Below the pieces are notes generated by a model. That model was not told where the DNA came from and did not search any database. It saw nothing but the letters and a program-made list of their open reading frames with translations. From a virus: 63,478 bases of DNA. The stretch covers positions 1 to 63,478 of the IMG/VR virus record IMGVR_UViG_3300009596_000001; one strand, written 5' to 3'. The position numbers were made by a program, and so were the translations under genes. Every line of letters starts with the position of its first letter. The first letter of the stretch is position 1. Shown here piece after piece: positions 1 through 63,478 of this stretch.

Positions 1-123
1 GGAGACATAACTCCATTAAGCGAAAGGTCACTACGAGGGATAAACAGGGAAGACATGCAACCTCCGGGTAGGGGACTTCTACAAATTTGGAGGTGACCTT
101 TCTTGATTAAAATCTTCACTGCC
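1..123. repeat. Left copy of 123-bp terminal direct repeat
   Basis: These bases are identical to the last 123 bases of the window. Bases 1-96 are the final 31 codons and stop of the ATP-grasp gene whose full copy ends at 63451; bases 103-123 open the lipoprotein gene. Coding sequence runs cleanly through the junction, so this looks like the overlap left when a circular or circularly permuted genome is cut at an arbitrary point, giving a unit length of 63,355 bp. A true short terminal repeat cannot be excluded from sequence alone. Confidence 0.93.
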
Positions 124-756
124 TTTGCTGTTGCCCTTCTCTTTTCTTGTAACAAACCGCCATTCAACCTTGATATCACTTATTCTTCTGCTATTAATGG
201 CACTTTTTACGATACTAAATCGGGTTACCTTGCAGGGTTGCTAATCGTTGACGGCAAGAAAATAGGGGAGTTTCCTATTACTTCATCCAAAGTTCGTGGC
301 GGATTTGTTTGCTTTAAAAGCGGTTATGTAGAAGCAGGTTACTTCAAAGTCATAGACAACAAACTCTACTTCTCCCGGAACCACCTTACTTACAGTCACC
401 TTCCAGAAAAAAGTCGTGGAACGGTTGTTAACGATGAATTCCTCAAACAAGTCAAGTGGGCTATAACAGGTGGGGGATTGTTTTTACTTGAAGGTGAACC
501 TGTTAAAAGGGTTGGTGCAAAAGAAAACCTATCTTCCTACATCGTCAACCACAAACGCTATTCAGCGCTATTGCTTCACAAAGACAAGAAGACAATAACT
601 GGGATTATCGTTCGTGGGATTAAACCTGAAGAGTTAGCAAAATCCCTTGTAGGTAAATATTCTGCCTTACTTCGGTTAGATGGCGGCTCATCAACAACCT
701 ACTTCAAAAACAAAAAGAAGCCATCATGGATTAACAATTGTGTCGGAGTGCGCTAA
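103..756 (+). CDS. Phosphodiester glycosidase (NAGPA-domain) lipoprotein
   Basis: The 217-residue protein resembles the phosphodiester glycosidase family related to the mammalian uncovering enzyme, which cleaves sugar-phosphodiester bonds. Visible family features are an early NGTFYD segment followed by a G-x-L-I-V-D-G-K strand, and the C-terminal LLRLDGGSSTTYF signature. The N terminus has a short hydrophobic stretch ending in LLFSC, a lipobox that predicts a lipid-anchored envelope protein. The start is TTG, chosen because GGAGGTG lies 7 bases upstream and overlaps the stop of the ATP-grasp gene in the circular map. It belongs to the end of the late operon, followed by a secreted protease. 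The substrate is unknown; a host surface glycan or exopolysaccharide is an inference. Confidence 0.72.
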   Translation: MIKIFTAFAVALLFSCNKPPFNLDITYSSAINGTFYDTKSGYLAGLLIVDGKKIGEFPITSSKVRGGFVCFKSGYVEAGYFKVIDNKLYFSRNHLTYSHLPEKSRGTVVNDEFLKQVKWAITGGGLFLLEGEPVKRVGAKENLSSYIVNHKRYSALLLHKDKKTITGIIVRGIKPEELAKSLVGKYSALLRLDGGSSTTYFKNKKKPSWINNCVGVR

Positions 757-793
757 AATCTATAGCGATATTTGCTCAAGGAGGTGTAGTGAA

Positions 794-1582
794 ATGAAGC
801 GTATCTATGTTGCATGGTTACTATGGTTGCTGTGTTTGTCACTGCTGTCGGTGGCGTTTGTTCTTCCGTCACAAAACGAAATTGAAGAGGCTGTCCTGAA
901 ACCCTCTGTCCAAATCGCCTACTTTGAAGGCATCGGAGGGGCTACTGCAGAATGGGTTTCCGCAGGTTCAGGCGTTGTCTTCAAGACACCTAAAGGTGTC
1001 TTCATTTTGACCGCTGCCCATGTGATTGAACATGCGAGGAAGACCTACTACGATGAAGACAGCGGCGAGCAACCCAACAACAAAAGGAAAGAACAGTATG
1101 ACGATGTGATGGCGATTATGGAGCGGGTAAAGGATGGAATTGTGACGGGAGAATTACGGATTAGGTGTAAGGTCTTAAAGGTTTCTAAAGTTGATGAAGA
1201 AGGCGGAGAAGACATTGCTGTCTTGCAACCTTACGAAGACTTGTTCCCTGCTGGCGCTAAACCCCTTCCTAAAGACAGACAAGTCTATGTAGGACAATTT
1301 GTCTATCACTGCGGCTCACTGCTGGGAGAGTTAGTCAACTCTGTTACTTTCGGTGTTATTTCTTCTGTTTCCAGAATGTATCGCAACAAACCCTTCATCC
1401 AGTTATCAACAACAGCATTGCCCGGTTCCAGTGGCGGAGGAATTTTTGTTGTAGAAGATGACAAGTGCTACTATGCGGGAATGCTTACTCGTGGAACTGG
1501 CGAAACCATCAACCTTGCAATCCCGATTACCCGTATCCGCAAAGTCTTAGAGGAGTGGAAAATGGGGTTCATTCTGGAGTAA
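794..1582 (+). CDS. Secreted trypsin-like (HtrA-type) serine protease
   Basis: A 262-residue chymotrypsin-fold protease. The triad is readable: His76 in LTAAHV, Asp140 in EDIAVL and Ser213 in PGSSGGG. A hydrophobic N-terminal segment (about residues 5-25) is a signal peptide or anchor, so it should act outside the cytoplasm. The His-Asp spacing carries a long charged insertion. No PDZ domain follows, unlike DegP. The ATG start is set by AAGGAGGTG about 6 bases upstream; the frame is open further 5' but without a site. This is the last gene of the rightward operon and its 3' end overlaps the convergent methylase gene by 36 bp. Possible roles are envelope processing, host lysis or superinfection exclusion; none is shown by the sequence. 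Confidence 0.85.
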   Translation: MKRIYVAWLLWLLCLSLLSVAFVLPSQNEIEEAVLKPSVQIAYFEGIGGATAEWVSAGSGVVFKTPKGVFILTAAHVIEHARKTYYDEDSGEQPNNKRKEQYDDVMAIMERVKDGIVTGELRIRCKVLKVSKVDEEGGEDIAVLQPYEDLFPAGAKPLPKDRQVYVGQFVYHCGSLLGELVNSVTFGVISSVSRMYRNKPFIQLSTTALPGSSGGGIFVVEDDKCYYAGMLTRGTGETINLAIPITRIRKVLEEWKMGFILE

Positions 1583-2539
1583 CGGTTTACTTCCCGTAGG
1601 CGGTTCATAGTTAAGCCAAACAAATTCTTCTGCATACTCGTGCCTTTCTCCCGGTGCAACAACTCTCTGTCGCTTGGCAAACAGCCCCAGACTTATTTTT
1701 TTCCAACCCCTTCTTTCCAATTCACTGTAGATTTCATTGTCGTAACCTGATAGAATTATCTTCGCTTTCATTTCAGCGATTATTTCAACCATCTCCTTGT
1801 GGTCTTCGTCCGTGAATTCCAAGAAGTAGTAATCGTCCTTGTTTCTGGTGCTATGAACATATGGCGGGTCCATGTAAATAAGTGCTTCAGGAAAATCATA
1901 ATGTTTTATGACATCCTTGTAGTCTTTACAATAAATATGTGCGTGACGAAGCCGTGAATGCATATGATACAGGACAAGAATTTTCTGGGGCGTAACTTTC
2001 TGTCTTGGAATGCGCATGATAGGGTAAACCTTACTTTGTGGAAAAGCACCCCTATCTATCGTAAGGGCGTTCCACATAAAAAAGTTTGCCGCAACTTCTA
2101 TCAACACATCTTCAGGAACTTTGTCCATTATTTCCTCGGCGGTTTTAAACGAGTATAGAAATTGGATATGGTCTTTCATCTTGGAGGCATATTCTACTAA
2201 CTTCCATTCGTGCTGCGGCACCATCCATACTGTTCGGATAAAACGATTGAAAAGGTTGGGATTTTGTAAGACAGTGTAGAAACAGTAGAGAATTCGGTAG
2301 ATGTCGTTTACAATCTCCAATAAAGAAGGTTTCTTTTGGAAGAAGACATGCCCGCCGCCAAAGAAAGGTTCAACATAAACTTCGTGCGGCGGAAACAAGG
2401 CGATAATCTTAGGGGCTTGATAGAATTTGCCACCAATATAACATATGTTGCTTCTCTGTGGCGGCTCTCCCAAAATTTCACGGTCAATTTCTATTATCGT
2501 ATCCACAACTTCTTCCCAAGTAGGCAACTGTTCTTCCAT
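1547..2539 (-). CDS. D12-class DNA adenine N6-methyltransferase
   Basis: A 330-residue SAM-dependent enzyme that methylates adenine in DNA. The SAM-binding motif EPFFGGG (residues 57-63, the D12 form of motif I) and the catalytic DPPY (224-227) are both present in the order typical of Dam/DpnM-type enzymes. Residues 1-30 before the first conserved block have no recognised function. AAGGAG lies 9 bases upstream of the ATG. It is the last gene of the leftward operon. No cognate endonuclease is nearby, so a solitary protective or regulatory methylase is likely. The target site cannot be deduced. Confidence 0.9.
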   Translation of the reverse strand: MEEQLPTWEEVVDTIIEIDREILGEPPQRSNICYIGGKFYQAPKIIALFPPHEVYVEPFFGGGHVFFQKKPSLLEIVNDIYRILYCFYTVLQNPNLFNRFIRTVWMVPQHEWKLVEYASKMKDHIQFLYSFKTAEEIMDKVPEDVLIEVAANFFMWNALTIDRGAFPQSKVYPIMRIPRQKVTPQKILVLYHMHSRLRHAHIYCKDYKDVIKHYDFPEALIYMDPPYVHSTRNKDDYYFLEFTDEDHKEMVEIIAEMKAKIILSGYDNEIYSELERRGWKKISLGLFAKRQRVVAPGERHEYAEEFVWLNYEPPTGSKPLLQNEPHFPLL

Positions 2540-2566
2540 GTCTTACTTCTCCTTTTCCGCATAACA

Positions 2567-2590
2567 CCCGCCCCCAGTGATGGGGGCGGG
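2567..2590. other. Perfect 10-bp GC hairpin upstream of the methylase gene
   Basis: CCCGCCCCCA and TGGGGGCGGG form a perfect stem around a 4-base loop, 28 bases upstream of the methylase start. Neither strand has a T run after it, so it is not a standard intrinsic terminator. It may reduce read-through or protect mRNA ends in the leftward transcript. Confidence 0.6.
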
Positions 2591-2623
2591 CTGGCAATCC
2601 TTCAACATTGCGGGAAATAGGCT

Positions 2624-2650
2624 CTTGCCTGTTCCCGTCAAGCAGGCAAG
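2624..2650. other. 8-bp hairpin at the 3' end of the upstream gene
   Basis: CTTGCCTG and CAGGCAAG pair across an 11-base loop that includes the stop codon of the 164-residue protein gene. Together with the GC hairpin about 35 bases away it makes a two-stem-loop segment in the leftward mRNA. Confidence 0.5.
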
Positions 2651-3132
2651 ATGCCCTTCTTCGCCGCATTCAACTCTTCTTTGCCTTCGTCTCTGGCGGC
2701 TGGCTGGTCTTTGACACCTTCGTCTGGGGGTTGGGAATGTGTCCCTTCCCCGACCGTTCCTTCCTCTTGAAAGGCGACAACTTCTTGCTCGCAGGTGCGT
2801 CTCTGAAGGACATCTCTGTCACCTCCTCTATTTAGAATTCTGTTAACTGAATGCGCAGAGGAAAGAATAAACAGTGTCGTCGCTAATTGGTAAGCATCAT
2901 CGGTAGTCAGTAACAGGGTAACAGCAATACTTCGTTTGGCATCGCTGATAAATAGAATAACGGAATTGTCGCTCTGTCGGAATTTATCGGGGAGTTTTTC
3001 TTTCAACACATCTGGAATAGAGACAAGGTCTACATAGATGTTGTTGGAAGATGGTATCAACACGACAGACACCATCGTTGCTGTTTCGTTGTCTACCTTG
3101 TTAATCGGCAAGTCAAACACTTCTTGTGACAT
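2638..3132 (-). CDS. Unknown protein, 164 aa
   Basis: Not recognised. The first 110 residues alternate hydrophobic strands and short helices and look like a compact alpha/beta domain; the last 55 residues are polar and rich in Glu, Gln and Gly, probably disordered. The ATG start overlaps the exonuclease stop (TGATG) and has CAGGTG 7 bases upstream, so translation is probably coupled. It sits directly downstream of the Bet/exonuclease pair and may be a recombination accessory factor; single-strand binding proteins also have an acidic tail, but no OB-fold signature was identified. Confidence 0.7.
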   Translation of the reverse strand: MSQEVFDLPINKVDNETATMVSVVLIPSSNNIYVDLVSIPDVLKEKLPDKFRQSDNSVILFISDAKRSIAVTLLLTTDDAYQLATTLFILSSAHSVNRILNRGGDRDVLQRRTCEQEVVAFQEEGTVGEGTHSQPPDEGVKDQPAARDEGKEELNAAKKGILPA

Positions 3133-4169
3133 CACTTTTCACCTGCCTTGTTAACGATAATTTGTGTGACTTCTACGGCTTTCATCGGCGGGACTATATT
3201 ATGCGCTTCTAAAAGCGATTTCGCAAGGGTAGTATCTAACCTGTGTTGTATTATCCGCTTGATTTGTATTGTGCCATAGTGAGTTTCGTAAGTTCTGTCA
3301 GGTGGAAGGAGTTCAATTAGTTGTGCTCGTAGAAGTTTCTGCTGCTCTCGGTAGGGTTGAAGTTCCTGTTCAACTTCGTCTATGATATGTGTGACTTTGA
3401 TGTAGTTGTTGATGAGTTCTTCAAGTCGGCTTGCAACGGTTGGGTCGCCTGCAGTTGCGATAAGTTCATTTCTGGCGGTAGAGTTGGGGTGACAAATGTG
3501 GTAGAAGTAACAGAGTGCTGTGCCTTCTCGGGTTACGAATTTACAGGGGTAACTATCTGCTCTATAGCGTGGAAGAATTTCGTCATACCTGTCAGAATTC
3601 TGAAGTGCGTTTTTCACGGTGGTAACGAAGGGGAACACTTCTTCTTGAAGGATTTGGACAATGTCTTCGTCGGTAAAGATAACGGTGCTGTAACGGGTCG
3701 GGTTGGTTCTGTCAACATAGTAAAGGACAGCATGGGATGCTTGGACTAACGCAGCATAAATCGCAATCTGTCGCCTATGGGAAGGATAATTGGCTGTGGA
3801 AACAACAGACGGGCTGACGAATTTGAAGTCGTAAACAACTACTTTATCATCCTTCTTAGCGAGTAAGTCAATTCTGGCATCCCAAGTCACTCCAAACAGC
3901 GTTGCGGTTACGGGAACTTCAACTTGGACATCCCAGCCTTCTTCTTCAAGCAGTTTTGCAACTTTGGGAACAAAGTATTCGTGTAGCGCTTGTCCAATCT
4001 GTCCAAGCCAACCAATGTCCCGCCACGATAACGGGTTTCCATTTTCGGGTTGGGTTATGCGGAAGAAGACGCAGCGTTCACAAGTTAGTTGGCTCGGTTT
4101 CCAATTCTCCCATTTCAACGCTTCCGGTGTCGGCAGATACAGAGGCGGTGTAAGTTCGTGCCTGTCCAT
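3132..4169 (-). CDS. PD-(D/E)XK exonuclease, Cas4/RecB-like with Fe-S cysteines
   Basis: A 345-residue nuclease that probably resects dsDNA ends for recombination. Motifs in order: Cys30 and Cys33 (LTCERC), His63 in ALHEYF, Asp101 in DARIDLL, Asp114-x-Lys116 in YDFKF, the Q-x3-Y motif (Gln134, Tyr138), then Cys209, Cys220 and Cys226. N- and C-terminal cysteines bracketing the nuclease core are the 4Fe-4S arrangement of Cas4/AddB-type nucleases. The last 100 residues are helical and charged. GGAGGTG precedes the ATG. The start lies 92 bp inside the bet gene, so the two are probably translated together and act as an exonuclease-annealase pair. No Cas1/Cas2 is present, so a CRISPR adaptation role is not suggested. 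Confidence 0.85.
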   Translation of the reverse strand: MDRHELTPPLYLPTPEALKWENWKPSQLTCERCVFFRITQPENGNPLSWRDIGWLGQIGQALHEYFVPKVAKLLEEEGWDVQVEVPVTATLFGVTWDARIDLLAKKDDKVVVYDFKFVSPSVVSTANYPSHRRQIAIYAALVQASHAVLYYVDRTNPTRYSTVIFTDEDIVQILQEEVFPFVTTVKNALQNSDRYDEILPRYRADSYPCKFVTREGTALCYFYHICHPNSTARNELIATAGDPTVASRLEELINNYIKVTHIIDEVEQELQPYREQQKLLRAQLIELLPPDRTYETHYGTIQIKRIIQHRLDTTLAKSLLEAHNIVPPMKAVEVTQIIVNKAGEK

Positions 4170-4971
4170 TTATATCACCTCCCATTTCTTCTGGAATGTA
4201 TAGACCCGAAAGCAAATCGGGAAATGCTTTCCGAAAGGCATGCGCCTCTGCGACCTTCTGTATCATTGTCGCAGGCATTACCTTCCACGAAGCCTTTTCC
4301 CGATTATATTCGGACAACAACACTTTCTGCCACACCTCCGTGATTTTCCCCTCCTGCTCAAGATAAACAACGCACCAACCGCCGTAGAGCGTCCAGCCCG
4401 GAGGAACAAATGCTCCTTCAACTTCCATTATGTCAACCTCGTGCTGGGAAAGTTCGTCTTCTATTTTGTGAAGTTCAAGGAGCGCTTCCAATATCTCGGC
4501 TTTGTGTTCGGACACTTTATCAGCAATTTCTCGTAGTAACTTCTCTGTTTTTTGTAAAAATTCATGTCGTTTCTTGTCGGGATTGCGCCGAATAACGATA
4601 ACGCCGCTTTTGAAGCCACGATAACTTTCGTGGCGGGTGGCAACCCTCATAAACGCAAACCGACTGACTATAATTTGTGCGGGTTCACGCTCGTCATACT
4701 TGACAAGGTAGGCGTCAGATAGGAACGGGTTCAAGCGATAGGTCTTACACACTGCGATGAACTTGGCGATGTCTACAAGGTTTGCTTTCGGGTTGATGAA
4801 GTCACGAACGATTTTAGGCGACAGTTTGATTTCTTGTCCTGTCCAATCCTCGTAAACGACAATAGAGGCTTGCGCCTCTGTGCCCGAGATAACAGGAGTT
4901 TGCTGCTTTTCCGTCATTTCTTCTGCGACCTCCTTTGCTCTTTGGAGTTTTTCTTTCAGTCGCTCCTGCAT
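4078..4971 (-). CDS. bet: Single-strand annealing recombinase, Bet/RecT family
   Basis: A 297-residue annealase. The Bet hallmark is clear around residues 85-115: a Phe-Ile-Ala-x-Cys-Lys helix, then LNPF, then D-A-Y-L-V-K-Y, followed by the QIIVSRFAFMRVA strand. A second conserved part near residues 225-270 contains WKVMPATMIQKVAEAHAFRKAFP. A charged helical insertion (about 145-180) interrupts the core. The protein binds ssDNA and anneals complementary strands during end-repair or replication by recombination. The last 92 bp overlap the exonuclease gene. The C-terminal 30 residues are polar and variable. Confidence 0.9.
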   Translation of the reverse strand: MQERLKEKLQRAKEVAEEMTEKQQTPVISGTEAQASIVVYEDWTGQEIKLSPKIVRDFINPKANLVDIAKFIAVCKTYRLNPFLSDAYLVKYDEREPAQIIVSRFAFMRVATRHESYRGFKSGVIVIRRNPDKKRHEFLQKTEKLLREIADKVSEHKAEILEALLELHKIEDELSQHEVDIMEVEGAFVPPGWTLYGGWCVVYLEQEGKITEVWQKVLLSEYNREKASWKVMPATMIQKVAEAHAFRKAFPDLLSGLYIPEEMGGDINGQARTYTASVSADTGSVEMGELETEPTNL

Positions 4972-4985
4972 ACTTCATCCCTCCT

Positions 4986-5627
4986 TCAAGGCAAAACTAA
5001 TATTGCTGACAATACGCCGATATATTCTGGAGGCTTTGACACGCATAGATAGTTCATATTTGTGATGACATCGTATTTGTTGTTTGAAAAACGAAACTCA
5101 CTGACAATATCAACAGGTGAATACGAGCGGGTTACTACCGAGGTCTTCAAATAACCGCAGGGAGTTAAACCCTTTAGAGGTTGGCGCAGCGGTTCTTCGG
5201 TTTCAATTACAATGGTGCAAGTGTTTGTGTGGAAGAATTCAAGGCAAGCAGAAATCGTTCCGTCCTTTGGAATTTTCTTGAACGTGAATGCAAAGATAGA
5301 TGGCACAAGGGTAGCAACAGGAATGTCAAGTTTGATGTCATTCAGTAACTTAAAGTGGGGATATTTGGGTAGGGCAGATGTGAGTTTGATGAGGTTGATG
5401 TGGTCAATTTTGGCGGCTTTTAGCGCTGCTTCTAAGGCGAGGGTTTGGTTGTCCACATCAGTTAGCCCAATCGCTGAAACAATGACAAAATGTTTCGGGA
5501 TGAAAAGCGGAACTGACCTAACCCACTTCCCTACAATTGCTGTGGCGCAAAAAACATCGCTTGAAGTTGTGGCTTCGGCATCTTCTAACTTGGCTTCAGA
5601 CATCACTTCGTCTTTGGGCTTAGCCAT
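4986..5627 (-). CDS. Pyruvoyl-dependent arginine decarboxylase homologue
   Basis: About 213 residues. The core resembles archaeal and bacterial PvlArgDC, which self-cleaves at a Ser-Ser bond to make a pyruvoyl cofactor and converts arginine to agmatine. Matching blocks (numbered from an alternative start three codons upstream) are PKHF followed by a LALEAALKAAKI-type helix; NLIKLTSALP, where the family has NLI-x-x-SSI-x-P; LVPSIFA; GTISA; and VIETE. The key residues of the Methanocaldococcus enzyme, Asn47, Ser53 and Glu109, align with Asn81, Ser87 and Glu145; Ser52 is replaced by Thr86. The ATG at 5627 is preferred because GGAAGG lies 8 bases upstream; GTG and ATG codons at 5636 and 5633 are too close. 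It sits beside the Bet gene. Function as a true decarboxylase is an inference. Confidence 0.68.
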   Translation of the reverse strand: MAKPKDEVMSEAKLEDAEATTSSDVFCATAIVGKWVRSVPLFIPKHFVIVSAIGLTDVDNQTLALEAALKAAKIDHINLIKLTSALPKYPHFKLLNDIKLDIPVATLVPSIFAFTFKKIPKDGTISACLEFFHTNTCTIVIETEEPLRQPLKGLTPCGYLKTSVVTRSYSPVDIVSEFRFSNNKYDVITNMNYLCVSKPPEYIGVLSAILVLP

Positions 5628-5636
5628 CGTCATCAC

Positions 5637-5725
5637 CTTCCTTCGTTAGGTTAGGGTTTCCCTAACCCTCATTGGTCTTCTTCATTGGTCTTCTTCATTA
5701 GTCTATTACCCAATTCAGGGCAACT
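5637..5725. other. Intergenic leader with small inverted and direct repeats
   Basis: This 89-bp gap contains GTTAGGG-ttt-CCCTAAC, a 7-bp stem, and two copies of TCATTGGTCTTCT plus a partial third. No clear promoter is seen. It may be an attenuator or operator for the decarboxylase-recombination genes. Confidence 0.35.
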
Positions 5726-7087
5726 TCAAACATCTAAATCCCCCTCAGTTTCAGCCTTTTTGCTGTCAGTTTCGTCGTTTTTGACAGAAGCCTGATGATA
5801 CTGCTGACTGATGGCTTCAATTTCGTCTCTATGCTTCCCAACCCAATCCATTATAGTGGAGTAAAGCAGTTCCTCAACCTGACTGATGCTGTTGACTTCC
5901 GACGAATAGTGATTGTTGTCAAGGGCGACAGTCGGAGTGGTTTCTAACAGGGCAAAGGTCATGGCAAGGGTCTTCCTAATTACCCCCTCTGAAGGGTCTT
6001 CCGAAGGCAGGACTAAGGCAACTTCGGGGTTGACAACAGCCTTCCGCCATTGTCTTAACAAATTGTCAAGCCATGCTGGCGCATCTTGGGTTATCAATTC
6101 TTTAAAGAAATCAAAGTAAAGATTTGTGTAACTGCGGGGAAGTAAGGAAACATGCATGCAAGCAAGAGCAGCACGACGCTGCTTGTTGGGGTCATTGAAC
6201 AAACGATAGCGATGCGGGAGTTTGCCACCAAAAATAATGTAAATTGCCCCATAAAAAATAAGTGCCCGTTCTACCGCATCTGCTATGGTTTCTAATTGCG
6301 CCTTCAACATACTCAAGTGCGGGGTGTATTCTTGCGTCCGCATCTTCTCTATCCATTTCTGAAATCGTTGTTGTCTCTCTTCTACTTCATTGGGCGACAG
6401 TTTTTCCTTCTGCATCACTATTTTCCGTAAATTTGCAGCAGCCCAGTTACAAAAAGGAGAAATACAAACCTGCTTGTAGTAGTCAGGACGATATTGTCGG
6501 TCTTTTGTTACGCCACGAGGATGGACAAGGGAGTTCACCCAGTCTAATTTCCATCCACCTGCCCGAGTTTTATACCACCGAATTACCCTGTTGCCACAAA
6601 TAATACACGATTTCCACGCTTCTCTGGATGGATAGTGTTGTTCACGGATAATTTCAAACAGCGTGTTAAGTTGCCGCAGGAAAAGTTCGTAGACAGAAAA
6701 ACATCGGGGAGAACAGAAGCGGACAGCGGAACGATAAGAGAAGAAAGGTTTACCGCAAGAAATACACGCTTTTGCGATTTCCGCACCAGAAAGCCTTGCA
6801 AGGTGATACAGCCGATAACAAAGATACTGAACAATCATCGGCAGAGAACGCTCGTAAGTCTCTCTACGGTGTTCAGGAATTTTCGCCAAATCTACTTCAA
6901 TCGTCTTATCCCAAAGCGCCACTGCTTGCCGCAATAAATGCCCTATTTCCCTAAATTCGGGAATAGGGTAATTGTCCAACTCCGCAAGCCACCTTTCTAA
7001 ATTTTCCGCTTCCACTTCCCGCATGTCCCGCCACACTATCCATGCATCTTGTTCACTTGCAACTATCAACCTTGCATGTGGTAGCAT
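5726..7087 (-). CDS. Unknown protein with two zinc-finger-like Cys clusters, 453 aa
   Basis: Not recognised. Residues 1-100 are helical. Around residues 108-130 is a C-x2-C ... C-x3-C cluster (ACISCGKPFF ... RFCSPRC), and around 160-215 a second (SCIICGN ... QVCISPFC), each a possible zinc site. The C-terminal half is mostly alpha-helical with no catalytic motif visible. Paired treble-clef-like clusters suggest nucleic-acid binding, for example a transcription or replication factor. The start overlaps the 3' end of a small zinc-finger gene upstream. It is in the leftward replication operon. Confidence 0.75.
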   Translation of the reverse strand: MLPHARLIVASEQDAWIVWRDMREVEAENLERWLAELDNYPIPEFREIGHLLRQAVALWDKTIEVDLAKIPEHRRETYERSLPMIVQYLCYRLYHLARLSGAEIAKACISCGKPFFSYRSAVRFCSPRCFSVYELFLRQLNTLFEIIREQHYPSREAWKSCIICGNRVIRWYKTRAGGWKLDWVNSLVHPRGVTKDRQYRPDYYKQVCISPFCNWAAANLRKIVMQKEKLSPNEVEERQQRFQKWIEKMRTQEYTPHLSMLKAQLETIADAVERALIFYGAIYIIFGGKLPHRYRLFNDPNKQRRAALACMHVSLLPRSYTNLYFDFFKELITQDAPAWLDNLLRQWRKAVVNPEVALVLPSEDPSEGVIRKTLAMTFALLETTPTVALDNNHYSSEVNSISQVEELLYSTIMDWVGKHRDEIEAISQQYHQASVKNDETDSKKAETEGDLDV

Positions 7088-7265
7088 GTTGATTTTCCCC
7101 CTTTTGATACTTTTGTTTGCATTTGGGGCATAACCACGCCCCTTTCTTGCTAATTCCGTTCTTCTGAAGGATGATAATCACATAGTCTATGTGCGCATGA
7201 CAACACCATGCATCACATTCCTGACACTTCCAAAAGGCATTGCTCCCGCACTCACACTTATTCAA
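7053..7265 (-). CDS. Small zinc-finger protein, 70 aa
   Basis: Contains C-x-C, C-x2-C, C-C-x2-H and C-x2-C pairs (CECG, CQEC, CCHAH, CPKC), enough for two zinc sites like a B-box or FYVE-like small domain. The start is TTG overlapping the stop of the upstream gene (TTGA), with GGAGGTG 7 bases before. It overlaps the next gene by 35 bp, so it is translationally linked to the larger Cys-cluster protein. Regulatory or protein-protein function is an inference. Confidence 0.72.
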   Translation of the reverse strand: MNKCECGSNAFWKCQECDAWCCHAHIDYVIIILQKNGISKKGAWLCPKCKQKYQKGENQHATTCKVDSCK

Positions 7266-7708
7266 CTCAAATCACCTCCAGTCAGTTCTTCTATTGCCCA
7301 TATCAAACGGTGCTTTAAGTCAACAACACACCTAACGATGTGTCTGTGATACTCAATGAAATACTCAAGATGCTCGGCGCTTTTGATGGGGAGGTTCTCT
7401 TTGAATGATGACAAGCCTTCCTTGCAAGTTAGTATATACAGTTGCTCAATTGCGTTGCGACCGTCGTCTTTTAAGATGGCGGAGATAGCGGGGTCAACCT
7501 TAACTATTTCACGAATGTTCTGTATCCATGTAAAGATGTTCTTGAATGCCACCAATGGATTGTAGAATGCCATTGTTGACCTACGGGAGCCGTAGAACAT
7601 GGAAGTTAGGATTGTTGGGACAACCATCACCTCAATATCGTCAATCCAATGTCTGAACTTCTTCACAATCTCTGCTACTTTGTTTGGATTAAACAACCCC
7701 TCTGACAT
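7262..7708 (-). CDS. Unknown helical protein, 148 aa
   Basis: Not recognised. It is mainly alpha-helical with no conserved cysteines or nucleotide-binding motif. GGAGGTG is 6 bases upstream of ATG. It overlaps its upstream neighbour by 20 bp, part of a chain of four overlapping genes after the primase-helicase, which suggests one translational unit of replication accessory proteins. Confidence 0.7.
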   Translation of the reverse strand: MSEGLFNPNKVAEIVKKFRHWIDDIEVMVVPTILTSMFYGSRRSTMAFYNPLVAFKNIFTWIQNIREIVKVDPAISAILKDDGRNAIEQLYILTCKEGLSSFKENLPIKSAEHLEYFIEYHRHIVRCVVDLKHRLIWAIEELTGGDLS

Positions 7709-7991
7709 TGTGCTTCACCTCCTTTCCATATTGCTTATGTCGTAGGATAATTCTCCGCAGTGCTTTGTTAGCATATGAAGCACTCAACGGCTCACCTTTA
7801 AGTATGTCGCAGATTTTGTAATAGAGACATATAGCAACATGATACTCGTCAACATCTTGCCCGCCAAACTCCAACTTTATTGCTTGTTCCAACAAACCTA
7901 CATCTATTTTACCTGTCTTGAAGTCAAACCACATCTCCAACAAAACTGCAACTCCCTCCACAAATTCAGAAAAGATTGATGACGCTCGCAT
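7689..7991 (-). CDS. Unknown protein, 100 aa
   Basis: Not recognised. Helical, with a central VDEYHVAICLYYKICDIL segment. The ATG at 7991 is preferred because GGAGGTG lies 6 bases upstream; the frame extends eight codons further without a site. It starts 26 bp inside the 3' end of the primase-helicase gene, implying coupled translation. Confidence 0.68.
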   Translation of the reverse strand: MRASSIFSEFVEGVAVLLEMWFDFKTGKIDVGLLEQAIKLEFGGQDVDEYHVAICLYYKICDILKGEPLSASYANKALRRIILRHKQYGKEVKHNVRGVV

Positions 7992-10683
7992 CTTCCTCAC
8001 CTCCTTCCTGCTCAAAGTCTAATTCAGTTTGAACGGCAATTGTTGTCGGTAATAAGTCTTTTTGTGCAGCCTGAAGGTCAAAAACGGCAGCACGAATAGG
8101 TTTACCAGTCTTTGTTTTGGTAACCACCGAAACATCCACAATTGCAGGGTGACCGTGATTTTTGACAGATGTCAGCGTTGTGTTGATTTCGTGCGGTTTC
8201 TGTTGTAAGAAATTGTCAGTTTTATATTTCACACGAAGTTTGTCCAAAAAAGATTTGATGTTTATCCACAAGAAGCCACGATACTGTCCCTTCGCATAGA
8301 AACCCCAATCTTCCCCTTCTTCCAACAATTCTTCCTTTTCGTCAGCCCACAGCGACAGTATTCTCGCTACCGGGTCGTGCAACGGCAAAGCAATGCCTCT
8401 AACGAAAAAATAATGCGCTATATCACCTGCCTCGGGAACGATAACCCCGATGCTTTTTGCAAATTCTTGGAACAAAATCCAGCCAAATGTGATTACAGTA
8501 AAGTTGTTCTTTTGGCGGGCGGAAAACTCAGGACCCGCCTGCCTTTCCACAATAGATAACGCCCTTTCCCACCATTCTTGCCACCTGTCTTCATTTGCCA
8601 ACAAAAATTCAACAAAACATCGTCTGTATTGCGCATGTAAATCTCGTCGCAAATGAACTTCCTTGAATGTGTCTATGTAAACCTTGTCTAATTTCTCCGT
8701 TTTGTGCTTGAAAGTAACAAGAAACACACGGTCAGTCAATGCTGCGTCTTTTGTAATGAAGTTGGAACTTTCTCCAATCGCACATAGTGGAGTATAGGAG
8801 TAAAATGGTAATTCAAGGTGGGTTGCTGAACGAGAAACTTGTTGGAACAGCATTTCGTAACAAGAGTGAAGGAACAGTTTCGCTTCACGAATGTCGTCCC
8901 CCCACCGTTCTGGAGTGAACTCATCCAGAACAAGTGGAAGGGACGACATGTTTGTATATTTTCGCATCGTAGATGCGGTCTGCCTTGAAGGCAAGTGCGG
9001 CGTCGGAGCAAAAATGTTTTGCAAAAGTTCTACAACAATAGATGTTTTGCCTGTGCCCGCTATACCGCTGACAAACAAAACAGGAAATCGGTAACTGTTC
9101 ACAAGCCTTACAAATGGAGACAGCACGGATGCATGAAACCACGCCAAAACCCCATACAAACTTTCGTCTGGATAGATGTGTAAAAGTTTTGAAACGAAAT
9201 CCCGTAATGCTTCTACATCAACAGCAACATCCAATTTAACGGAACTGTAGATGGATTGTCGGAAAATGTCTATGAATTTTCCGTCCCCGGGCAACGTTAT
9301 ATCCGGGGCAACAAACACAGTTCTATCTGCCGCCCACTCCGACAATGCTGTTGTCTCTATGTTGTAGCGCTTGTTGTCAAGATAAAGCCCGACACGGGTG
9401 AAGGTCGCTTTTGTGGGAACGAAAAGCAAAGTTATTGCATCAACGAACCTGCCGAGGATTGTGTTGACCTTCGGAGTTCCTAACAAAGTAGGGGATAGTG
9501 GATGCTTAGGATACGGAAGTGCCGACATCAAGTTTGCACGCTTCGTTATTACTTGCGAATAAGTTCCTTGTGGCGTTCTTTCAGTCGCAAGTATGTATTC
9601 GTCTTTGCCACCCTCGGGGTTGGGTAATGATATGAAAATTTGAGGTAACCACAAAAATTGTGTTATTCGTAAACATGTTAGAGGTTCGTCTTCTTTTTTA
9701 ACGAAAGCAAAATACAAACTCTCTCTCGTTGGGATTAAACCGCAATCCACTTCTCCAGCGTTTGTGTAGGTCTTCGCATACACTATGTCATTCCACAAAT
9801 TTCCATTAGCAACCAAAACCTCGGTTACATCTTTTTGTCTCCACAGTAAGTGCGTCACCACTCTATCTTCACGGCTGTTCAGTAACTCTCTGATGTAGTA
9901 TGTAGTTTTATGGATGACTTCTTCTTCATTATCAAGAGCAATGACAACCCATCGTGGTAGCAATTCTAAATCTTTCTTTTTCCAGCCCATTTCGCCCTTC
10001 GTTGTAGAAACTGCGGGAATTCCCACCGACCACAACGCCAACGCATCTAATTCCCCGCCTGCCATCCACACGAATTCCTCTGCTTGCCAGTCTAAAATGG
10101 CTGGGCTGGGATATAACTCAGGACGAGGGATATTAGGGTCTACAAGCGGATGCATGTTTGTCATCCACCGATACTTTTCTTTATTCTTTGCGGAAGAAAA
10201 AACTAATTTGTCATTAAGCCTACTAAGTAACCTGAGTTTCGCATTAACTGCCTTCCCCGCATCATCAAAGACGGGGATAACAAGGAACTCATCATTTTTG
10301 TATTGCCAATATCCCAATTTCGCTTTTCTTATAATAGCATCAGAAATTCTACGATAATGCTTCAAATAATCCAGCAAAGCAGGTTGCTTTAACAAACATG
10401 TGTGAAGATAATCTATGAATTCATCAAAACTCTTAAATGCGGGGATTTCTTCTTGCATCACGCTTAATCCCAATTTCCTTGCCAACCCCATCAGGGTCGC
10501 TTTTTCGCCTGACGGACGGCAAGCGAAACAGAACCACACACCCGTTTCAATATTGAGGAAGAATGAGGGGTGCTCGTCGTCATGGAAGGGACAATGACCC
10601 CTCAATTCATTTTCGTTGAATTGTTTCAAATTGCAGCCCCTCGCTTCTAACTCCTCAATTACTTTGCTTAGTAGTTCCTTCAT
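7966..10683 (-). CDS. Primase-helicase fusion (CHC2 zinc finger, TOPRIM, P-loop ATPase)
   Basis: A 905-residue replication protein. The N-terminal CHC2 zinc-binding site is Cys31-x2-His34 ... Cys52-x2-Cys55, as in DnaG and T7 gp4. A TOPRIM-like segment lies near residues 195-245, with Glu in GGELDALAL and a later WVVIALDNEEE. After a long middle region, a Walker A GIAGTGKTS appears near 540 and an acidic VLDEFTPE (Walker B) about 50 residues later, resembling the DUF927/SF3-like helicases of mobile elements rather than a RecA-type DnaB helicase. It should unwind and prime the phage chromosome. GGGAGA precedes the ATG. The purine-tract region immediately upstream is a candidate origin. No DNA polymerase gene was recognised, so a host polymerase may extend its primers. 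Confidence 0.88.
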   Translation of the reverse strand: MKELLSKVIEELEARGCNLKQFNENELRGHCPFHDDEHPSFFLNIETGVWFCFACRPSGEKATLMGLARKLGLSVMQEEIPAFKSFDEFIDYLHTCLLKQPALLDYLKHYRRISDAIIRKAKLGYWQYKNDEFLVIPVFDDAGKAVNAKLRLLSRLNDKLVFSSAKNKEKYRWMTNMHPLVDPNIPRPELYPSPAILDWQAEEFVWMAGGELDALALWSVGIPAVSTTKGEMGWKKKDLELLPRWVVIALDNEEEVIHKTTYYIRELLNSREDRVVTHLLWRQKDVTEVLVANGNLWNDIVYAKTYTNAGEVDCGLIPTRESLYFAFVKKEDEPLTCLRITQFLWLPQIFISLPNPEGGKDEYILATERTPQGTYSQVITKRANLMSALPYPKHPLSPTLLGTPKVNTILGRFVDAITLLFVPTKATFTRVGLYLDNKRYNIETTALSEWAADRTVFVAPDITLPGDGKFIDIFRQSIYSSVKLDVAVDVEALRDFVSKLLHIYPDESLYGVLAWFHASVLSPFVRLVNSYRFPVLFVSGIAGTGKTSIVVELLQNIFAPTPHLPSRQTASTMRKYTNMSSLPLVLDEFTPERWGDDIREAKLFLHSCYEMLFQQVSRSATHLELPFYSYTPLCAIGESSNFITKDAALTDRVFLVTFKHKTEKLDKVYIDTFKEVHLRRDLHAQYRRCFVEFLLANEDRWQEWWERALSIVERQAGPEFSARQKNNFTVITFGWILFQEFAKSIGVIVPEAGDIAHYFFVRGIALPLHDPVARILSLWADEKEELLEEGEDWGFYAKGQYRGFLWINIKSFLDKLRVKYKTDNFLQQKPHEINTTLTSVKNHGHPAIVDVSVVTKTKTGKPIRAAVFDLQAAQKDLLPTTIAVQTELDFEQEGGEEDASVINLF

Positions 10684-11265
10684 CTTAATCTCTCCCCTCT
10701 GGACTTCGGACTTTGGGCTTCATCGTTTCTCTCTTACCCTCGTTAGGACAATTTTAAACCCTCAAGGACTTCCAAAACCCTATCAGTTTTGACCTATTTG
10801 CCCTCATTTTTGGCGATTTTGGGACTTGGGTCTGACGATGACGACAACGGTCATTCTAAGTTACATCCAAGTTACTGATTTTGAAACCAAACCCGTAACT
10901 CAAAATCGCCCATTTTTCCAGCAAAATCCAGAATTTTGAGGCAAGTTACAAAGTTACAAGGAAGGAAGGTAGAAGGAGGGATAGATAGGAAGGAAGGAAG
11001 GAAGGAAGGAAGCAAGGATATAAGGAAGAAGAAGGAAGTAACTTTGTAACTTAGTTCAAAAAAGCCCAACGCCGCTTGGATTTTTTCGGTTACATTTCGG
11101 TTACAAGACCTGTAACCCATTGAAACTTTGTAGTCAGGGCTTGTAACCTTGCTACTATCAGGGCTTGTAACCTTGCTACTCAATAGGATGAACCCTTTGT
11201 TGTCAAGACAATCTGACGATTTAACAGTCAACCTTGAACGACTGTTTTCGGGCTTGTCAGCCCAT
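10684..11265. repeat. Candidate origin: GTTAC/GTAAC-rich region around a purine tract
   Basis: About 580 bp without a credible gene. GTTAC or GTAAC occurs about twelve times between 10858 and 11171, in both orientations. A perfect 15-bp inverted repeat (AAGTTACAAAGTTAC at 10943-10957, its complement at 11038-11052) flanks an 80-base, almost pure purine tract of GGAA units. A 23-bp direct repeat containing CTTGTAACC lies at 11134-11156 and 11158-11180. Iteron-like words, a long dyad and a polypurine tract next to the primase-helicase gene are typical of a replication origin or its initiator-binding region. The last 180 bp before the primase are its untranslated leader. Confidence 0.5.
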
Positions 11266-11298
11266 AAAGAAAACCCGCCACCAACAACGGTGGCGGGT
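11266..11298 (-). terminator. Intrinsic terminator of short unit B
   Basis: ACCCGCCACC and GGTGGCGGGT form a perfect 10-bp stem with a 6-base loop at 11273-11298. Read leftward it is followed by TTTTCTTTAT, the U-rich tail of a Rho-independent terminator. Confidence 0.8.
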
Positions 11299-11347
11299 CT
11301 AATTGTTGACGGAGGCGAGAAAATGCTGAGCCGCTAACACCGTGACA
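11266..11347 (-). ncRNA. Predicted short leftward transcript B (about 80 nt)
   Basis: It begins about 7 bases after the -10 box of promoter B and ends at the intrinsic terminator. The leader before the terminator stem carries CGCCUCC, complementary to the GGAGGCG Shine-Dalgarno used by several phage genes. It may be a small regulatory RNA, or an attenuated leader of the primase-helicase transcript. The opposite strand holds a Shine-Dalgarno followed by a four-codon frame, which is the alternative reading. Confidence 0.45.
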
Positions 11348-11353
11348 CTCATA

Positions 11354-11382
11354 ATTATAACGCACCCCTGTTCTACTTGCAA
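11354..11382 (-). promoter_or_regulatory. Leftward sigma70-like promoter B
   Basis: -35 TTGCAA, 17-bp spacer, -10 TATAAT, read leftward. The -10 is a perfect consensus. It is followed after about 55-80 bases by an intrinsic terminator. Confidence 0.75.
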
Positions 11383-11400
11383 CAGTCTTAGAGTGTCCAT

Positions 11401-11433
11401 AAGAAGAAACCCGCCGCTGTTGTCAGCGGCGGG
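11401..11433 (-). terminator. Intrinsic terminator of short unit A
   Basis: CCCGCCGCTG and CAGCGGCGGG form a perfect 10-bp stem with a 4-base loop at 11410-11433, followed leftward by TTTCTTCTT. It also ends any read-through from the resolvase operon upstream. Confidence 0.8.
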
Positions 11434-11460
11434 GAACGAGCGAGGTGAATTATTATGTTG
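11401..11460 (-). ncRNA. Predicted short leftward transcript A (about 60 nt)
   Basis: Bounded by promoter A and its terminator. The 27-nt leader contains UUCACCUCGC, complementary to the GAGGTGAA Shine-Dalgarno present before most of the CxxC paralogues. It is arranged exactly like unit B and shares the spacer sequence around the -10, so the two probably arose by duplication. Confidence 0.45.
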
Positions 11461-11466
11461 CCGCTA

Positions 11467-11495
11467 ATTATAACACACTCTTGCTCTACTCGTAA
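11467..11495 (-). promoter_or_regulatory. Leftward sigma70-like promoter A
   Basis: -35 TTACGA, 17-bp spacer, -10 TATAAT, read leftward. The flanking sequence, including AAGACTGTT just upstream, is repeated at promoter B. Confidence 0.7.
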
Positions 11496-11506
11496 CAGTC
11501 TTATGT

Positions 11507-11818
11507 CTACTGTGTTGTTTCTTCAGATATGCCTTCCTCGCCACCTTCCCCGAACAAACTACTTAAGTCAGGTAACCCCGTGAATGGTGTCATAAATTCT
11601 GCTGGGGTGAATAACGGTGACGGTTTTTGTGTCATATCAATTACTTCCCCTAATATAGCCTCCACACTCTCTAATGTCCACCCGTCCGTTTCAACCTCCA
11701 CAGCATTCCCGTTTGCCAATATCAAGACCAACCTATCTTGCTTCTGCCCAATTAAAACGACAGCGTCACCGTTAACCAATAACGGTTTCTTGTTCACTTT
11801 GGCTTTTATCCATGCCAT
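11507..11818 (-). CDS. Unknown protein, 103 aa
   Basis: Not recognised. Residues 1-50 look like a small beta barrel (alternating strands with Val, Leu and Gly); residues 65-103 are Pro-, Gly- and Glu-rich and probably disordered. GAGGAGGCG precedes the ATG, which lies 47 bp inside the resolvase gene. It is the last gene before terminator A, so it ends the phosphoesterase-resolvase operon. Confidence 0.7.
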   Translation of the reverse strand: MAWIKAKVNKKPLLVNGDAVVLIGQKQDRLVLILANGNAVEVETDGWTLESVEAILGEVIDMTQKPSPLFTPAEFMTPFTGLPDLSSLFGEGGEEGISEETTQ

Positions 11819-12386
11819 CTTTGTTCGCCTCCTCTACCAGGTGTCTAAAGAGTTTTTCATCGTCTTCTATCTTACATAATTGTAACGCAGCCCTAAACTT
11901 TCGGGTAAGGTTTGTCCAAATACCTGACTGTCCTTTATGACACGCAGCGGGGTCAACAAAATAAGCATACAGGACAGCAAGTGCTGACCATGCATCACCC
12001 TTCAATTTTACATGGGGTTCTACTATGATTTCGTAGTTTTCAATTGCTGCTTTTAATCTCGCTCTTACATCTTTGTCCTTTGCCCGTGTTGTGTGTAGTA
12101 ACACGGATTTCACATCTGGTCTTGTCAGGCAGAACATTTCTTCTACGACTGTCCACACAATTCCAACTTGTGCCGCTAACTGCAAGATTGTTGTCGGTGA
12201 CTTTCCAAATGGAACGGGAACTTCGCAGACGACAACTGCATTTTGCAATTTCCGTAAAGCAAAGTAATACAAGTCACTGAAGTTTTCAACAGTCACGACA
12301 TCGGCTTCAACAATTGCTCCGTTCTGATAGACGACATAACCTACTCTTTTAAGTCCCAAGTCAAGTCCGACCATTCTTACTTGCAT
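11772..12386 (-). CDS. RuvC-like Holliday junction resolvase
   Basis: A 204-residue RNase H-fold nuclease. The acidic residues fit RuvC: Asp9 in VGLDLGLKRVG, Glu55 in VVCEVP and Asp131 in KLKGDAWSAL. The RPDVKSVLL ... RAKDKDVRARL segment between residues 89 and 111 is also RuvC-like. It should cleave branched DNA produced by Bet-mediated recombination or replication before packaging. GGAGGCGATAAAA precedes ATG. It directly follows the phosphoesterase gene and may act with it in processing DNA structures. Confidence 0.82.
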   Translation of the reverse strand: MQVRMVGLDLGLKRVGYVVYQNGAIVEADVVTVENFSDLYYFALRKLQNAVVVCEVPVPFGKSPTTILQLAAQVGIVWTVVEEMFCLTRPDVKSVLLHTTRAKDKDVRARLKAAIENYEIIVEPHVKLKGDAWSALAVLYAYFVDPAACHKGQSGIWTNLTRKFRAALQLCKIEDDEKLFRHLVEEANKDGMDKSQSEQETVIG

Positions 12387-12388
12387 TT

Positions 12389-13258
12389 TTATCGCCTCCT
12401 TGTGACTTCGTATTGTTTACCTTCATAGTTTGCGAATAAAACCCCGTCTTTATTGATAAATATTACTGGCGTCACACGAAATGAATTGTCGGGGAATAAA
12501 TCTATGACTGCAAATCCTTGTGCAAATATTCTTGCGTTGTCGTAATGAGGTCTTGGTAAACACAGGCACGGAATAACCCACGCACCCCTTATCGTGCCTG
12601 TGTAATCCATTTGTAAATACTGACTGAAGTGGTGATAGTGGAAGCAAAGTATGTTACGCAGGGTTCGCAAGAAGATACATCTTGCGGTGTTGACCACACT
12701 ACCTGACAACCCCATCCTTGCCCCATGCTGAATTATCAAATCCCCCGCATAAACGGTCGGTGCTGTATCGTTACCGACCGCTTGCGGGTATTCTTGATAC
12801 TCAAGGAATACCCAGTCATCCAGACCCAAAACTTTTTGTAACTCCAATTCAGGTAACGCAGCCAGTTCGGGTGCCCGAGTGTAAAGATATGTTTTCATGC
12901 GTAATTCGTGATTGCCGCACATAAAAATTTTGACTGCTTTAGGGAAACTTCTACGAATTTGCTGTAGCAACTCTTTTGCTTGCCGTATTTCTTCAGCAAG
13001 CAAAAGTCGTCGCTGCGGTGTTCGCACGAAGCGGGAAATTGCGTAGAAGTCAACAAAATCGCCGCCTGAAATAACAACATCTGGCTTAATGGTGCGGGAA
13101 ATTTGCAGCATAAGCGAGATTGCGTCGTCGTCTTGGAAGGGAACGTGGACATCGCCGAAAGCCACAACTTTTATCGGCTTTTCGGCTTTAATTACGACAG
13201 AAGTTTTCTCTGTCATGTAATCAATCGTTAGGGACTTGACTGTCATCTTAGCCATCAT
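12389..13258 (-). CDS. Calcineurin-like metallophosphoesterase
   Basis: A 289-residue enzyme with the metal-binding motifs of the family: D-x-H (Asp36, His38), GGD (Asp67), GNHE (116-118) and a later FHYHH plus IIQHG block. Such proteins hydrolyse phosphomono- or diesters; phage members include nucleases of the Mre11/SbcD type and protein phosphatases. There is no capping domain or Rad50-like partner, so the substrate is open. Its place next to a resolvase favours a DNA end-processing role. The GGTGATGA site before ATG is weak compared with other genes here. A 204-bp leader lies upstream. Confidence 0.85.
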   Translation of the reverse strand: MMAKMTVKSLTIDYMTEKTSVVIKAEKPIKVVAFGDVHVPFQDDDAISLMLQISRTIKPDVVISGGDFVDFYAISRFVRTPQRRLLLAEEIRQAKELLQQIRRSFPKAVKIFMCGNHELRMKTYLYTRAPELAALPELELQKVLGLDDWVFLEYQEYPQAVGNDTAPTVYAGDLIIQHGARMGLSGSVVNTARCIFLRTLRNILCFHYHHFSQYLQMDYTGTIRGAWVIPCLCLPRPHYDNARIFAQGFAVIDLFPDNSFRVTPVIFINKDGVLFANYEGKQYEVTRRR

Positions 13259-13462
13259 TCATCACCGTTAGAGTTTTACCCTGAAGGGTCGGACTTTAAA
13301 CTTTTCAGGGTAATGAAAAACCCGTCAGTTTTGGGCTTTTTACTGGAAAAATCAGCGATTTTGTGTGACTTAAGTAAAATTGCCCTCAAATTGGCTCAGG
13401 TTGGACTTTTAGAGGACAAGGATAGTTTGTTGAGGTTTTCGGAAGGCTTGACAGGATAGGGC
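13259..13462. promoter_or_regulatory. Intergenic leader before the phosphoesterase operon
   Basis: AT-rich gap with no gene. TACCCTGAA and TTTCAGGGTA near the phosphoesterase start can pair. The leftward strand carries a 25-base motif, CAAAATCGCnnATTTTTCC plus AG-rich 3' end (13337-13363), that recurs on the plus strand at 10901-10926, and both leaders share a CAAAACTGA-nn-GGGTTTT word. This looks like a site for a common regulator; no confident -35/-10 pair is seen. Confidence 0.35.
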
Positions 13463-13969
13463 TTAGATTAGACTGTCGTTGAGGGACATTAGCACGAGGA
13501 TTGATGTAATTTGATGTATTAATTCATCAACATTAAAATACTCAAAATGATGATAAATAGAAGAGTGCGGTGAACTATAACGGAGGATATAAGTTGGGGG
13601 CACTCTATCAAAAAACCTGAATTGAATAATCATCCTATCACCTTCTCTTTCCCTATTAATGTGAATAGTTCCCCAGCCATCGCCGCTAACTCTCGCTTTA
13701 ATCCTCAACATAGTCACCATGAACGATACACATCTTTCCACCATATCATACACAGCAACACACACCGAGTTTACCGATACCTGCCAATCAAAAACTATTT
13801 GCGGGTTGCGGCATTTTATTTCTACAAGGAGCACTTCATCTGTCAGTTTTTCTATCGTGTAATTAAGTTCTAAATGCGGAAAGTATTTCTTTAGTGCCTT
13901 GACTGTTGCGTCCATAATTTCCTTTACTTTCATTGTGGTATTTAGAATAGTAGTGTGTTTATTTTTCAT
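13463..13969 (-). CDS. Possible divergent member of the CxxC paralogue array, 168 aa
   Basis: Not recognised. It is the last gene of the array. It lacks the N-terminal CxxC but keeps a similar outline: N-terminal helix, central beta strands, a beta hairpin rich in aromatic residues and a C-terminal hydrophobic helix (DELIHQITSILVLMSL). The ATG overlaps the upstream stop (ATGA) and has AGGAGGTG before it; an in-frame start 17 codons upstream would encode an Arg-rich tail without a site. Homology with the array is inferred from architecture and position only. Confidence 0.65.
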   Translation of the reverse strand: MKNKHTTILNTTMKVKEIMDATVKALKKYFPHLELNYTIEKLTDEVLLVEIKCRNPQIVFDWQVSVNSVCVAVYDMVERCVSFMVTMLRIKARVSGDGWGTIHINREREGDRMIIQFRFFDRVPPTYILRYSSPHSSIYHHFEYFNVDELIHQITSILVLMSLNDSLI

Positions 13970-14520
13970 ACTGAAGCACCTCCTTCTTCTGCGGCTTGAA
14001 TAACATTCATAATACCCCATACGGTTTGAATTAATTTATCAAATGGCACTTTTATTTTTCTTTCGTTGCATACGCCGTCAATTTCTGTGTAGCAAGTTAT
14101 AGTTGCTGTTACTTTTCCCCAACCCTTTACGACATCTTCCGCCAACACCGCATCCCATTCCACCCTTAATGCTTGTTTCCCGCATCGCATATAAAACCCA
14201 TTCACCTCCCATATCTCCACCCAGTGAAACCCTACTTTACTTGCCAGCCTCACCAAGAAATCAGATATGAATTTAATCAAACTATCGTGCAAATCTTCGT
14301 TTATGAATGCGAGCGTATATCCGTCCCGCTCGTGGGGTGAATTATAGTAGTGATACACCACTACCATAATTTCATCACCCCATTCTTTTGTATGGTATAC
14401 ATAATTACCCGTGTTCAGTCCATTCACGCTTTTCACCACCTCCTCCATCCATTCCAAGATAGGACAAATAACACGAACCAAACGCCTAACTTTTGGTGGA
14501 TAAAGTAACAGTTTCATCAT
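13966..14520 (-). CDS. Possible divergent member of the CxxC paralogue array, 184 aa
   Basis: Not recognised. No CxxC. Predicted helix at residues 10-35, then beta strands containing EIMVVVYHYY, a middle helix (SLIKFISDFLVRLASK), strands, and a final helix (FDKLIQTVWGIMNVI). The order matches the canonical array members. AGGAGGTG precedes ATG, which overlaps the previous stop by 4 bases, so it is translated as part of the chain. Family membership needs a profile comparison. Confidence 0.65.
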   Translation of the reverse strand: MMKLLLYPPKVRRLVRVICPILEWMEEVVKSVNGLNTGNYVYHTKEWGDEIMVVVYHYYNSPHERDGYTLAFINEDLHDSLIKFISDFLVRLASKVGFHWVEIWEVNGFYMRCGKQALRVEWDAVLAEDVVKGWGKVTATITCYTEIDGVCNERKIKVPFDKLIQTVWGIMNVIQAAEEGGASV

Positions 14521-15047
14521 AAATCACCTCCTATCAATGTGTGCGCATAAAGTATTACAAATATTTCTGCAATTTTGTAGGCAATTTGTCGCAATAATTC
14601 AATATTGTTTTCGTCAATACTGCTATGTCCGGGAATTTTATCAAACACACATAACTGCGTATCGTTGCAATAAAAAACGATATTGTTGCGATTTACTTCT
14701 GCAGCAAAGAGAATGTCATCATTAAATCTAATTAAGATGTAGTGAATTGTGATGTAACAATTTAGCGTGAAGGGCACCGAGAAGCACTGTAATAAGCGCC
14801 TGACAAATGCGGAAAATGGTTTCTCGTAATATTTATTTATACCATGCGGCGTTGGTAAATAATGATAATAAACTTTATTTACTTGCGGCATACTAAACCA
14901 CACATTTTCAACATGCGACTCGGTGTCATGTTCCACCTCAACTATCCGTGCTTGCAACTCATTTACCCCTACTTTCTTTACGATATCATTAAAATACCCA
15001 ATAAACTCAAACGGCAAATTGCACAGTGCACATTTTTTTCGCTTCAT
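14517..15047 (-). CDS. CxxC paralogue array member 7 (divergent), 176 aa
   Basis: Retains a C-x2-C (KKCALCN) followed by a helix, but at residues 6-9 rather than about 22-25, so the leader of the canonical members is missing. The remaining order of strands, PFSAFVRRLLQCF helix, hairpin and C-terminal hydrophobic helix matches the family. GAGGAGGTG precedes ATG; starts and stops overlap by 4 bases with both neighbours. Confidence 0.7.
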   Translation of the reverse strand: MKRKKCALCNLPFEFIGYFNDIVKKVGVNELQARIVEVEHDTESHVENVWFSMPQVNKVYYHYLPTPHGINKYYEKPFSAFVRRLLQCFSVPFTLNCYITIHYILIRFNDDILFAAEVNRNNIVFYCNDTQLCVFDKIPGHSSIDENNIELLRQIAYKIAEIFVILYAHTLIGGDL

Positions 15048-15559
15048 ACTTCGTTCACCTCCTCAATTGTTTTTAGCATTACAAAGAAATTTATCAAAAA
15101 CCCTATCGTTTCTTCAAGTCCCTCCACCCTACAAACTAATCCCCGCTGTGCTTCCACAACATTTAAAGCAATCTTATCGTGAAGAAATTCAAATTGATAA
15201 ATATGTCCAAAATTATCATATACCTTTGGAATACCATCCACAAAAAATGCATTTCGCATTTCAAATATTTCTTTCAACATCCGCCACATCCCACGCATAA
15301 AAGCCCCTACCGATGTATATCCATGAATTGTTCGCAACCACACATACCCATCACGAGAAAACAACGCCACCTCTACCAAGTGTCCTTCATCTATTTCCAT
15401 AAACACCGGAGAAATACATAAATTGCTTTTACCACACCTCCGTAGATGTAAATTTATAAACTTGATTGCCTTCCTTGCTATTTCACATGCTTCACATTCT
15501 TTCAACCCCCACGCTTCCTTTCTTTTTTGTGGTTCCTTCTTGAACACATCACAATACAT
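15044..15559 (-). CDS. CxxC paralogue array member 6, 171 aa
   Basis: Canonical member. Residues 1-20 have the family pattern MYxxxxKxxPxKRxxxW; C-x2-C (KECEACE) is followed by an amphipathic helix with INLHLRR; GHLVEVALF strand; W-x-TIH strand; FMRGMWRMLKEIF helix; IYQFEF hairpin; and the C-terminal signature VEGLEETIGFLINFFVMLKTIEE. Nearest to member 5, sharing ARKAIKF-IN-L-L and MLKTIEEVN. The start ATG overlaps the previous stop (TGATG) behind GAGGAGGTG. No known function. Confidence 0.78.
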   Translation of the reverse strand: MYCDVFKKEPQKRKEAWGLKECEACEIARKAIKFINLHLRRCGKSNLCISPVFMEIDEGHLVEVALFSRDGYVWLRTIHGYTSVGAFMRGMWRMLKEIFEMRNAFFVDGIPKVYDNFGHIYQFEFLHDKIALNVVEAQRGLVCRVEGLEETIGFLINFFVMLKTIEEVNEV

Positions 15560-16068
15560 CAAAAATTCACCTCCTCAATTGTTTTTAGCATCACCAGAAA
15601 ATTCACTAAAAATTCTATTGTTTCTTCAAATCCTTCTATTCTGTAAACTAATCCTTGCTGTGCCTCAACAATATCCACACCAATCTTATCTGAGTGGAAC
15701 TGAAATTGGTAGATATATCCTTGCGTTAGGTGGTATACTGAGGGAACACCGTCTGCTAAGAATGCGCTTCGTATCCCCACCGCTTCCTTGACTATCCGCC
15801 ACACATCCCGCATAAACGCTACAATTGACTGCCTATGCAGTGTTTCCAGCCACACATACCCATCGCCCACACACAACACCGCCCTTATCAAATGCCCCTC
15901 TATTACACCTACAAATGCTGGGTAGATGTATATGTTTTTCAAGCACTTGTGTAGATACAAATTTACAAATTTTATCGCTCTCCTTGCCATTTCACAATCT
16001 TCACACCCCTTTTCTCCCCACAGTTGCCTTCTCTCCGCAGGTTTTTGTTTAAGCACATCATAGAACAT
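15559..16068 (-). CDS. CxxC paralogue array member 5, 169 aa
   Basis: Canonical member with KGCEDCEMARRAIKFVNLYL, GHLIRAVL, FMRDVWRIVKEA, IYQFQF and FEETIEFLVNFLVMLKTIEE. It is clearly the closest relative of member 6, consistent with a recent duplication. CGGAGGTG is placed 7 bases before ATG; the gene overlaps member 4 by 11 bp. Confidence 0.78.
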   Translation of the reverse strand: MFYDVLKQKPAERRQLWGEKGCEDCEMARRAIKFVNLYLHKCLKNIYIYPAFVGVIEGHLIRAVLCVGDGYVWLETLHRQSIVAFMRDVWRIVKEAVGIRSAFLADGVPSVYHLTQGYIYQFQFHSDKIGVDIVEAQQGLVYRIEGFEETIEFLVNFLVMLKTIEEVNF

Positions 16069-16576
16069 CGGAATTCACCTCCGTTTCGGATATTTCTAAC
16101 ATTGCAAATAAATTTAGTAAAAACTCAATTATTTCTTCTAATCCTTCTATTTTACAAACAAATCCTGAAGGAGAAATCACATTAACACGAAATTCATTAT
16201 CAGAAAATTCTAATCTATATTGCCACCCAAACTCACCATACACAATGGGGATATTACCAACACGTTCATTCACCTTAAACACAAATCTAAGTATTGACCA
16301 TACTCCACCGAAAAAACTTGAAAGTTTGTTGTTTTTATGCAATGACCACATCCACAATCGCTTATCCCCATACACCAACTCAACTCCCACTACATGACAC
16401 TGCACTATTTGTGTTACTGTAGGAACAAAACTTTTATTTCGCCTAAGATACTTGCGTAGATACCAGTTCACATATCCCACAACTCCCCACAACAACTCGC
16501 ATTCATAACAACCCCTCATTCCCAATGCCCCCCTCTTTTCTCCCGGTGTCATTTGTTTTAACTCAAAATACGCCAT
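16058..16576 (-). CDS. CxxC paralogue array member 4, 172 aa
   Basis: Canonical member: PGEKRGALG leader, RGCYECELLW, YVNWYLRKY helix, CHVVGVELVYG strand, WMWSLH, a helix with SILRFVFK, YRLEFSDNEFRVNV hairpin and LEEIIEFLLNLFAMLEI. AGGAGGTG before ATG; overlaps member 3 by one base. The SxNEFxV hairpin is shared with members 1 to 3. Confidence 0.78.
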   Translation of the reverse strand: MAYFELKQMTPGEKRGALGMRGCYECELLWGVVGYVNWYLRKYLRRNKSFVPTVTQIVQCHVVGVELVYGDKRLWMWSLHKNNKLSSFFGGVWSILRFVFKVNERVGNIPIVYGEFGWQYRLEFSDNEFRVNVISPSGFVCKIEGLEEIIEFLLNLFAMLEISETEVNSDVL

Positions 16577-17088
16577 TATAATTCACCTCCTTCAATTTGT
16601 CCCAACATTGCAAACACACTCACCAAAAATTCAACTGTTTCACCAACCCCTTTAACAACAAACACATCCCCGCTTGCTGTAAAAACCTTCACACCAAATT
16701 CATTTTCAAAAAATTCAAACCTATATTTCCATCCCCGCTCGTCGTAAACCGCCGGCACATTTACGACAATAAAGGGGATAGAAATTTTGAATATAATTCC
16801 CATAATTCTCCACACACACTTCTCTAAAAATTCTTGTAAATTATCAAATTGATGCGGCGATTTAATTGCTACATATTTTGAGTGTAAAAGCACAGTTACA
16901 GACATTAAGTGCTTGCGATATATCTCCGTCTCCATCGGCACAAGTTTTAACTCTCTCCTGCCACATTTATGCAGACACTTGTTTATTTCCCGTATCACCT
17001 TTTGCAGCATCACACATTTACAACACCACCTCTTGCCCCATACTTCTCTTCTTTTTACAGGTTTCACTTGCGAGAGTTTATTATACAT
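16576..17088 (-). CDS. CxxC paralogue array member 3, 170 aa
   Basis: Canonical member with PVKRREVWG leader, RWCCKCVMLQKVI, INKCLHKCGRREL, a HLMSVTVLL strand, YRFEFFENEFGVKV hairpin and VGETVEFLVSVFAML. It has extra cysteines in the CxxC region (WCCKC). The ATG at 17088 is favoured, 8 bases after GGAGGTG; a GTG codon just upstream is too close. Overlaps member 2 by 8 bp. Confidence 0.77.
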   Translation of the reverse strand: MYNKLSQVKPVKRREVWGKRWCCKCVMLQKVIREINKCLHKCGRRELKLVPMETEIYRKHLMSVTVLLHSKYVAIKSPHQFDNLQEFLEKCVWRIMGIIFKISIPFIVVNVPAVYDERGWKYRFEFFENEFGVKVFTASGDVFVVKGVGETVEFLVSVFAMLGQIEGGEL

Positions 17089-17596
17089 CACATGACACCT
17101 CCTCTTGGCTGTTATAGAGCATGATGGCGAAACTTACTAAAAATTTGATTGTTTCTTCTACCCCTTTTATCTCGCACACTTCCCCTGACGGCAACCTCAC
17201 CCTTAAACCAAATTCTTCGTTTGAAAACTTTAATCTATACCACACAACATTACCCCCACACATAACCTGAATAGAACCTTCATTCAACAATCCAGCCACC
17301 CCAACAACATTTGCCACTAATCCACACACCTCTTTCATAAACCCATGCATCCCCTCAACGTGCAGCGACCACACCCGCAATCTCCCAAAACTAAATTCCA
17401 GTCCTACATCTATGACGTGCCCTTCCCTCTTGTATACCTCTACCGGAACCACACACAAATCCCCAAAACCACACTTCCGCAAATAGAAGTTCATATACCT
17501 AATCACATCAAGCATCAGCATACACACGCTACATTCCTTAATTCCCCAAACCGACTTTCTTTTTTCAGGTTTCACTTTTCTTAGGTTATAATACAT
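17081..17596 (-). CDS. CxxC paralogue array member 2, 171 aa
   Basis: Canonical member: MYYNLRKVKPEKRKSVW leader, KECSVCMLML, YMNFYLRKCG, VYKREGHVIDVGLEF, VWSLH, YRLKFSNEEFGLRV hairpin and VEETIKFLVSFAIMLYNS. It is the sister of member 1, with VYK-EGHVIDVG conserved in both. GAGGAGGTG precedes ATG. Two bases, not an overlap, separate it from member 1. Confidence 0.8.
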   Translation of the reverse strand: MYYNLRKVKPEKRKSVWGIKECSVCMLMLDVIRYMNFYLRKCGFGDLCVVPVEVYKREGHVIDVGLEFSFGRLRVWSLHVEGMHGFMKEVCGLVANVVGVAGLLNEGSIQVMCGGNVVWYRLKFSNEEFGLRVRLPSGEVCEIKGVEETIKFLVSFAIMLYNSQEEVSCDV

Positions 17597-17597
17597 T

Positions 17598-18113
17598 CTA
17601 CTTCACCTCCTCGCTTAAGTTTGAATTGTGAAGTATGATGGCAAAATTCACTAAAAATTTGATTGTTTCTTCTAATCCTTTTACCACACATATTTCACCA
17701 GTTGATAACTTCATCCTTAATCCAAATTCATTTGCCAAAAACTCTAATTCATACTGCACAGTATCACCACCACATTCAACCGAAATAACACCTTCCTTTA
17801 ACAATTTTTCTACACCAACCACCTCGCTTATTAATCTACACACCTCTTCCAAAAACCTGTGTATACCAGAGAAATGCAATGACCACACCCAGCAATTCCA
17901 ACCGCAACATTCCATCCCTACATCTATCACGTGCCCCTCTTCCTTATATACTTCTGCGGGAAACACCCGTAAATCTCTACGACCATACCTCTTCAAATAC
18001 CGGTTCAAATGCCTAACCACCTCCAGCGTTGCCTCACACATACTACACTCTCCAATCTTCCACACAGCCTTTCTTTTACCGGGCTCTATTTTTCTAATGT
18101 TATAATACATCAT
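17598..18113 (-). CDS. CxxC paralogue array member 1, 171 aa
   Basis: First gene of the array after the VWA gene. Canonical layout: MMYYNIRKIEPGKRKAVW leader, GECSMCEATLEVV, HLNRYLKR, VYKEEGHVIDVGME, VWSLH, helix with FLEEVCRLISEV, YELEFLANEFGLRM hairpin and LEETIKFLVNFAIILHNS. The single CxxC could bind zinc across a dimer interface, or be redox active at a helix N terminus; the sequence does not decide. AAGGAGGTG precedes ATG. The function of the family is unknown. Confidence 0.8.
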   Translation of the reverse strand: MMYYNIRKIEPGKRKAVWKIGECSMCEATLEVVRHLNRYLKRYGRRDLRVFPAEVYKEEGHVIDVGMECCGWNCWVWSLHFSGIHRFLEEVCRLISEVVGVEKLLKEGVISVECGGDTVQYELEFLANEFGLRMKLSTGEICVVKGLEETIKFLVNFAIILHNSNLSEEVK

Positions 18114-18129
18114 ATTTCACCTCCTTCAG

Positions 18130-18169
18130 TCAACATTGATATTAATCAATCAACATTGATATTAATCAC
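18130..18169. repeat. 20-bp tandem duplication across the VWA-gene stop codon
   Basis: Two adjacent copies (18130-18149, 18150-18169) differ only at the last base. The reading frame ends inside the left copy, so the duplication supplies the last residues (VVININVD) and the stop. It probably arose by slippage and may have altered the C terminus. Confidence 0.85.
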
Positions 18170-19468
18170 TACTGCGGGCGGTGGTATATCAACTTCTTTA
18201 TCACCTACCACCACCACGATTAACCTTACATCCACATCCTCTACTCCAGCCCAATCGCACCAGCCGTCTGTCAAAACCACAACTTCGTCAAACTGACCCC
18301 ACTGCAATACCTCTTTTATCGCTGCCACCATGTCCGTTCCACCACCGCCAATAAGTTCTATTTCGTCCACACTACCTACCTCTTTGGGCTCTCCTTTCAA
18401 GCATGTGTCTGCGCACACGACAGACACACGCTTTCTTACTTCTAAAATTGCACGAACCTCGGACAGGACTGCCGCCAACTCCCTTTCCGACATTGAGCCG
18501 CTTGTGTCAATAATGACACAAGAGCGGCTCGGCGAGTGCAGCCTGTCCGTAGGTAGGATGATATTCTCGTCAATAAATGCTCTTTTCGCACGATGAAAAT
18601 CCTTGCGTAGAACTGACGGCTTACTGCGTGCACGGGTTAACTTGTCACGCAGTATTTGCCGCCAGTCTACTTTTGCGGGCTCCAACGCTCTATCCACCAC
18701 AATTTGCAGTTCCCCGGGCAAGTTACCGACGGTTTTTGCTGCGTCGGCAACTTGCCGCAAAACCTCCCGCCTGAACTCTTCGGTGATGATGCGGTCATCC
18801 TCCTCCTGTTCCCATTCAGCCTTCCGCCCTGTAACCCCACTACCCTCGTTTTGCGCTTTTTCCACCGCTTCCTTCAACTTTTCACCTGCCCCGCCGTCAT
18901 CACTTTTTCTTTGCGACGGGGCAGAGGATGATGCGGAGGATGACGACGAAGAAGATGCAGAAGAAGACGCAGAAGAAGACGAAGAAGAAGCGGGCGAGGA
19001 TGCGGACTGCATGCGGCGCATTATTTCTTCGGCATACTCCTCCGCTGTTAATCCCCAAGGCAATCCATAGTTGACGGGGAGTAACATACCGAACGCGCGC
19101 ATCTCTTTCTCCCATTTCTCTCCGCCGACCTCACGGAGAATTGAATTCACCGCAAGGTCGGCTGCTATGTTAGCCACGTTCGCAGGATACTGCTTCATTC
19201 GTTCTCCATGCTGCGCTGCAGCATGGAGAACTTCGTGGACGAAAACGATAAACTGTCGCTCACTATTCTGTTGAAGCATTTGCGGGTCCACATACAACGT
19301 CCACCTTTCATCCACCCCCATCGTGTGGAACGGCAAGTTCTGGACCCGCAGCCTCAACTGCACTGCGACGGGGTAAAGATACGGCAACTCCCGCCGCAAC
19401 CGTAGACGACACTCCTCTAACATTCCTGCCACTTGAATGATAAATTCATTCTGCTTCTGTTGCGTCAT
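18146..19468 (-). CDS. VWA-like protein with zincin motif (DUF2201-type), partner of MoxR ATPase
   Basis: About 440 residues. The N-terminal part has HEVLHAAAQH near residues 78-87, the putative metallopeptidase motif of DUF2201 proteins. Residues 170-190 are a Ser/Ala-rich low-complexity linker. The C-terminal half is VWA-like: a VIIDTSGSMSE MIDAS near 320, later GGGGTDM and VVLTDGW. In bacteria such proteins pair with MoxR AAA+ ATPases and help assemble or load metal into client complexes. GGAGGTG precedes two in-frame ATGs; the second gives better spacing. It follows the ATPase gene by 6 bases, so the two form an operon. The client in the phage is unknown. Confidence 0.82.
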   Translation of the reverse strand: MTQQKQNEFIIQVAGMLEECRLRLRRELPYLYPVAVQLRLRVQNLPFHTMGVDERWTLYVDPQMLQQNSERQFIVFVHEVLHAAAQHGERMKQYPANVANIAADLAVNSILREVGGEKWEKEMRAFGMLLPVNYGLPWGLTAEEYAEEIMRRMQSASSPASSSSSSASSSASSSSSSSASSSAPSQRKSDDGGAGEKLKEAVEKAQNEGSGVTGRKAEWEQEEDDRIITEEFRREVLRQVADAAKTVGNLPGELQIVVDRALEPAKVDWRQILRDKLTRARSKPSVLRKDFHRAKRAFIDENIILPTDRLHSPSRSCVIIDTSGSMSERELAAVLSEVRAILEVRKRVSVVCADTCLKGEPKEVGSVDEIELIGGGGTDMVAAIKEVLQWGQFDEVVVLTDGWCDWAGVEDVDVRLIVVVVGDKEVDIPPPAVVININVD

Positions 19469-19474
19469 CGTCAT

Positions 19475-20638
19475 TCACCTCCGTGAAATAATTTGCGTCA
19501 ACTGTATATCCAAGATGCCTGCGCGCAGCATGTATCTGCTACATGCTGCACGCAGGCGCTCGGACACGTCTGAAAGTTTCGCGCACTTATATTCATCCAA
19601 TATTAACTTAAATTTGGTTTGCACGAACGCAACGAAATCTTCAGTTTTGTATGATGACACGACGCCGATAATGCCCGACATCACCGCAAAAGCGATGTCG
19701 GGCTTAGATGGGTGCAGATATTCTTTAAGGATTGCGGGGTTTTTAATTACATCTACGGGGTTAGGCAGTCTTGTGTTTTGTATGTAGACGATAAGTTGTG
19801 CTGCTGCCGCTTGACCCACCGTTGCGCACGCTACCATGCTCCACTCCGAGGCGGTCATGTTTGTGACCGCCATCATTCGTGCGCATAAATCCCATGTTCT
19901 CCTTGACGGGAACACGGGATTTTTTCTGTCAATCGTGCTAACACGCCTGAATTGCGGGTTCGCTTTCAAGAAACCCGCAACGAGCATGTTAGCACGCATG
20001 AAATTTTCTCGTGCGGTTTCAGGGGAAATATTATTAACAGATACATTACAGGAGTTTTTGCGGGACACGAGCCACTCCAACCACTCGTCATCTCCCGCTT
20101 CGTCGGGCAGCAGCGTAAAGTGCGCTGCCCGATTGCAGAACGCGGGCGTGAGTGGTATATCGTTATAACTCACGCCCGGGGGATTTGATAACGCTATAAA
20201 ACGCACATTGGGGTTGGGTTGGAAGCGGTAAATTGCACGGGGGTTTTCAATCGCCAGCGTATCATACACGACGCCTTGCAGGGCGGCAATCACGTCCGCC
20301 CTGGCGTCGTTCAATTCCTCAAGAAGCACGATTGTTGGCTCGTCAGACGACATTGCGTCTGCGAGCCATCTGGGGGGCAGAAAATCCATTACGCCATCCT
20401 CCTCGCATTTCACGGGATATCCGCCTACATCTTCGGGCACCATTCTGGTTGCCCGAATTTCAAGTAGACGGAACCCGTTTTGCCGGGCGAATTCGTTCAC
20501 AATACTGCTTTTTCCTTCGCCCGGCAAAGACCACACGACAATTAACCGTGCCCCGAACTCGGGGTCACGGACAATAAAACGGAGCGGTTCGGACATGCTT
20601 ACGACCTTTGCGCCAATTAGCGTCTGTTCAGCACGCAT
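19475..20638 (-). CDS. MoxR-family AAA+ ATPase
   Basis: About 387 residues. Walker A is PGEGKSSI near residues 39-46; the MoxR-typical P-E-D-V-G-GYP follows the second strand; Walker B is IVLLEELNDA near 103-112, with Glu in place of the usual Asp; sensor 1 is FIALSNPP; and an arginine-finger-like FCNRAAHF follows. These ATPases remodel partner proteins with VWA co-factors, and the next gene encodes one. The ATG at 20638 is chosen because GGAGGTG lies 6 bases upstream; an ATG five codons earlier is itself part of that site. C-terminal residues 270-387 are helical, as in the lid of MoxR proteins. Confidence 0.85.
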   Translation of the reverse strand: MRAEQTLIGAKVVSMSEPLRFIVRDPEFGARLIVVWSLPGEGKSSIVNEFARQNGFRLLEIRATRMVPEDVGGYPVKCEEDGVMDFLPPRWLADAMSSDEPTIVLLEELNDARADVIAALQGVVYDTLAIENPRAIYRFQPNPNVRFIALSNPPGVSYNDIPLTPAFCNRAAHFTLLPDEAGDDEWLEWLVSRKNSCNVSVNNISPETARENFMRANMLVAGFLKANPQFRRVSTIDRKNPVFPSRRTWDLCARMMAVTNMTASEWSMVACATVGQAAAAQLIVYIQNTRLPNPVDVIKNPAILKEYLHPSKPDIAFAVMSGIIGVVSSYKTEDFVAFVQTKFKLILDEYKCAKLSDVSERLRAACSRYMLRAGILDIQLTQIISRR

Positions 20639-20669
20639 TGTGAACACCTCCATCTTAGTATCTTAGTAT

Positions 20670-21299
20670 TTACTTCATAAACGCAGCCTCAATCAACATT
20701 TTCTCCACATCTGTCAACGGCAACCCGCTATCGCACCACAACCACTCAACCGCCTCGGTATCCACCGCTTCAGCATATCTCTTCTCCCCACTTCTACAAT
20801 CCACCACTTCTGCGTATAACCGCAACGACCCGAATATATCTCTGAACGGGTCCGTTGCGGTGTAAAGATCCACGCCCTCACCGAAAAGGTGAGGGTCATG
20901 GTCTGTTACGACAAATGGGTAATACACATACCCGCTGCGCACATCGCCGCCGAGGTGCATACCTACGACGGCGATGACAACATTGCAGGGGGAATAAAAC
21001 TCTACTACTTTATAGTTCACGGTGGGTCCCCACCACCCGTAATTGTAGGTGTTGTCGCCATAAAAACGACAACACCTACGGGCTGCATACTCCTCCACGA
21101 AATGCGCAAAATCACAGAAGGACGATATATTTGCCCGGAGCAACCTACCGATTTGCCGCCATGACACCTTGCGATACCATGGCGGAATAAGACGACGGGG
21201 GATGTGGGTGAGGTTAACGAACATGCGATACGACATCGTAAACGGAAATTCTTCTGACTCAACAAAGAGACGCACACGGAAGATTTTCGTTCGCAACAT
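20670..21299 (-). CDS. Unknown protein, 209 aa
   Basis: Not recognised. Rich in aromatic residues and arginine, with a Tyr/Gly/Trp-rich central part (DNTYNYGWWGP) and several cysteines, no CxxC pair. AAGGAGGCG precedes ATG. It lies just upstream of the MoxR/VWA pair in the same direction and may be co-transcribed. The 5' leader contains a GGGTTAG/CTAACCC hairpin. Confidence 0.7.
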   Translation of the reverse strand: MLRTKIFRVRLFVESEEFPFTMSYRMFVNLTHIPRRLIPPWYRKVSWRQIGRLLRANISSFCDFAHFVEEYAARRCCRFYGDNTYNYGWWGPTVNYKVVEFYSPCNVVIAVVGMHLGGDVRSGYVYYPFVVTDHDPHLFGEGVDLYTATDPFRDIFGSLRLYAEVVDCRSGEKRYAEAVDTEAVEWLWCDSGLPLTDVEKMLIEAAFMK

Positions 21300-21355
21300 C
21301 GTAATCGCCTCCTTACTTGCAGGGTTAGTTAAATCTAACCCCGCTTGGATTGTAT

Positions 21356-21391
21356 AAAAAAAATGCGGGACGGGCGTGAACCCGCCCCGCA
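21356..21391 (-). terminator. Intrinsic terminator after the 115-aa gene
   Basis: TGCGGGACGGG pairs with CCCGCCCCGCA around a 6-base loop (one A-C mismatch); leftward it is followed by eight T residues. Confidence 0.8.
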
Positions 21392-21418
21392 GCAGGGACG
21401 AGCAGGGGCTGTGCGGGC

Positions 21419-21766
21419 TTACATTGTTATGAACGCCCGCACGGCAATGATGCGTCCCTGCTCGTCTCTAATTGCGTCCCGACCCGTGTCCGGCGCAACG
21501 AACAGGGGTCGGGACGGTAGTAAGCCGCTCGCCGCCATTCCCATAAGGAATGGCAGCGAGACAACGACAATATCAGCGTCCGCCAACTCAGGCGGCAGTT
21601 GCGGCAACTTAAACTGCCGCCTTCGCAACGGAACGCCTGCGACTTCTCCCTGCGGCTCGTCCTCTTCAACGAGCCGCAGGACAACGCCGCTTGGAGGGAG
21701 GGTTATGCGTCCACCCTCCTCCAAAACGACATCAATTGGATGTGGTGTAGCGTTTAAAATACGCAT
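21419..21766 (-). CDS. Small conserved protein of the NATPH type, 115 aa
   Basis: Begins MRILNATPHPIDVV, then PPSG, and ends with VRDEQGRI-like sequence (AIRDEQGRIIAVRAF). This outline is common to small uncharacterised proteins in phages, archaea and cyanobacteria; their function is not established. The middle holds a VVVSLPFLM strand-helix segment, suggesting an alpha/beta fold. GGAGGTG precedes ATG. It has its own terminators on both sides, so it is probably monocistronic. Confidence 0.72.
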   Translation of the reverse strand: MRILNATPHPIDVVLEEGGRITLPPSGVVLRLVEEDEPQGEVAGVPLRRRQFKLPQLPPELADADIVVVSLPFLMGMAASGLLPSRPLFVAPDTGRDAIRDEQGRIIAVRAFITM

Positions 21767-21814
21767 ACGTCAACACCTCCTTAGTTTTTAGTTTAAATCC
21801 ACTACAAAAAACTT

Positions 21815-21847
21815 AAAAAATGCGGGACGGGCATAAACCCGTCCCGC
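21815..21847 (-). terminator. Intrinsic terminator after the 142-aa gene
   Basis: GCGGGACGGG and CCCGTCCCGC pair perfectly around a 6-base loop; leftward TTTTTT follows. The stem resembles the neighbouring terminator, suggesting duplication. Confidence 0.82.
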
Positions 21848-21865
21848 CTAAACCCTTCTGGTGGC

Positions 21866-22294
21866 TCAATCACCCAGGCGGCGATTGAACCACCAGGGAT
21901 GTCTCTCTTTTAGCAAGCGCTTCAATTCGCCGCCCAATTGGTCCGGATACGCTTCCACCGCATCCGGACCAAAACGAGAAAGGAACGACAACAAGTCGGA
22001 CGGATACAGCAGGAATTCCTTGAATTCCTGCCGTATGCCGTCCCACTGACGGCAACGCAACCACCAGGTTTTTTCATCTAACTCCAGAAGCACTTCATTC
22101 CATGCCTCTGGAGTCTTGCGGGAAACCAGAACCTTCCACCGCCGCACCAAGGCTGCGGCGACGAAGGTGAACTGGCGTGATAACGACACGAAGTAGGTGA
22201 AGAAGGGTTTTTGCACGGGAGGGTGCTGGATAATTTCCACCACCCCTTTCTCCAACATACACACTTCTTTAATCGCCAATTCACGCCTGGTCAT
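21866..22294 (-). CDS. Unknown protein, 142 aa
   Basis: Not recognised. Helical and rich in Trp, Arg and Leu, with no cysteine pair or known motif. AAGGAGGGG precedes ATG. The leader carries a hairpin belonging to copy 1 of a repeated element, 26 bases upstream of the start. Terminators on both sides make it a single-gene unit. Confidence 0.68.
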   Translation of the reverse strand: MTRRELAIKEVCMLEKGVVEIIQHPPVQKPFFTYFVSLSRQFTFVAAALVRRWKVLVSRKTPEAWNEVLLELDEKTWWLRCRQWDGIRQEFKEFLLYPSDLLSFLSRFGPDAVEAYPDQLGGELKRLLKERHPWWFNRRLGD

Positions 22295-22319
22295 CTTTCT
22301 TCCCCTCCTTTTTGTTTTT

Positions 22320-22370
22320 GCGCCGCCATATCGGCGGCGCTAAGCCCACAATGGTGCGATTGCTGCGATT
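22320..22370 (-). promoter_or_regulatory. Repeated hairpin-plus-box element, copy 1
   Basis: Plus-strand order: stem GCGCCGCC / GGCGGCGC around ATATC, then CCCACAATGGTGCGATT and TGCTGCGATT. It lies between the terminator of the zinc-finger gene and the start of the 142-residue protein. The box is shared with copies 2 and 3; the stem arms differ but still pair. Confidence 0.6.
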
Positions 22371-22414
22371 AAAAAGGCACAGCACGGCTTTAATTACAAC
22401 CACCGTGCTGTGCC
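22371..22414 (-). terminator. Intrinsic terminator after the zinc-finger gene
   Basis: GGCACAGCACGG and CCGTGCTGTGCC form a 12-bp stem with a 15-base loop; leftward TTTTTAAT follows. Confidence 0.8.
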
Positions 22415-22420
22415 CACAAA

Positions 22421-22621
22421 CTAATCGTTGCGGAGGGGGGTAATTTCAAATTTCCACATCCAACTGATGCGCCCCTCCTCTTTATCTTTAAGGAGGGACG
22501 CCTTTTGTTTCTCTGCGCATTCGGCGCAGAGAAACACTTCTACATCAAACCCCTCTGCCCCAAGATAAACATGTGTTACCCGCACTGAGGCGGGCTCGGA
22601 ACATTTGCGACACTTTTCCAT
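22421..22621 (-). CDS. Small double-CxxC zinc-finger protein, 66 aa
   Basis: C-x2-C (MEKCRKC) and a second C-x2-C (FLCAEC) about 30 residues apart predict a single zinc ribbon. The second half is Lys/Glu-rich. The ATG at 22621 is chosen because AGGAGGCG lies 7 bases upstream; the frame is open 22 codons further without a site. A TACAAT box about 20 bases before the ribosome binding site may be its promoter -10. Possible small regulator; function unknown. Confidence 0.7.
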   Translation of the reverse strand: MEKCRKCSEPASVRVTHVYLGAEGFDVEVFLCAECAEKQKASLLKDKEEGRISWMWKFEITPLRND

Positions 22622-22664
22622 CTTAATCGCCTCCTGCATCATATAATTGTAGCACGAAACGACA

Positions 22665-22707
22665 CGGCATATCGCCGCCAATCCCACATTGGTGCGATTG
22701 CTGCAAT
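22665..22707 (-). promoter_or_regulatory. Repeated hairpin-plus-box element, copy 2
   Basis: Stem CGGC / GCCG around ATATC, then CCCACATTGGTGCGATT and TGCTGCAATT. It precedes the zinc-finger gene and follows a terminator, the position of a promoter or operator. Confidence 0.58.
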
Positions 22708-22743
22708 TAAAAAGAAAACCCCGCCGCCGATATGGCGGCGGGG
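22708..22743 (-). terminator. Intrinsic terminator of a short non-coding unit
   Basis: CCCCGCCGCC and GGCGGCGGGG form a perfect stem with GATAT as loop; leftward TTTTCTTTTT follows. No gene lies between it and the next terminator upstream (22882-22919), so it ends a short non-coding transcript or catches read-through. Confidence 0.8.
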
Positions 22744-22778
22744 GTGCGACGGGAGGGGCACGCTGGGCAGATAATTGT

Positions 22779-22826
22779 AACGATTATTGTAAAAATGATT
22801 GCAACGATTATTGTAAAGATGATTGT
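22779..22826 (-). repeat. Two tandem 24-bp repeats rich in TACAAT-like boxes
   Basis: Copies at 22779-22802 and 22803-22826 differ at two positions. Read leftward they place TACAAT-like hexamers about every 12 bases (CTTTACAATAATCG and variants), which may be repeated -10 boxes or operator half-sites in front of a non-coding unit ending at the 22708-22743 terminator. Confidence 0.6.
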
Positions 22827-22830
22827 AGAA

Positions 22831-22875
22831 CGACACGACATATCGTCGTGCCGTCAATCCCACAATGGTGCGATT
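22831..22875 (-). promoter_or_regulatory. Repeated hairpin-plus-box element, copy 3
   Basis: Stem CACGAC / GTCGTG around ATATC, then CCCACAATGGTGCGATT. It lies directly downstream of the 132-residue gene's terminator, on the side from which leftward transcription of the next unit would start. Confidence 0.6.
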
Positions 22876-22881
22876 TAAAAT

Positions 22882-22919
22882 CAAAAAAACAAACCCCGGC
22901 GGCTTTGGTGCCGCCGGGG
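22882..22919 (-). terminator. Intrinsic terminator after the 132-aa gene
   Basis: CCCCGGCGGC and GCCGCCGGGG pair perfectly around a 6-base loop; leftward TTTGTTTTTTTGA follows. It closes the first leftward unit. Confidence 0.83.
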
Positions 22920-22935
22920 CTGCGGACTTGGCGGA

Positions 22936-23334
22936 TTACTTCAGCAAAATGTCCGCCAAGTCCTGCAACAACTGGCGGGTCCTTGACGCACTTCGGCGTC
23001 CCTCGCGGGCTACGCCGAAGTGCAAGAAACTTCCGTCTCTGCCTCTACTAACCCTGATAGGGACAGGATTACCGTTAATGGTGAATTCCACGACAAAGGG
23101 ATTGAAAGGTTGGAATTTTTTCCCTGTGGGTGCGGATAGGGCAGTGTGACCCGACCGAGGTCTGGTCACAAAGTCAAGTGACCGTTCTGCAATGACTGTA
23201 GCCACAAGAGTGACCACAGCCCTTTGAAAATCGTCTAACTTTTCTACATCAACCTCAATCCTCACACTTTGCCCTTCCGCCACCAAAATTTCACCCTGCG
23301 TCGTCCAATTGACTTGGGACTTTTTACTTGCCAT
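22936..23334 (-). CDS. Unknown protein, 132 aa
   Basis: Not recognised. Residues 1-60 are mostly strand and helix with a GQSVRIEVDVEKLDDFQRAV segment; the C-terminal part contains a beta hairpin (FVVEFTINGNPVPIRVSRG) and a Leu-rich final helix. The ATG at 23334 has AAGGAGGGA 6 bases upstream, part of the preceding gene's 3' end. With the 50-residue gene before it, this is the first leftward operon from the divergent region, so both are likely early proteins. Confidence 0.7.
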   Translation of the reverse strand: MASKKSQVNWTTQGEILVAEGQSVRIEVDVEKLDDFQRAVVTLVATVIAERSLDFVTRPRSGHTALSAPTGKKFQPFNPFVVEFTINGNPVPIRVSRGRDGSFLHFGVAREGRRSASRTRQLLQDLADILLK

Positions 23335-23336
23335 CT

Positions 23337-23489
23337 TCAATCCCTCCTTACTTGTTGAATTTCCCGCAGCCTATCGCTGCGGTCATCATCAATTATAGCC
23401 GTCAAAACTTGTCCAGTCAACACAAAAAATTCCAGAATTGCCTGACACAATCCTGTAGCCCTGTCTATTTCATTTTGCTTCACTTTCAT
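23337..23489 (-). CDS. Small protein, 50 aa, first leftward gene
   Basis: A continuous frame from ATG 23489 to TGA 23337 encodes a 50-residue protein with an amphipathic helix (RATGLCQAILEFFVLTGQ) and a charged C terminus ending VRRD. Its last codons contain the AAGGAGG ribosome binding site of the next gene, 2 bases away, which is a normal operon junction. A GTG two codons downstream has better spacing from AAGG than the ATG. Function unknown; possibly an early host-takeover peptide. Confidence 0.6.
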   Translation of the reverse strand: MKVKQNEIDRATGLCQAILEFFVLTGQVLTAIIDDDRSDRLREIQQVRRD

Positions 23490-23526
23490 CACCTTTTAAC
23501 ATTTATTCACCTTTTCAACATTTATT
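23490..23526 (-). repeat. Tandem Shine-Dalgarno/ATG repeats before the 50-aa gene
   Basis: Two copies, 18-19 bp apart, of a unit reading AAGGTGAATAAATGTT leftward (a third AAGGTG follows), each an SD followed by ATG. The upstream ATG opens a four-codon frame (MLKR) ending at the next SD; the second opens a ten-codon frame. They could act as translational leaders that load ribosomes for the 50-residue gene. Confidence 0.5.
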
Positions 23527-24273
23527 CACCTTCTTCACTTTGTCACCCTTGCCCCATTTTCACCAATTCAATCTCACAAACTTATTTTGAATTTTGTTGC
23601 AAAACATATAAAACCTCACAAACCTCAACAACCCATCAAACCTCACAAACCCTACAAAATCGCACAAAAAGCGACAAACTGTCAAAAATGTGACAACTTG
23701 TTCAAATTGCTTTAACCTCACAAAATTCGCAAACCTTACAAATTTCATAAACCTCACAAAATCGCAACAAATTGCCTTAATTGCATCAAGTCGTTTATGT
23801 TGTTCAAATTGCATCAAGTTACTAAACTTGACAAATTACTCAAACCTCACAAAAATGCAACAAACTTAGAATTGACCAAACCAGCGATATCATCACAAAA
23901 CCTAAAAGCGTCAAAACACTTAAAAATTGTTTGTGTCTAAATTATGTCCAAGTTTGTAAGTGTAACAGTAATTTAAACTTTGTTTCTTTCGCATTTTTGT
24001 TAAACTTTTTCTATTTTCATTTTTGCACTAACTTTTCCGATTTTACCTGTCATCGCTGCTGTTGCTTTACTTAACCCTTCCGTAAGTTTTTAAGTTTTGC
24101 AATTTTTTGCTGAAGTTTTCGCTTTGATTGATTTTTGCCTGCCACAAAACTTGACTAATTTTTACCTGCTGCAAAAACTTGACAGAGTTTTTGTTTCGTC
24201 AGTTTTCGCAAAACTTGCTAAATGCCCCCACCCCCTGTCGCCGCTTTTTTAAAGCCGTATCGCCCCAAAAATT
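23527..24273. repeat. Divergent intergenic region with AACCTCACAAA iterons
   Basis: About 750 bp separating the leftward and rightward arms, with no credible gene. AACCTCACAAA occurs exactly five times (23612, 23639, 23714, 23750, 23843), with several one-base variants between. The right half (23930-24200) is T-rich on the plus strand and has repeated AAAACTTGAC words. Position and repeats fit an operator array for the divergent arms, a replication origin, or a packaging site beside the small terminase gene; sequence alone does not choose. Confidence 0.45.
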
Positions 24274-24302
24274 TTGCAAGACACTGTCGTGTGTGTTAAA
24301 AT
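24274..24302 (+). promoter_or_regulatory. Promoter of the rightward arm
   Basis: -35 TTGCAA, 17-bp spacer, -10 TAAAAT, 22 bases before the hydrolase start. The TTGCAA -35 is shared with promoter B and with the scaffold promoter. It could drive the whole late operon. Confidence 0.6.
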
Positions 24303-24324
24303 TAAAACTGGAGGTGACGGCATC

Positions 24325-24885
24325 GTGTCTGTCAAATCTACTGGGTCTATTAGGTCTATTACTTTGCGGGAAGTTTTAAAGCGGGCGAAGTCTGCCATAT
24401 CCCGCAAAATTCGTTATGGGTTGGGGTATGGTGGATTGAACCCTGATGCGCCTGGTCCTGAAAGTGCTGAGGGGTTATGTGATTGTAGTGGGTTTGTTTG
24501 TTGGTGTTTGGGGTTTAGCAGGAAGGTTGATGATGTGAAGTATGTTGAGTTTAATGGTGGGTGGGTGAATACGGATGCGATGATACAGGATGGCAAGTAT
24601 TGGGGTAGGTTATTTACGATATTGGATGAACCGAAGGTGGGTTGTTTGATTGTGTATGGAAGTGGGAAAGGTCGTCGTTATGGGCATGTAGGGATAGTTG
24701 TGTCGGTTACGAAGGGCAAGGTAGAGAAGGTTATTCATTGTTCTAAGGAGAATGAGCGTAGGTATGGGAATGCTGTGTGGGAGACTGACGATGCTGTATG
24801 GCGGGGCAAGAAGACTTATTTTCTTTGGTATAAGGGGATTGTTGGGCATAAGGGGATTGTGGGGCAGAAGGGGGGAGTGAAGTGA
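24325..24885 (+). CDS. NlpC/P60-type peptidoglycan hydrolase (candidate endolysin)
   Basis: A 186-residue papain-like peptidase. The catalytic Cys is in LCDCSGFVCW, the His in YGHVGIVV, and a third polar residue probably follows in KVIHCS. NlpC/P60 enzymes cut peptide stems of peptidoglycan. The GTG start is fixed by GGAGGTG 8 bases upstream; the frame is open 17 codons further without a site. The C terminus has a duplicated KGIVG(H/Q)KG(I/G) tail. It opens the rightward arm just before the terminase genes, an unusual place for an endolysin, so a virion or early role is possible. Confidence 0.75.
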   Translation: MSVKSTGSIRSITLREVLKRAKSAISRKIRYGLGYGGLNPDAPGPESAEGLCDCSGFVCWCLGFSRKVDDVKYVEFNGGWVNTDAMIQDGKYWGRLFTILDEPKVGCLIVYGSGKGRRYGHVGIVVSVTKGKVEKVIHCSKENERRYGNAVWETDDAVWRGKKTYFLWYKGIVGHKGIVGQKGGVK

Positions 24886-25430
24886 TGGGGCGCAGAAGGC
24901 GAGAGGGATTGGACAAAGATGAAGGGAAGTTATTGCGTTGGATACTTATTGTTCGGAAGATGAAGGAGGAGGGGCTACCTGCTTCTGTTGCTTTCAAGAC
25001 TTTATGTGAGTATGGTGTGAGTTTTGATGTGGCGTTTGAAATTGTTCGTGATGAATATGGGGTTTTGTTGGACGATTTATTGCGTTGGAGTGAAGAGGAA
25101 GGCTGGATGGAGGAGGGTGGATGGTTTAGGAAGATAGAAGAAGGGATGGGGATAATAATAGAGGGTAGGTTAGTTCGTAGGGCGTTGGAGGGAAGTGTTG
25201 CTGCTCAGAAGGCGTATCTTGTGAAGTGGCGACCTGAAGAGTGGAGTGAGCGGGTTAAGGTGGAGAGTGTTGGGGAGCCTGAAACGAAGGTGATGGTAGT
25301 TTTGGGTTATGTGCCGAAGGACATGGAGCAGAAGGTTTTGCCGCCTGTTGTTGAAGTTGTGGACATTTCCAAGCAGGTTTTAGAGGCAGGTGAAGAAGGT
25401 GAAGGCGATAGAGAAGGTTCTGATGCCTGA
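24885..25430 (+). CDS. terS: Terminase small subunit (candidate)
   Basis: A 181-residue acidic, helical protein located directly upstream of and overlapping TerL. N-terminal 60 residues have helix-turn-helix-like spacing; residues 100-125 include ALEGSVAAQKAYLVKWRPEEWSER, the pattern seen before the C terminus of many small terminases. It should bind the packaging-initiation site and activate TerL. ATG at 24885 follows a GGGGAG site and overlaps the hydrolase stop. Assignment rests mainly on position and this motif. Confidence 0.65.
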   Translation: MGRRRREGLDKDEGKLLRWILIVRKMKEEGLPASVAFKTLCEYGVSFDVAFEIVRDEYGVLLDDLLRWSEEEGWMEEGGWFRKIEEGMGIIIEGRLVRRALEGSVAAQKAYLVKWRPEEWSERVKVESVGEPETKVMVVLGYVPKDMEQKVLPPVVEVVDISKQVLEAGEEGEGDREGSDA

Positions 25431-26811
25431 TGGAAGTGTGCGTGTTCAGTTCAACCTGACGCCGAAACAGCGGGAGTTTTTGAATTTACCGCATAGGTAT
25501 AGGTTATTTTTGGGTGGTGTGGGGAGTGGGAAGACGACTGCTGGATGTTTGGAAGTCATAAGGGTTTGTTTGTTTTACCCAGGTTCGCAAGTTCTTGTTA
25601 TGCGTAAGACTGCGAGGGAGTTGGAGAAGACGACTTTGCAGGTGTTGGAAGAGTTGTTGTTGCAGTTGAATGAAGAAGTTGGCGGCAAGAAGGTGAAATT
25701 TTACTTGGACAAAAGCACTGACGGGCAATATTTTCTTGTCAAAAGTTTGTATAGGGATGGAGAGATAGGGCATTCGTTTATTTACTGGACAGGTGCAGAT
25801 AAAGTGGACAAGATACAGGGGATGAACTTGAGCGGGTTTTTTGTGGATGAGGCGAGGGAAATTGAGCAAGAGTTTTTTGATGTGTTGAGGTCAAGGTTGC
25901 GAAACCCAAGAGGACCGAGAAGGGGATGGTTGGCTTCGTTGCCGCCACCTTCAGGTCATTGGCTTGACAGGTTATTCTTGCAGGGTGAGGGCGGTGAGGA
26001 GTATGGTTACATCCATGCGACGACTTTTGACAACCCCAACTTGCCGCAGGATTTTATAGAGGACATAATGCGGTATGACGAAAGGATATATCGGGAGTTG
26101 GTGTTAGGGGAGCAAATTCCAAGTGCTGTAGGTGGACCGATAATAACGAACTTTTCTAAGAAACATCATGTTTTGGCTGGAGATAGGTTGAAGGAGAAGT
26201 TGGATGAGTTGGGTAGGTTGTATGGTGAAAGGTTGCATGTGTATCGGGGCATAGATTTTGGGTATCATCACCCCGCTTGTGTTTGGGGGACATTTGACAG
26301 CAAGGGTAGGTTTATTGTGTTGCGGGAGTATATCGGGGAGAAGATGACTTTGAACGAGTTTTTGGGGAAGATAACTGCAATTGACGCCCAAGAAGGTTGG
26401 CGTGTCCTTGCCGATTTTCACGACCCACACTCTACCTACACGACCGACTTATTTACTGTGGACAGGGTTGAAATTATGAAGGAAAAAGGCTTGCATCCTG
26501 TCCCTGCAAGTTGTAGGTTTGAGGATGGGATACATATGTTGCAAAAGTTGTTTGGGACTTTGATATTTGGCGAACCTATGTTGCAGTTGTCTGAACGATG
26601 TAGGTTACTGATTTTAGGGTTTGAAGGCGAATATTGTTGGGATAGGACAGGGACGAAAGTTAGAGACAGTATTGTCGTTCACCTTGTAGATGCGTTAAGA
26701 TATATGGTAATGGGTTTGTGGGGACGGTTGAGTTCCAATATGTCCGTTACTGTCCCTAAGAAAGAGAAGAGGTGGTCGGGTTTTTCTTACAACGAAGACT
26801 TTGCGAGGTGA
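25390..26811 (+). CDS. terL: Terminase large subunit
   Basis: A 473-residue DNA-packaging motor. Walker A is LGGVGSGKTT (about 41-50), Walker B GFFVDEAREI (about 149-158), and the nuclease domain starts near 290 with YRGIDFGYHHPA, followed by VLADFHDP and the C-terminal RDSIVVHLVDALRYM helix. It cuts concatemers and drives DNA into proheads using ATP. The start is a GTG inside the terS gene; a second GTG three codons later has better spacing from AGG, so the exact start is uncertain. The overlap with terS is 41 bp. Confidence 0.92.
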   Translation: MKKVKAIEKVLMPDGSVRVQFNLTPKQREFLNLPHRYRLFLGGVGSGKTTAGCLEVIRVCLFYPGSQVLVMRKTARELEKTTLQVLEELLLQLNEEVGGKKVKFYLDKSTDGQYFLVKSLYRDGEIGHSFIYWTGADKVDKIQGMNLSGFFVDEAREIEQEFFDVLRSRLRNPRGPRRGWLASLPPPSGHWLDRLFLQGEGGEEYGYIHATTFDNPNLPQDFIEDIMRYDERIYRELVLGEQIPSAVGGPIITNFSKKHHVLAGDRLKEKLDELGRLYGERLHVYRGIDFGYHHPACVWGTFDSKGRFIVLREYIGEKMTLNEFLGKITAIDAQEGWRVLADFHDPHSTYTTDLFTVDRVEIMKEKGLHPVPASCRFEDGIHMLQKLFGTLIFGEPMLQLSERCRLLILGFEGEYCWDRTGTKVRDSIVVHLVDALRYMVMGLWGRLSSNMSVTVPKKEKRWSGFSYNEDFAR

Positions 26812-26817
26812 ACTTAG

Positions 26818-28848
26818 ATGGAGCAGTTATCGCAAGTTGCTGCGTTTTTGGAGCAATTGAAGAAAGAAGAGCCGAGGGTTGGCGGCGAAGTTGTGCCTCG
26901 TCCACCTTCGCCGTTTGATTACTCCCTTCTTGCTCAGATGCGCAAACAGTCTGCGGGTGAGTATGAAAAGCAATTTTGGAGCATCCTTGTAAGTGCGTTC
27001 AATGCAAGAAAGAGTGCGGTGGAAAGGTGGGACAGGGCAAGGAAAGCCTGGGCAAATGAATATGACTTTTCCTACAAAAGCCCCAACCAAGCGAAAGCCT
27101 ACATTCCCCGTCTTATGCGCAACATAGAGATAATTTCGCAGTATTTGCGCCGTGCTTTCGCCGAAAATCAGCAATCCTTCAAAGTTGAGGCTATTTCGCC
27201 GACTTTGGAGAACTTGAAGTGGGCTTCGGCTTTGGAGAAGATGTGCTTTTACATCTTGGATACGAATGATTTGATGGAGAAGTGGCAGAAATTGGTGAAG
27301 ATGGGGTTGTTGTATGGGTTGATGATTGCAAAGGTTAGCGTTAAGCCGCAAAAGGTAACACATGTTGTAGAGCAAGAGGGTAAGTGGAAGACGGTTGAAA
27401 GGAACGCTTACAAACTGACAATTGACATTGTCTCGCCTTACGACATCTTCTTAGACCCTTCAGGTCGCAACAAATTCATCATCCACAAAGTCACCGTTGA
27501 CGAGGCTTACCTTTATGACTTGGCAGATATGAAGGTGATAGACAGTTCAGCGATTGAAGAATTGAAAGAAAGGGGCAAGAAAGTGAAGGAAAAACTGTTC
27601 AGCGGAACGGTTTCGCACCCGCCGTTTAGAAAGGTTGTCCATTTGTTTGAGTATTGGGGTGATTGGTGGGATGAAGATGGGAAGTTGATGCATAGGAATA
27701 TTTGGGCGATATTCGGGTCGGTGTCGGATATTTTTGACGAAGCAGGGAATTTAGTATCTATGGAAGAAGCACCTGTTGTGTTGATGAAGGGTCCGTTGCC
27801 CAACCCTTACTGGCACCAAAAACCGCCTTTTATCGTTGCTCCGCTAATCTACACCCCTTACGAAGAAGTGTATCCGCTTTCTATGACCGACCCTCTCGTT
27901 GACATGCAGCGGGAATACACGAGGTTGTTCAATGCGATGTTGGATGGTGCGATATTTGATGCTGTGTCTGTGTTTGAGGTTAACGAAGCGTTTGTGGAAA
28001 ATGCAGAGGACATAGACACTTTGTGGGCGGGGAAGATACTGCGGAAGAAGTTAACCGAAGGACAAGTCATAACGCCCGTGCATTTGGGCAAGATGCCTAC
28101 TGCTGCTGCGTTTCTTGTGCAGTTGATGGAGCGATACTTGCTTGAAGGGTTTGGTGTAACGGAAACTGTGATGGGTTACTTAAGCACAAGGGGGCGACCG
28201 ACGGCAACTGAAGTTGTTTCGGCAAGGGCTCACGCTTTCGCTGCAATTGAAGAACTTGCAAGGGCTGCTGAAGCGGCGTTCTGGGAGCCGCTGTTGAATA
28301 CTGTTTTACAAGTAGCCTTGCAGGTTTTGCCCGATATTGCCGACGAACAACTTCTTAAAGCGCTTGGAGAGGACAAGGAAGTGTTGATGACAATTATGAA
28401 CTTGCCTGCAGAAGAAAGGGAAGCCATTGCGAGAGGCGGATATAGGTTCAAAGCAAGGGCATTAAGCCAAGCAATCGCAAAGGTTCAAGAAATTGCGAAG
28501 ATGGTGGAGTTCTTGCAGTTGGTTGCGGAAATTCCGCAGTTATCCATGCTGTTGAACTGGAACGGGATTTTGCGGAAAATGCTTGAAGGTTACGGTTGGG
28601 CGCCCGATGAGGTCACAATTGAATTGACGCCCGAGTTGGAGCAACTGATGAAGCAGGCTCAAATTGTGATGTTGGTTAGGACGATACAACAGTCGTTGAT
28701 GGGTCAACCCGTTGCTGAAGAAGAAGGCAAAACCTCAGGAACAAAATTGTCTCCAGAGGAAGTAGGTGAACCTACAGGTGCAGTTGTCGCTCCCGAGTTG
28801 GCTGAGGCTTTGCCGCCGCATCCTGCATCTGTTGAGGGAGGTGAGTAG
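26818..28848 (+). CDS. Portal protein (podovirus type)
   Basis: A 676-residue protein immediately after TerL. It resembles P22-like/head-to-tail connector portals: the N-terminal WDRARKAWAN segment, IDIVSPYDIFLDPSG, a KPPFIVAPLIYTPYEEVYPLSMTDPLVDMQRE stretch, and a Val/Thr-rich GVTETVMGYLSTRGRPTATEV clip-stem segment. The C-terminal 60 residues are low in complexity. It forms the dodecameric vertex through which DNA passes. GAGGTG precedes ATG. Confidence 0.85.
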   Translation: MEQLSQVAAFLEQLKKEEPRVGGEVVPRPPSPFDYSLLAQMRKQSAGEYEKQFWSILVSAFNARKSAVERWDRARKAWANEYDFSYKSPNQAKAYIPRLMRNIEIISQYLRRAFAENQQSFKVEAISPTLENLKWASALEKMCFYILDTNDLMEKWQKLVKMGLLYGLMIAKVSVKPQKVTHVVEQEGKWKTVERNAYKLTIDIVSPYDIFLDPSGRNKFIIHKVTVDEAYLYDLADMKVIDSSAIEELKERGKKVKEKLFSGTVSHPPFRKVVHLFEYWGDWWDEDGKLMHRNIWAIFGSVSDIFDEAGNLVSMEEAPVVLMKGPLPNPYWHQKPPFIVAPLIYTPYEEVYPLSMTDPLVDMQREYTRLFNAMLDGAIFDAVSVFEVNEAFVENAEDIDTLWAGKILRKKLTEGQVITPVHLGKMPTAAAFLVQLMERYLLEGFGVTETVMGYLSTRGRPTATEVVSARAHAFAAIEELARAAEAAFWEPLLNTVLQVALQVLPDIADEQLLKALGEDKEVLMTIMNLPAEEREAIARGGYRFKARALSQAIAKVQEIAKMVEFLQLVAEIPQLSMLLNWNGILRKMLEGYGWAPDEVTIELTPELEQLMKQAQIVMLVRTIQQSLMGQPVAEEEGKTSGTKLSPEEVGEPTGAVVAPELAEALPPHPASVEGGE

Positions 28849-28850
28849 TT

Positions 28851-29429
28851 GTGACAAGTAACGATGCTTTGTTGGCTAACCTGCGGCGACTTTTCAAAAT
28901 GCTTTGTTTCCTTGTGACGGGAAAATACGAATTAAAGTTGGGCAACAAGCGGATAATCCTTCGGATTAAAGAAAGCGACCTAAGATATTTTGCTGAATGC
29001 GAAAGAAACAAGAAAGAGATTGTAGTGTCCTTTACGCCGCTTGCGTTTACAAACGATTACATACTCAAGCGAACCGTTTGCCACGAATTTATCCACTGCC
29101 TTTTTAACTGTTACAGTTGGACTGATGCTGTAGAGCATTTAAAGAAGTTGGTGATTTGTGCTATTGACATGTTATCGGGCAACGACCCTTACACGAAAGA
29201 AGTAGGCGGGGAAGAATACAAGTGTTCGGAAGAGCAATATTGCTTTTTCTTGGAAACCGTGTTATCCTTGTTGTTGTATGTAGCCCCTGAGTGGGATGTA
29301 ATTCGTGAAGACGAGCATAAAATCTATGCCGAACGTGTTGGAGGTGTTTCACATGTCACAAAAATTGCCGCCCTTCAAAGCAAAGACAAGCACACAGCCC
29401 AAAAAGCGAAAGGTAAACCCGCCAATTGA
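28851..29429 (+). CDS. HExxH-motif protein (zincin-like), 192 aa
   Basis: Contains VCHEFIHCLF (His78, Glu79, His82), the zinc-binding and catalytic motif of zincin metallopeptidases, after an FTPLAFTNDYILKRT segment; a Glu in the helix near 140 (FFLETVLSLL) could be the third ligand. The N-terminal strand-rich part resembles small SprT-like phage proteins only in outline. Start is GTG after GGAGGTG. The C-terminal 25 residues overlap the next gene. A role in virion maturation or in the host cell is possible. Confidence 0.65.
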   Translation: MTSNDALLANLRRLFKMLCFLVTGKYELKLGNKRIILRIKESDLRYFAECERNKKEIVVSFTPLAFTNDYILKRTVCHEFIHCLFNCYSWTDAVEHLKKLVICAIDMLSGNDPYTKEVGGEEYKCSEEQYCFFLETVLSLLLYVAPEWDVIREDEHKIYAERVGGVSHVTKIAALQSKDKHTAQKAKGKPAN

Positions 29430-29559
29430 GTTTGAGTGGGGACCGGGCTATTCTCCCGACCGCAAGATTATCCCAAACGACACCGAAAGGGCTGTGCGAC
29501 CCCTTCCCGTTAGGGAAGAGCCGTGTCCTGTAGAGAAGAAAGACGGCAAACTGAGGTGA
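29353..29559 (+). CDS. Small Pro/Lys-rich protein, 68 aa
   Basis: Not recognised. Proline-, Lys- and Glu-rich with no obvious secondary structure except a short WGPGYSPDRK centre. The ATG is chosen because GGAGGTG lies 7 bases upstream, inside the zincin gene, which it overlaps by 77 bp. The frame is open further upstream without a site. Likely disordered; may be a virion accessory. Confidence 0.55.
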   Translation: MSQKLPPFKAKTSTQPKKRKVNPPIEFEWGPGYSPDRKIIPNDTERAVRPLPVREEPCPVEKKDGKLR

Positions 29560-29566
29560 CATTAAG

Positions 29567-30601
29567 ATGAAACGTGCCAGTGTCCTTTTTGTGAGCGGTG
29601 CTCCGAAAGGGGCAACAAAAGGGCAGCAGCGTTACGAATGTTTCTGGAGGGCGCTTCAAAACTTCAGCCCTACAATTGGCGATGTCTATTTCGCTTGTCC
29701 TTTTTCCTTTCCTGCAGACACAATGCCCGATTACGCCGATGTCATCGTCTTGGGTTTTCCTGTAGCGACCGACTTCAAACTCCCGCCACATCAACTCCTT
29801 ATTTACGACATTTGTGATATTTGGTGGGTAGAGGGCTGGCATGTTAATTTGGCGGAGCAACACAAATTTTGGCTTGACAAATGCGATATTGTCACCGTCG
29901 TTTCCGACTACCTTGCTTACGAAATCGTCAAACAAACAAGCAAACCCCTTTACATCATCCCTAATGCCACATCCTTCTTCAACCCTGAAACCTTTAAAAT
30001 TCGCCCTTTGCCTTCCGACGACTTCAAAGTAGGTTACTTTTTTGTCGGCTCACATTACAACGGTCAGAATTGGTGGGCTTTGACTGAACTTGCTGCTGTT
30101 GCTCACATGAAACCTGACAATCCTTTCTACTTTTTCCTTGCGACCGATAGAATAAACCCGCTTGGCGTTATGCCTTTCCACTTACCCCCTAATGTTAAAG
30201 TTTTGGCTACAAACGAGGGGATTGATTGGAAGGATGTGTTGCAAGTGTTGGATAGTGAGCCCAATGTTTTTTGGATTGGGCTTATTCCCTACAAACCGCA
30301 CCCTATCGGTTACGCTGCTTCTCCGATTAAAGCCTACGATTACTTGGCTTTTGGTTTTCCTGTCATTGCTTGGAACAACTCAGAAGTGACAAAGATTTCG
30401 CCTTACTTAACCGAAGTCATTTGGGGTGAAGTTTTGGAGCGGCTTCCCGAATTTCACACCGCAACGATGTCTTTAATTGCCGCCGTTTGTTACGCTGCTT
30501 TAGAACAACACAAACCGAACATCCCAACTTGGGGAGACAGGGCAATTGGGGATTTATGGGGCAAAGTTATAGTTCCCAACTTGCGGAGGCGACAGTTGTG
30601 A
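29567..30601 (+). CDS. GT-B fold glycosyltransferase
   Basis: A 344-residue protein with a GT4/GT1-like pattern: an N-terminal Rossmann strand with VLFVSGAP, a middle ISNATS-like turn (IIPNATSFF), and the C-terminal donor-binding SPIKAYDYLAFGFPVIAWN. It should transfer sugar from a nucleotide-sugar. The donor and acceptor are unknown. It sits in the structural operon with a second GT-like gene overlapping its stop (GTGA), so the products may act in sequence on a virion glycan or a host surface polysaccharide. Confidence 0.78.
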   Translation: MKRASVLFVSGAPKGATKGQQRYECFWRALQNFSPTIGDVYFACPFSFPADTMPDYADVIVLGFPVATDFKLPPHQLLIYDICDIWWVEGWHVNLAEQHKFWLDKCDIVTVVSDYLAYEIVKQTSKPLYIIPNATSFFNPETFKIRPLPSDDFKVGYFFVGSHYNGQNWWALTELAAVAHMKPDNPFYFFLATDRINPLGVMPFHLPPNVKVLATNEGIDWKDVLQVLDSEPNVFWIGLIPYKPHPIGYAASPIKAYDYLAFGFPVIAWNNSEVTKISPYLTEVIWGEVLERLPEFHTATMSLIAAVCYAALEQHKPNIPTWGDRAIGDLWGKVIVPNLRRRQL

Positions 30602-31599
30602 AGTGGTTCATCGGTGTGTCTGGAACTTCAGATGATTTCACAAAGTATCCAGAATTTGAAGAAGCCGATGTCGTTTACCTTTACTTCCTTCAGGCTATTG
30701 AACACTTACAAAGCCTGAAGAAGTTTTCCCACACAGGCAAAACGCTTGTCATCTTTACCGAAAATGTGTTGGGAGAGCCAAAGATTTACGAGAGTATCTT
30801 TAGGTTGTTTGCCGAACTTAAAGAGTGGTGGAAAGGCGATGTTATCTGTCAAGGACCGTCTGATGAGGTTCAGCGATATGTAGTGGAAAAGGCGATGAAG
30901 AATGGAAACAGATACATTGCGGTTTGGGTTTCCTTGCCTCAGTCACAAATTCATTACAAACAAGGGATTACGGGTCGTTGGGGCGATTTTTACATCCTTT
31001 GGGCTTACAATGAATACAAAGGGTTAAATGAGGCTAAATTTGTGTCGGATTTTGTCCCAATTAAAATTATGGACTACTCAAATTGCAACCCAGCGACTTG
31101 GTGTGAGCAGTTGCTTGAAGCCAGAGGGGTTATGTGGGCTGCAAGGGCTGAAAGCATCGGAAAGACAATTGTTTCTGCTGGAGCGGCAGGTAAGCCGCTT
31201 ATCATGTATCGCAGCACTAATTGGGATTATGTCCCGCAGGCGTTCAATAACTACGAAATTTTTGGAAAATCAAACTTGTTTTACAAATGTGCGTTGGTGT
31301 GCTATAGTTTAGAAGAGTGGACGGCGGCTGCGCAAAGGTTGTTGAAAGATGATGAAGAGGCGCAATTGCGTGGTGAAAACCTAAAGCGGTTCTTTAAGAT
31401 TTACGAGGAATTTTGGGTGTGGGATATACTTTACGAGCGTTTTAAAGACGAAGTAGGGTTGGTTTTACCTAAAGACATGACGCCGTGCCATCACCTTCTG
31501 CCGACATTTTTTACAGCGGACATGTTTGATGACGAAAAAAACTTTCCGAGGGGCGAATGGAGCAACAATCCGTTATCCTTGAATTGGAGGTGTAGATAG
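30598..31599 (+). CDS. Second glycosyltransferase-like protein
   Basis: 333 residues. No catalytic motif is as clear as in the upstream gene, but the layout is GT-B-like: alternating strand/helix with VVYLYFLQ and VIFTENV, then LLEARGVMWAARAESIGKTI and SAGAAGKPLIMY, the last resembling the donor-binding loop of GT4 enzymes. The GTG start overlaps the upstream stop (GTGA), with GGAGG 10 bases before. An in-frame ATG 37 codons upstream has no site. Confidence 0.55.
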   Translation: MKWFIGVSGTSDDFTKYPEFEEADVVYLYFLQAIEHLQSLKKFSHTGKTLVIFTENVLGEPKIYESIFRLFAELKEWWKGDVICQGPSDEVQRYVVEKAMKNGNRYIAVWVSLPQSQIHYKQGITGRWGDFYILWAYNEYKGLNEAKFVSDFVPIKIMDYSNCNPATWCEQLLEARGVMWAARAESIGKTIVSAGAAGKPLIMYRSTNWDYVPQAFNNYEIFGKSNLFYKCALVCYSLEEWTAAAQRLLKDDEEAQLRGENLKRFFKIYEEFWVWDILYERFKDEVGLVLPKDMTPCHHLLPTFFTADMFDDEKNFPRGEWSNNPLSLNWRCR

Positions 31600-31600
31600 A

Positions 31601-32728
31601 ATGGCAGTAGCAATTGAAGTTTTTGACGGTTTTGATTTGCCACTTTACAAACCCGGTCAGGGTAAGGCTTCTTTGGTGTCGGTTACTCCTAAGTGGACAA
31701 ATTACCGTTCCTTTAGTGCGGAAAACACAACTTCTTTCTGGGACAACTTGTGGACAAGCGGGCGATTGTCTGGCGGCAAAGCAATCCGAGCACCTTTTTC
31801 CTTGTATCGCAATTTAAGTCTTAGCGGGGTAACTGGGATAATTGTTGGGCTTGCTTTTAGGTGGGATAACACCCCAACAGTCAAAGAAGCCTTTGTTGTG
31901 AGTGCGTGGTCAACCGATTTTACAACCCATTATTGGGGTGTGATGGTAAATGCAAGCGGACAATTACAACTTGTTCACGGCGGCACTTGGAACAAGGACA
32001 GCGCAAGTTGGGGCTTAAGCGGTCACACAGTTGTTGCGACATCTCCTACTCCATTGACTGCTGGGCAGTGGTATTACATTGAAGTTCAGGCACCGCTTGG
32101 CACAAACCAAACCGTTAAGGTTTATCTTAACGAAACCCTTCTAATTCAGGGGACAATCCCCAATGTAGCATCTTCTTTTGCTTTGTGGGTTGGTTCTAAC
32201 TACTCTTACAAGGATAGCGGTGGAAACTACATTGCTGCATCCGCAATAGATGATTTCTACTGTGCCACTTACAATTCTGCTTCTGATGTTCCGCTTGGCA
32301 ATGTTTATGTTTGGACGGGGCAACCTCAAACCGCTCAAATTACCGAGTGGAATGCGACATCTAACGGTCATGTCAACTCCGTCAATGAAGGCTACATTAC
32401 CAACCTTTCTTACGACCAACAATATGTTTACACATCCCAGCGGGAAAAGTTTGAATTGTGGGGCGTTTCGTTCCCCACTGCTGACATTAACTCAGTTCTT
32501 GCACTTCAGGTTGTGGATTACGGCAAACTTGAGGGCAACTTCTCTATTGACAAGGTTAGGTTAGTCATCAGGCAAGGTTCAACTGATATGGTTGGCGTTA
32601 GTGCCAGCAATGTTGCTGCCAACAAAGAATTCTGGCAGCGCTTGCTTACGACCATCAAACCCGACGGTTCGCCTCTTACTCCTTCAGATTTGAACAACTT
32701 GTATTACGGCGTGAAAACTGTCACATAA
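31601..32728 (+). CDS. LamG/jelly-roll-type protein, probable tail fibre or receptor-binding component
   Basis: 375 residues, strongly beta. Residues 30-215 show the concanavalin-like jelly-roll pattern of LamG domains (W-x-Y-I-E-V-Q, L-x-G-T-I strand pairs, Ser/Thr/Gly-rich loops), followed by a C-terminal beta region. Such domains bind glycans in phage tail proteins. GGAGGTG precedes ATG. The position just after the glycosyltransferases and before two other beta-rich proteins suggests a receptor-binding or decoration role. The exact part of the virion is unknown. Confidence 0.6.
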   Translation: MAVAIEVFDGFDLPLYKPGQGKASLVSVTPKWTNYRSFSAENTTSFWDNLWTSGRLSGGKAIRAPFSLYRNLSLSGVTGIIVGLAFRWDNTPTVKEAFVVSAWSTDFTTHYWGVMVNASGQLQLVHGGTWNKDSASWGLSGHTVVATSPTPLTAGQWYYIEVQAPLGTNQTVKVYLNETLLIQGTIPNVASSFALWVGSNYSYKDSGGNYIAASAIDDFYCATYNSASDVPLGNVYVWTGQPQTAQITEWNATSNGHVNSVNEGYITNLSYDQQYVYTSQREKFELWGVSFPTADINSVLALQVVDYGKLEGNFSIDKVRLVIRQGSTDMVGVSASNVAANKEFWQRLLTTIKPDGSPLTPSDLNNLYYGVKTVT

Positions 32729-32746
32729 GGTAGGGGGTGGACGAAA

Positions 32747-33835
32747 ATGCCTTCCTATTCTCTGTGGGTTGTTAACGGGTTTGATTACGACGAAAACCCA
32801 TTTCATTACAACGAGAGATTGCAGCCGTTACCTTACACAAATACATCTCCCGATGGAGAAAGGTTTGGTTTCTTAGGGGGTAAAGCGTGGGTTTTAAACA
32901 AACCCTTTCGGATGTTTACCCCTAAAGACGATTACGGCAACGCTTACAAAAAATATTTGAACATTCTCTCTTTTTTTATTGACGGGTTGGTTGCTTCTTA
33001 CCGAGTATTGGGTGTGGACTTTTATCCCATCTTTACGCTGAATATTGTGTGGTCATCGGGCGAAACCGAACAAATTCAATTGGGTTGGATGCAGTATTAC
33101 GCTCATTCTTACCCTTACAATCTTGCTGTAATAAAACCGACACAGCCAAGAGAAGTTTTATGGGTGCCGCCGATGAGCGATTACCTTCAGAAATGGGTTC
33201 AAGTCATTGTGGGTTACATTCCAGAGGCTTTTTCGGGGTTTGAAGTTGAAATTGCTCTTTTAATATCTGGCTATGAGTGGGTTGGCAGTAAGAAATTTAT
33301 CTTTTCTCCCAAAGGCAGTGTTGCAGATGTTTATTTTGATTTCGGTGCTGATATTCAGGTTAGTGAATACATCCGTTCTGCTGCACCACGGTTGCCTTAT
33401 ACTTGGGTTTCTGGTTGGAGTATTGACCACTTCATTTGTGTGACCGATATTTCAAGCGAGCGCAATACAATCCCTCAGGCTTTTGGTTCGGATTTTTACG
33501 GCAGGATTGTGCTTGAAAGTTACCCATCGTCGTATGTTTATTCGGATGATTATTATTGGTCTGATGAGTTGCGTGGAGAATTAAAAGACAGAAACGAGTA
33601 TAATTACAACAGAACAGCAGTCCAACGAGGTAGTGCGGGAAGGGATGGTGGGGGATTTGTTTGTAGTGTTGCTCATCGTGATAGTTTGTATGGATACATC
33701 GGGAAAGCATTTCTGCGTGTCAGGCAATATCCTAAAGTAGTGCTGGAGTTTGGATACACACCACCTCTACCGACCAATTACCAAACCGAGAAGATTTACC
33801 CGTTAACATCGGAGCGATTTCCGATAAGGGGGTAA
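32747..33835 (+). CDS. Probable tail or decoration protein, 362 aa
   Basis: Not recognised. Tyr-, Ser- and Gly-rich beta protein, with many aromatic residues and no coiled coil, typical of virion surface proteins. GGGGGTGG precedes ATG. It stands between a jelly-roll protein and a VEVLG-repeat protein. Confidence 0.6.
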   Translation: MPSYSLWVVNGFDYDENPFHYNERLQPLPYTNTSPDGERFGFLGGKAWVLNKPFRMFTPKDDYGNAYKKYLNILSFFIDGLVASYRVLGVDFYPIFTLNIVWSSGETEQIQLGWMQYYAHSYPYNLAVIKPTQPREVLWVPPMSDYLQKWVQVIVGYIPEAFSGFEVEIALLISGYEWVGSKKFIFSPKGSVADVYFDFGADIQVSEYIRSAAPRLPYTWVSGWSIDHFICVTDISSERNTIPQAFGSDFYGRIVLESYPSSYVYSDDYYWSDELRGELKDRNEYNYNRTAVQRGSAGRDGGGFVCSVAHRDSLYGYIGKAFLRVRQYPKVVLEFGYTPPLPTNYQTEKIYPLTSERFPIRG

Positions 33836-33841
33836 TGTGTA

Positions 33842-34876
33842 TTGCGTGGCAATCAATTTTCCAAAATTTGGCGTGGCATACACATTCCAGAGGAAAGGGA
33901 GAGTTTCTTTTCACCTGACAAGGTTAATGTTTCCACTTTAGTTGTTGAGGTTTTGGGGAAGCACAGCGAATATTTTCCGGGGCAACCGGGACACCAAGCA
34001 GATGTATCTTCTTTTTCAGTAGAAGTGTTGGGATATTATTCGCAGAGGTTGCCTACAAGTCAGGTGTTGGTTTCAGGTTTCTTGACGGAAGTGATGGGAA
34101 AGATAAAAAGGCAGGCGGAAGATTGGGTTGCTGTTCACTCTTTTTTGACAGAAGTTTTGGGCAAGAAATCTATTTACACTGTGCCGCTTGAAGCCGTAAA
34201 AGTTTCCAATTATCAGATAGAGGTTTTAGGTAAGTTTTCGCCCGATGCGCCTGCACCATCACCGGGCAATTATGCAGGCGCAAGGATTTCAAGGATAGCA
34301 ACACAACGAGTGCCGCTTGGTAGAGCCGAAGTTTACCCACCAAAAAATCAGAGGGCATTTGTTTTGGAGTGGGTCGGAAACCACAAGTTCGCATCAACAT
34401 TCGGGGATGTATACTACCTTGTTTTTCGGGTTACTGAATATCACTACTACGGAGAAATCTACTATTCAAATGAGTGGCTTGTTCCTTTCTGGAATTTTTA
34501 TGGGTCATCGGAGGTAGGCAGACAGCCTGAATGGGAAGCATATTTAGAGCCGATAGATGTTATTGTAACCACAGTTAAATTTAGGCGAAGAATAGTCCAA
34601 TCTTCAACAGGCACTAATGCAGAAGAAACTGTGATTTTTGAGGGAATTGTCCACTTGTTAGACCCTTCGGTAAAAACCCGCAGGGAAAGAAGTGGCATGT
34701 GGGCTTATCAGATGGTTGGTTATTATGACAAACTTTTCTACTACGGATTACCCGGCAATCCTAATTATGGAAGTCGGCGTGATATCCGCTTTCCTCTAAC
34801 TACCCGAAAGGTTTTATTCATCGTTCCGAAGATAGATGAATTCATTGGAGAAATTACCTTTACGATAGCGAGGTGA
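33842..34876 (+). CDS. Tail-type protein with five VEVLG repeats
   Basis: 344 residues. Residues 25-140 contain five copies of a V-x-V-S-x-F-x-x-E-V-L-G-K motif about 25 residues apart, each followed by a short variable linker; such repeats occur in phage tail proteins. The C-terminal half is a beta domain with Trp- and Tyr-rich strands. The start is TTG, 10 bases after GGGGG; no ATG with a site lies nearby. It ends next to a small gene of the same operon. Confidence 0.65.
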   Translation: MRGNQFSKIWRGIHIPEERESFFSPDKVNVSTLVVEVLGKHSEYFPGQPGHQADVSSFSVEVLGYYSQRLPTSQVLVSGFLTEVMGKIKRQAEDWVAVHSFLTEVLGKKSIYTVPLEAVKVSNYQIEVLGKFSPDAPAPSPGNYAGARISRIATQRVPLGRAEVYPPKNQRAFVLEWVGNHKFASTFGDVYYLVFRVTEYHYYGEIYYSNEWLVPFWNFYGSSEVGRQPEWEAYLEPIDVIVTTVKFRRRIVQSSTGTNAEETVIFEGIVHLLDPSVKTRRERSGMWAYQMVGYYDKLFYYGLPGNPNYGSRRDIRFPLTTRKVLFIVPKIDEFIGEITFTIAR

Positions 34877-35241
34877 TGTTTGTGTTCTTTTACGGCAGCA
34901 ATCCGCCAGAGATGTATTTCGTGTTGGGTAGAGATAACACCTATGCAATTCAAATCATGCGTGAAGATGGCGGACCGGTGAACATAAACGAAATCAGTTC
35001 CGTATCGGCTAAGATTGTCAAAATCGGTGATGCCAGCGCTTCCTATAACGGCATCGTTACTTTGTCCGTTAACGATTTAGGTGCCGTTGTAGCGCATGTT
35101 TTATTTCCCAAAGAAGCATCCTATCCTTTACTTTCGGGCGGGAATGTGTTATATTTACAGTGGGAAGTAACCTTGGTGGATGGCATTAAGTATGTCATTC
35201 CTGTGCCGCCGCAACAATTAGTTGTAGTCACTCCCGTGTAG
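34876..35241 (+). CDS. Beta-rich small structural protein, about 121 aa
   Basis: Not recognised. An alternating-strand protein with an Ig- or BppU-like layout (YAIQIMREDG, VSAKIVKIG, YLQWEVTLVDG). Start codon is uncertain among ATG 34876 and GTG 34882; the GAGGTG site fits the latter best. It overlaps the previous stop. Baseplate or decoration role is a guess. Confidence 0.55.
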   Translation: MFVFFYGSNPPEMYFVLGRDNTYAIQIMREDGGPVNINEISSVSAKIVKIGDASASYNGIVTLSVNDLGAVVAHVLFPKEASYPLLSGGNVLYLQWEVTLVDGIKYVIPVPPQQLVVVTPV

Positions 35242-35252
35242 AGGTGACTTGT

Positions 35253-35450
35253 ATGGAGAAATGGAGGTTACTTACACTTATATTTGCCATTACGGTAATT
35301 GCAGCATTGGAGTTTGCTGCCATCCTTCATGGGATAGACGGTAAAACTTTGGGGTTATCCCTTGCTATTATCGCCTTGCTTGCTCCATCGCCAATTTATC
35401 AAATCAAATGGGGTAATCTTACTGTCATCAAACGGGGTGAAGATAAGTAA
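35253..35450 (+). CDS. Small membrane protein with two transmembrane segments
   Basis: 65 residues: two hydrophobic helices (about 8-28 and 35-50) and a Lys/Arg-containing tail ending KRGEDK. The ATG follows GAGGTG by 6 bases. Size and topology fit a holin or an envelope regulator, though no other lysis gene is adjacent. Its stop overlaps the next ATG (TAATG). Confidence 0.6.
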   Translation: MEKWRLLTLIFAITVIAALEFAAILHGIDGKTLGLSLAIIALLAPSPIYQIKWGNLTVIKRGEDK

Positions 35451-36034
35451 TGCCTTTTTATCGCACTGACCCGGTAGAGATTTCCATTTTTCCTAAGGAC
35501 AGGGCTGTTAGAGACAAGATAACTGGAATGGTGACTACTTTAGGGTTTGTGCCTTTAAGGGGTCGTGGCATTCCAGTTTCAGTCGGCATGTCTGAAAGAT
35601 ATATTCCAACACAATATGATATTCCCGATGTAGATATGTTTGTAAACGAAACTTTGGGAGAACTTCGTGAATATGCTGCACCGCAATACCTGTTTCAAGT
35701 CTTGCCATTTTCCCGTTTGCGTGTTAAGATGGTGTTTTTGGCGCCGGGGACAGTCTATAATGTGCCGTTGGATGTTAGCGTTATCGTTGCTCAGACAACC
35801 AATACCGACAATGTGATTGTAAATTTGGGTTCACCAAGGGTTATGCCGGGTAGGTGCATAATCGTTAGAAAACATTCTACTGTTTCGGGGGCTTTACCTG
35901 TTGTAGTTAAAGCAACAAAAGATAGGACACAATATTTGTTTGATGGTGGACAATCAACCCAGATTTTGGTTGATAAGTGGGCGATGTTTGTAAATAGCGA
36001 TGAACAGGGTTGGTGGTCATTTGTCGTGACATAA
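35450..36034 (+). CDS. Probable virion protein, 194 aa
   Basis: Not recognised. Beta-rich with regularly spaced Val-Pro and Phe residues; resembles small tail or head decoration proteins in composition only. The ATG overlaps the stop of the previous gene (TAATG) behind a GGGGTGAA site. Confidence 0.55.
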   Translation: MPFYRTDPVEISIFPKDRAVRDKITGMVTTLGFVPLRGRGIPVSVGMSERYIPTQYDIPDVDMFVNETLGELREYAAPQYLFQVLPFSRLRVKMVFLAPGTVYNVPLDVSVIVAQTTNTDNVIVNLGSPRVMPGRCIIVRKHSTVSGALPVVVKATKDRTQYLFDGGQSTQILVDKWAMFVNSDEQGWWSFVVT

Positions 36035-36055
36035 TTCTAAGAGAGGTGGCTTGTT

Positions 36056-36307
36056 ATGCTTCGTCCAAGGCGAAAGCGCACAAAACTTCAGGAAACTGAC
36101 GCTCGTTTACGAAGCATTCATCGGGCTTTGAAAACGGCACGTGGGTCAGGTGGGCGAAGGCTCATAAGTGGGCGATTACGAGCATCTAAGGCTTCTAATC
36201 GTCGCCGAAGCACTCCTAATGTTGGGGAAATAGCAAAACGGGTGCTTGGTATTTTAGGTAGGGGTATAGGTAGAAAACTTCTTAGACAACGCAAAAAGCA
36301 GAGTTGA
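36056..36307 (+). CDS. Highly basic small protein, 83 aa
   Basis: Very rich in Arg and Lys with almost no acidic residues, and predicted amphipathic helices. Arg-rich composition suggests DNA binding inside the virion or a role as a packaged core protein. AGAGGTGG precedes ATG. It is followed directly by a second basic protein. Confidence 0.65.
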   Translation: MLRPRRKRTKLQETDARLRSIHRALKTARGSGGRRLISGRLRASKASNRRRSTPNVGEIAKRVLGILGRGIGRKLLRQRKKQS

Positions 36308-36318
36308 GGTGACGCAGT

Positions 36319-36540
36319 ATGGGTCGTTCAAAAATTCCCAAACGCATCCGGACTGCAATTAGTGAAGAAATACGGAAACTTGTCCGTGAATTTAAACGAA
36401 CAGGTAAAATGTCTACATCACGGGCTACTTATCGTCCCAGAAACATTAAACATGCTCAAAAAATTGCTGCTGCGATTGCTTATGGAAAACACGGTGTAGG
36501 TCGTGCTGGTAAGGGACGGCGTCGGCGGAAGAAGAGGTGA
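36319..36540 (+). CDS. Basic protein, DUF6496-like, 73 aa
   Basis: Contains RKLVREFKRTGKM and NIKHAQKIAAAIAYGKHG, similar in layout to small phage proteins of the DUF6496 type (K-V-M-x-E-F-K ... KQAIAIAL). It ends in a Arg/Lys cluster. GAGGTG precedes ATG. Probably DNA-associated; role unknown. Confidence 0.6.
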   Translation: MGRSKIPKRIRTAISEEIRKLVREFKRTGKMSTSRATYRPRNIKHAQKIAAAIAYGKHGVGRAGKGRRRRKKR

Positions 36541-36752
36541 TGTATGTGAATGTGCCCTTTTGGGAGCACATAAAGTATGACGATTTAGATAAGTTTGAAG
36601 AACTTCTGGAGGCTTTACAGTATATCTTTATCGTATCAGACCCAGACCACTCGGCAGAAACTAACCGTGTCATTCGCCACATGCTTGTTGTGGTAAGGCG
36701 TCTAAAGAATATGTATGACAAAATTAGGGCAACCAAATCCGTGAGTATTTAA
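36540..36752 (+). CDS. Small acidic helical protein, about 70 aa
   Basis: Not recognised. Helical, with a DDLDKFEELLEALQYIFIV core. Its start is ambiguous: ATG 36540 overlaps the basic gene's stop and is too close to GAAGAGG; GTG 36546 gives 8-base spacing. It could partner the preceding basic proteins. It ends 10 bases before a promoter for the scaffold. Confidence 0.5.
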   Translation: MYVNVPFWEHIKYDDLDKFEELLEALQYIFIVSDPDHSAETNRVIRHMLVVVRRLKNMYDKIRATKSVSI

Positions 36753-36762
36753 CTCTTGCCTT

Positions 36763-36790
36763 TTGCAACATTATGCGTTATAAATACAAT
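36763..36790 (+). promoter_or_regulatory. Promoter for the scaffold-capsid genes
   Basis: -35 TTGCAA, 16-bp spacer, -10 TACAAT, immediately before the GGAGGTG of the scaffold gene. An overlapping TTGCCT-17-TATAAA pair is also possible. It would allow extra transcription of the abundant capsid proteins. Confidence 0.5.
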
Positions 36791-36807
36791 ATCGGAGGTG
36801 ACTGCAG

Positions 36808-37491
36808 ATGGAAAAACTGACGGAAAGATTTGATGCTGAAGGCGCAATTGAAGGAATTGAAAGGATGCCTGTGGGTGATGATTGGTTGAAGTCCTTGTTT
36901 GGTGATATCACGCCGCAACAAGCGCAACCTGAAAAGTCCGAAGAGGTGGAGAAAAAACAGGAGACAGAATTAGAAAAGCAAGTTGCTGAGTTGCGGGCGT
37001 ATATTGCGTTGATGCAACTTAATGCGCTTGTTGAGCGTGTCAAAAACGAGTTTTACAACGATAAGCCGCACCTTAAGCCGCATGCTGATATTATAGACAA
37101 GTTGGCAGCGGCAAAGATTAGCGAAATCTTGTCGGGTGGCGCTCAAATTGATAACTTAGATAAAGTGGCTGAGTTGGTTAGAGGGGCTTTGAATGAAGTG
37201 GGGAAACAAATTGAGGAGCGGTTTGGGTTGAGTAAACGGTCGGCAGCAGCGGAGTTGGTAAACCTTCCGCCTTCTAATGTTGCTGCTTCTGGCGGCACTA
37301 CTGGTGGAGAGGAAGAATGGAGTAAGTATGGTGGGGTTGACTTACCGATAAGTAGTAATATGGTGGCACGGGTTGTTTCGGAAGAGGATTTGTGGAAGTG
37401 GCGGAAAGAGATGGCAAGGAAAATGATTGAAGAAAGGATAAAGGATATGAAAAAGAAGCAACAGTCGTGGGTTGAAGGTTATCGCCGTTAA
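36808..37491 (+). CDS. Scaffolding protein (candidate)
   Basis: A 227-residue, highly charged, helical protein directly upstream of the major capsid gene, the usual place for a scaffold. An acidic N terminus, a coiled-coil-like centre (EVEKKQETELEKQVAELRAYIALM) and a basic C-terminal helix (RKEMARKMIEERIKDMKKK), the part that binds coat in many phages, all fit. GGAGGTG precedes ATG. No protease motif is seen. Confidence 0.7.
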   Translation: MEKLTERFDAEGAIEGIERMPVGDDWLKSLFGDITPQQAQPEKSEEVEKKQETELEKQVAELRAYIALMQLNALVERVKNEFYNDKPHLKPHADIIDKLAAAKISEILSGGAQIDNLDKVAELVRGALNEVGKQIEERFGLSKRSAAAELVNLPPSNVAASGGTTGGEEEWSKYGGVDLPISSNMVARVVSEEDLWKWRKEMARKMIEERIKDMKKKQQSWVEGYRR

Positions 37492-37525
37492 TTTTAATCC
37501 TGTTCCAATGGGAGGTTGAAAATTT

Positions 37526-38476
37526 ATGCCGAACAGAATGGTTCTGTTCCAACCGACACTTGGCGGTTACTTAGTGTTTCCTACTTTGTCTGAACACTTG
37601 AGGCGTGCAACCTATCCGCTGTATGAAATGCGGCAGTTTGCACGACCCGAGTTTTCCGAGGGCAAGACGGGTGAAATTCACTACTTCAACAGGATTGGTA
37701 GGGTCACAACTTTGGTGAACCCTGTTGGTGAACAAGAGCAGGGGACGCCCTTGCCAGTGCCCACCATCTCTCGTGGTTCGGTTGTTATCCAAGACTACCT
37801 TGCGTTCATGGAGTTTACCGAGCGGTTGGAGCGCTTCGCTGAGTGGGATGTCCAAGAAATCATCATTGAAGCCTTGAAGTTCAACATGGCTCACAACCTT
37901 GACTACCAAGTTGCGCAAGTCCTTAAGAGCACTCCAGTTAAGGCTGTTCCTGTATCTGCAACTGCAACCACTTTCGTTACTGCTGGCAACCCTCCGCAAG
38001 CAGGTTTTGCTGGCTTCAGAAGCGCTCACCTGAAAGACATTGCGGATTACTTCAGGCTAACGCTTCAGGTGCCTCCGTATGACGGTGTTAACTATGTCGG
38101 CATCTTGCATGGTGCTGGCATTCGCAGTTTGTATGATGAGGTTACCGATGCGTTCCTGAAGTATACCGACCCCAATGTCTTCTTCCGCTCGGAAGTTGGG
38201 AACTGGTATAATGTCCGACTTGTTCAAACCAACAACACCGACGCACTGAGGGCTGCGGTTGGCACTGGCGCCAACAAGCCGCCAGAGGGCATCTTCTTGG
38301 CAGCCGACCCTATCATTGAAGTCATCTCCGTCCCCGAGGAAATTCGGGCTGAAACTGTTGCCAACACTTTCGGTAGGATTAAGCGGATAGGTTGGTTCTT
38401 CTCTGGGGCTTGGGCATTAACTTGGAACACTGCCGGTCCCGGCGAAGCACGTGTCATTCACTTCACATCAGGTTAA
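37526..38476 (+). CDS. Major capsid protein, N4 gp56 family
   Basis: A 316-residue HK97-fold coat protein. Family features include an N-terminal ATYPLYEMRQFARP segment, GEIHYFNRIGRVTT, MEFTERLERFAEWD, a long helix with KFNMAHNLDYQVAQVL, a GILHGAGIRSL hinge and the C-terminal RIKRIGWFFSGAWAL strand. These match N4 gp56-type coats of podoviruses. It builds the capsid shell with the scaffold encoded upstream. GGGAGG precedes ATG. A GC-hairpin follows the next gene. Confidence 0.85.
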   Translation: MPNRMVLFQPTLGGYLVFPTLSEHLRRATYPLYEMRQFARPEFSEGKTGEIHYFNRIGRVTTLVNPVGEQEQGTPLPVPTISRGSVVIQDYLAFMEFTERLERFAEWDVQEIIIEALKFNMAHNLDYQVAQVLKSTPVKAVPVSATATTFVTAGNPPQAGFAGFRSAHLKDIADYFRLTLQVPPYDGVNYVGILHGAGIRSLYDEVTDAFLKYTDPNVFFRSEVGNWYNVRLVQTNNTDALRAAVGTGANKPPEGIFLAADPIIEVISVPEEIRAETVANTFGRIKRIGWFFSGAWALTWNTAGPGEARVIHFTSG

Positions 38477-38500
38477 TCCAATTAAAGGAGGTCATGTGCG

Positions 38501-38956
38501 ATGTTGGGTCCTGAATTTGAGGCAGTGCGTCAACTCGTTATCAAGGGACAAGATGTTAATACCTCAGGTGCTTTGGTGGCAACCCTTTTGCCTGCTTATG
38601 GGTTGAACGACCAATTCAGCAACACCCCGCTCGCACCTGTTATTGTCAGCATTTCGTATGTTGTCAGAGGTGCTAACTGGGCGCAGAACGTTGTGTTGAC
38701 TTTAACCGAAAAATTGCTTTCTAACGGCAACACTGTCAAGAGCACTACCGTTACTTTACCTGCGCAAAGTGTGGGGCGAGGTGGTATGGTTATCCTACCA
38801 AACGAATTCCAACCCAGAGTAGATAGTTATGTAGAAATTACCGTGACTACTACTGCTAACGCTGCCGGTGCAGCCGCTGACCTTGCAATTAACTATGTCA
38901 TGTCGCCTGAAGTGTTGCCACTCGTCAGGCAAGCCATTAGCGACAGTCCAGTTTGA
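38501..38956 (+). CDS. Probable head decoration or minor head protein, 151 aa
   Basis: Not recognised. Beta-rich, Val/Thr/Ala-rich, close to an Ig-like or jelly-roll layout; located directly after the coat gene as decoration proteins usually are. AAAGGAGG lies before ATG. Confidence 0.6.
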   Translation: MLGPEFEAVRQLVIKGQDVNTSGALVATLLPAYGLNDQFSNTPLAPVIVSISYVVRGANWAQNVVLTLTEKLLSNGNTVKSTTVTLPAQSVGRGGMVILPNEFQPRVDSYVEITVTTTANAAGAAADLAINYVMSPEVLPLVRQAISDSPV

Positions 38957-38970
38957 TGAAGTGATGTAGT

Positions 38971-39000
38971 AAGGGGCGGCGGTTTATACTGCCGCCCCTT
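38971..39000 (+). other. Perfect 10-bp GC hairpin after the capsid genes
   Basis: AAGGGGCGGC and GCCGCCCCTT pair around a 10-base loop. No T run follows, so it is not a standard terminator. It is followed by CCCA/TGGG. It may stabilise the upstream coat mRNA or partially stop transcription to set coat level. Confidence 0.55.
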
Positions 39001-39021
39001 CCCAGACTGGGGGTGATAGGG

Positions 39022-39291
39022 TTGCCATTCCAGCGACATGAGCCGTATAATGTTTACATGGCGCCGCATCACCCGCCGATTTATGAGCAAGGCGGACACT
39101 TCTTTTATCCCGATGGCTGTGAAATTCCTTTGGAAGTGGCTCAACGGTTGTTGGATTATGTGCCACACTTATGTAAGCAGTGGGGAATTCCTGTGAACCA
39201 ACGAAGGTTGGTAATGATGGAAGAGATTGAAGCAAATGAGGACAAGGTGTTGCGGGACAAGATGATGGGCAGATATTTTAGTAAAATCTAA
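39022..39291 (+). CDS. Unknown protein, 89 aa
   Basis: Not recognised. Aromatic and His-rich N terminus (QRHEPYNVYMAPHHPP), then a helical charged C terminus. A TTG start 8 bases after GGGGG is preferred; a GTG three codons before is too close. Probably a small head or head-completion factor by position. Confidence 0.55.
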   Translation: MPFQRHEPYNVYMAPHHPPIYEQGGHFFYPDGCEIPLEVAQRLLDYVPHLCKQWGIPVNQRRLVMMEEIEANEDKVLRDKMMGRYFSKI

Positions 39292-39306
39292 CGGGGTGAT
39301 TGTTGT

Positions 39307-39630
39307 ATGCTTAAGAAACTCATCAAACCCATCAAACTCATCAAACTCATCAAACTTGTCAAAGTAAATTGGCTCTTGTTCAAACTTGGCGATGAAATTC
39401 GGGGTGCTATTTCCAACATCTTACAGCAAGCAAAGGTTATGGGTTTGCATGAATTTCAAAGCAGGTTGGTAAATAAGCCGCTTCCTGTGGCGGAAATCGG
39501 CGGCTTTAAGATTGTTCTGTTCATTACGCTGACACCACAAAAACCCGGCTTGTTTATGTTTCGTGTGAAGTCGGCTGAAGTTTCGGGTGTTAAAATTTAC
39601 TTTTGGGCTGGTGTCATGGATGAAGATTAA
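39307..39630 (+). CDS. Small protein with Lys-Leu-Ile repeats, 107 aa
   Basis: Not recognised. The N terminus repeats K-L-I-K, from a tandem CATCAAACT DNA repeat, giving an amphipathic basic segment; the rest is an alpha/beta domain with a final VYFWAG-type strand. GGGGTG precedes ATG by 8 bases. It might be a membrane- or DNA-interacting virion protein. Confidence 0.6.
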   Translation: MLKKLIKPIKLIKLIKLVKVNWLLFKLGDEIRGAISNILQQAKVMGLHEFQSRLVNKPLPVAEIGGFKIVLFITLTPQKPGLFMFRVKSAEVSGVKIYFWAGVMDED

Positions 39631-39895
39631 TTGGCGTGAAGTAATTGGCGTTGCAGGAATATTCTTGCTTATGTTGGTCGCCTTTATGGCGGCTAACATG
39701 TGGGCATGGATTATATTCATAGGAGGTGTTATGACATGGCTCGCCGTAGTGGAACTTTGGGTATTCACAACTTACCAGAAGACATTATCGCAGATGTTCT
39801 GGGAGAAGAAGCGGGAGAACAAGGAAGTGTGGCAGATGTTGATGTTAGTGTTGACATTAGCGATGGCGTTGATGCTGCTTCATCTCTGCCGTTAA
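39620..39895 (+). CDS. Hydrophobic protein, candidate holin, 91 aa
   Basis: Residues 8-50 hold two closely spaced hydrophobic segments and residues 70-88 a third (VWQMLMLVLTLAMALMLLHLC), with a charged loop between. Size and topology match a class I holin. The ATG starts inside the previous gene with a weak GGTG site and the 3' 160 bp are shared, in another frame, with the next gene. The 105 bp before that next gene encode nothing else, which supports this frame. Confidence 0.45.
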   Translation: MKINWREVIGVAGIFLLMLVAFMAANMWAWIIFIGGVMTWLAVVELWVFTTYQKTLSQMFWEKKRENKEVWQMLMLVLTLAMALMLLHLCR

Positions 39896-40110
39896 GTGGC
39901 AGAGAAGTTACTCACTACGACATAATGACTACCTCTGGGATGTTGCAGTTAATTGAGTTAGAGTTACCCAGTGGCGAAAGGATTTGGGACTTCCGAATTT
40001 GGGGCACACGAATTCCTGCTTCCGTAGCGGAACAAATCATCATTGAAAACAACCTGCAGCATATCGTTCCAGAGGGGGCAAAGGAATATTTCCCTAAAAT
40101 TGAGGGGTGA
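39736..40110 (+). CDS. Unknown acidic protein, 124 aa
   Basis: Not recognised. N-terminal Arg-rich peptide, acidic centre (EDIIADVLGEEAGEQGS), then a beta segment with REVTHYDIMTTSGMLQLIELEL. AGGAGGTG lies 8 bases before the ATG, a strong site located inside the hydrophobic gene, so both frames appear to be used. Head or neck protein by position. Confidence 0.65.
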   Translation: MARRSGTLGIHNLPEDIIADVLGEEAGEQGSVADVDVSVDISDGVDAASSLPLSGREVTHYDIMTTSGMLQLIELELPSGERIWDFRIWGTRIPASVAEQIIIENNLQHIVPEGAKEYFPKIEG

Positions 40111-40115
40111 AAAAG

Positions 40116-40424
40116 ATGGGGAAGATGCTTCCATCGGAGCAGGTGATTGGCATTGTAGTGCCTGATACTTTATCAGAAGAGGCGGTAGAAAAACTATTGG
40201 CTTTCATTTCCGCATGGATGGAAAAGATGGGGTGGATTTGTTTTTCATGCGGAGACAAGGCAGAAGTTGGGTCTGTTTGGTTTGGGGAAAATGAAAACTT
40301 ACGAACGGTGCTGATGGTCATTGCCCCTGCTTGTGAAGTCTGTGCTAAAGAGTTAGAGGATGGAAGTGAAAGTTTGTATGACCTGTTTGTAGCAAGAAGT
40401 AAACGAATACTTGCACCGGAGTGA
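40116..40424 (+). CDS. Small protein with paired CxxC motifs, 102 aa
   Basis: Contains CFSC near residue 44 and CEVC near 79, probably one zinc site. Otherwise helical. GAGGGG lies 8 bases before the ATG; an in-frame GTG three codons upstream overlaps that site. Function unknown. Confidence 0.6.
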   Translation: MGKMLPSEQVIGIVVPDTLSEEAVEKLLAFISAWMEKMGWICFSCGDKAEVGSVWFGENENLRTVLMVIAPACEVCAKELEDGSESLYDLFVARSKRILAPE

Positions 40425-40429
40425 TAGTA

Positions 40430-41194
40430 ATGACTGTTGGGGAATTATATGAGTTGGTGAGGTCGCATTTGGCGAACTCGCAACTTGTCTCCCATGAAAA
40501 CTTCTACCGCCTGTTAATTTCCTTTCATAAAGATGCCTACAGGCGGGCTCATTTCTATTCCCTTGCCAATACAGCAATCTTAACACCTTCTTCCAAGTGG
40601 ACATTTGTGTTGCCTGCAGATTTTTCCGATGACATTTCTGCTCTTGTTGTCGCAAAAGAGCATATATTTGCTTCTCCTATCTTGCCGTTTACTTCCAAGA
40701 ACGATTACTTGATGACAGTTGGTTCACACAATTTGGGATATTTGAACTCAGTATGGTCTCCGTCAATTTCTTATGCTTACTACATTGCTAAACCTTCAAA
40801 GATTTGGAAGAACTACTCTGGCGTGATAAATGCGGGAGATGAAGATAAGTTGTCGCTGAATGTGTTTCCGCCTTTAAATACTGAAATATACGAAATTTCG
40901 CTGATGTATTATCCCACTCCGCCAGAGGGGATTGCTGATATAGTTCAGAATTACGAAACGCCGCTGATGCGAAAATACTCAGATTGGGTTCTTTACGAAA
41001 TGGTGTATCGGTGTTATATTTTATTGCGTGACTTTGAAGCGGCTACAATGTTCAAGCAGATAGCAGAAGAGAAATTTATGGAAGCAAAGATGAATGAAGT
41101 CAGGGAAGTATTAACACCCGCAAAAACTCTTCACTTGCAATACTTATCAATCAAGCGTAAGCCCATACCCGGTCCCGCAGTTCCACAAGGTTAA
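40430..41194 (+). CDS. Head-tail adaptor / tail tubular A-like protein (candidate)
   Basis: 254 residues. N-terminal ELYELVRSHLANSQLVSHENFYRLLISFHKDAYRRA is the helical opening common to podovirus adaptor and tail tubular A proteins, followed by a beta domain and a C-terminal helix with RYSDWVLYEMVYRCYILLRDFEAA. Directly upstream of the nozzle gene, as in P22-like and T7-like clusters. The ATG follows CGGAG by 8 bases. Confidence 0.6.
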   Translation: MTVGELYELVRSHLANSQLVSHENFYRLLISFHKDAYRRAHFYSLANTAILTPSSKWTFVLPADFSDDISALVVAKEHIFASPILPFTSKNDYLMTVGSHNLGYLNSVWSPSISYAYYIAKPSKIWKNYSGVINAGDEDKLSLNVFPPLNTEIYEISLMYYPTPPEGIADIVQNYETPLMRKYSDWVLYEMVYRCYILLRDFEAATMFKQIAEEKFMEAKMNEVREVLTPAKTLHLQYLSIKRKPIPGPAVPQG

Positions 41195-41210
41195 TAAGGG
41201 GTGATAAGTT

Positions 41211-42767
41211 ATGCCAGCAACACGACCGACAGACCTACAGCAGTGGCAGTTTTTGATGCCCAGAGCAGGTTGGGTTGATGTTGAAATCCCTTTAGGCGGA
41301 GAGGAAGGGGGAAGCGTCAGTTATCTTCACAATTTCCGAGTTTGCAGAGATGGACTGGAAACAACGGTGGGTTGGCATCCAGCAATGTCGGAAGTGGTCG
41401 GAAGTGCAGCAGACAACCCGGGAAGTTTTCTTGGTGTAGTTTCCGCACAAAGAACTGACGGAGTTCTTGTGCATTTCTTCTTCTTTACCCGCAAGATTAG
41501 GATGTGGGTTTTGCAACCCAACGATACATATTCCAAGTATTGGGTTACTCCAGCGGATTGGACTGGCGATGTTTTACAGACTGTTCCTGATATTACCTTT
41601 TTCCAAGATAAGTTTTACATGGCTGTTCCGCATGCGACTTATGGTGGTGTTTTTTACTTAGACCCATATTCCACTGCGCCCATTTGGACAAGGATAAATG
41701 GTGCTCCGCCAGCGGAAACAATTGGGACTTTGGGTTTTCGGTTAGTTGTCGGTAATACTAAGAATGCTACTGGAGGCGCTTATTACAGGATACAGTGGAG
41801 CGGTTTGAACAACCCGACCTCTTGGGATAGTTTACAAACTTTGGACTTACCCATCCACGATGAAATCATTCGTTTTCTTCCCTTTGGAGAACATCTACTT
41901 ATCGTGACAAAGAATAGGTTCTTCGTGTTAGCCTACACAGGAAACGCATTGACGCCGTTTGGTGTTCAATTGGCAACAACCCTGCCGTCAGCCTTGAAGG
42001 ACAAAAGACAGATTGCATCGGTTGCTTTGCATGATGTTAACATGATTGTTTATGCTTTGGACAATGGCTTGTATGCTTTTAGCGGTAACGAGAGTGTGTT
42101 GCTCAGCCAAAACATAGACAAGACATTTAAGCGGACAATGAGTGCTTGTTATTCAATGTTAGTAGGTTACAATCCAACCGATGCCGAAATCTTTTGTGTT
42201 CCGTTTGGCACCGATTTCATAGACCATGTCTTGGTGTATCAGGTTCTGTATCGGGCGTGGTATCGTCGTGATAGACCTATACTTCCAAATGGTTCACACT
42301 TTAGCATTATCAATTACTCTTGGGATGACAAACTTGCTGTTCCGATGTTTGCAGGTTACGACCCATCAACTTACACTTTGCATGTTTACAAATTCAGGAT
42401 GCCTTATGATGATGCTCAAACTCGTGGTAACCAAACCTTTAGCGGGGAGTTTCACATACCCGTTTCGGAGATAGGACCGCCGGGTGCTCAGAAGACAACT
42501 GTCAGCACTTTGTTGTGGTGGACAACTCAAGGCGACCCTAATGCAATCTTTGGAACTTGGGAAGTTTATCTTGCAGTTTCACATTCCTTACCGCAACTCA
42601 CGAACCCCAGTAAGTTCTCTTACACTTTAGTTGCGGCGTTGGATGTAAACGGTTTGGCGGAAGAAAAGGGCATTTACTACACGGGTCGTTACATACGAGG
42701 CAAGATTGTTGCTACTGGCTTGACGACACGGGTTGTATTTCACGGCTTGTTTGTATTCTGGCACTAA
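41211..42767 (+). CDS. Tail nozzle/hub protein, P22 gp10-like beta propeller
   Basis: 518 residues with a beta-propeller-like layout. Repeated W-x2-x strand pairs include YYRIQWSGLNNPTSW, a signature of podovirus nozzle and tail accessory proteins, and VFYLDPYSTAP. It plugs the tail and follows the adaptor. GGGGTGA precedes ATG. Lengths agree with gp10-type proteins (about 470-800). Confidence 0.72.
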   Translation: MPATRPTDLQQWQFLMPRAGWVDVEIPLGGEEGGSVSYLHNFRVCRDGLETTVGWHPAMSEVVGSAADNPGSFLGVVSAQRTDGVLVHFFFFTRKIRMWVLQPNDTYSKYWVTPADWTGDVLQTVPDITFFQDKFYMAVPHATYGGVFYLDPYSTAPIWTRINGAPPAETIGTLGFRLVVGNTKNATGGAYYRIQWSGLNNPTSWDSLQTLDLPIHDEIIRFLPFGEHLLIVTKNRFFVLAYTGNALTPFGVQLATTLPSALKDKRQIASVALHDVNMIVYALDNGLYAFSGNESVLLSQNIDKTFKRTMSACYSMLVGYNPTDAEIFCVPFGTDFIDHVLVYQVLYRAWYRRDRPILPNGSHFSIINYSWDDKLAVPMFAGYDPSTYTLHVYKFRMPYDDAQTRGNQTFSGEFHIPVSEIGPPGAQKTTVSTLLWWTTQGDPNAIFGTWEVYLAVSHSLPQLTNPSKFSYTLVAALDVNGLAEEKGIYYTGRYIRGKIVATGLTTRVVFHGLFVFWH

Positions 42768-42781
42768 AGGGGTGACTTTTC

Positions 42782-43651
42782 ATGAAGATTGGTAAGTTTT
42801 TCAAGAGGGCGTTGGGTGGTGCTCTGAAGAAACCGCTTAAGACGCTTTTGATTGGTGGCGGGTTAGCGATGACTGGCTTGTTGGGTGCTGGGGCTAAGGC
42901 TGCTGCAACAAAACTGTTGGGTAAAGCGGGGGCTGCAAAATTGCTTAAAGGTTCGGCAAAGAAGTGGTTGCCTTGGCTCGTAGGTGCAGCGGCTCTTGGT
43001 GGATTTGAAAGGAAGAAAATTCGCCCTGAAACTTGGACACCGCAGATGCTTCAACCCTACTTAGAGCCATCATCAAACCCAATTGTAGGTGCACTGTATC
43101 AACAACTTGGTAGTTGGCTTGGTTATTCGCCTGCTTCAATTGCAGCAACTGGCGCAGCGACAACTACTGATTTAGGGCAATTTGCTGCGTTACAGGCAAC
43201 CCGACCTACTGATTGGCAAACTGTTGCAATTTCTACTGCTGAAATGATGCGACCTTTGTTTGAGCAACAACTACAGAGACAAATACAAAGTTTGCACGAA
43301 CAATTGGCTGCGGCAGCAGGAACTCCAAGTGGGGGTGCTCTTGTTGAAGGGTTAACTCGGTTTGCAGGTGAAATGGAAAGAGGCTGGATGTCACAAATTG
43401 CAGATATGGCTTTAAGGGAATTAGCACGGCAACAAGAGATGGCACAAAGATGGGCTTCTCTTGCCCCTGAATTGTTCAGAGGGGCATTAGGGATAGCAGC
43501 GGCTCCGACAGAAATGGCACTTAGGATTGCTGAACACTTGCGACCGGTGTATGGCGGCATGCCCGTGTATCCATACGAAATGCCGTCGCTTATTGAGCGG
43601 TTGGCAGACCCATTTGCAGCATGGGTTAGAGCGGGTGTAATTAAGATATAA
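42782..43651 (+). CDS. Ejection-type internal virion protein, 289 aa
   Basis: Starts with a Lys-rich amphipathic helix and Gly/Ala-rich hydrophobic stretches (about 1-70), followed by Gln- and Ala-rich helices. This is the composition of small internal virion proteins released with DNA into the host envelope, such as gp7/gp14/gp20 types. It is the first of four such proteins before the PurD-like gene. GGGGTGA precedes ATG. Confidence 0.6.
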   Translation: MKIGKFFKRALGGALKKPLKTLLIGGGLAMTGLLGAGAKAAATKLLGKAGAAKLLKGSAKKWLPWLVGAAALGGFERKKIRPETWTPQMLQPYLEPSSNPIVGALYQQLGSWLGYSPASIAATGAATTTDLGQFAALQATRPTDWQTVAISTAEMMRPLFEQQLQRQIQSLHEQLAAAAGTPSGGALVEGLTRFAGEMERGWMSQIADMALRELARQQEMAQRWASLAPELFRGALGIAAAPTEMALRIAEHLRPVYGGMPVYPYEMPSLIERLADPFAAWVRAGVIKI

Positions 43652-43687
43652 TTCTCTCTTGCTATGTAGGTTGTGAGGTGATGTCTT

Positions 43688-44320
43688 ATGCCTTATATCA
43701 ACCCAATGAGTGCTTCAATGATGCAAGCAATGGCAAGGATGGGCTTAGAACCTGCTGGGGGAGGGTTTGGTGCTGCACTTGCTAATACTCTTGGGACGAT
43801 TGCAGAGGCAATAGCACAGCGTAGGGAAATGGTTACCCAGATGTTCATGACTTTGTTGAACCTGTTGTCTACAAATGAAGAAGCACAAAGATTAATAGCC
43901 ACACCCCAAGTTCAGCAATTTATCAAAACAATGTTTCCAGAGTTGGCAGGTGTGTTTGAGGATGTTGATTTGTGGAAGATGATACAGAAAAGTATTAGCA
44001 GGCAAGGTGAAACTGAAGGGGAAACTACTACTACAACAGTAGAAATTCCGAAACTGTCGGTGCCACCTTTACCTTCTGAAGTATTACGAGAAAGGTATGG
44101 TGTTCCAGCGCCGACTGAACCTACTACATACTTAAATGTGCCGCCTTTAATGCCATTTCCGATTGGTGGTGCATGGAAGTGGTTGTTTCCCGAACCAGAA
44201 TTGACACTTCCGCAGGTTGTTGCGGGACAAGAACCTTTCCCGCTGACTGAGTATCTAAGTAATGTTCCCTACAGTATCATTCCTGCGGTGTTGGGAACAA
44301 CTTCGGGTAGAAGGAGGTAG
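43688..44320 (+). CDS. Ejection-type virion protein, 210 aa
   Basis: Not recognised. Ala- and Gln-rich helical N terminus, Pro-rich middle and short hydrophobic C terminus. Located between other internal proteins; GAGGTG precedes ATG. Confidence 0.55.
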   Translation: MPYINPMSASMMQAMARMGLEPAGGGFGAALANTLGTIAEAIAQRREMVTQMFMTLLNLLSTNEEAQRLIATPQVQQFIKTMFPELAGVFEDVDLWKMIQKSISRQGETEGETTTTTVEIPKLSVPPLPSEVLRERYGVPAPTEPTTYLNVPPLMPFPIGGAWKWLFPEPELTLPQVVAGQEPFPLTEYLSNVPYSIIPAVLGTTSGRRR

Positions 44321-44325
44321 GAAGG

Positions 44326-46611
44326 ATGAATGGCAACATTCAAGATTATCGCCTTCGTGTTCAGCAGGCGATAACCGACCCTTTTTCTCCCCCACCTAAT
44401 ATAAGCGAGATAATGGATATGCTTGGTGCGGGGAAAGCGCCATCTTTTGATGAAATCAGACAACAATACTTATCTTCCGCTCCTGAGTTTGCTGTTAACT
44501 TTTACCGCAACCTTAGGACGCCAGAAGGAGCCCAAAACTTTTTCCAGATGGCGTTTCGTTACCCTAAGACAGCGCAAAGGTTGCTTGGTGTTGTTCGGAT
44601 GTTTATTCCATTTGTCTTGCCTGCGGAAGAAATGCAAGCACGATTGGAATGGAATGAAAAAATTCGTGACGACACAAACGAAAAATTTGCTCGTGCACTA
44701 TCCATTCACAACACGATTATGGGATGGCGTGAGCAGAAATTGGCTGATATAGTTGATGGTTTGATTACAAGGTTTGGGGTTGCGACAGACCCAGAAACCT
44801 TTGCTCGGTTGTGGCAAGATATGAGTAGGTTTGTTGGAACTCCTTACTATGACAAGATATATCCTAATGCTGTTTTGAGTGCAACAAGGATTATGCGTTT
44901 GCGACCCGAAACGCAGTTGTGGTTTCAAAGGAATTTACCCCCAGATGTTTACAATGCTGCCATGACGATGGTTATAAACGAACGAAAGTATCAAGAATTT
45001 TTGGCGAGGATGATGGATATCTACATCACTGAAGCGGAACAATTTCTTGAAGGGTTGCGGGAGTTTGGGTTGGATGACAAAATGCTTGAGGCTGCTATAG
45101 GTGCAGCAAAAGAATTTTCGCAACTCGTTGCTACTATTCCAAGAGAAGAATTGGATGTTAAGATGGAAAATATATCCAAGCAACTTTTGTCCGCCATTAC
45201 AACCGCCAGTTATAAGGCTAAACCAACGATTGGGACAATGATAAATCAATTTACCCAACTTGTGACAGGGCTTATAAATCAGATTGGAACTGGAACAACG
45301 CAGACGGTCAACCAAGCCATGTCAGAGTTTAGCCGATTTGCCAACATTGTTGGTGGACGGGTTACAACAACCCTTGAAGTAGATAATCAAGGCAAAGTGC
45401 TGCTTACTTCTTGGGAGAAGATTTTGGATGAATTAGAAGAAAAAGTGAAGAGGATGATAGATAGGTTGGCAAAAACTGGGCTTTATCCGACAGAAACGCT
45501 GGAAATTCTTTTGTCGCATATTCAAGCCAAGAAGGGCGTAGTTCGGTTTGGTCGGCAGATGTTGACTGACCTTCAAAATGTGATGAACACTCCAGAGGTT
45601 ACGAATTTGCTGTCCAAGGCAGCGCAACAGCAGTTAACTCAAAAATTAAGGCGAGCACAATTAGATACTGCATTAACGAGATTGGCAGGTTTGCGCCAAG
45701 AATTACAAAGCAAGCAGTGGAAAAGCGAGTATGACAAATTACACCGGTTTTTCCAAGACACACGGGGTTATTTACAAACAATTTCATCTTGGTTAAAAAC
45801 ATTAACACCAAGAGATTTAACAGATAAGGATGTTACATCTGTTTTACGGTCGGCTTTGAATATGGCAAGGATTGCTGCCAACCCAGAAACGGCAAGATAC
45901 TTAGGACCGGGAGTAGACGAGCAACTTAGAAGCAGGATACTTGCCGACATAGATGCGGCGTTGGCGCAATTAAACCAAGCAGAAGGAAAACATGCAAGTC
46001 CGCAACAATTGCAGGGGCTTCTAAATCACCTTAACAATTTAGTTCCCAGATTGTTGAATATCTTAGACCAAACCTACACAGCGATGTATAATCTCTTACA
46101 AGCCCAGAACATCTTACCGACGACATCAAGTTTACCGCCAAGTGCATTGCAATATGGTGGGTTGTTGCCTTATATTGGGCAACAACAAGCGCAGCCAGAA
46201 ATCCATATCCATGTTGAAGGTGCTCAACAAGGTCAACAACCCGTTCCTATTATGCCAGCGCCTTATGGCGGGCAATACATTGGTGACCCTACTTGGGCAA
46301 CAGGTGGGGGAGTGACTGGCGAAACGAAAGGCAAGAAGCAAACTACTCAAACTCCCGTCAAACCGACTATACAACCGACTACCAAACCAATTACTAAACC
46401 GACTACCCAGCCAACTACTAAACCGACTACCCAGCCAACTACTAAACCGACTACCCAGCCAACTACTAAACCGACTGCTAAACCAACTACCAAACCAACT
46501 ACCCAAACACCAATTTCAGGCAGACGGAGAACAACAAGTAGACCTGAACAAAAAACATTCTGGCAACGATTAATGGAATTCTTAGAAAAACACCCGGGAT
46601 TTATTTACTAA
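44326..46611 (+). CDS. Large helical virion protein with Pro-Thr repeat tail, 761 aa
   Basis: Mainly alpha-helical, with coiled-coil-like stretches (about 355-520). Residues 665-735 are a TTKPTTQP-type linker encoded by 24-bp repeats, then a basic Arg-rich segment and a terminal helix. The tail may be a flexible tether. Position before the giant protein suggests an ejection or core protein. AGGAGGTAGGAAGG precedes ATG. Confidence 0.7.
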   Translation: MNGNIQDYRLRVQQAITDPFSPPPNISEIMDMLGAGKAPSFDEIRQQYLSSAPEFAVNFYRNLRTPEGAQNFFQMAFRYPKTAQRLLGVVRMFIPFVLPAEEMQARLEWNEKIRDDTNEKFARALSIHNTIMGWREQKLADIVDGLITRFGVATDPETFARLWQDMSRFVGTPYYDKIYPNAVLSATRIMRLRPETQLWFQRNLPPDVYNAAMTMVINERKYQEFLARMMDIYITEAEQFLEGLREFGLDDKMLEAAIGAAKEFSQLVATIPREELDVKMENISKQLLSAITTASYKAKPTIGTMINQFTQLVTGLINQIGTGTTQTVNQAMSEFSRFANIVGGRVTTTLEVDNQGKVLLTSWEKILDELEEKVKRMIDRLAKTGLYPTETLEILLSHIQAKKGVVRFGRQMLTDLQNVMNTPEVTNLLSKAAQQQLTQKLRRAQLDTALTRLAGLRQELQSKQWKSEYDKLHRFFQDTRGYLQTISSWLKTLTPRDLTDKDVTSVLRSALNMARIAANPETARYLGPGVDEQLRSRILADIDAALAQLNQAEGKHASPQQLQGLLNHLNNLVPRLLNILDQTYTAMYNLLQAQNILPTTSSLPPSALQYGGLLPYIGQQQAQPEIHIHVEGAQQGQQPVPIMPAPYGGQYIGDPTWATGGGVTGETKGKKQTTQTPVKPTIQPTTKPITKPTTQPTTKPTTQPTTKPTTQPTTKPTAKPTTKPTTQTPISGRRRTTSRPEQKTFWQRLMEFLEKHPGFIY
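46399..46470. repeat. Three exact 24-bp tandem repeats in coding sequence
   Basis: Copies at 46399-46422, 46423-46446 and 46447-46470 encode the Pro-Thr linker; degenerate copies flank them. The repeat number is likely to vary among relatives. Confidence 0.9.
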
Positions 46612-46640
46612 CCAATACTTGAATATTGGAGGTGTGAATT

Positions 46641-49600
46641 GTGAGGAAGCAAAGGACGGATGTATTTGACAAGAACTTCGTTGCGTCTATGCTCTTTGAG
46701 GAAGGGTTGCGAGCGGGTGTTCCACTGCCTTCCTTGTTCAGTTGGTTCTACATTATGAACTTGGAAGGTGGCAGCCCCTATGCTGTCACTGTAGAAGGCA
46801 ATAAAACACGCTCTTACGGTCCTTTCCAGATTAACGATGTCCATGCAGAAGAAATTCGGAAAATGGGTTTGCGGTTTCCGCAGGATATTTATGCAACAAG
46901 AGATTTGCCGCCAGAAGAAGTCAGGCGGCGCATACAGAACCACATTCGTTATGTCATTCAAAGAGACAAGCAAATTCGTGAGCGGTTGAAGGCATTGAAC
47001 CCTCAACTTTACAATGCTGTTTTTAATGTAGAGTTCGGACAAGTTAACCCTATGGCTTTACAGCATTTGATTGGATATTACATGGCTTCTTGGAATGCCC
47101 CTGCTTTTGCCGACAATGTAGCAAGGGGCGACTTTAGACCATTAGCACCGGGTGTTGCTGTCTATCGGCTTGCTGATGCAAGACGAAGGCAAGAAGCCTT
47201 CCGAGAAGCAATTCAGATGTGGCAAAACATTACGCAAAGTTATGTAAGACAACAATCGGAGAGGGTGTATGGTGAAGTTTCAAAGGCTATTTCTGCAGCA
47301 CTTGATGCCGGGCGAATTCGTGTCAGGACAGGTAGGGTGCCAGTTTCTGCTGTTTCACCTTATCAAATCCGAGATGCCATCGTTCCCAATGTGATTTCCG
47401 TTATTCCCCAAGTAAGTCAAGCCGCTAAGATGTTATCGCCAGAACATATCCGAAGATTACGACAAGAATTTCCAGAAGTAGAGAGTATGATACCCGTGAC
47501 GACCAAGACCCCTCATGAATATGTTGCTGCGTTGTCTCTTATCGGCGAACTTGCAAAACAACGAACCGAATTTGCTCAAGCGTGGAACTTGTTGCCTAAA
47601 CCTGTCAGACAACAAATCCTGTCAACTATTGTAAATTACAGCCACAAAGTTAGTGGGGCAAGGGATGAAAAAGCCAAAAAGAGAATGATTGTTGAGGCGA
47701 CGACCCAATTAGCGGCGATGCTTACCCCTCGGGGTGCTGTAGAAGAAACCAAGCGGTTTGCATCGGCGTTAGGTCAGGAAGTATGGGGCTTCATCACTGG
47801 AGTTGTAAAAGAAGCAGTATCAATTCCTGCTATATTTGTTGCAGCGGCTAAGAGTGGCGAATTAAAGAAGGTTTGGTCTTACTTGGACAAGGTTAGGTCA
47901 ACAAGAAAGGGAGTAGATAAAGTTGCTGCCGAAATTGCTTATGCCGCTGTTCATAACAATCCCGCCATTTCATTTGCTTGGGGTGGAATTGTAAAAGGGT
48001 TGGCACATATGGTTGGCTCAGTTCTTGTAGGAATTCCCGAAAAGATATTTGAGTATGTGCCCGATAAAGTGCCGGGCGCAAAGGTTATAAAGCAAAAACT
48101 ACAGGAAGCACTTCAATTTATTGATAAGTCGCTCGGTCCTATGATAGTTTCTGAAAGCATCAAACTGTCCAAAGACCCCAATTTCAGAAAGCAACACTTA
48201 GACGATGCTGTTATGTTCCTTGCTGCGTCGGGTTTAAGACATTTGTTGGATGTTCGTGCGGGTAGATATATTCCAACAGAACAAGGATGGGAACTTTATA
48301 CTGCTACACTCTTGCAAGGTAGAGTTTACGAGATTTTGAACAACGCCTTACGCACTCAGACTGGCGACCACTGGGCATTTAGGTTAATATCAGAAGCCAA
48401 CTTAACAGATTACAGGGCAACGGGTCCGCTTATCGGGATATTTGCTACTGGCGGTTTGTTAGGTGCTGCAAAACTTGCAAGAATGGCTTTAAGCGGGATA
48501 AAGGCAGCAGAAGCACCTGTTGCTGCAGCAGCGCTTGCTGAAACTGGAAACCTTGAAGCGGCGTTAATGATAGGGCGTGGGTTGGGTAACTTGACAGCAA
48601 GGCAAAGATTGGTTCACGGCGCTCTTGCAACCGCACAAGCGATTATTACCCCCGGGCATATGTTTGAACGCTTTTTCACAAGGGTTGGGTTGAATACTGC
48701 TTTGAAGCGGATGGGGATTGATGGCATTGAAGGGCTTAGGGCAATTGCTGCAACTGAAGGTTATCAAGCAGCATTAGACATTCTCCATCAAGTTGCTCCC
48801 AAAGTCTCTGGCTTTTCCAAAATTGCCAGTTCCTTTATCACAGGTGCTGCTTACACTTGGGGCGGGATGCCATCACACTTCAGTAGTCCCGGGGAAGCAA
48901 TAGGTCACTTTGTTGGCGGGACGCTCGTCAATATGCTGTTTGACTTACCTTACATCTATCACGGCAGTGTGGAATTAATCAAAGGCACAAAGAAGCCAAG
49001 GCATGAAATTCTTCGTAACCCTGCTTTTGCCCCTATCATTGCAGCGGTTTATGAGGAAGGTTTTATCCAACAAGCGCTACGAAATCCTGATATATTCAAG
49101 ATGTTTATAGACCCCCGCATTTTAACCCGCTTACATGCTGTTGCTGACCTTAACGCAATGGAGCGCACATTCACTCCCAAGAAACAAAGTCGGGCGTTGT
49201 TTGTGTTGAACATTCCCACCGAAAACGAAGTAAGGACATCAAAGCGAATTGAGGAAACATATGCAAGGGCATATGAAGCCCTGCCACCAAGCGATGTTGA
49301 ACTTGTGGGGCGCATGTTGCACGCTTATAAACTGTTTGAAGACGCAAAAGAAGCGGCGAGAAAGAAACACAAGTTACCCCAAGATGTTGAAAAGCCTGAA
49401 GATATGACTATAGAGGAGTGGCATCGTGAAATTGTAAGAATTTGGGGCGAAAAGATGTTTAAGGAGCAGGTTTGGGGCAAGAAGTTTGATATTAGGGATT
49501 TGGCGAAGGCTACAGCAGCACTTCACATTTTAACCCATGCAAGGTGGTTTGCCGACTTCTTCTATTCCGAAGACCCAGAAGCAGCACAACAAATGTTTAG

Positions 49601-52600
49601 GCAGGTTTTGTGGTATGGGCTTAACCGATTGCGCAGCGCTTTGGATGCGGTTAAAGATGTAAAGCCTCATACAGCGGTTGAGGAAGATAACTTGTATCAC
49701 AGCATTGTTGACCGGTTTATATCGGAGTTTTATGGCGGATTTCCCGTCATCGGAGAGTTGATGAAGTCATTGATGGCTCATCAACTAACGCTGTTTGGCG
49801 CTGTCAAAATTGCAGAGGGGGCGAAGATAGCAGGAAAATCCCCTGAAATGCTTGTAGAGCAAGCAGATATTGCAATAAGGGAAATGAACAGAATTTTCAT
49901 GCGTAACTTACCCGAGTATCTTATCCGATATACTCAAGGGTTAAGTGTTGAAGGTGTGCGTGAGTTGTGGGAGAAAACCGTTGAGCCAGAAATGAAGCAA
50001 CAAATTAGTTTGGTTGTTGAACCATCCACTATCGTAACCTATGCAAAGGAACTTCTTGATGAACTGACCGCTAAACTTAGGAAGGGTAGGGCTGCCGCTC
50101 AATTCGTGACACCTTGGCGGCGGATGATTAGAGCCCTTAATGCTTTGGATGCAGCAATTCGGGCAGAAAAAAGGCAACAAGAAGCAAAGAAATTTGCCGA
50201 AGAAAAGGCAATAGAAGAAGTGATGAAGGCACAACAAGCAGCAGAAGGTCAAGTTACAGGAGAAGCGCCTGTTCAAGAGCCCACAACAATTGAAGTTCCG
50301 CCCGAACAAAAACTTACCCAACAACCTACGGTTGAGCAAGTTGAAAAACCCACTACACCACACGGCGAGGGCATTATTCGGGCGGGAGTGACTTACCCTG
50401 CTGTGTCTTCGTTGCTAAAACCTGCGGAGTATGTTCCCATGCGAAGATGGACGGACATGCGTGACTGGGGCGATGACTATCTTCCCGCTCCAATGATGGA
50501 AGACAAAATAACGGTATTGCCTAACGAAATGTGGCGGAATGCTTGGATGTCCCTTCCGGAAAGACCCGCAAATATAGAAGAATACATACGGGCTCTTGAC
50601 ATTGCAACAACAAGTTTTGCTTTGTCCTTCTTTATGCATCCCGAAGTTCAACCTAAATTCTTCGGTAGCCATATACCTTCTATAGCAATTGTTTCTGCCG
50701 ACTTAGCCCGAAAGATAAAAGAAAACCCTTACTATACATCGCAATTTCACATTGTTGCTGTAGACGCCGGTCCAGTCCAAGAAAGAAGCCCTTATGAAAC
50801 CGATGAAGTGTTGTTGATAATGGGGAGTAACCAACACTGGACGCCAGAAAGTTTGCGAAGGTTTGCTCAAAGTGTTCAGACTATATTCTGGAGCCAAAAA
50901 ATACCTCACGAATTTTGGGAGTTCGTTTTGGATGCGTGGAGCAGGGTGGACAAGAAGGATATGCCTAACATCGTGCGCTTTTTGTTCGCTGCATTACCGG
51001 GGATTAATGAAACTCCCATCCTAAGGCAAAGAATGGGATTGGATAACGATGCTGTTTGGGAGAGAGTAGTAGAATTCATCAACGAAGACCCTGAATTCTT
51101 CTATGGAGATTGGCTGAAAAAGAACATAGAAGAGATTGTGAATGGCATAATCCAACGGGAACTTACTCATTTTGGTGTAAGTCCAGCCTTTAACTTACCT
51201 GAACGGGTTATTGACGGGTTGCGAGCAGCCCGAAGCATTTTCCCCTTAGAAACTCCCTATCAAGCAATAGCAAATGCGATGCTTATAATTTCTGCAACCC
51301 CAATTAGAAGCGAATATCACTCAAGAATGTTGAAATCTCCCGCTGCATATCTTGTGAAAGCGCTTGTTCCAGACACAGTAAGGGGAGATTGGCGTGAAAC
51401 AATGAGGACAATCAGGGAACAATTTTTCATTCCCTATTTGCAAGCATACTTGTTTGGTTCAAGGCGTGAGGGTAAAGTAGAAGTGGTTGAAGGCGAATGG
51501 GATATTCGGGTTGACCGAAACACCAATACAGTTGTATTTTCCATCCCGCCAGAAGAAGAAGCCTCGTTCTGGGCATATTATGCACTTGCCGTTCAAACCG
51601 CATCTGAATTTTATGATACCCGTTACTTGTTACCTTCTCGGACTTCACCTTCTCGTGCTGATTTGTTCAACTTCTCCCCACCAAGATTGTTTGAAGAGTT
51701 TATCCGGTCACGGGCACCGCAACAGGTTGTTGATAAGTTAGAGCAGGTTAGCGAAATTGCACAATTGGGTAGGATTAATGAACTTAGAGGGATTAGCCTT
51801 GAGCCCATAGATGTAGCAGTAGAGTATCAATCAATCGCAGGATTTGCTTGGGCTGTTCCAGAAGTAACGGCAAGTATAATAAGAAGCCACACTGAATATT
51901 TGCGTGACATTTTAAGGCATGATTTGAGTAGAAGTCCGGAGTTGTTGCGGGTAATAGAAAGGATTAGTGGGAAAGAGGGGTTGGATAATGTCGTTGAATG
52001 GCTTGAAAAGAACATTCAGGTGTTGTTGATTGCCCAAAGCATGGCGCCAGTCGCATTCACCTTAGGACCCGCACACGACCTGCCAATTGCAGGTGCTTTT
52101 ATCCCTCATAGTTTTTCACATCCAGCAAGACCGCTGAAGTCTTTCCTGTGGTTTAGCACACTGAGTTCATTAATATCAAAAAGCCTTCACGAAGTATTTC
52201 ACCTTATTACCCATGTAGACGAGCAACCCACTTTCAGGACATTAGTTGACGCTTTAAACAGGGCGGAACCAGAAACAAGAAGGAACGCCATCCTATTTAT
52301 TTTGAATTTGGCAGACCAATTATTATCGGCTGGAACTAAATGGGCTTCTCTATATGGAGTATCTCTCCTTTATTTGCTCAAATCCATAGACCCACAACTC
52401 GGAAAGTTAAGCAGAGCAGTTATCCCTATAAGTGGCGACTTCTATGATGGTGTGATTTCAGCACTTAACGGGTTAGAAAGTAGGGTTAGAGATTTGGCAA
52501 AACCCTTGGGAATTGATGCTGATGTTATGTTTAGACCCTTGTTTGATGTTACGGGTCGGTTGAAAGATATGCTTGAAATGTCCAAGCGGTTGGCAGCGAT

Positions 52601-55600
52601 GGTTTCTGATGGTTTGGGTGTGACATTCACCCAAACCGTTGAAACCGCAAGGGCATTCTTGGAGATGGTTGAACAAGGAACTTTTGTAGACCCGCAACTG
52701 TTTGCTCAATTTGCTCGGGCTTATCCCGAACAAGCAGCACTAATTCGGCAGGTAATAACTGAACAGGTTGTTAACGCTGACCTTAAAGCAATAAAAGATA
52801 TGGTGGATTACTACGATACTACAAACACACCTATTGATGCCGTAGAATACTTTGCAAGGCGAGAGGGAATTCCCTTAGACGAGGTTTTTCGTCACCGAGA
52901 ATATTTACTTGACCCAACTGAAATAATGTCTTATTGGGGTTATGATTTTAGCGCTATTATACAGTTTCTTGCCAGCAAATACCCCGACGAATTTGCAGCA
53001 TTTGTGGAAGTGTTGTCGCAGGTTTATCCTGCAAGCGAGCGACTTGTTAGCGATGCTTTTGTAGAGTTAGTAAGGTCGCCTATGACGGCTCAATTGTATG
53101 ACCAAGCAGTGCAGTATATTCGGCAATTAGGCTTAGATACGGTATTCAACCCTCGTGAATGCATCAAAGCAATGTTTGCCCTTTCGGCAAGGCTTGGTCA
53201 AAATATAAACTTGTTGGACATAATTACGCCGTTAATGGACAAAATCGTAGATGACACTACTGCAAGGTGGTTGTATGCAGGAATATCTCCTATTATTCCG
53301 ACGACTTTGCCGCATAGACGGTTTTATGCGAAAGGACCGTCGGCTGTTGAAGAGGCTATGAAACGATTTCCTGAATTGTTTGAACCAAAAGAAGAACCGA
53401 CAGTGGAACCAAAAGAAGAACCGAAAGTGGAAGAACCTAAACCCGAAGAAGTAACTAAGCCGCCAGAGGCTCCAGAAGAAGACAGGACAGCAGAAATTCT
53501 CCAGAAAATTATGTATAGAACAGTTCTACCGCAAGAAACCGTCCAAACCCTCATGAAATTGGCAAAAGCGCCATTGCCTCAAATTAGAAGCATATCGGAA
53601 CTTCAAAGTAGGCTAAGAGAGGCGATGGAGCGATTTGTTGTTGAAATGGAAGCGGGCGTAAAGGTTCGGTATGATGATTTTATGATGAAAACCATAGCGG
53701 AACTACCAGACGATATTTCTTACCCTCAATTCTTAGCGCAAGCGGCATTACGAAAAAGTAATGTAGACCCCGTTGCGAGATTATTGCTCACCGACGAAAG
53801 ATATGAAAGGGCTCGTGTCATTGCCTTGTCCCTAACTGCACAAGTGTTTGAAATTTTCCGAAGTATGGGCTTCTTGCATCCGTTGTCCGAAGCGGTTAAC
53901 TTTATGCAAGAAAGGACTGGCGGTTGGACTAAGCGGATGGTAAATGCAATTTCGGCAAGATTGGGTGCGTATTGGAATGTAGTAGAACAGTTCTTGACCG
54001 AAGGTGAACAGAATAGAAGGCTACAAAGAAGGATACTCGGCGAAATAGGGGTAAAGCCACTAAGCGCCAAAGAACTTGGAGTATTCTTGTTCACAAAGGC
54101 TATGGAAGATATCCAATTCATCGCCCTCAAATATGCTGACCAACTGTTGACACAAATAGAACAAACCTACACACGAAGGGTAAGGGAAGCAGTTCGTAGC
54201 GAACGACCATCACTGCGAAGGCGGTTAATCTCTTTGTTGGAGAAGAATTTGTTGCCCTATATAGACAGAAGCGACGCTGAATTAGAAGGTGTCCTTAGTA
54301 GAGCAGCAGATGCTGTCGTCAAACTCAGTAGGCAACCTTACAAAGAATATCTTCCAATTCAAGTTGATGAGGGGCAAGTATTGGCGCAAGTTGCGGAGAA
54401 ACTGAAGATAATTACCGCAACTTTGAAGCAACATCCCCCAGAAAACCGACCTGCCGTTTTGAGGCGATTGATTGGAGGAATTTTGGATAGGGCTGTCTTG
54501 GCAACATTCTCCAGAAAGTTTACCGAAAAAGAGCGGGCACACTTGCGTGGGTTGTTGGCACACGCTATTGTAAACGATATCATCAATTTCACCTACAGCG
54601 ACAGAGTGTTGAGCACTCTTACCGAAAATATTGCTGCGATGAATGCGATGTTAAGGCGCAGGTTAGTCCCCAATCCATTCTCCAGCGCAGAACAATTTGC
54701 TAAGTTTAATGGGTTACCAGCAGAGGCTGTAAATGTCGTCTTGCGGCGTGGACGAGAGAAATGGCGTGAATTTGTTGAAAACTTGTATTCCTACAGGTCA
54801 CTTGCTGATGTTTGGAAAGCAATCGGTAATTTTGTGTCAGAAGTATCGGCTATAAAAACCCATCATCAAATTGATGTAAATCCGTTCGGCGAATTCATGC
54901 TTATGTATGCAAGGGACATTGTTGTCCCCAAAGAAAGATGGGAACCGCCAGAGACAGCGTTACCGCCACTTACAACAAGGGATGAGGTCAATCGTGTAGC
55001 AGAAACTCTGCCTTTTTCCTACGCAGAATTAGCCAGAGAACCTTCCGATGTAGTGCAACTGTTTGTGGGCTTCAAGAATGTGCTGTCCGAAGTGATGGGT
55101 TGGATGTCCCGAATTCTTCAATCTGAAATGTCTTACGAACCGCCAGAAACTTTCCAACCGCCAAGGACATTCCGTAGTATTTTCTACCCTGTTTTAGAGC
55201 CAGACAAACTGTTCAAACATCCAGTAGCATTATCCAGCGACCGCATAGTGATTGTTGCATTAGTCCATGACATACTTTCTGACATTTTACATGGAAGCGA
55301 AAAAGACAGCGCTTGGGAGCGTGGCGTTTACGATGCAATACTCAGAAACCTTTCCAGTTTCCACAAAGGCGCTCTAAAGAACCCAGCAGCAGTGACAAGG
55401 CTTGAGGGTGACGAAGCGGTCTTATGGGGTTATGCCAAAGAAATACTCAAAACAGATAATACCGTAATTCAGGATTTACAGGCATTGGGCTATGGAATTG
55501 CAGATGCATACATAACCCAAATTACAATGGGAGAAGCCATTGACATATTCGCCTTCATGCAAGAAAGAATTCAGCGTGGACTTGCGGAAATAATTCAGCG

Positions 55601-58600
55601 CCACCCGAAGATTACTGACTTATTGTCCCAAATTAGGGGAAGTGACCCAGAGAAAGCCCAAAAATTCAGGGACATCCTTGAAGGCATTACTATGTCCTAT
55701 ATTGCAGAAAAATTGACTTCTGAGTTGATTAAAGAACGTAAACCCAAACACATTCACAAACCTTGGGAAGAATTGCTAACCGAAGAGGACAGACAACTCT
55801 TCAATGAGTTACGAAACACTTTCTCCATACTTAACCTTGCAGCCGTTTTTGACAGGGCTGATAGGATATCCAGAAGACTGCTTTGGACTGACCCGCAGGA
55901 TGTCCGAGCACATCAACTTTTTGAGTTCTTGGATGCCGCTTGGCACTACAAGATTATGCAGCCTATCCGCAGGTTACCTGTTTACCGATACTCACAGACA
56001 GCATCTCTTATTGAAAATGCACAATTTGTCTTGAGCGCTTTACCTTCTTTGCTTGAACGAGGGCTTATTTCAATAGCCGACAGGAACAAGGCAGAAGTGG
56101 CACTGAGGAAATTCCTTGAAGATGCTTCCCAACTGGAGAGAGACCCTCAAGGTAGGTTAATCATGCCTGTTGAAATAGCAAATAACTTGTTTAGGGCTTT
56201 GAATGAACTCGGTGCAAAAGTTTTCAGAATGCTTGCTTATAATACTGCAAGGGTAGAAATTCCCGCTAAAGACCAACACACCCTTGAATTTAGATATTTC
56301 GGAGATTTGGTGGCGTTTGCCAAAGCGAGGTCTATCCTCGGGTTTGAATACGGCAAAAGGCTTAAGGAATTCTACGAAGCATATAACCAACTATACCACC
56401 AAATTCCGCAAAGCATGCGCAGAGGAATTCCCACCCCAGAAAACCTTACCAGAGTGGCTGCTGCAGCGGCTCTGGAAAGCGTTGAATATGTTTTGAACAC
56501 ATCCAAGATAGACGAAAATGTGTTGACGCAACCGATAATTGAAGTTATCGCTGGGATGTTCCAGAAAATTTTCGCTTACTACGACAACCAATTCAAACAA
56601 CTCCGCAGCAGATTTGCAACACCGCAGACAATGGAAGAGGGTAAAAGGGTAGTAGTAAAAGGAGAAGATATGATGGTGTATGCTCATCACTTCAAAACAA
56701 CTGCGGATGAATTCATCAAAGCCATCACAGGGTTGGGCAACTTGTTTAATCTGTATCACCAAGTGTTGGACTTCTCGCAAAAAGAATATCCCAGAACCAT
56801 TGGTGTTGAGTATATGTTAGAAGACCTGATAAATGCTTGGATAACTTTTGGGGCACCACGGCGGGAAATTCGCAGAAAGCAACTTGACGACATTCGGAAG
56901 CAACTTGAAGCCGTAAATGAGTATGATTTACCTGAAGAAGAAAGCATAAAGATAGAGCACATTATAAGCAGTCTTGATGAGGAAAATATATGGGGGATGA
57001 TTATAGGCGTAGAGGATGAAGAAACTGGCGAAATCAAAAGATACGGGTTGCACCACCTTTCTGAAAAGACACTCAACCTTCCCGAGATAAGGGAAGTCGT
57101 CAATATTCTCTTGGAATACTACCGCCATAGGATGACACATTGGCTTATTGGACAGAGAATTGGTCATTTCCCAGCACCCGTCAAAGAAGCAATCATAGAA
57201 ACATTGAGGGCTATTGCTGAACAAAGACAATCAGCGAAAAGGCAGATAGAGCAAATTACACAGACGCTGGAGAGAATGGATGCTGGTAGAATACTTACCA
57301 AATTCTTGTATGCACTCAGCGCTGGCGCTACTCTGGCTACAGTAGCACCCTACATCCCTGAATTGGTCTTCAATGTATTCCCCGCAATGTTGCATGATAT
57401 CGGCAGGGGTATTTCGCAAATGGTTCACCTGTCCATGACGAACCCAATGTGGGTAACCACAATGTTAGGCGGCGCTCTTGCTTTGTTGTTCCGCTCACGA
57501 AGGCTCGGCGGAATTTCCAACATCTTGGGTGGCTTACTTGTAAGTATTTCAAGATGGATGAACACCCAGTTGCCCAACATTAGACAAGCGTTGCAGGGTG
57601 TGGGTAGTGAAATAGTGAACAAGATTACGACTTCAATGGGTAGTTATTGGGGTGCGCTTGCTGCAGCGTTAGTTAATTCCATTGAAGTTCCAAGCGTTTA
57701 TAATGACATCCTTGTGGCGCAAATGACTGCTAATACAGTCAATCAAATGACCTTCAAGGGTAGTTTTCCCGGTTCTGGAAAGCCATCACGGCAGATGGCG
57801 GAAGATATCGTAAACCATTCTTGGGCAAGTGCAGTATTACAACAAGGTTCGTTGCTTGGTGCTGCAATTCACGATTTGGCAAAGGCAACCGAAGCAAGGC
57901 TCATCATGAAGCATGGCATCCCTGAATTTTTGCAAAATCCCAACAAACAAGAAAGTTTGATTTGGGACTTGGCTGTTTTGAAGGCTTTGTCGTTACTGTC
58001 CCGTCACGGTCAAGCGGCACTGCAACAACCCTTCAAAAACTTCTACAAACGCTCCCCAATCGCTTTGGCTGCAGCGTCGGTTATAGACCCTGCAACAGGA
58101 CAAAGAGTTAGATTGGCTTTAACGACAAATGTAGCAGAAGTAACCATCCAAGGCACAAAGGTGGTGCTGGATAATGTTACTTTGGGAGATGTTATTCGGT
58201 ATGGGTTAGGAGGCGTTACTACAGCGGATGTAGATGCCCTCTTTAACGCAACAAGTCCAGCAGCATTCAAAGCGGCATTGAGGCGATTGTATTCAAACCA
58301 CCGTGCTGCTTTGCAGCATCGGATTAGAACTGGCTTATTGGCTCACATGGATGAAAAGTCCGTTCAAGCAATTCGCTTCGTTTCCGATTGGATATTGCCT
58401 ATCGCCAAAGGTTTGATGCTGCCCAAAGAAAAACCTTACTTGGCTGTTGCCCTCGCAAACAGCAGAGAGGCTCAGTTGGCGTATCTGATGAATTTGCGAT
58501 ATCTACAACTTATCATGTCTCTTCCGTTTACCCGTGACCTTCTGGCTCCGTTGGGATTTGACGCCAACAGTTTGGCAAGGGAGTTAAATGCTGTATGGAG

Positions 58601-61600
58601 TTCGTTGGCTCAAATGGGTGTTCCGAGCAACATTATTGAAGAAGCCGATAAGGCGATGTGGCAAGTTAAAGCAACCGTCAATGCAACTGTGAAAGAACTG
58701 ATGAAGCGACCAACATCACCACAAGCAGCAATGAAGCGTATCCGTGAAGTGTTAGGGCAAGCGCAAAAGGTAATCTCCAGATTGTTCAGTATGGTTGCTT
58801 ATACCCGTTACACTCCGCTGGCAAAGCAAATGAAGGGCAAACTTGCGCCTACAATGCTTGGTTCTCCGTTCCTTGCCCTTGAAGCCGATTTAAGACATAC
58901 TACCGTCCGCATGTATAACGAACCCTTTAGACAAGACTTCTTCTCTGCTGCATCTTCTACTTTCCCCGACGAAATCCTTGCGTTGCCTGAAGTTATTCAA
59001 CTGGAGAATGCACTTAACGCAGGTAAGGTTACCCCAATGCAAATGTTGGCAACTTTAGAAAGCAGAATGGATGCTTTGTTGACGGAGTTGGCGCAGGCTT
59101 CTGGCAGAAGAAAAGAAGAAATTGAAGCAGATTATAACAGGATACTTTATGCCGTCTACAAGTATGCAAGCAATACTGTTGATGATGCCCATAGGGTTCA
59201 CAGAGTGGAAGATGTTTTCGCCAAAGGTCTTGTCGCTTTGAATGCACCGGTAGTTTTAGACCCACGCAGGACAACATCGCCAGCAGTTGCACAAATAAGG
59301 ACAAAGTTGCTTAAACTTGCTGTTCCTTATGCCGTGTTGATGAACTACCTTGTAAAAATGTATGCTATGCGTGCATTTCTGGAAGATATGTATGTTGGCA
59401 TGGAGCCGTCTTTCGGCTTAACCGAAGAAAGATATGTGCCACAATGGCATGACTTGGCACTTAACCCCGGGACAGTCTTAGCGGATATGGTTCTTCAGAC
59501 TTTTGATAGATTGCCGACAAAGATGACTAAGAAACCGTTTGAGTTCAAGAGGACAGGTCTTGCGGAGATTAACGATGCCGATTTCAGAAATATCATGCGT
59601 CGTGGACTGTATGCTTTGGCTTCCAAGCATGTATTGAATAAGCATCGCCCTGTTGTTGAGGCTGTAATCGGTTTCATGCCGCCGCCGTTTAAACAAATGC
59701 TTGCGTGGCAATTAGCAAATACTCTTGCGCCTTTGCGTGTTGGAGAACAAGGTGGAATTCCATTGACTTACGAAATGGGAGAAGATATCGCCAATGCCAT
59801 CCAAGAAATGTTTAGCCTTGTCGGTCAATATTACCTGAACCAAATGCGTGCTATGGAAGGGTTGCCGCAAGATAAACTAACTGCAGTATTGTCAGCATTC
59901 CAAACTCAGTCTCTGATTTTCCAACTCAGGTCGCCATTCAGGCAAATGGGTTCATTGATTTATGCTGGAAGCGCTTTGTCCAGAGACTTTAACGACCCTG
60001 TTGCGTTCATCATGCCCATCCTGTTCTTCCCTCGTGCACTCAAGATTGTTAGCCAATACATGACAGGAAAGCAACCAAAACTTAATATCCTTGAGCGGGT
60101 TGTTCTGGAGAATTCGCCCGAATTGTTCTCCCGCAGAAGTGTAACCGAACGGGCAATATTGGAAGGTGCAAGGGAAGCAATTAACACGATAATGATGCAT
60201 CCAGAAGGTGCGAAGGCTGTAGAGATACTGTTAGACCCAACGGCAAGCAGGGCTGACAAGGATAAAGCGATGGACTTCATCCAGCAGGTGTTTATTGTTG
60301 GCGGCGAACCGACAAGGCGGAACAAGTTTAAGTCCGCTGTCAGTAAATGGGGCTTCTTCTTGTTGAGGTTAATGGATGAAGCAGCGGTTTTGGCAACAAA
60401 ATTGGCAGCAGTCCACACTTACATGGCACATCAAGATGTAACTGGAACTTATGACTTTAACACTATTCATGCAGCAATTAACTACGGTTCTGCTTTTAGC
60501 GAACGAGTTCACGCAACACCACTTGAAGGTTACAGACCAACCCTGTTCAGAGGACCGGCTGAAAGGAAACTTTCAATCAAACACCTATTCTTCATCCCGC
60601 AAGTGTTCAGTCAGTTCCTTGTCTACACATTCGCAACAGCGGACAACTTCAGGATGATGCTTGGCGATATCTACGACAATATCGTCAGGAAAGACATTCC
60701 TTTGAAGGAAAAGATTGCAAACCTTGCAACAGCAGCAACGGCAATTATGGCATTGCAGTTAGGAACTGCTATCTTCAACGGTGTCTGGGTTGGTCTAACT
60801 CAGCGTGTCCTTGAAGACCAACCCATCGGAATTTGGACGAAAGAGGAAGAAGAAAGGGATGTTTTAGGCACATTTGAAGGTATGGCTGCTGCAATGACCA
60901 AATCGGCTATGCCAAGACCCGCATCTTTCGTTATTTCCTACTTCCTTGCATTGACGCCGCTTCGGTCAATGATACTCAAGAAAACTTTGTTGGGTAACCT
61001 AACAGAACGAGACTTGCCGCCGTTAATGCGGTTGGGTTATCGGAGTTTGGGCGAGACAATAAGTATCTTAAGCAACCTTACCGCAATTTCCGATACCGCT
61101 GGGGAAGATAAAGGCATCCTGCAGAAACTTTGGGATGCTGTTACAGTGACATATCCGAGAGAGCAAATTCCAAGCACCTTGATTGACCTTGCACAATTTG
61201 CAAGCATCCTTGCCGCTCCATATGTCCCAGAGGCTGGCTTGTTGCCGTTCGGGCTTGTTTCCCCAGCAGTAAGGGCTGTTATAGGCAGCGAGGAACTTCC
61301 TGTCGCAGCGGAGATTACCGAAACATTCGCAGGGCGACCTACAGCAGCAAAGATAGTTCAATCCATGACAGGAATTCCCGCACCGTTTGGATACTCAGAG
61401 ATATGGTCGCCAGCACCGGCAGATATTGCATTCAGGTCGGCAGAAAGAAGTCCAATTAGGATGGCTTACAAATTCGTGAATGAAACTGAAAGAAGCACAG
61501 CGGCTGCTTATGTGGCAGAATTAGTTAGGGTCGCAAGAACAACAAGAATTGGACCGACCTTAAATGCTATCAGGCACTTACTCAATCCATCGTTCTATTT

Positions 61601-62054
61601 GGCTATCCAATCTCCGACAAGACTTGATGCTGTGCCCGAAGGGGTTTCCGAAAGGCATCCGTTTGTTGCAGCAGTCACAAAACTACATAAAGCGTTGCAA
61701 TCTCCAACTGAAGATGAATTTATCGCATTTGTGCGAAATAACCCATATGACTTTGCTTGGCTCAATGTTATGTGGGGCTACGATTACATAATGGACAAGT
61801 GGATTTCGGGTGCAGGTAAGCCAGAGTGGCATAAACACTACAGAAACACAAATGTCCTTGCTGCTGCGTTGGCATCACAAGGTATGAACCCGCAGGCAGT
61901 ATCGGCTTTGGTGCAAATCTTGGAGACTTCAAAGGAACACAATGTAGCGAAATTCTTGGATGCCCATATAATTAGGTTGCGTGAAAGAGAGACCCTTAGA
62001 CAAACGGTAAGAAAGCGTGCCAGACTTCAGCATCTAAAAGGAGGGGGTAGTTGA
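46641..62054 (+). CDS. Giant composite protein, 5137 aa: lytic transglycosylase-like plus HExxH
   Basis: One uninterrupted frame, about 24% of the genome. N terminus (about 1-195) is lysozyme/transglycosylase-like: catalytic-type Glu42 in NLEGGSPYAV and RSYGPFQIN, the motif of gp16-like ejection enzymes. A zincin motif HEVFHLITH is at residues 1850-1858. Two Glu/Pro/Thr-rich linkers (about 1200-1243 and 2248-2283) split it into three large helical segments. Hydrophobic segments occur near 600, 3560-3620 and 4710. The C-terminal part (about 4260-4800) resembles LPD38-like polyvalent-protein sequence. No polymerase motif (DxDGD or T7-type A/B/C) was found. It is probably packaged and ejected into the host. 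The start is GTG with GGAGGTG 5 bases before. Confidence 0.85.
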   Translation: MRKQRTDVFDKNFVASMLFEEGLRAGVPLPSLFSWFYIMNLEGGSPYAVTVEGNKTRSYGPFQINDVHAEEIRKMGLRFPQDIYATRDLPPEEVRRRIQNHIRYVIQRDKQIRERLKALNPQLYNAVFNVEFGQVNPMALQHLIGYYMASWNAPAFADNVARGDFRPLAPGVAVYRLADARRRQEAFREAIQMWQNITQSYVRQQSERVYGEVSKAISAALDAGRIRVRTGRVPVSAVSPYQIRDAIVPNVISVIPQVSQAAKMLSPEHIRRLRQEFPEVESMIPVTTKTPHEYVAALSLIGELAKQRTEFAQAWNLLPKPVRQQILSTIVNYSHKVSGARDEKAKKRMIVEATTQLAAMLTPRGAVEETKRFASALGQEVWGFITGVVKEAVSIPAIFVAAAKSGELKKVWSYLDKVRSTRKGVDKVAAEIAYAAVHNNPAISFAWGGIVKGLAHMVGSVLVGIPEKIFEYVPDKVPGAKVIKQKLQEALQFIDKSLGPMIVSESIKLSKDPNFRKQHLDDAVMFLAASGLRHLLDVRAGRYIPTEQGWELYTATLLQGRVYEILNNALRTQTGDHWAFRLISEANLTDYRATGPLIGIFATGGLLGAAKLARMALSGIKAAEAPVAAAALAETGNLEAALMIGRGLGNLTARQRLVHGALATAQAIITPGHMFERFFTRVGLNTALKRMGIDGIEGLRAIAATEGYQAALDILHQVAPKVSGFSKIASSFITGAAYTWGGMPSHFSSPGEAIGHFVGGTLVNMLFDLPYIYHGSVELIKGTKKPRHEILRNPAFAPIIAAVYEEGFIQQALRNPDIFKMFIDPRILTRLHAVADLNAMERTFTPKKQSRALFVLNIPTENEVRTSKRIEETYARAYEALPPSDVELVGRMLHAYKLFEDAKEAARKKHKLPQDVEKPEDMTIEEWHREIVRIWGEKMFKEQVWGKKFDIRDLAKATAALHILTHARWFADFFYSEDPEAAQQMFRQVLWYGLNRLRSALDAVKDVKPHTAVEEDNLYHSIVDRFISEFYGGFPVIGELMKSLMAHQLTLFGAVKIAEGAKIAGKSPEMLVEQADIAIREMNRIFMRNLPEYLIRYTQGLSVEGVRELWEKTVEPEMKQQISLVVEPSTIVTYAKELLDELTAKLRKGRAAAQFVTPWRRMIRALNALDAAIRAEKRQQEAKKFAEEKAIEEVMKAQQAAEGQVTGEAPVQEPTTIEVPPEQKLTQQPTVEQVEKPTTPHGEGIIRAGVTYPAVSSLLKPAEYVPMRRWTDMRDWGDDYLPAPMMEDKITVLPNEMWRNAWMSLPERPANIEEYIRALDIATTSFALSFFMHPEVQPKFFGSHIPSIAIVSADLARKIKENPYYTSQFHIVAVDAGPVQERSPYETDEVLLIMGSNQHWTPESLRRFAQSVQTIFWSQKIPHEFWEFVLDAWSRVDKKDMPNIVRFLFAALPGINETPILRQRMGLDNDAVWERVVEFINEDPEFFYGDWLKKNIEEIVNGIIQRELTHFGVSPAFNLPERVIDGLRAARSIFPLETPYQAIANAMLIISATPIRSEYHSRMLKSPAAYLVKALVPDTVRGDWRETMRTIREQFFIPYLQAYLFGSRREGKVEVVEGEWDIRVDRNTNTVVFSIPPEEEASFWAYYALAVQTASEFYDTRYLLPSRTSPSRADLFNFSPPRLFEEFIRSRAPQQVVDKLEQVSEIAQLGRINELRGISLEPIDVAVEYQSIAGFAWAVPEVTASIIRSHTEYLRDILRHDLSRSPELLRVIERISGKEGLDNVVEWLEKNIQVLLIAQSMAPVAFTLGPAHDLPIAGAFIPHSFSHPARPLKSFLWFSTLSSLISKSLHEVFHLITHVDEQPTFRTLVDALNRAEPETRRNAILFILNLADQLLSAGTKWASLYGVSLLYLLKSIDPQLGKLSRAVIPISGDFYDGVISALNGLESRVRDLAKPLGIDADVMFRPLFDVTGRLKDMLEMSKRLAAMVSDGLGVTFTQTVETARAFLEMVEQGTFVDPQLFAQFARAYPEQAALIRQVITEQVVNADLKAIKDMVDYYDTTNTPIDAVEYFARREGIPLDEVFRHREYLLDPTEIMSYWGYDFSAIIQFLASKYPDEFAAFVEVLSQVYPASERLVSDAFVELVRSPMTAQLYDQAVQYIRQLGLDTVFNPRECIKAMFALSARLGQNINLLDIITPLMDKIVDDTTARWLYAGISPIIPTTLPHRRFYAKGPSAVEEAMKRFPELFEPKEEPTVEPKEEPKVEEPKPEEVTKPPEAPEEDRTAEILQKIMYRTVLPQETVQTLMKLAKAPLPQIRSISELQSRLREAMERFVVEMEAGVKVRYDDFMMKTIAELPDDISYPQFLAQAALRKSNVDPVARLLLTDERYERARVIALSLTAQVFEIFRSMGFLHPLSEAVNFMQERTGGWTKRMVNAISARLGAYWNVVEQFLTEGEQNRRLQRRILGEIGVKPLSAKELGVFLFTKAMEDIQFIALKYADQLLTQIEQTYTRRVREAVRSERPSLRRRLISLLEKNLLPYIDRSDAELEGVLSRAADAVVKLSRQPYKEYLPIQVDEGQVLAQVAEKLKIITATLKQHPPENRPAVLRRLIGGILDRAVLATFSRKFTEKERAHLRGLLAHAIVNDIINFTYSDRVLSTLTENIAAMNAMLRRRLVPNPFSSAEQFAKFNGLPAEAVNVVLRRGREKWREFVENLYSYRSLADVWKAIGNFVSEVSAIKTHHQIDVNPFGEFMLMYARDIVVPKERWEPPETALPPLTTRDEVNRVAETLPFSYAELAREPSDVVQLFVGFKNVLSEVMGWMSRILQSEMSYEPPETFQPPRTFRSIFYPVLEPDKLFKHPVALSSDRIVIVALVHDILSDILHGSEKDSAWERGVYDAILRNLSSFHKGALKNPAAVTRLEGDEAVLWGYAKEILKTDNTVIQDLQALGYGIADAYITQITMGEAIDIFAFMQERIQRGLAEIIQRHPKITDLLSQIRGSDPEKAQKFRDILEGITMSYIAEKLTSELIKERKPKHIHKPWEELLTEEDRQLFNELRNTFSILNLAAVFDRADRISRRLLWTDPQDVRAHQLFEFLDAAWHYKIMQPIRRLPVYRYSQTASLIENAQFVLSALPSLLERGLISIADRNKAEVALRKFLEDASQLERDPQGRLIMPVEIANNLFRALNELGAKVFRMLAYNTARVEIPAKDQHTLEFRYFGDLVAFAKARSILGFEYGKRLKEFYEAYNQLYHQIPQSMRRGIPTPENLTRVAAAAALESVEYVLNTSKIDENVLTQPIIEVIAGMFQKIFAYYDNQFKQLRSRFATPQTMEEGKRVVVKGEDMMVYAHHFKTTADEFIKAITGLGNLFNLYHQVLDFSQKEYPRTIGVEYMLEDLINAWITFGAPRREIRRKQLDDIRKQLEAVNEYDLPEEESIKIEHIISSLDEENIWGMIIGVEDEETGEIKRYGLHHLSEKTLNLPEIREVVNILLEYYRHRMTHWLIGQRIGHFPAPVKEAIIETLRAIAEQRQSAKRQIEQITQTLERMDAGRILTKFLYALSAGATLATVAPYIPELVFNVFPAMLHDIGRGISQMVHLSMTNPMWVTTMLGGALALLFRSRRLGGISNILGGLLVSISRWMNTQLPNIRQALQGVGSEIVNKITTSMGSYWGALAAALVNSIEVPSVYNDILVAQMTANTVNQMTFKGSFPGSGKPSRQMAEDIVNHSWASAVLQQGSLLGAAIHDLAKATEARLIMKHGIPEFLQNPNKQESLIWDLAVLKALSLLSRHGQAALQQPFKNFYKRSPIALAAASVIDPATGQRVRLALTTNVAEVTIQGTKVVLDNVTLGDVIRYGLGGVTTADVDALFNATSPAAFKAALRRLYSNHRAALQHRIRTGLLAHMDEKSVQAIRFVSDWILPIAKGLMLPKEKPYLAVALANSREAQLAYLMNLRYLQLIMSLPFTRDLLAPLGFDANSLARELNAVWSSLAQMGVPSNIIEEADKAMWQVKATVNATVKELMKRPTSPQAAMKRIREVLGQAQKVISRLFSMVAYTRYTPLAKQMKGKLAPTMLGSPFLALEADLRHTTVRMYNEPFRQDFFSAASSTFPDEILALPEVIQLENALNAGKVTPMQMLATLESRMDALLTELAQASGRRKEEIEADYNRILYAVYKYASNTVDDAHRVHRVEDVFAKGLVALNAPVVLDPRRTTSPAVAQIRTKLLKLAVPYAVLMNYLVKMYAMRAFLEDMYVGMEPSFGLTEERYVPQWHDLALNPGTVLADMVLQTFDRLPTKMTKKPFEFKRTGLAEINDADFRNIMRRGLYALASKHVLNKHRPVVEAVIGFMPPPFKQMLAWQLANTLAPLRVGEQGGIPLTYEMGEDIANAIQEMFSLVGQYYLNQMRAMEGLPQDKLTAVLSAFQTQSLIFQLRSPFRQMGSLIYAGSALSRDFNDPVAFIMPILFFPRALKIVSQYMTGKQPKLNILERVVLENSPELFSRRSVTERAILEGAREAINTIMMHPEGAKAVEILLDPTASRADKDKAMDFIQQVFIVGGEPTRRNKFKSAVSKWGFFLLRLMDEAAVLATKLAAVHTYMAHQDVTGTYDFNTIHAAINYGSAFSERVHATPLEGYRPTLFRGPAERKLSIKHLFFIPQVFSQFLVYTFATADNFRMMLGDIYDNIVRKDIPLKEKIANLATAATAIMALQLGTAIFNGVWVGLTQRVLEDQPIGIWTKEEEERDVLGTFEGMAAAMTKSAMPRPASFVISYFLALTPLRSMILKKTLLGNLTERDLPPLMRLGYRSLGETISILSNLTAISDTAGEDKGILQKLWDAVTVTYPREQIPSTLIDLAQFASILAAPYVPEAGLLPFGLVSPAVRAVIGSEELPVAAEITETFAGRPTAAKIVQSMTGIPAPFGYSEIWSPAPADIAFRSAERSPIRMAYKFVNETERSTAAAYVAELVRVARTTRIGPTLNAIRHLLNPSFYLAIQSPTRLDAVPEGVSERHPFVAAVTKLHKALQSPTEDEFIAFVRNNPYDFAWLNVMWGYDYIMDKWISGAGKPEWHKHYRNTNVLAAALASQGMNPQAVSALVQILETSKEHNVAKFLDAHIIRLRERETLRQTVRKRARLQHLKGGGS

Positions 62055-63451
62055 TGCCTAAGGGTAAGTTTCTAATCTACAGCACAGAAGGTTGGGGTTG
62101 GAATATAGCGCCACTTCTGAAAGAAGCGGGGCATGAAGCCGTAGTCTATATTGCAGACGAGGAAATTAAGCATGTTGGGGATGGTTTGTGCGATAAAGTG
62201 GATGATTGGAGAGAAGTTTTGGGAACTGACAGATATAGGGAGTGGATTGTCGTTTGGGATAACATCAAGCACGGAGAAGTAGCAGATATGCTTAGAAGAG
62301 AGGGTTGGAGAGTATGGGGCGGCGGTCGGTTTGCCGATAAGTTGGAAAAAGACAGAGAGTTCGGGCGGATGTTTGCAGAAAGAGCGGGATTGAATGTTCC
62401 GCCAACCCAAACTTTTCCCAATGCAAGGGCTGCATTGGAGTTTGTTAGGGCTAATCCAGACAGATATGTCCTTAAACCCCACGACAACAAGATTGCTGTT
62501 TATGTTGCTTATGGTGTTGAAGATGCCGAAGAAATGTTGGAATATTGGGCAAACATGACAGATTTGGAAGACACTCAAGTAGATGTCCAGAAATACATTG
62601 TGGGGCGAAATGTTGATGTTGAGGTATGGTGGCACAACGGTGTGATGATAGGACCGCCCAACTACGACATTGAAACGAAGTTCTTTTACCCTGACGATAT
62701 GGGACCGATTGTTGGCTGCATGACTTCTGTGGTTTGGTGGTCTGATAAGGCATCAAGGGGATGGGATGTGCTTAAGCAGATAAAACCTTTAATGCAAAGA
62801 ATTAAGTGGACGGGTCCTATTTCAGCGAACATAATTGTGGAAGAAACTACGCACAAACTTTATGTTCTTGAGTGGACACCAAGGTTCGGTTATAATGCTT
62901 ACTACTGCTTGTGGGAATTGTATTCTGATTGGGGCGAATTGTTTATGAGGACTTTTGAAGCGACAGAAGACCTTATCTTACCCGTTAACACCCATCAGTT
63001 CGGTGTAGCAGCAGAAGTTTCAATCGCTCCTTATCCGTTTGAAAGCCCCGATAAAGAACTCATGCGGAAAGTTTATTCCACATTAGACGGAATGCCTTTG
63101 CACTTTGAAGACAACTACCCCGCAAAAGTTTACCCTTGTGATGCTCGTTTGGATGCTAACGGAAGGATTGTTTGTGCGGGTTTGAATGGAATTGTTGCAG
63201 AGGTTGTTGCTGTGGACGAAAATCCCGAGGCTGCTTGGGAAAGAGTTGTGGCAACGGTCAAGCAACTAAAAATCCCCACAAAACAAGCGAGAATAGCCGA
63301 TGGGATTAAGGATTTTCAAGAGTGGTTTACAAAGTTTAGAGATTGGAAAATTGTTGGAGACATAACTCCATTAAGCGAAAGGTCACTACGAGGGATAAAC
63401 AGGGAAGACATGCAACCTCCGGGTAGGGGACTTCTACAAATTTGGAGGTGA
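62054..63451 (+). CDS. ATP-grasp ligase resembling phosphoribosylamine-glycine ligase (PurD)
   Basis: 465 residues, close to the length of PurD (about 430). The ATP-grasp core has KLEKDREFGRMFAERAGL, YVLKPHDNK (nucleotide-binding Lys), VQKYIVGRNVDVEVW, metal ligands in LYVLEWTPRFG and a GPIVGCMTS loop. The C-terminal VAEVVAVDENPEAAWERVVATV is like the PurD AIRS-proximal end. PurD joins phosphoribosylamine and glycine. Whether this enzyme does so, or forms another amide bond on cell wall or virion, is unclear. The ATG overlaps the giant gene's stop (TGATG) with AGGAGGGGG before. Its 3' end repeats at the window start. Confidence 0.75.
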   Translation: MPKGKFLIYSTEGWGWNIAPLLKEAGHEAVVYIADEEIKHVGDGLCDKVDDWREVLGTDRYREWIVVWDNIKHGEVADMLRREGWRVWGGGRFADKLEKDREFGRMFAERAGLNVPPTQTFPNARAALEFVRANPDRYVLKPHDNKIAVYVAYGVEDAEEMLEYWANMTDLEDTQVDVQKYIVGRNVDVEVWWHNGVMIGPPNYDIETKFFYPDDMGPIVGCMTSVVWWSDKASRGWDVLKQIKPLMQRIKWTGPISANIIVEETTHKLYVLEWTPRFGYNAYYCLWELYSDWGELFMRTFEATEDLILPVNTHQFGVAAEVSIAPYPFESPDKELMRKVYSTLDGMPLHFEDNYPAKVYPCDARLDANGRIVCAGLNGIVAEVVAVDENPEAAWERVVATVKQLKIPTKQARIADGIKDFQEWFTKFRDWKIVGDITPLSERSLRGINREDMQPPGRGLLQIWR

Positions 63452-63478
63452 CCTTTCTTGATTAAAATCTTCACTGCC
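63356..63478. repeat. Right copy of 123-bp terminal direct repeat
   Basis: Identical to bases 1-123. It contains the 3' end of the ATP-grasp gene, the GGAGGTG of the lipoprotein gene, and from 63458 its TTG start and first seven codons, which continue at base 124 of the window on the circular map. Confidence 0.93.

Follow-up and report, generated by a model that had tools for sequence, protein, structure and literature searches.

At least seven neighboring genes of a 63-kb viral record appear to form one new protein family with a predicted CCHH metal site

The viral record IMGVR_UViG_3300009596_000001 was analyzed over its full length of 63,478 bases, hereafter the window. It contains an array of nine genes, m1–m9, located directly 3′ of a gene for a VWA protein on the minus strand. 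Judged from sequence comparison, m1–m7 represent a single family of at least seven neighboring copies, with m7 as a distant member. The family appears to be new, and its fold is predicted with confidence and is unmatched among known structures. The arrangement itself, in which many diverged copies of a small protein lie side by side, is already known in kind. We tentatively favor the reading that m1–m7 are binding proteins that share one scaffold, with each paralogue specialized for a different host partner. The genes of the array and the two genes upstream of it are listed in Table 1.

Table 1. Coordinates of the array genes and of the adjoining MoxR–VWA genes in the window
Gene	Position	Strand	Length (aa)	Remarks
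m1	17598..18113	-	171	first array member; ATG ATG start; Shine-Dalgarno just past the VWA gene
m2	17081..17596	-	171	nearest to m1 (58%)
m3	16576..17091	-	171	length as listed (GTG at 17091); ATG at 17088 suits the Shine-Dalgarno better
m4	16058..16576	-	172	
m5	15559..16068	-	169	nearest to m6 (56–57%)
m6	15044..15562	-	172	length as listed (TTG); ATG at 15559 suits the Shine-Dalgarno better
m7	14517..15047	-	176	distant member; without the N-terminal leader; retains C6, C9, H45, and H68
m8	13966..14520	-	184	similar size, same operon; no CxxC; no detectable homology
m9	13463..13969	-	168	length after start moved from 14020; no CxxC; no detectable homology
VWA protein with N-terminal putative metallopeptidase domain	18146..19474	-		DUF2201_N + DUF2201 (Pfam, 9.9e-27 and 1.2e-12); directly upstream of m1
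MoxR-type AAA+ ATPase	19475..20653	-		AAA_5 (Pfam, 1.8e-6), phrog_1297 (7.6e-31); partner of the VWA protein

The source virus probably infects bacteria. The rightward half of the record is structural and encodes a terminase (3.7e-45), a portal/adaptor protein, and a major head protein. The leftward half encodes a primase, a metallophosphoesterase, a protein with a weak RuvC-like match, a methyltransferase, and the MoxR-type ATPase with its VWA protein. The array lies within this leftward DNA-metabolism unit, together with the primase, RuvC-like, and MoxR–VWA genes, and its orientation is opposite to that of the structural genes. The AAA+ gene adjoins a VWA gene that carries an N-terminal metallopeptidase domain, as is characteristic of MoxR–vWA pairs, and such pairs were found in many other phages.

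The preliminary description of this DNA had reported six consecutive genes of 169–172 residues. They lie on the minus strand, and all of them match one another by BLASTP. The 15 pairs among m1–m6 are homologous with E values of 4e-21 to 1e-67; the sequence identity is 58% for m1–m2, 56–57% for m5–m6, and 30–38% for the remaining pairs. In the tree, m1/m2 and m5/m6 are supported at 97/99 and 90/98, respectively, and the placement of m3 and m4 is unresolved. Since the closest relatives are adjacent, both by identity and in the tree, the local duplication suggested earlier is supported. Three additional genes had been put forward as possible divergent members, of which m7 can be retained. It is matched by the m1–m6 profile among 17 neighboring proteins (E 5e-6) and when the window and six loci were searched in six frames (E 4.5e-4), and hhalign aligns its first ~70 residues to m1–m6 with an E value of 0.0012. 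No homology of m8 or m9 to m1–m6 was detected with profile searches or hhalign (E 0.078 and 0.38, respectively). Visual inspection would allow m8 and m9 the same succession of helices and strands; a Chou–Fasman prediction agreed only 43% on m1 and is too poor to judge the fold of either protein.

The structure of m1 was predicted with AlphaFold2 using a six-row alignment. The model is a single domain (pLDDT 86.9, pTM 0.84) that consists of a strand (residues 2–5), two helices (11–18 and 24–42), three strands (51–58, 61–69, and 72–77), a helix (79–99), four strands (108–114, 117–125, 131–135, and 141–145), and a final helix (147–166). The model of m7, obtained with a seven-row alignment, has a similar order of elements at lower confidence (pLDDT 67.4, pTM 0.69), and it shares alignment rows with the m1 model and so is not independent of it. 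Neither unrelated folds nor a single known family emerged for m1–m6: the family was modeled as one confident fold, with m1 and m7 as the members folded separately.

Nine columns of the alignment are invariant across m1–m7, and four of these are C, C, H, and H. The four residues, C23, C26, H61, and H80 in the numbering of m1, are invariant in m1–m6 and aligned in m7. The alignment of m1–m6 bears out the conservation that had been described for the CxxC, the GHV/GHL turn, the histidine that closes the WSLH strand, and the helix at the C terminus. The statement that the CxxC stands by itself does not hold, as H61 and H80 are invariant in all seven proteins. In the model, C23 and C26 are found at the start of helix 24–42, H61 where the first strand of the sheet turns into the second, and H80 at the beginning of the helix that follows. 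An antiparallel meander is usual for three strands that are joined by such short turns, and with this inferred topology the four residues would share one end of the predicted sheet. A zinc ion bound between subunits by a lone CxxC had been proposed previously. The metal site is plausible, but because H61 and H80 are also invariant, a CCHH zinc site within each chain of m1–m7 is probable and is favored over an intersubunit site.

The earlier impression that the proteins belong to no recognized family was upheld. Nothing significant was found in Pfam, NCBIfam, PHROGs, or PADLOC, and no enzyme family or catalytic motif was matched in these collections; the one match to the PADLOC models of defense systems was that of m4 to Cas6 (E 0.013). 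The tblastn searches of 50,697 phage records with m2, m6, m7, m8, and m9, and of plasmids with m6, returned nothing significant. Pattern scans of IMG/VR (patterns A1, A2, A3, m8, VWA, and MoxR) and of the GTDB genomes (pattern A1) returned no relative, although these few short patterns could miss distant ones. The terminase search led to six loci with 26–33% identity, and none of these carries the array family in a six-frame profile search. Foldseek found no significant match to the predicted fold in the PDB or BFVD, there was no match in Rfam, and the PDB sequence search gave nothing significant; a uS14-like zinc motif was rejected since its matches have E values of 0.06–0.43.

Two candidate relationships were considered further, and neither gave a significant result. 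The matches of m1 and m2 to DUF1818 (PF08848) are subthreshold (E 0.013 and 16.1 bits for m1 in Pfam; 16.5 and 13.2 bits in the genome search) and lie below the curated cutoff of 25 bits. A DUF1818 profile of 15 cyanobacterial members, obtained via a phycocyanin scan, gave a co-linear profile–profile score of 16.0 over 80 columns, which is lower than the ten best of 200 shuffles (17.3–19.7). A control with rotated profiles was not informative, as the matching segment survives most rotations. The second candidate was the PUR/Whirly-like β4-α repeat fold, for which PUR-alpha gave a Foldseek E value of 0.16 and a TM score of about 0.2, with no significant superposition. PUR-alpha and 2nvn recur as weak Foldseek matches (E above 0.1, TM near 0.2). 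We take 2nvn to be a DUF1818 protein, which SCOP presumably groups with the ssDNA-binding regulator fold. The strand and helix order of DUF1818 and of the PUR/Whirly-like folds is similar to that of the last ~90 residues of the array proteins; DUF1818 lacks the CCHH region that is present in the array family.

The GGAGG-type Shine-Dalgarno sites and short overlaps between genes that had been noted in the array were both confirmed. The Shine-Dalgarno sequence of the next gene lies within the last codons of each of m1 to m8. In five copies these codons are GAG GTG preceded by GAG or ACG (EEV or TEV), and in m3, m7, and m8 they are GGA GGT (GG); m9, the last gene in the row, has no Shine-Dalgarno at its end. 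The C-terminal EEV/EGG can be regarded as mostly, and at least partly, a translation of the Shine-Dalgarno that serves the next gene, and the terminal glutamate is conserved at least in part because the ribosome binding site overlaps it. Residues 167–171 of m1 are disordered in the AlphaFold2 model (pLDDT <50). The presence of AGGAGG inside the end of m8 places the start of m9 probably at the ATG at 13969 rather than at 14020. Other genes of the record are likewise tightly packed and overlap, for example 2638–3135/3132–4169 and 24274–24885/24882–25430. No strong terminator-like sites were found between gene u1 and m9 on the array strand, and a sigma-70-like site with an 11/12 match is found at 23420–23392 on the minus strand; overall, 20 promoter-like sites were observed, not more than the 22.9 expected by chance. 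The sigma-70-like site and the missing strong terminators would fit a single leftward transcription unit. Terminator-like hairpins with T runs at 21358–21391 and 21815–21847 (minus strand) are 91% identical and 457 bases apart, and two further G+C-rich terminator-like hairpins are located at 22743–22719 and 22921–22892.

All nine reading frames are open, and m2 to m9 are each preceded by a good Shine-Dalgarno. The pairwise dN/dS values from the NG86 method are 0.15–0.51 and thus below 1 in every computable pair, with several pairs saturated, and on saturated pairs NG86 is a weak test of positive selection. The YN00 method, computable for a minority of the pairs, gave 0.64 for m1/m2 and values up to 0.83. 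In m1/m2 and m5/m6, the two closest pairs, dN exceeds dS in no 40-codon window; the m1/m2 windows near codons 81–140 approach parity (dN 0.40–0.44 vs dS 0.52–0.57). On average, the copies of the array are under purifying selection. Combined with an identity of ~57% for the best pairs, this speaks against a recent amplification of the array. The most variable blocks are strands b1–b2 with their tip, and helix a2 with the loop that follows (pairwise identity 0.18–0.28). The conserved blocks are the N-terminal leader, the histidine turn, the last helix (a3), and the metal residues. The G-over-C skew of the coding strand is high in m1–m6 (15044–18113) at all codon positions and most marked at the third (0.45–0.77), and m7 and m9 are without a strong skew (0.05 and 0.11). 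A similar skew is found at 24274–26811 on the plus strand, in o24274, o24882, and the terminase, and is therefore not confined to the array.

The reading of m1–m7 as partner-specific binding proteins draws on several of these results. Intact copies with NG86 dN/dS values of 0.15–0.51 argue that selection maintains every copy for some function. The strands and helix a2 vary, whereas the leader, the metal site, and the last helix are conserved, a pattern that points to a shared scaffold carrying a variable region. The lack of any match to an enzyme family or catalytic motif, the position of the array in the leftward unit opposite to the structural genes, and the precedent of the AcrID1 homologues in SIRV2 also speak for this reading. 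Under this proposal, m1–m7 would be single-domain α/β proteins, each probably stapled by one zinc that is held by the C-x2-C at the start of helix 1 and by the two invariant histidines, one in the turn that joins strands 1 and 2 of the central sheet and one at the N-terminal end of the following helix. The proteins would be made together from the leftward nonstructural transcription unit, with an early timing that is suggested by their position, and may act as stoichiometric binders in host takeover or anti-defense, presumably with one partner for each paralogue. What counts against this proposal is the absence of any sign of the positive selection that an arms race would produce, albeit with a weak NG86 test. 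The earlier suggestion of diversification against variable targets is therefore neither established nor refuted: the copies have diverged, and dN/dS is below 1 in all computable pairs.

The main alternative, which is rather unlikely, is that the paralogues are subunits of one heteromeric complex, such as a ring or filament, in which each has its own position and which the MoxR–VWA/metallopeptidase pair assembles or processes. The array is directly 3′ of the MoxR and VWA genes on the same strand, and the Shine-Dalgarno sites of m2 to m9 inside the end of the preceding gene imply coupled production in a fixed order. The lack of a strong terminator-like site between gene u1 and m9 and the divergence of the copies under purifying selection are also consistent with such a complex. 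However, overlapping and tightly packed genes elsewhere in the record make the coupling nonspecific, and many phages have MoxR–VWA genes, yet the array family was found by tblastn in none of the 50,697 records. Iyer and co-workers reportedly proposed the virion-assembly chaperone role of MoxR–VWA in jumbo phages. Phage MoxR–vWA pairs have been proposed as assembly chaperones, and the MoxR–vWA/metallopeptidase pairs of group 2.2 jumbo phages were proposed to function in virion assembly (PMC7824862). The latter have the same architecture as the genes upstream of m1 (DUF2201_N + VWA, AAA), whereas here the pair is followed by the array in a record of 63 kb. The pair described here (18146–20653, minus strand) sits in a 63-kb record, and such pairs are reported in jumbo phages (PMC7824862). 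A more elaborate version, in which all nine proteins m1–m9 would have evolved jointly as parts of a new hetero-oligomer that has a novel zinc-stapled fold and is built or remodeled in the infected cell by this pair, is decidedly improbable.

A role of the array proteins as nucleic-acid-binding regulators or structural DNA-binding proteins, perhaps on a PUR/Whirly-like β4-α repeat scaffold and comparable to the expanded zinc ribbons of phage G, is unlikely. The predicted zinc site, the basic N-terminal 48 residues (9–14 K/R vs 3–6 D/E), the predicted element order βββ-α-ββββ-α, and the weak recurring matches to PUR-alpha, 2nvn, and DUF1818 (Pfam E 0.013) would all suit such proteins. Set against these are a pI of 6.2–7.5 in five of the six proteins, Foldseek E values above 0.1 with TM near 0.2, and the DUF1818 profile score of 16.0, which falls below the best shuffles (17.3–19.7). 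It is very improbable that the array is a degenerating expansion of redundant copies without distinct functions: the leader of m7 is lost and m8 and m9 are past recognition, but all frames are open, m2 to m9 have good Shine-Dalgarno sites, and synonymous changes outnumber nonsynonymous ones in all computable pairs.

A comparable arrangement exists in SIRV2, which has 12 genes for homologues of AcrID1, and 26 of the 35 known AcrID1 homologues are clustered in four rudiviruses (PMC11065993). As in the array, a small viral protein is represented there by many diverged paralogues whose genes are close neighbors. However, the AcrID1 clusters are found in archaeal viruses with mostly monocistronic genes, whereas the array appears to be one polycistronic unit whose products have a CCHH motif; no sequence relation is known, and the two are likened by gene arrangement alone. 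In Bacillus phage G, too, a putative zinc protein has expanded within a single phage lineage, with about 35 copies of a zinc ribbon of uncertain function (PMC7824862). Those proteins are zinc ribbons, unlike the ~170-residue α/β domain of the array, in which the CCHH residues are distributed between a turn that joins two strands and the first residues of helices.

The array adds an apparently unseen family to the few viruses in which a small protein is known to be maintained in many diverged, adjacent copies. Being coupled, intact, and diverged, the copies provide a natural set for exploring whether arrays of phage paralogues supply binders for different targets or the components of one machine, and the array allows one to ask whether phage MoxR–VWA pairs have clients that are encoded alongside them.

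Other features of the record were also observed. An open reading frame at 4986–5636 (minus strand) matches pyruvoyl-dependent arginine decarboxylase (Pfam PF01862, E 1.1e-7), and no relative of it was found by tblastn in the 50,697 phage records. A single open reading frame of 5137 residues at 46641–62054 (plus strand) occupies approximately one-quarter of the record and has no match in PHROGs or Pfam. The noncoding segment at 11134–11180 contains an exact 23-nt direct repeat with a spacing of 24 nt (TCAGGGCTTGTAACCTTGCTACT).

Follow-up and report, generated by a model that had tools for sequence, protein, structure and literature searches.

A giant, nearly cysteine-free phage protein with a transglycosylase-like N terminus is probably an enlarged ejection protein of a short-tailed phage

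The window analysed here, the whole viral stretch of 63,478 nucleotides, carries exact direct terminal repeats of 123 bp and is therefore probably a complete genome, and a single gene taking up 24.3% of it encodes a protein of 5,137 residues. Since this protein combines a T7 gp16-like place in the gene order with a transglycosylase-like N terminus and a near-total depletion of cysteine, we read it as a pilot protein that is ejected and acts in the manner of T7 gp16. Quite likely, it is the largest of the ejection (pilot) proteins with which a short-tailed phage is equipped, and it is about four times larger than gp16. We do not file it as a member of the gp16 family, because its size and the result of sequence comparison both set it apart; its appearance is that of a familiar component, greatly enlarged, and not of a novel type of machinery. 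The intact and conserved frame, the transglycosylase motifs with their fold ranking, the gene order and the depletion of cysteine are features of the sequence itself, from which packaging, ejection, copy number, tunnel and hub roles, and zinc and protease activity would be predicted.

An intact giant gene and its relatives

The frame of the giant gene contains no internal stops, as given by the ORF analysis, and opens behind a likely ribosome-binding site (Table 1). A scan of viral contigs with the capsid protein retrieved four close relatives, two of which reach the giant gene and carry it as a single open frame (lengths counted from the first M), and a scan with the nozzle protein added L029, with an N-terminal giant-protein fragment of 1,256 residues. 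Because the orthologues are intact single frames, the giant ORF is no assembly or frame artefact, and the first-pass annotation was right to describe an uninterrupted gene of 5,137 residues covering about a quarter of the genome, as borne out by the ORF, the GGAGG and the orthologues. No RNA families were found in the window.

Identity to the two orthologues, per 100 residues, is 57-63% over residues 1-200, 34-61% over 401-1100 and 24-43% over 1301-1700, falls to 14-32% over 1901-3500 with the exception of residues 2501-2600, which are mostly gapped (3-4%), and reaches 36-59% over 3701-5100, so that, among long stretches, conservation is highest at the C terminus and not in the middle. Searching both halves of the protein against 50,697 phage records, including T7, gave no tblastn match at E<=1. 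When viral contigs were scanned with the single sequences of the HExxH region and of the C terminus, no relative was returned; such nulls mean little, because two relatives exist and were found by the capsid scan. A terminase scan reached distant loci only, with six records in which the giant protein's C-terminal 1,404 residues had no match, genome contigs scanned twice held no relative, and PDB sequences searched with profiles of the HExxH region and of the C terminus yielded nothing meaningful. The giant-protein family, having no match in the phage records searched, thus appears to be new. Among the terminase relatives, the shorter ORFs of L002-L006 match only about residues 268-461, the C-terminal part of the large terminase, and may represent split terminase genes.

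Table 1. Features of the giant gene and of the structural genes upstream of it (positions in the window)
Feature	Position	Strand	Evidence or remark
Portal, SU10_portal	26818..28848	+	E 2e-14, above cut-off
Major capsid protein	37526..38476	+	86-89% identical in four relatives
Adaptor, SU10_adaptor-like	40421..41194	+	E 4e-5, 24.5 bits, below 27-bit cut-off
Nozzle-like protein, 518 aa	41211..42767	+	Position and phrog_3287 virion structural protein; 67-75% identical in relatives
289-aa protein, hydrophobic Gly/Ala-rich N-terminal part, Cys-free, T7 gp13 position	42782..43651	+	Gene order
210-aa protein, Cys-free, T7 gp14 position	43688..44320	+	Gene order
761-aa protein, Cys-free, T7 gp15 position	44326..46611	+	Gene order
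GGAGG, likely ribosome-binding site	46629..46633	+	Seven bases upstream of GTG
Giant gene, 5,137 aa	46641..62054	+	GTG start; orthologues of 5,065 and 5,053 aa
Lytic transglycosylase/lysozyme-like domain, about residues 10-200	46668..47240	+	E42, YGxxQIND and WNAP invariant in 4/4
Pro/Glu-rich linker 1 (residues 1191-1253)	50211..50399	+	Not conserved
HEVFHLIT (residues 1850-1857), candidate zincin active site	52188..52211	+	HExxHxxT invariant in 3/3 full-length proteins
TEIMSY (residues 2093-2098), E2094 candidate third zinc ligand	52917..52934	+	TExxSY invariant in 3/3
Pro/Glu-rich linker 2 (residues 2229-2295)	53325..53525	+	Not conserved
C-terminal 1,400 residues (3700-5100), well conserved	57738..61940	+	45-52% identity to orthologues; no known family

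Gene neighbourhood

The run of nozzle, 289-, 210- and 761-residue proteins and giant protein repeats the T7 order gp12, gp13, gp14 (196 residues), gp15 (747) and gp16 (1,318, with a transglycosylase), with similar sizes at the gp14 and gp15 positions; these gp14 and gp15 labels rest on order and size, not on homology. The capsid gene and the gene at the nozzle position have PHROG matches to head or virion families, and the 761-residue protein is 31-32% identical in the relatives. Profile searches of PDB sequences gave nothing meaningful for the 761-residue protein and the nozzle, and none for the portal. The podovirus-like location after nozzle and ejection-type genes, proposed from the letters of the sequence at the outset, agrees with this order, with the SU10-type portal and with the SU10-like adaptor. 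The giant gene closes the structural run: the one gene after it is an ATP-grasp-like gene (62051-63451, plus strand, Pfam E 0.024), which overlaps its end and lies directly downstream in both relatives, and no distal tail genes follow.

Several other loci of the window may be recorded here. Right after the portal gene, a 192-residue ORF (28851-29429, plus strand) has a HEFIH motif and 4.2% cysteine and is possibly a small zinc protein, and two ORFs lie between the portal and tail-fibre-like genes (29567-31599, plus strand), the first of which weakly matches a glycosyltransferase (E 0.0028). On the minus strand, nine consecutive ORFs of 169-185 residues occupy 13463-18113, where the GC skew reaches -0.5; six of them, from 15044 to 18113, look like clear paralogues that share a CxxC close to the N terminus, and one of them had no match in phage records. 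Beside them, a DUF2201 metallopeptidase/VWA gene, matched by 95 phage records at E<=1e-3, adjoins an AAA (AAA_5) ATPase gene (18146-20653, minus strand), a pair that presumably recalls N4 gp24/gp25.

N-terminal transglycosylase-like domain

Lytic transglycosylases are laid out with a catalytic Glu followed by GxxQ and AYNxG-like motifs. The four available N termini, in an alignment that includes the L029 fragment, share LE42GGSPY, EGNKTRSYG, QIND and YYMAxWNAPA without variation, and these motifs match that layout. A PHROG transglycosylase match (E 0.00067) was obtained in one of the three members. An AlphaFold model of the domain, built from three sequences, had a mean pLDDT of 73, and when 281 Foldseek candidates were realigned to it by structure, the first 26 of 44 rows, at Z 4.2-7.1, comprised 23 named lysins or lytic transglycosylases, two cell-wall hydrolase/NLP-P60 proteins and one unnamed phage protein, the next row being an unrelated chain at 3.2. 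Z values below 8 are weak taken alone, as the tool warns, and it is the agreement among rows that matters.

Plain Foldseek with the same model returned 46 matches at E<=10, cyclins first, and none at E<=0.001; the profile search of PDB sequences with this region was weak only (insect lysozyme, E 1, motif aligned). The Pfam SLT model PF01464 matched in none of three genomes, though its control was detected in 9 of 14, so that the assignment draws on the motifs, the one PHROG hit and the fold ranking. Together, the invariant motifs and the ranking bear out the lysozyme-like, wall-cutting N terminus that the first-pass annotation had suggested, as a prediction.

The HExxH region

HEVFHLITH begins at residue 1850, with a conserved TExxSY 244 residues further on, in a region where three-way identity is only 2-15% per 100 residues. 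Composition alone would give 0.14 HExxH in the giant protein by chance, so the motif by itself is weak evidence; its conservation is not, since shuffled invariant columns yield such a motif in about 0.1% of trials (P about 0.001). Nine zincin domains of N4-type virion RNA polymerases (vRNAPs) show HExxHxxT and, about 80 residues on, NEFMAW or close variants, a similar pattern with a shorter gap than in the giant protein. Comparison with a profile of these nine domains aligned the motif at a probability of 2%, which is not significant, and it was dropped as proof because other windows scored higher in a 124-window control.

The AlphaFold model of residues 1300-2215 had a mean pLDDT of 61 and about 24-60 around the motif; its structural realignment led to helical bundles, the model being too weak around the motif. 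No Pfam zincin model matched the HExxH region, and MPTase-PolyVal (PF18818) matched in none of three genomes at E<=10. The alignments are shallow, at three sequences, which limits all of these negative tests. The chance that the HExxH region is a zincin is somewhat better than even, and a protease activity is plausible, not established, because neither a zincin fold nor a profile match could be shown. The proposed zincin stands in part: the motif is real and its HExxH is kept in all three proteins, and the fold and the working protease are candidates that the profile and structure tests neither confirm nor contradict. Of the domain-by-domain structure prediction and profile search suggested as a check, the N-terminal domain gave the transglycosylase fold ranking and one PHROG hit, and the HExxH region gave no significant match.

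Linkers, hydrophobic segments and polymerase signature

The two Pro/Glu-rich linkers noticed initially do exist in the giant protein and are kept in neither orthologue, the corresponding stretches there being shorter or lacking the Pro/Glu richness. The idea of processing at the linkers, put forward with them, was rejected on account of this lack of conservation. As for the scattered hydrophobic segments, a single stretch exceeds a Kyte-Doolittle value of 1.6 (residues 384-403, 19-residue window), and the relatives have different ones; hydropathy that could denote C-terminal transmembrane helices is weak in the giant protein, and above-threshold stretches are not conserved. The remark that no RNA polymerase motif is visible was supported: DxDGD is absent from all three full-length proteins, with P23-45 gp96 showing it as a control, and no Pfam or PHROG polymerase match was found at E<=1, a search that had no positive control for the single-subunit type.

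Cysteine depletion

The giant protein contains one cysteine in 5,137 residues, its two full-length relatives contain none, and the L029 fragment has none in 1,256. The upstream trio (289, 210 and 761 residues) holds 0-1 cysteines in total per phage across four phages, so that trio and giant protein together have 1, 1, 0 and 1 in this phage, G007, G009 and L029 (giant gene partial), beside 3, 2, 4 and 4 in the respective nozzles. The virion proteins of this phage are cysteine-poor in general, at a rate of 0.29% over the block from the scaffold to the 761-residue gene; even this rate predicts 15 cysteines for the giant protein and leaves a probability of 5e-6 for a count of one or none.

In T7, P22, N4 and SU10, 13 ejection proteins of at least 190 residues contain 1 cysteine in 10,670 residues, against 368 in 36,233 for 86 other proteins, and 12 of the 13 annotated ejection proteins are cysteine-free vs 10 of the 86 others, the longest of which has 405 residues. 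This count left out proteins shorter than 190 residues (e.g. T7 gp13, 3 cysteines; N4 gp52, none), SU10 beyond 50 kb and overlapping alternative products, and crAss001 and P23-45 were examined apart from it. Ejection labels were taken from the records and general knowledge for T7, P22 and N4, and for SU10 gp20-24 from the available portion of PMC9509320. The rule has exceptions, T7 gp13, an annotated internal virion protein, having 3 cysteines in 138 residues and crAss001 gp45 having 2 in 842. The tape measure P23-45 gp96 also lacks cysteine (0 in 5,002 residues), and the sign therefore marks proteins that travel through a tail, not pilot proteins alone.

In print, as far as the sources consulted extend, a lack of cysteine was found only for N4-type polymerases: PMC2784036 states, in its available text, that N4-type vRNAPs lack cysteine and that this could matter for cell entry (citing Kazmierczak 2002), PMC4837373 notes the same lack in the part available, and the text available from the review PMC8954989 is without the word cysteine. 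With almost no cysteine, the giant protein resembles annotated ejection proteins, which supports the ejected chain predicted by the first-pass annotation.

Discussion

Given these features, it is reasonable to suggest that the giant protein would be packed in the head together with the 289-, 210- and 761-residue proteins, exit by way of portal and nozzle in a mostly unfolded state, as a chain almost free of cysteine, and refold in the cell envelope, where its N-terminal transglycosylase would open peptidoglycan. The following 1,000 residues or so could bind a tunnel that the upstream proteins make, the 1,400 conserved residues at the C terminus could form an inner-membrane or cytoplasmic hub, and the fast-evolving middle (about residues 1300-3500, with the HExxH) may be a protease that trims its own chain or a host protein. 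The giant protein would thus enter the host first, cut the cell wall and help the DNA through. Several points weigh against this reading: sequence comparison matched it to no phage protein, gp16 included, in the records searched, the length lies far outside the 609-1,337 residues that the accessible text of PMC8954989 gives for gp16-like proteins, and depletion of cysteine also fits a tape measure, follows an imperfect rule and occurs in a phage whose virion proteins are generally cysteine-poor.

If the giant protein were instead the tape measure of a long-tailed phage, carrying an enzyme at its N terminus, this would account for the size and the missing cysteine, as in P23-45 gp96, whose paper mentions a metallopeptidase domain in its available part, and also for weak PHROG matches to tail protein phrog_1204 (E 0.013, on the 761-residue neighbour) and major tail protein phrog_88 (E 0.043, over 26 residues of a 136-residue ORF at 39700-40110). 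No further tail-tube match occurs among the 20 right-arm ORFs scanned, however, and the podovirus-type portal, above its cut-off, the SU10-like adaptor and a gene order that ends in the giant gene with no distal tail genes disfavour such a role, which we consider improbable. The chain could also be a polyvalent effector, a multidomain cargo acting on the host, in which the zincin frees or cuts effector domains; this overlaps with ejection and differs in that most of the chain would be effectors and not conduit. A single chain that exceeds 2,000 residues, lies beside virion genes and joins a lysozyme to an HExxH fits that class as described, and a middle evolving as fast as 4-32% identity per 100 residues to the nearer orthologue (1901-3500) fits host conflict. 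Yet neither Pfam nor PHROGs gave a convincing effector domain at E up to 1, conservation over a long stretch is highest at the C terminus and not in the middle, and MPTase-PolyVal and LPD38 (PF18857) each matched in none of three genomes, the LPD38 null being weak because its control was detected nowhere. For such a polyvalent chain, one enzyme domain is well supported and the second is marked by the HExxH motif alone, and we hold this reading to be possible, if rather doubtful.

The protein may, in turn, be ejected and have an HExxH helix that belongs to no zincin and performs no catalysis, a reading to which we give a substantial chance, short of even. The low confidence of the model near the motif, the insignificant N4-type profile and the missing Pfam zincin match all agree with it; the invariance of HExxHxxT and TExxSY in all three proteins amid so little identity, the resemblance to HExxHxxT...NEFMAW of the N4-type domains and the three-sequence limit on the negative tests speak for a zincin instead.

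Compared with known systems, the giant protein shares with T7 gp16 the place of the last ejection gene after nozzle, gp14 and gp15 positions, an N-terminal transglycosylase and the lack of cysteine (one in the giant protein), and differs from it in length (5,137 vs 1,318 residues) and in having no detectable sequence similarity; we know of no HExxH in T7 gp16. The order gp14-15-16 and the N-terminal transglycosylase of gp16 are likewise described in the available text of PMC8954989. The N4 virion RNA polymerase gp50 is also giant, cysteine-free and ejected, with an HExxHxxT domain followed by ExxxW/Y and a large helical C terminus, and PMC12633501, in the portion available, places the HExxH domain in the C-terminal part of N4 vRNAP. 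Gp50 is a polymerase, however, and no polymerase signature was found in the giant protein, which has a transglycosylase at its N terminus, and the profile comparison was not significant. Polyvalent proteins, which the accessible part of PMC5512222 describes as injected with DNA, and the zincin domains fused to lysozyme that it reports in large phage-encoded proteins, resemble the giant protein in being large chains beside virion genes with a lysozyme domain and an HExxH (zincin-like MPTase), whereas the giant protein has no MPTase-PolyVal or LPD38 match and its zincin is a candidate. Since that source already describes a zincin-lysozyme fusion, the combination of transglycosylase and zincin is less novel than the first-pass annotation implied. 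Thermus phage P23-45 gp96, a tape measure with a virion RNA polymerase, is similar in length (about 5,000 residues), lack of cysteine and presence in the virion (packaging of the giant protein being predicted), and differs as a protein of a long-tailed phage with a DFDGD polymerase motif and no HExxH motif found. The novel points are that the protein reaches this size with no polymerase signature found, that its family finds no match among the phage records searched, and that it is placed like gp16.

If the giant protein is ejected, it would exceed the length of any ejection protein of a podovirus given in the available text of the cited sources (gp16-like proteins of 609-1,337 residues; N4 vRNAP of 3,500), and it would sharpen the question, raised in the accessible part of PMC12633501, of how chains pass a channel narrower than the folded protein. 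A bolder possibility, which we think unlikely, is a third architecture of giant ejected proteins, with a T7-type transglycosylase head, a rapidly evolving, protease-bearing middle and a new 1,400-residue envelope hub, and with no polymerase. Should it be true, wall cutting, cargo processing and a DNA conduit would be united in one chain of 5,000 residues passing through a short tail, and near-complete loss of cysteine would mark ejected proteins across unrelated phages. The cysteine test serves as a simple sequence sign of ejected proteins, by which unknown phage genes could be sorted.
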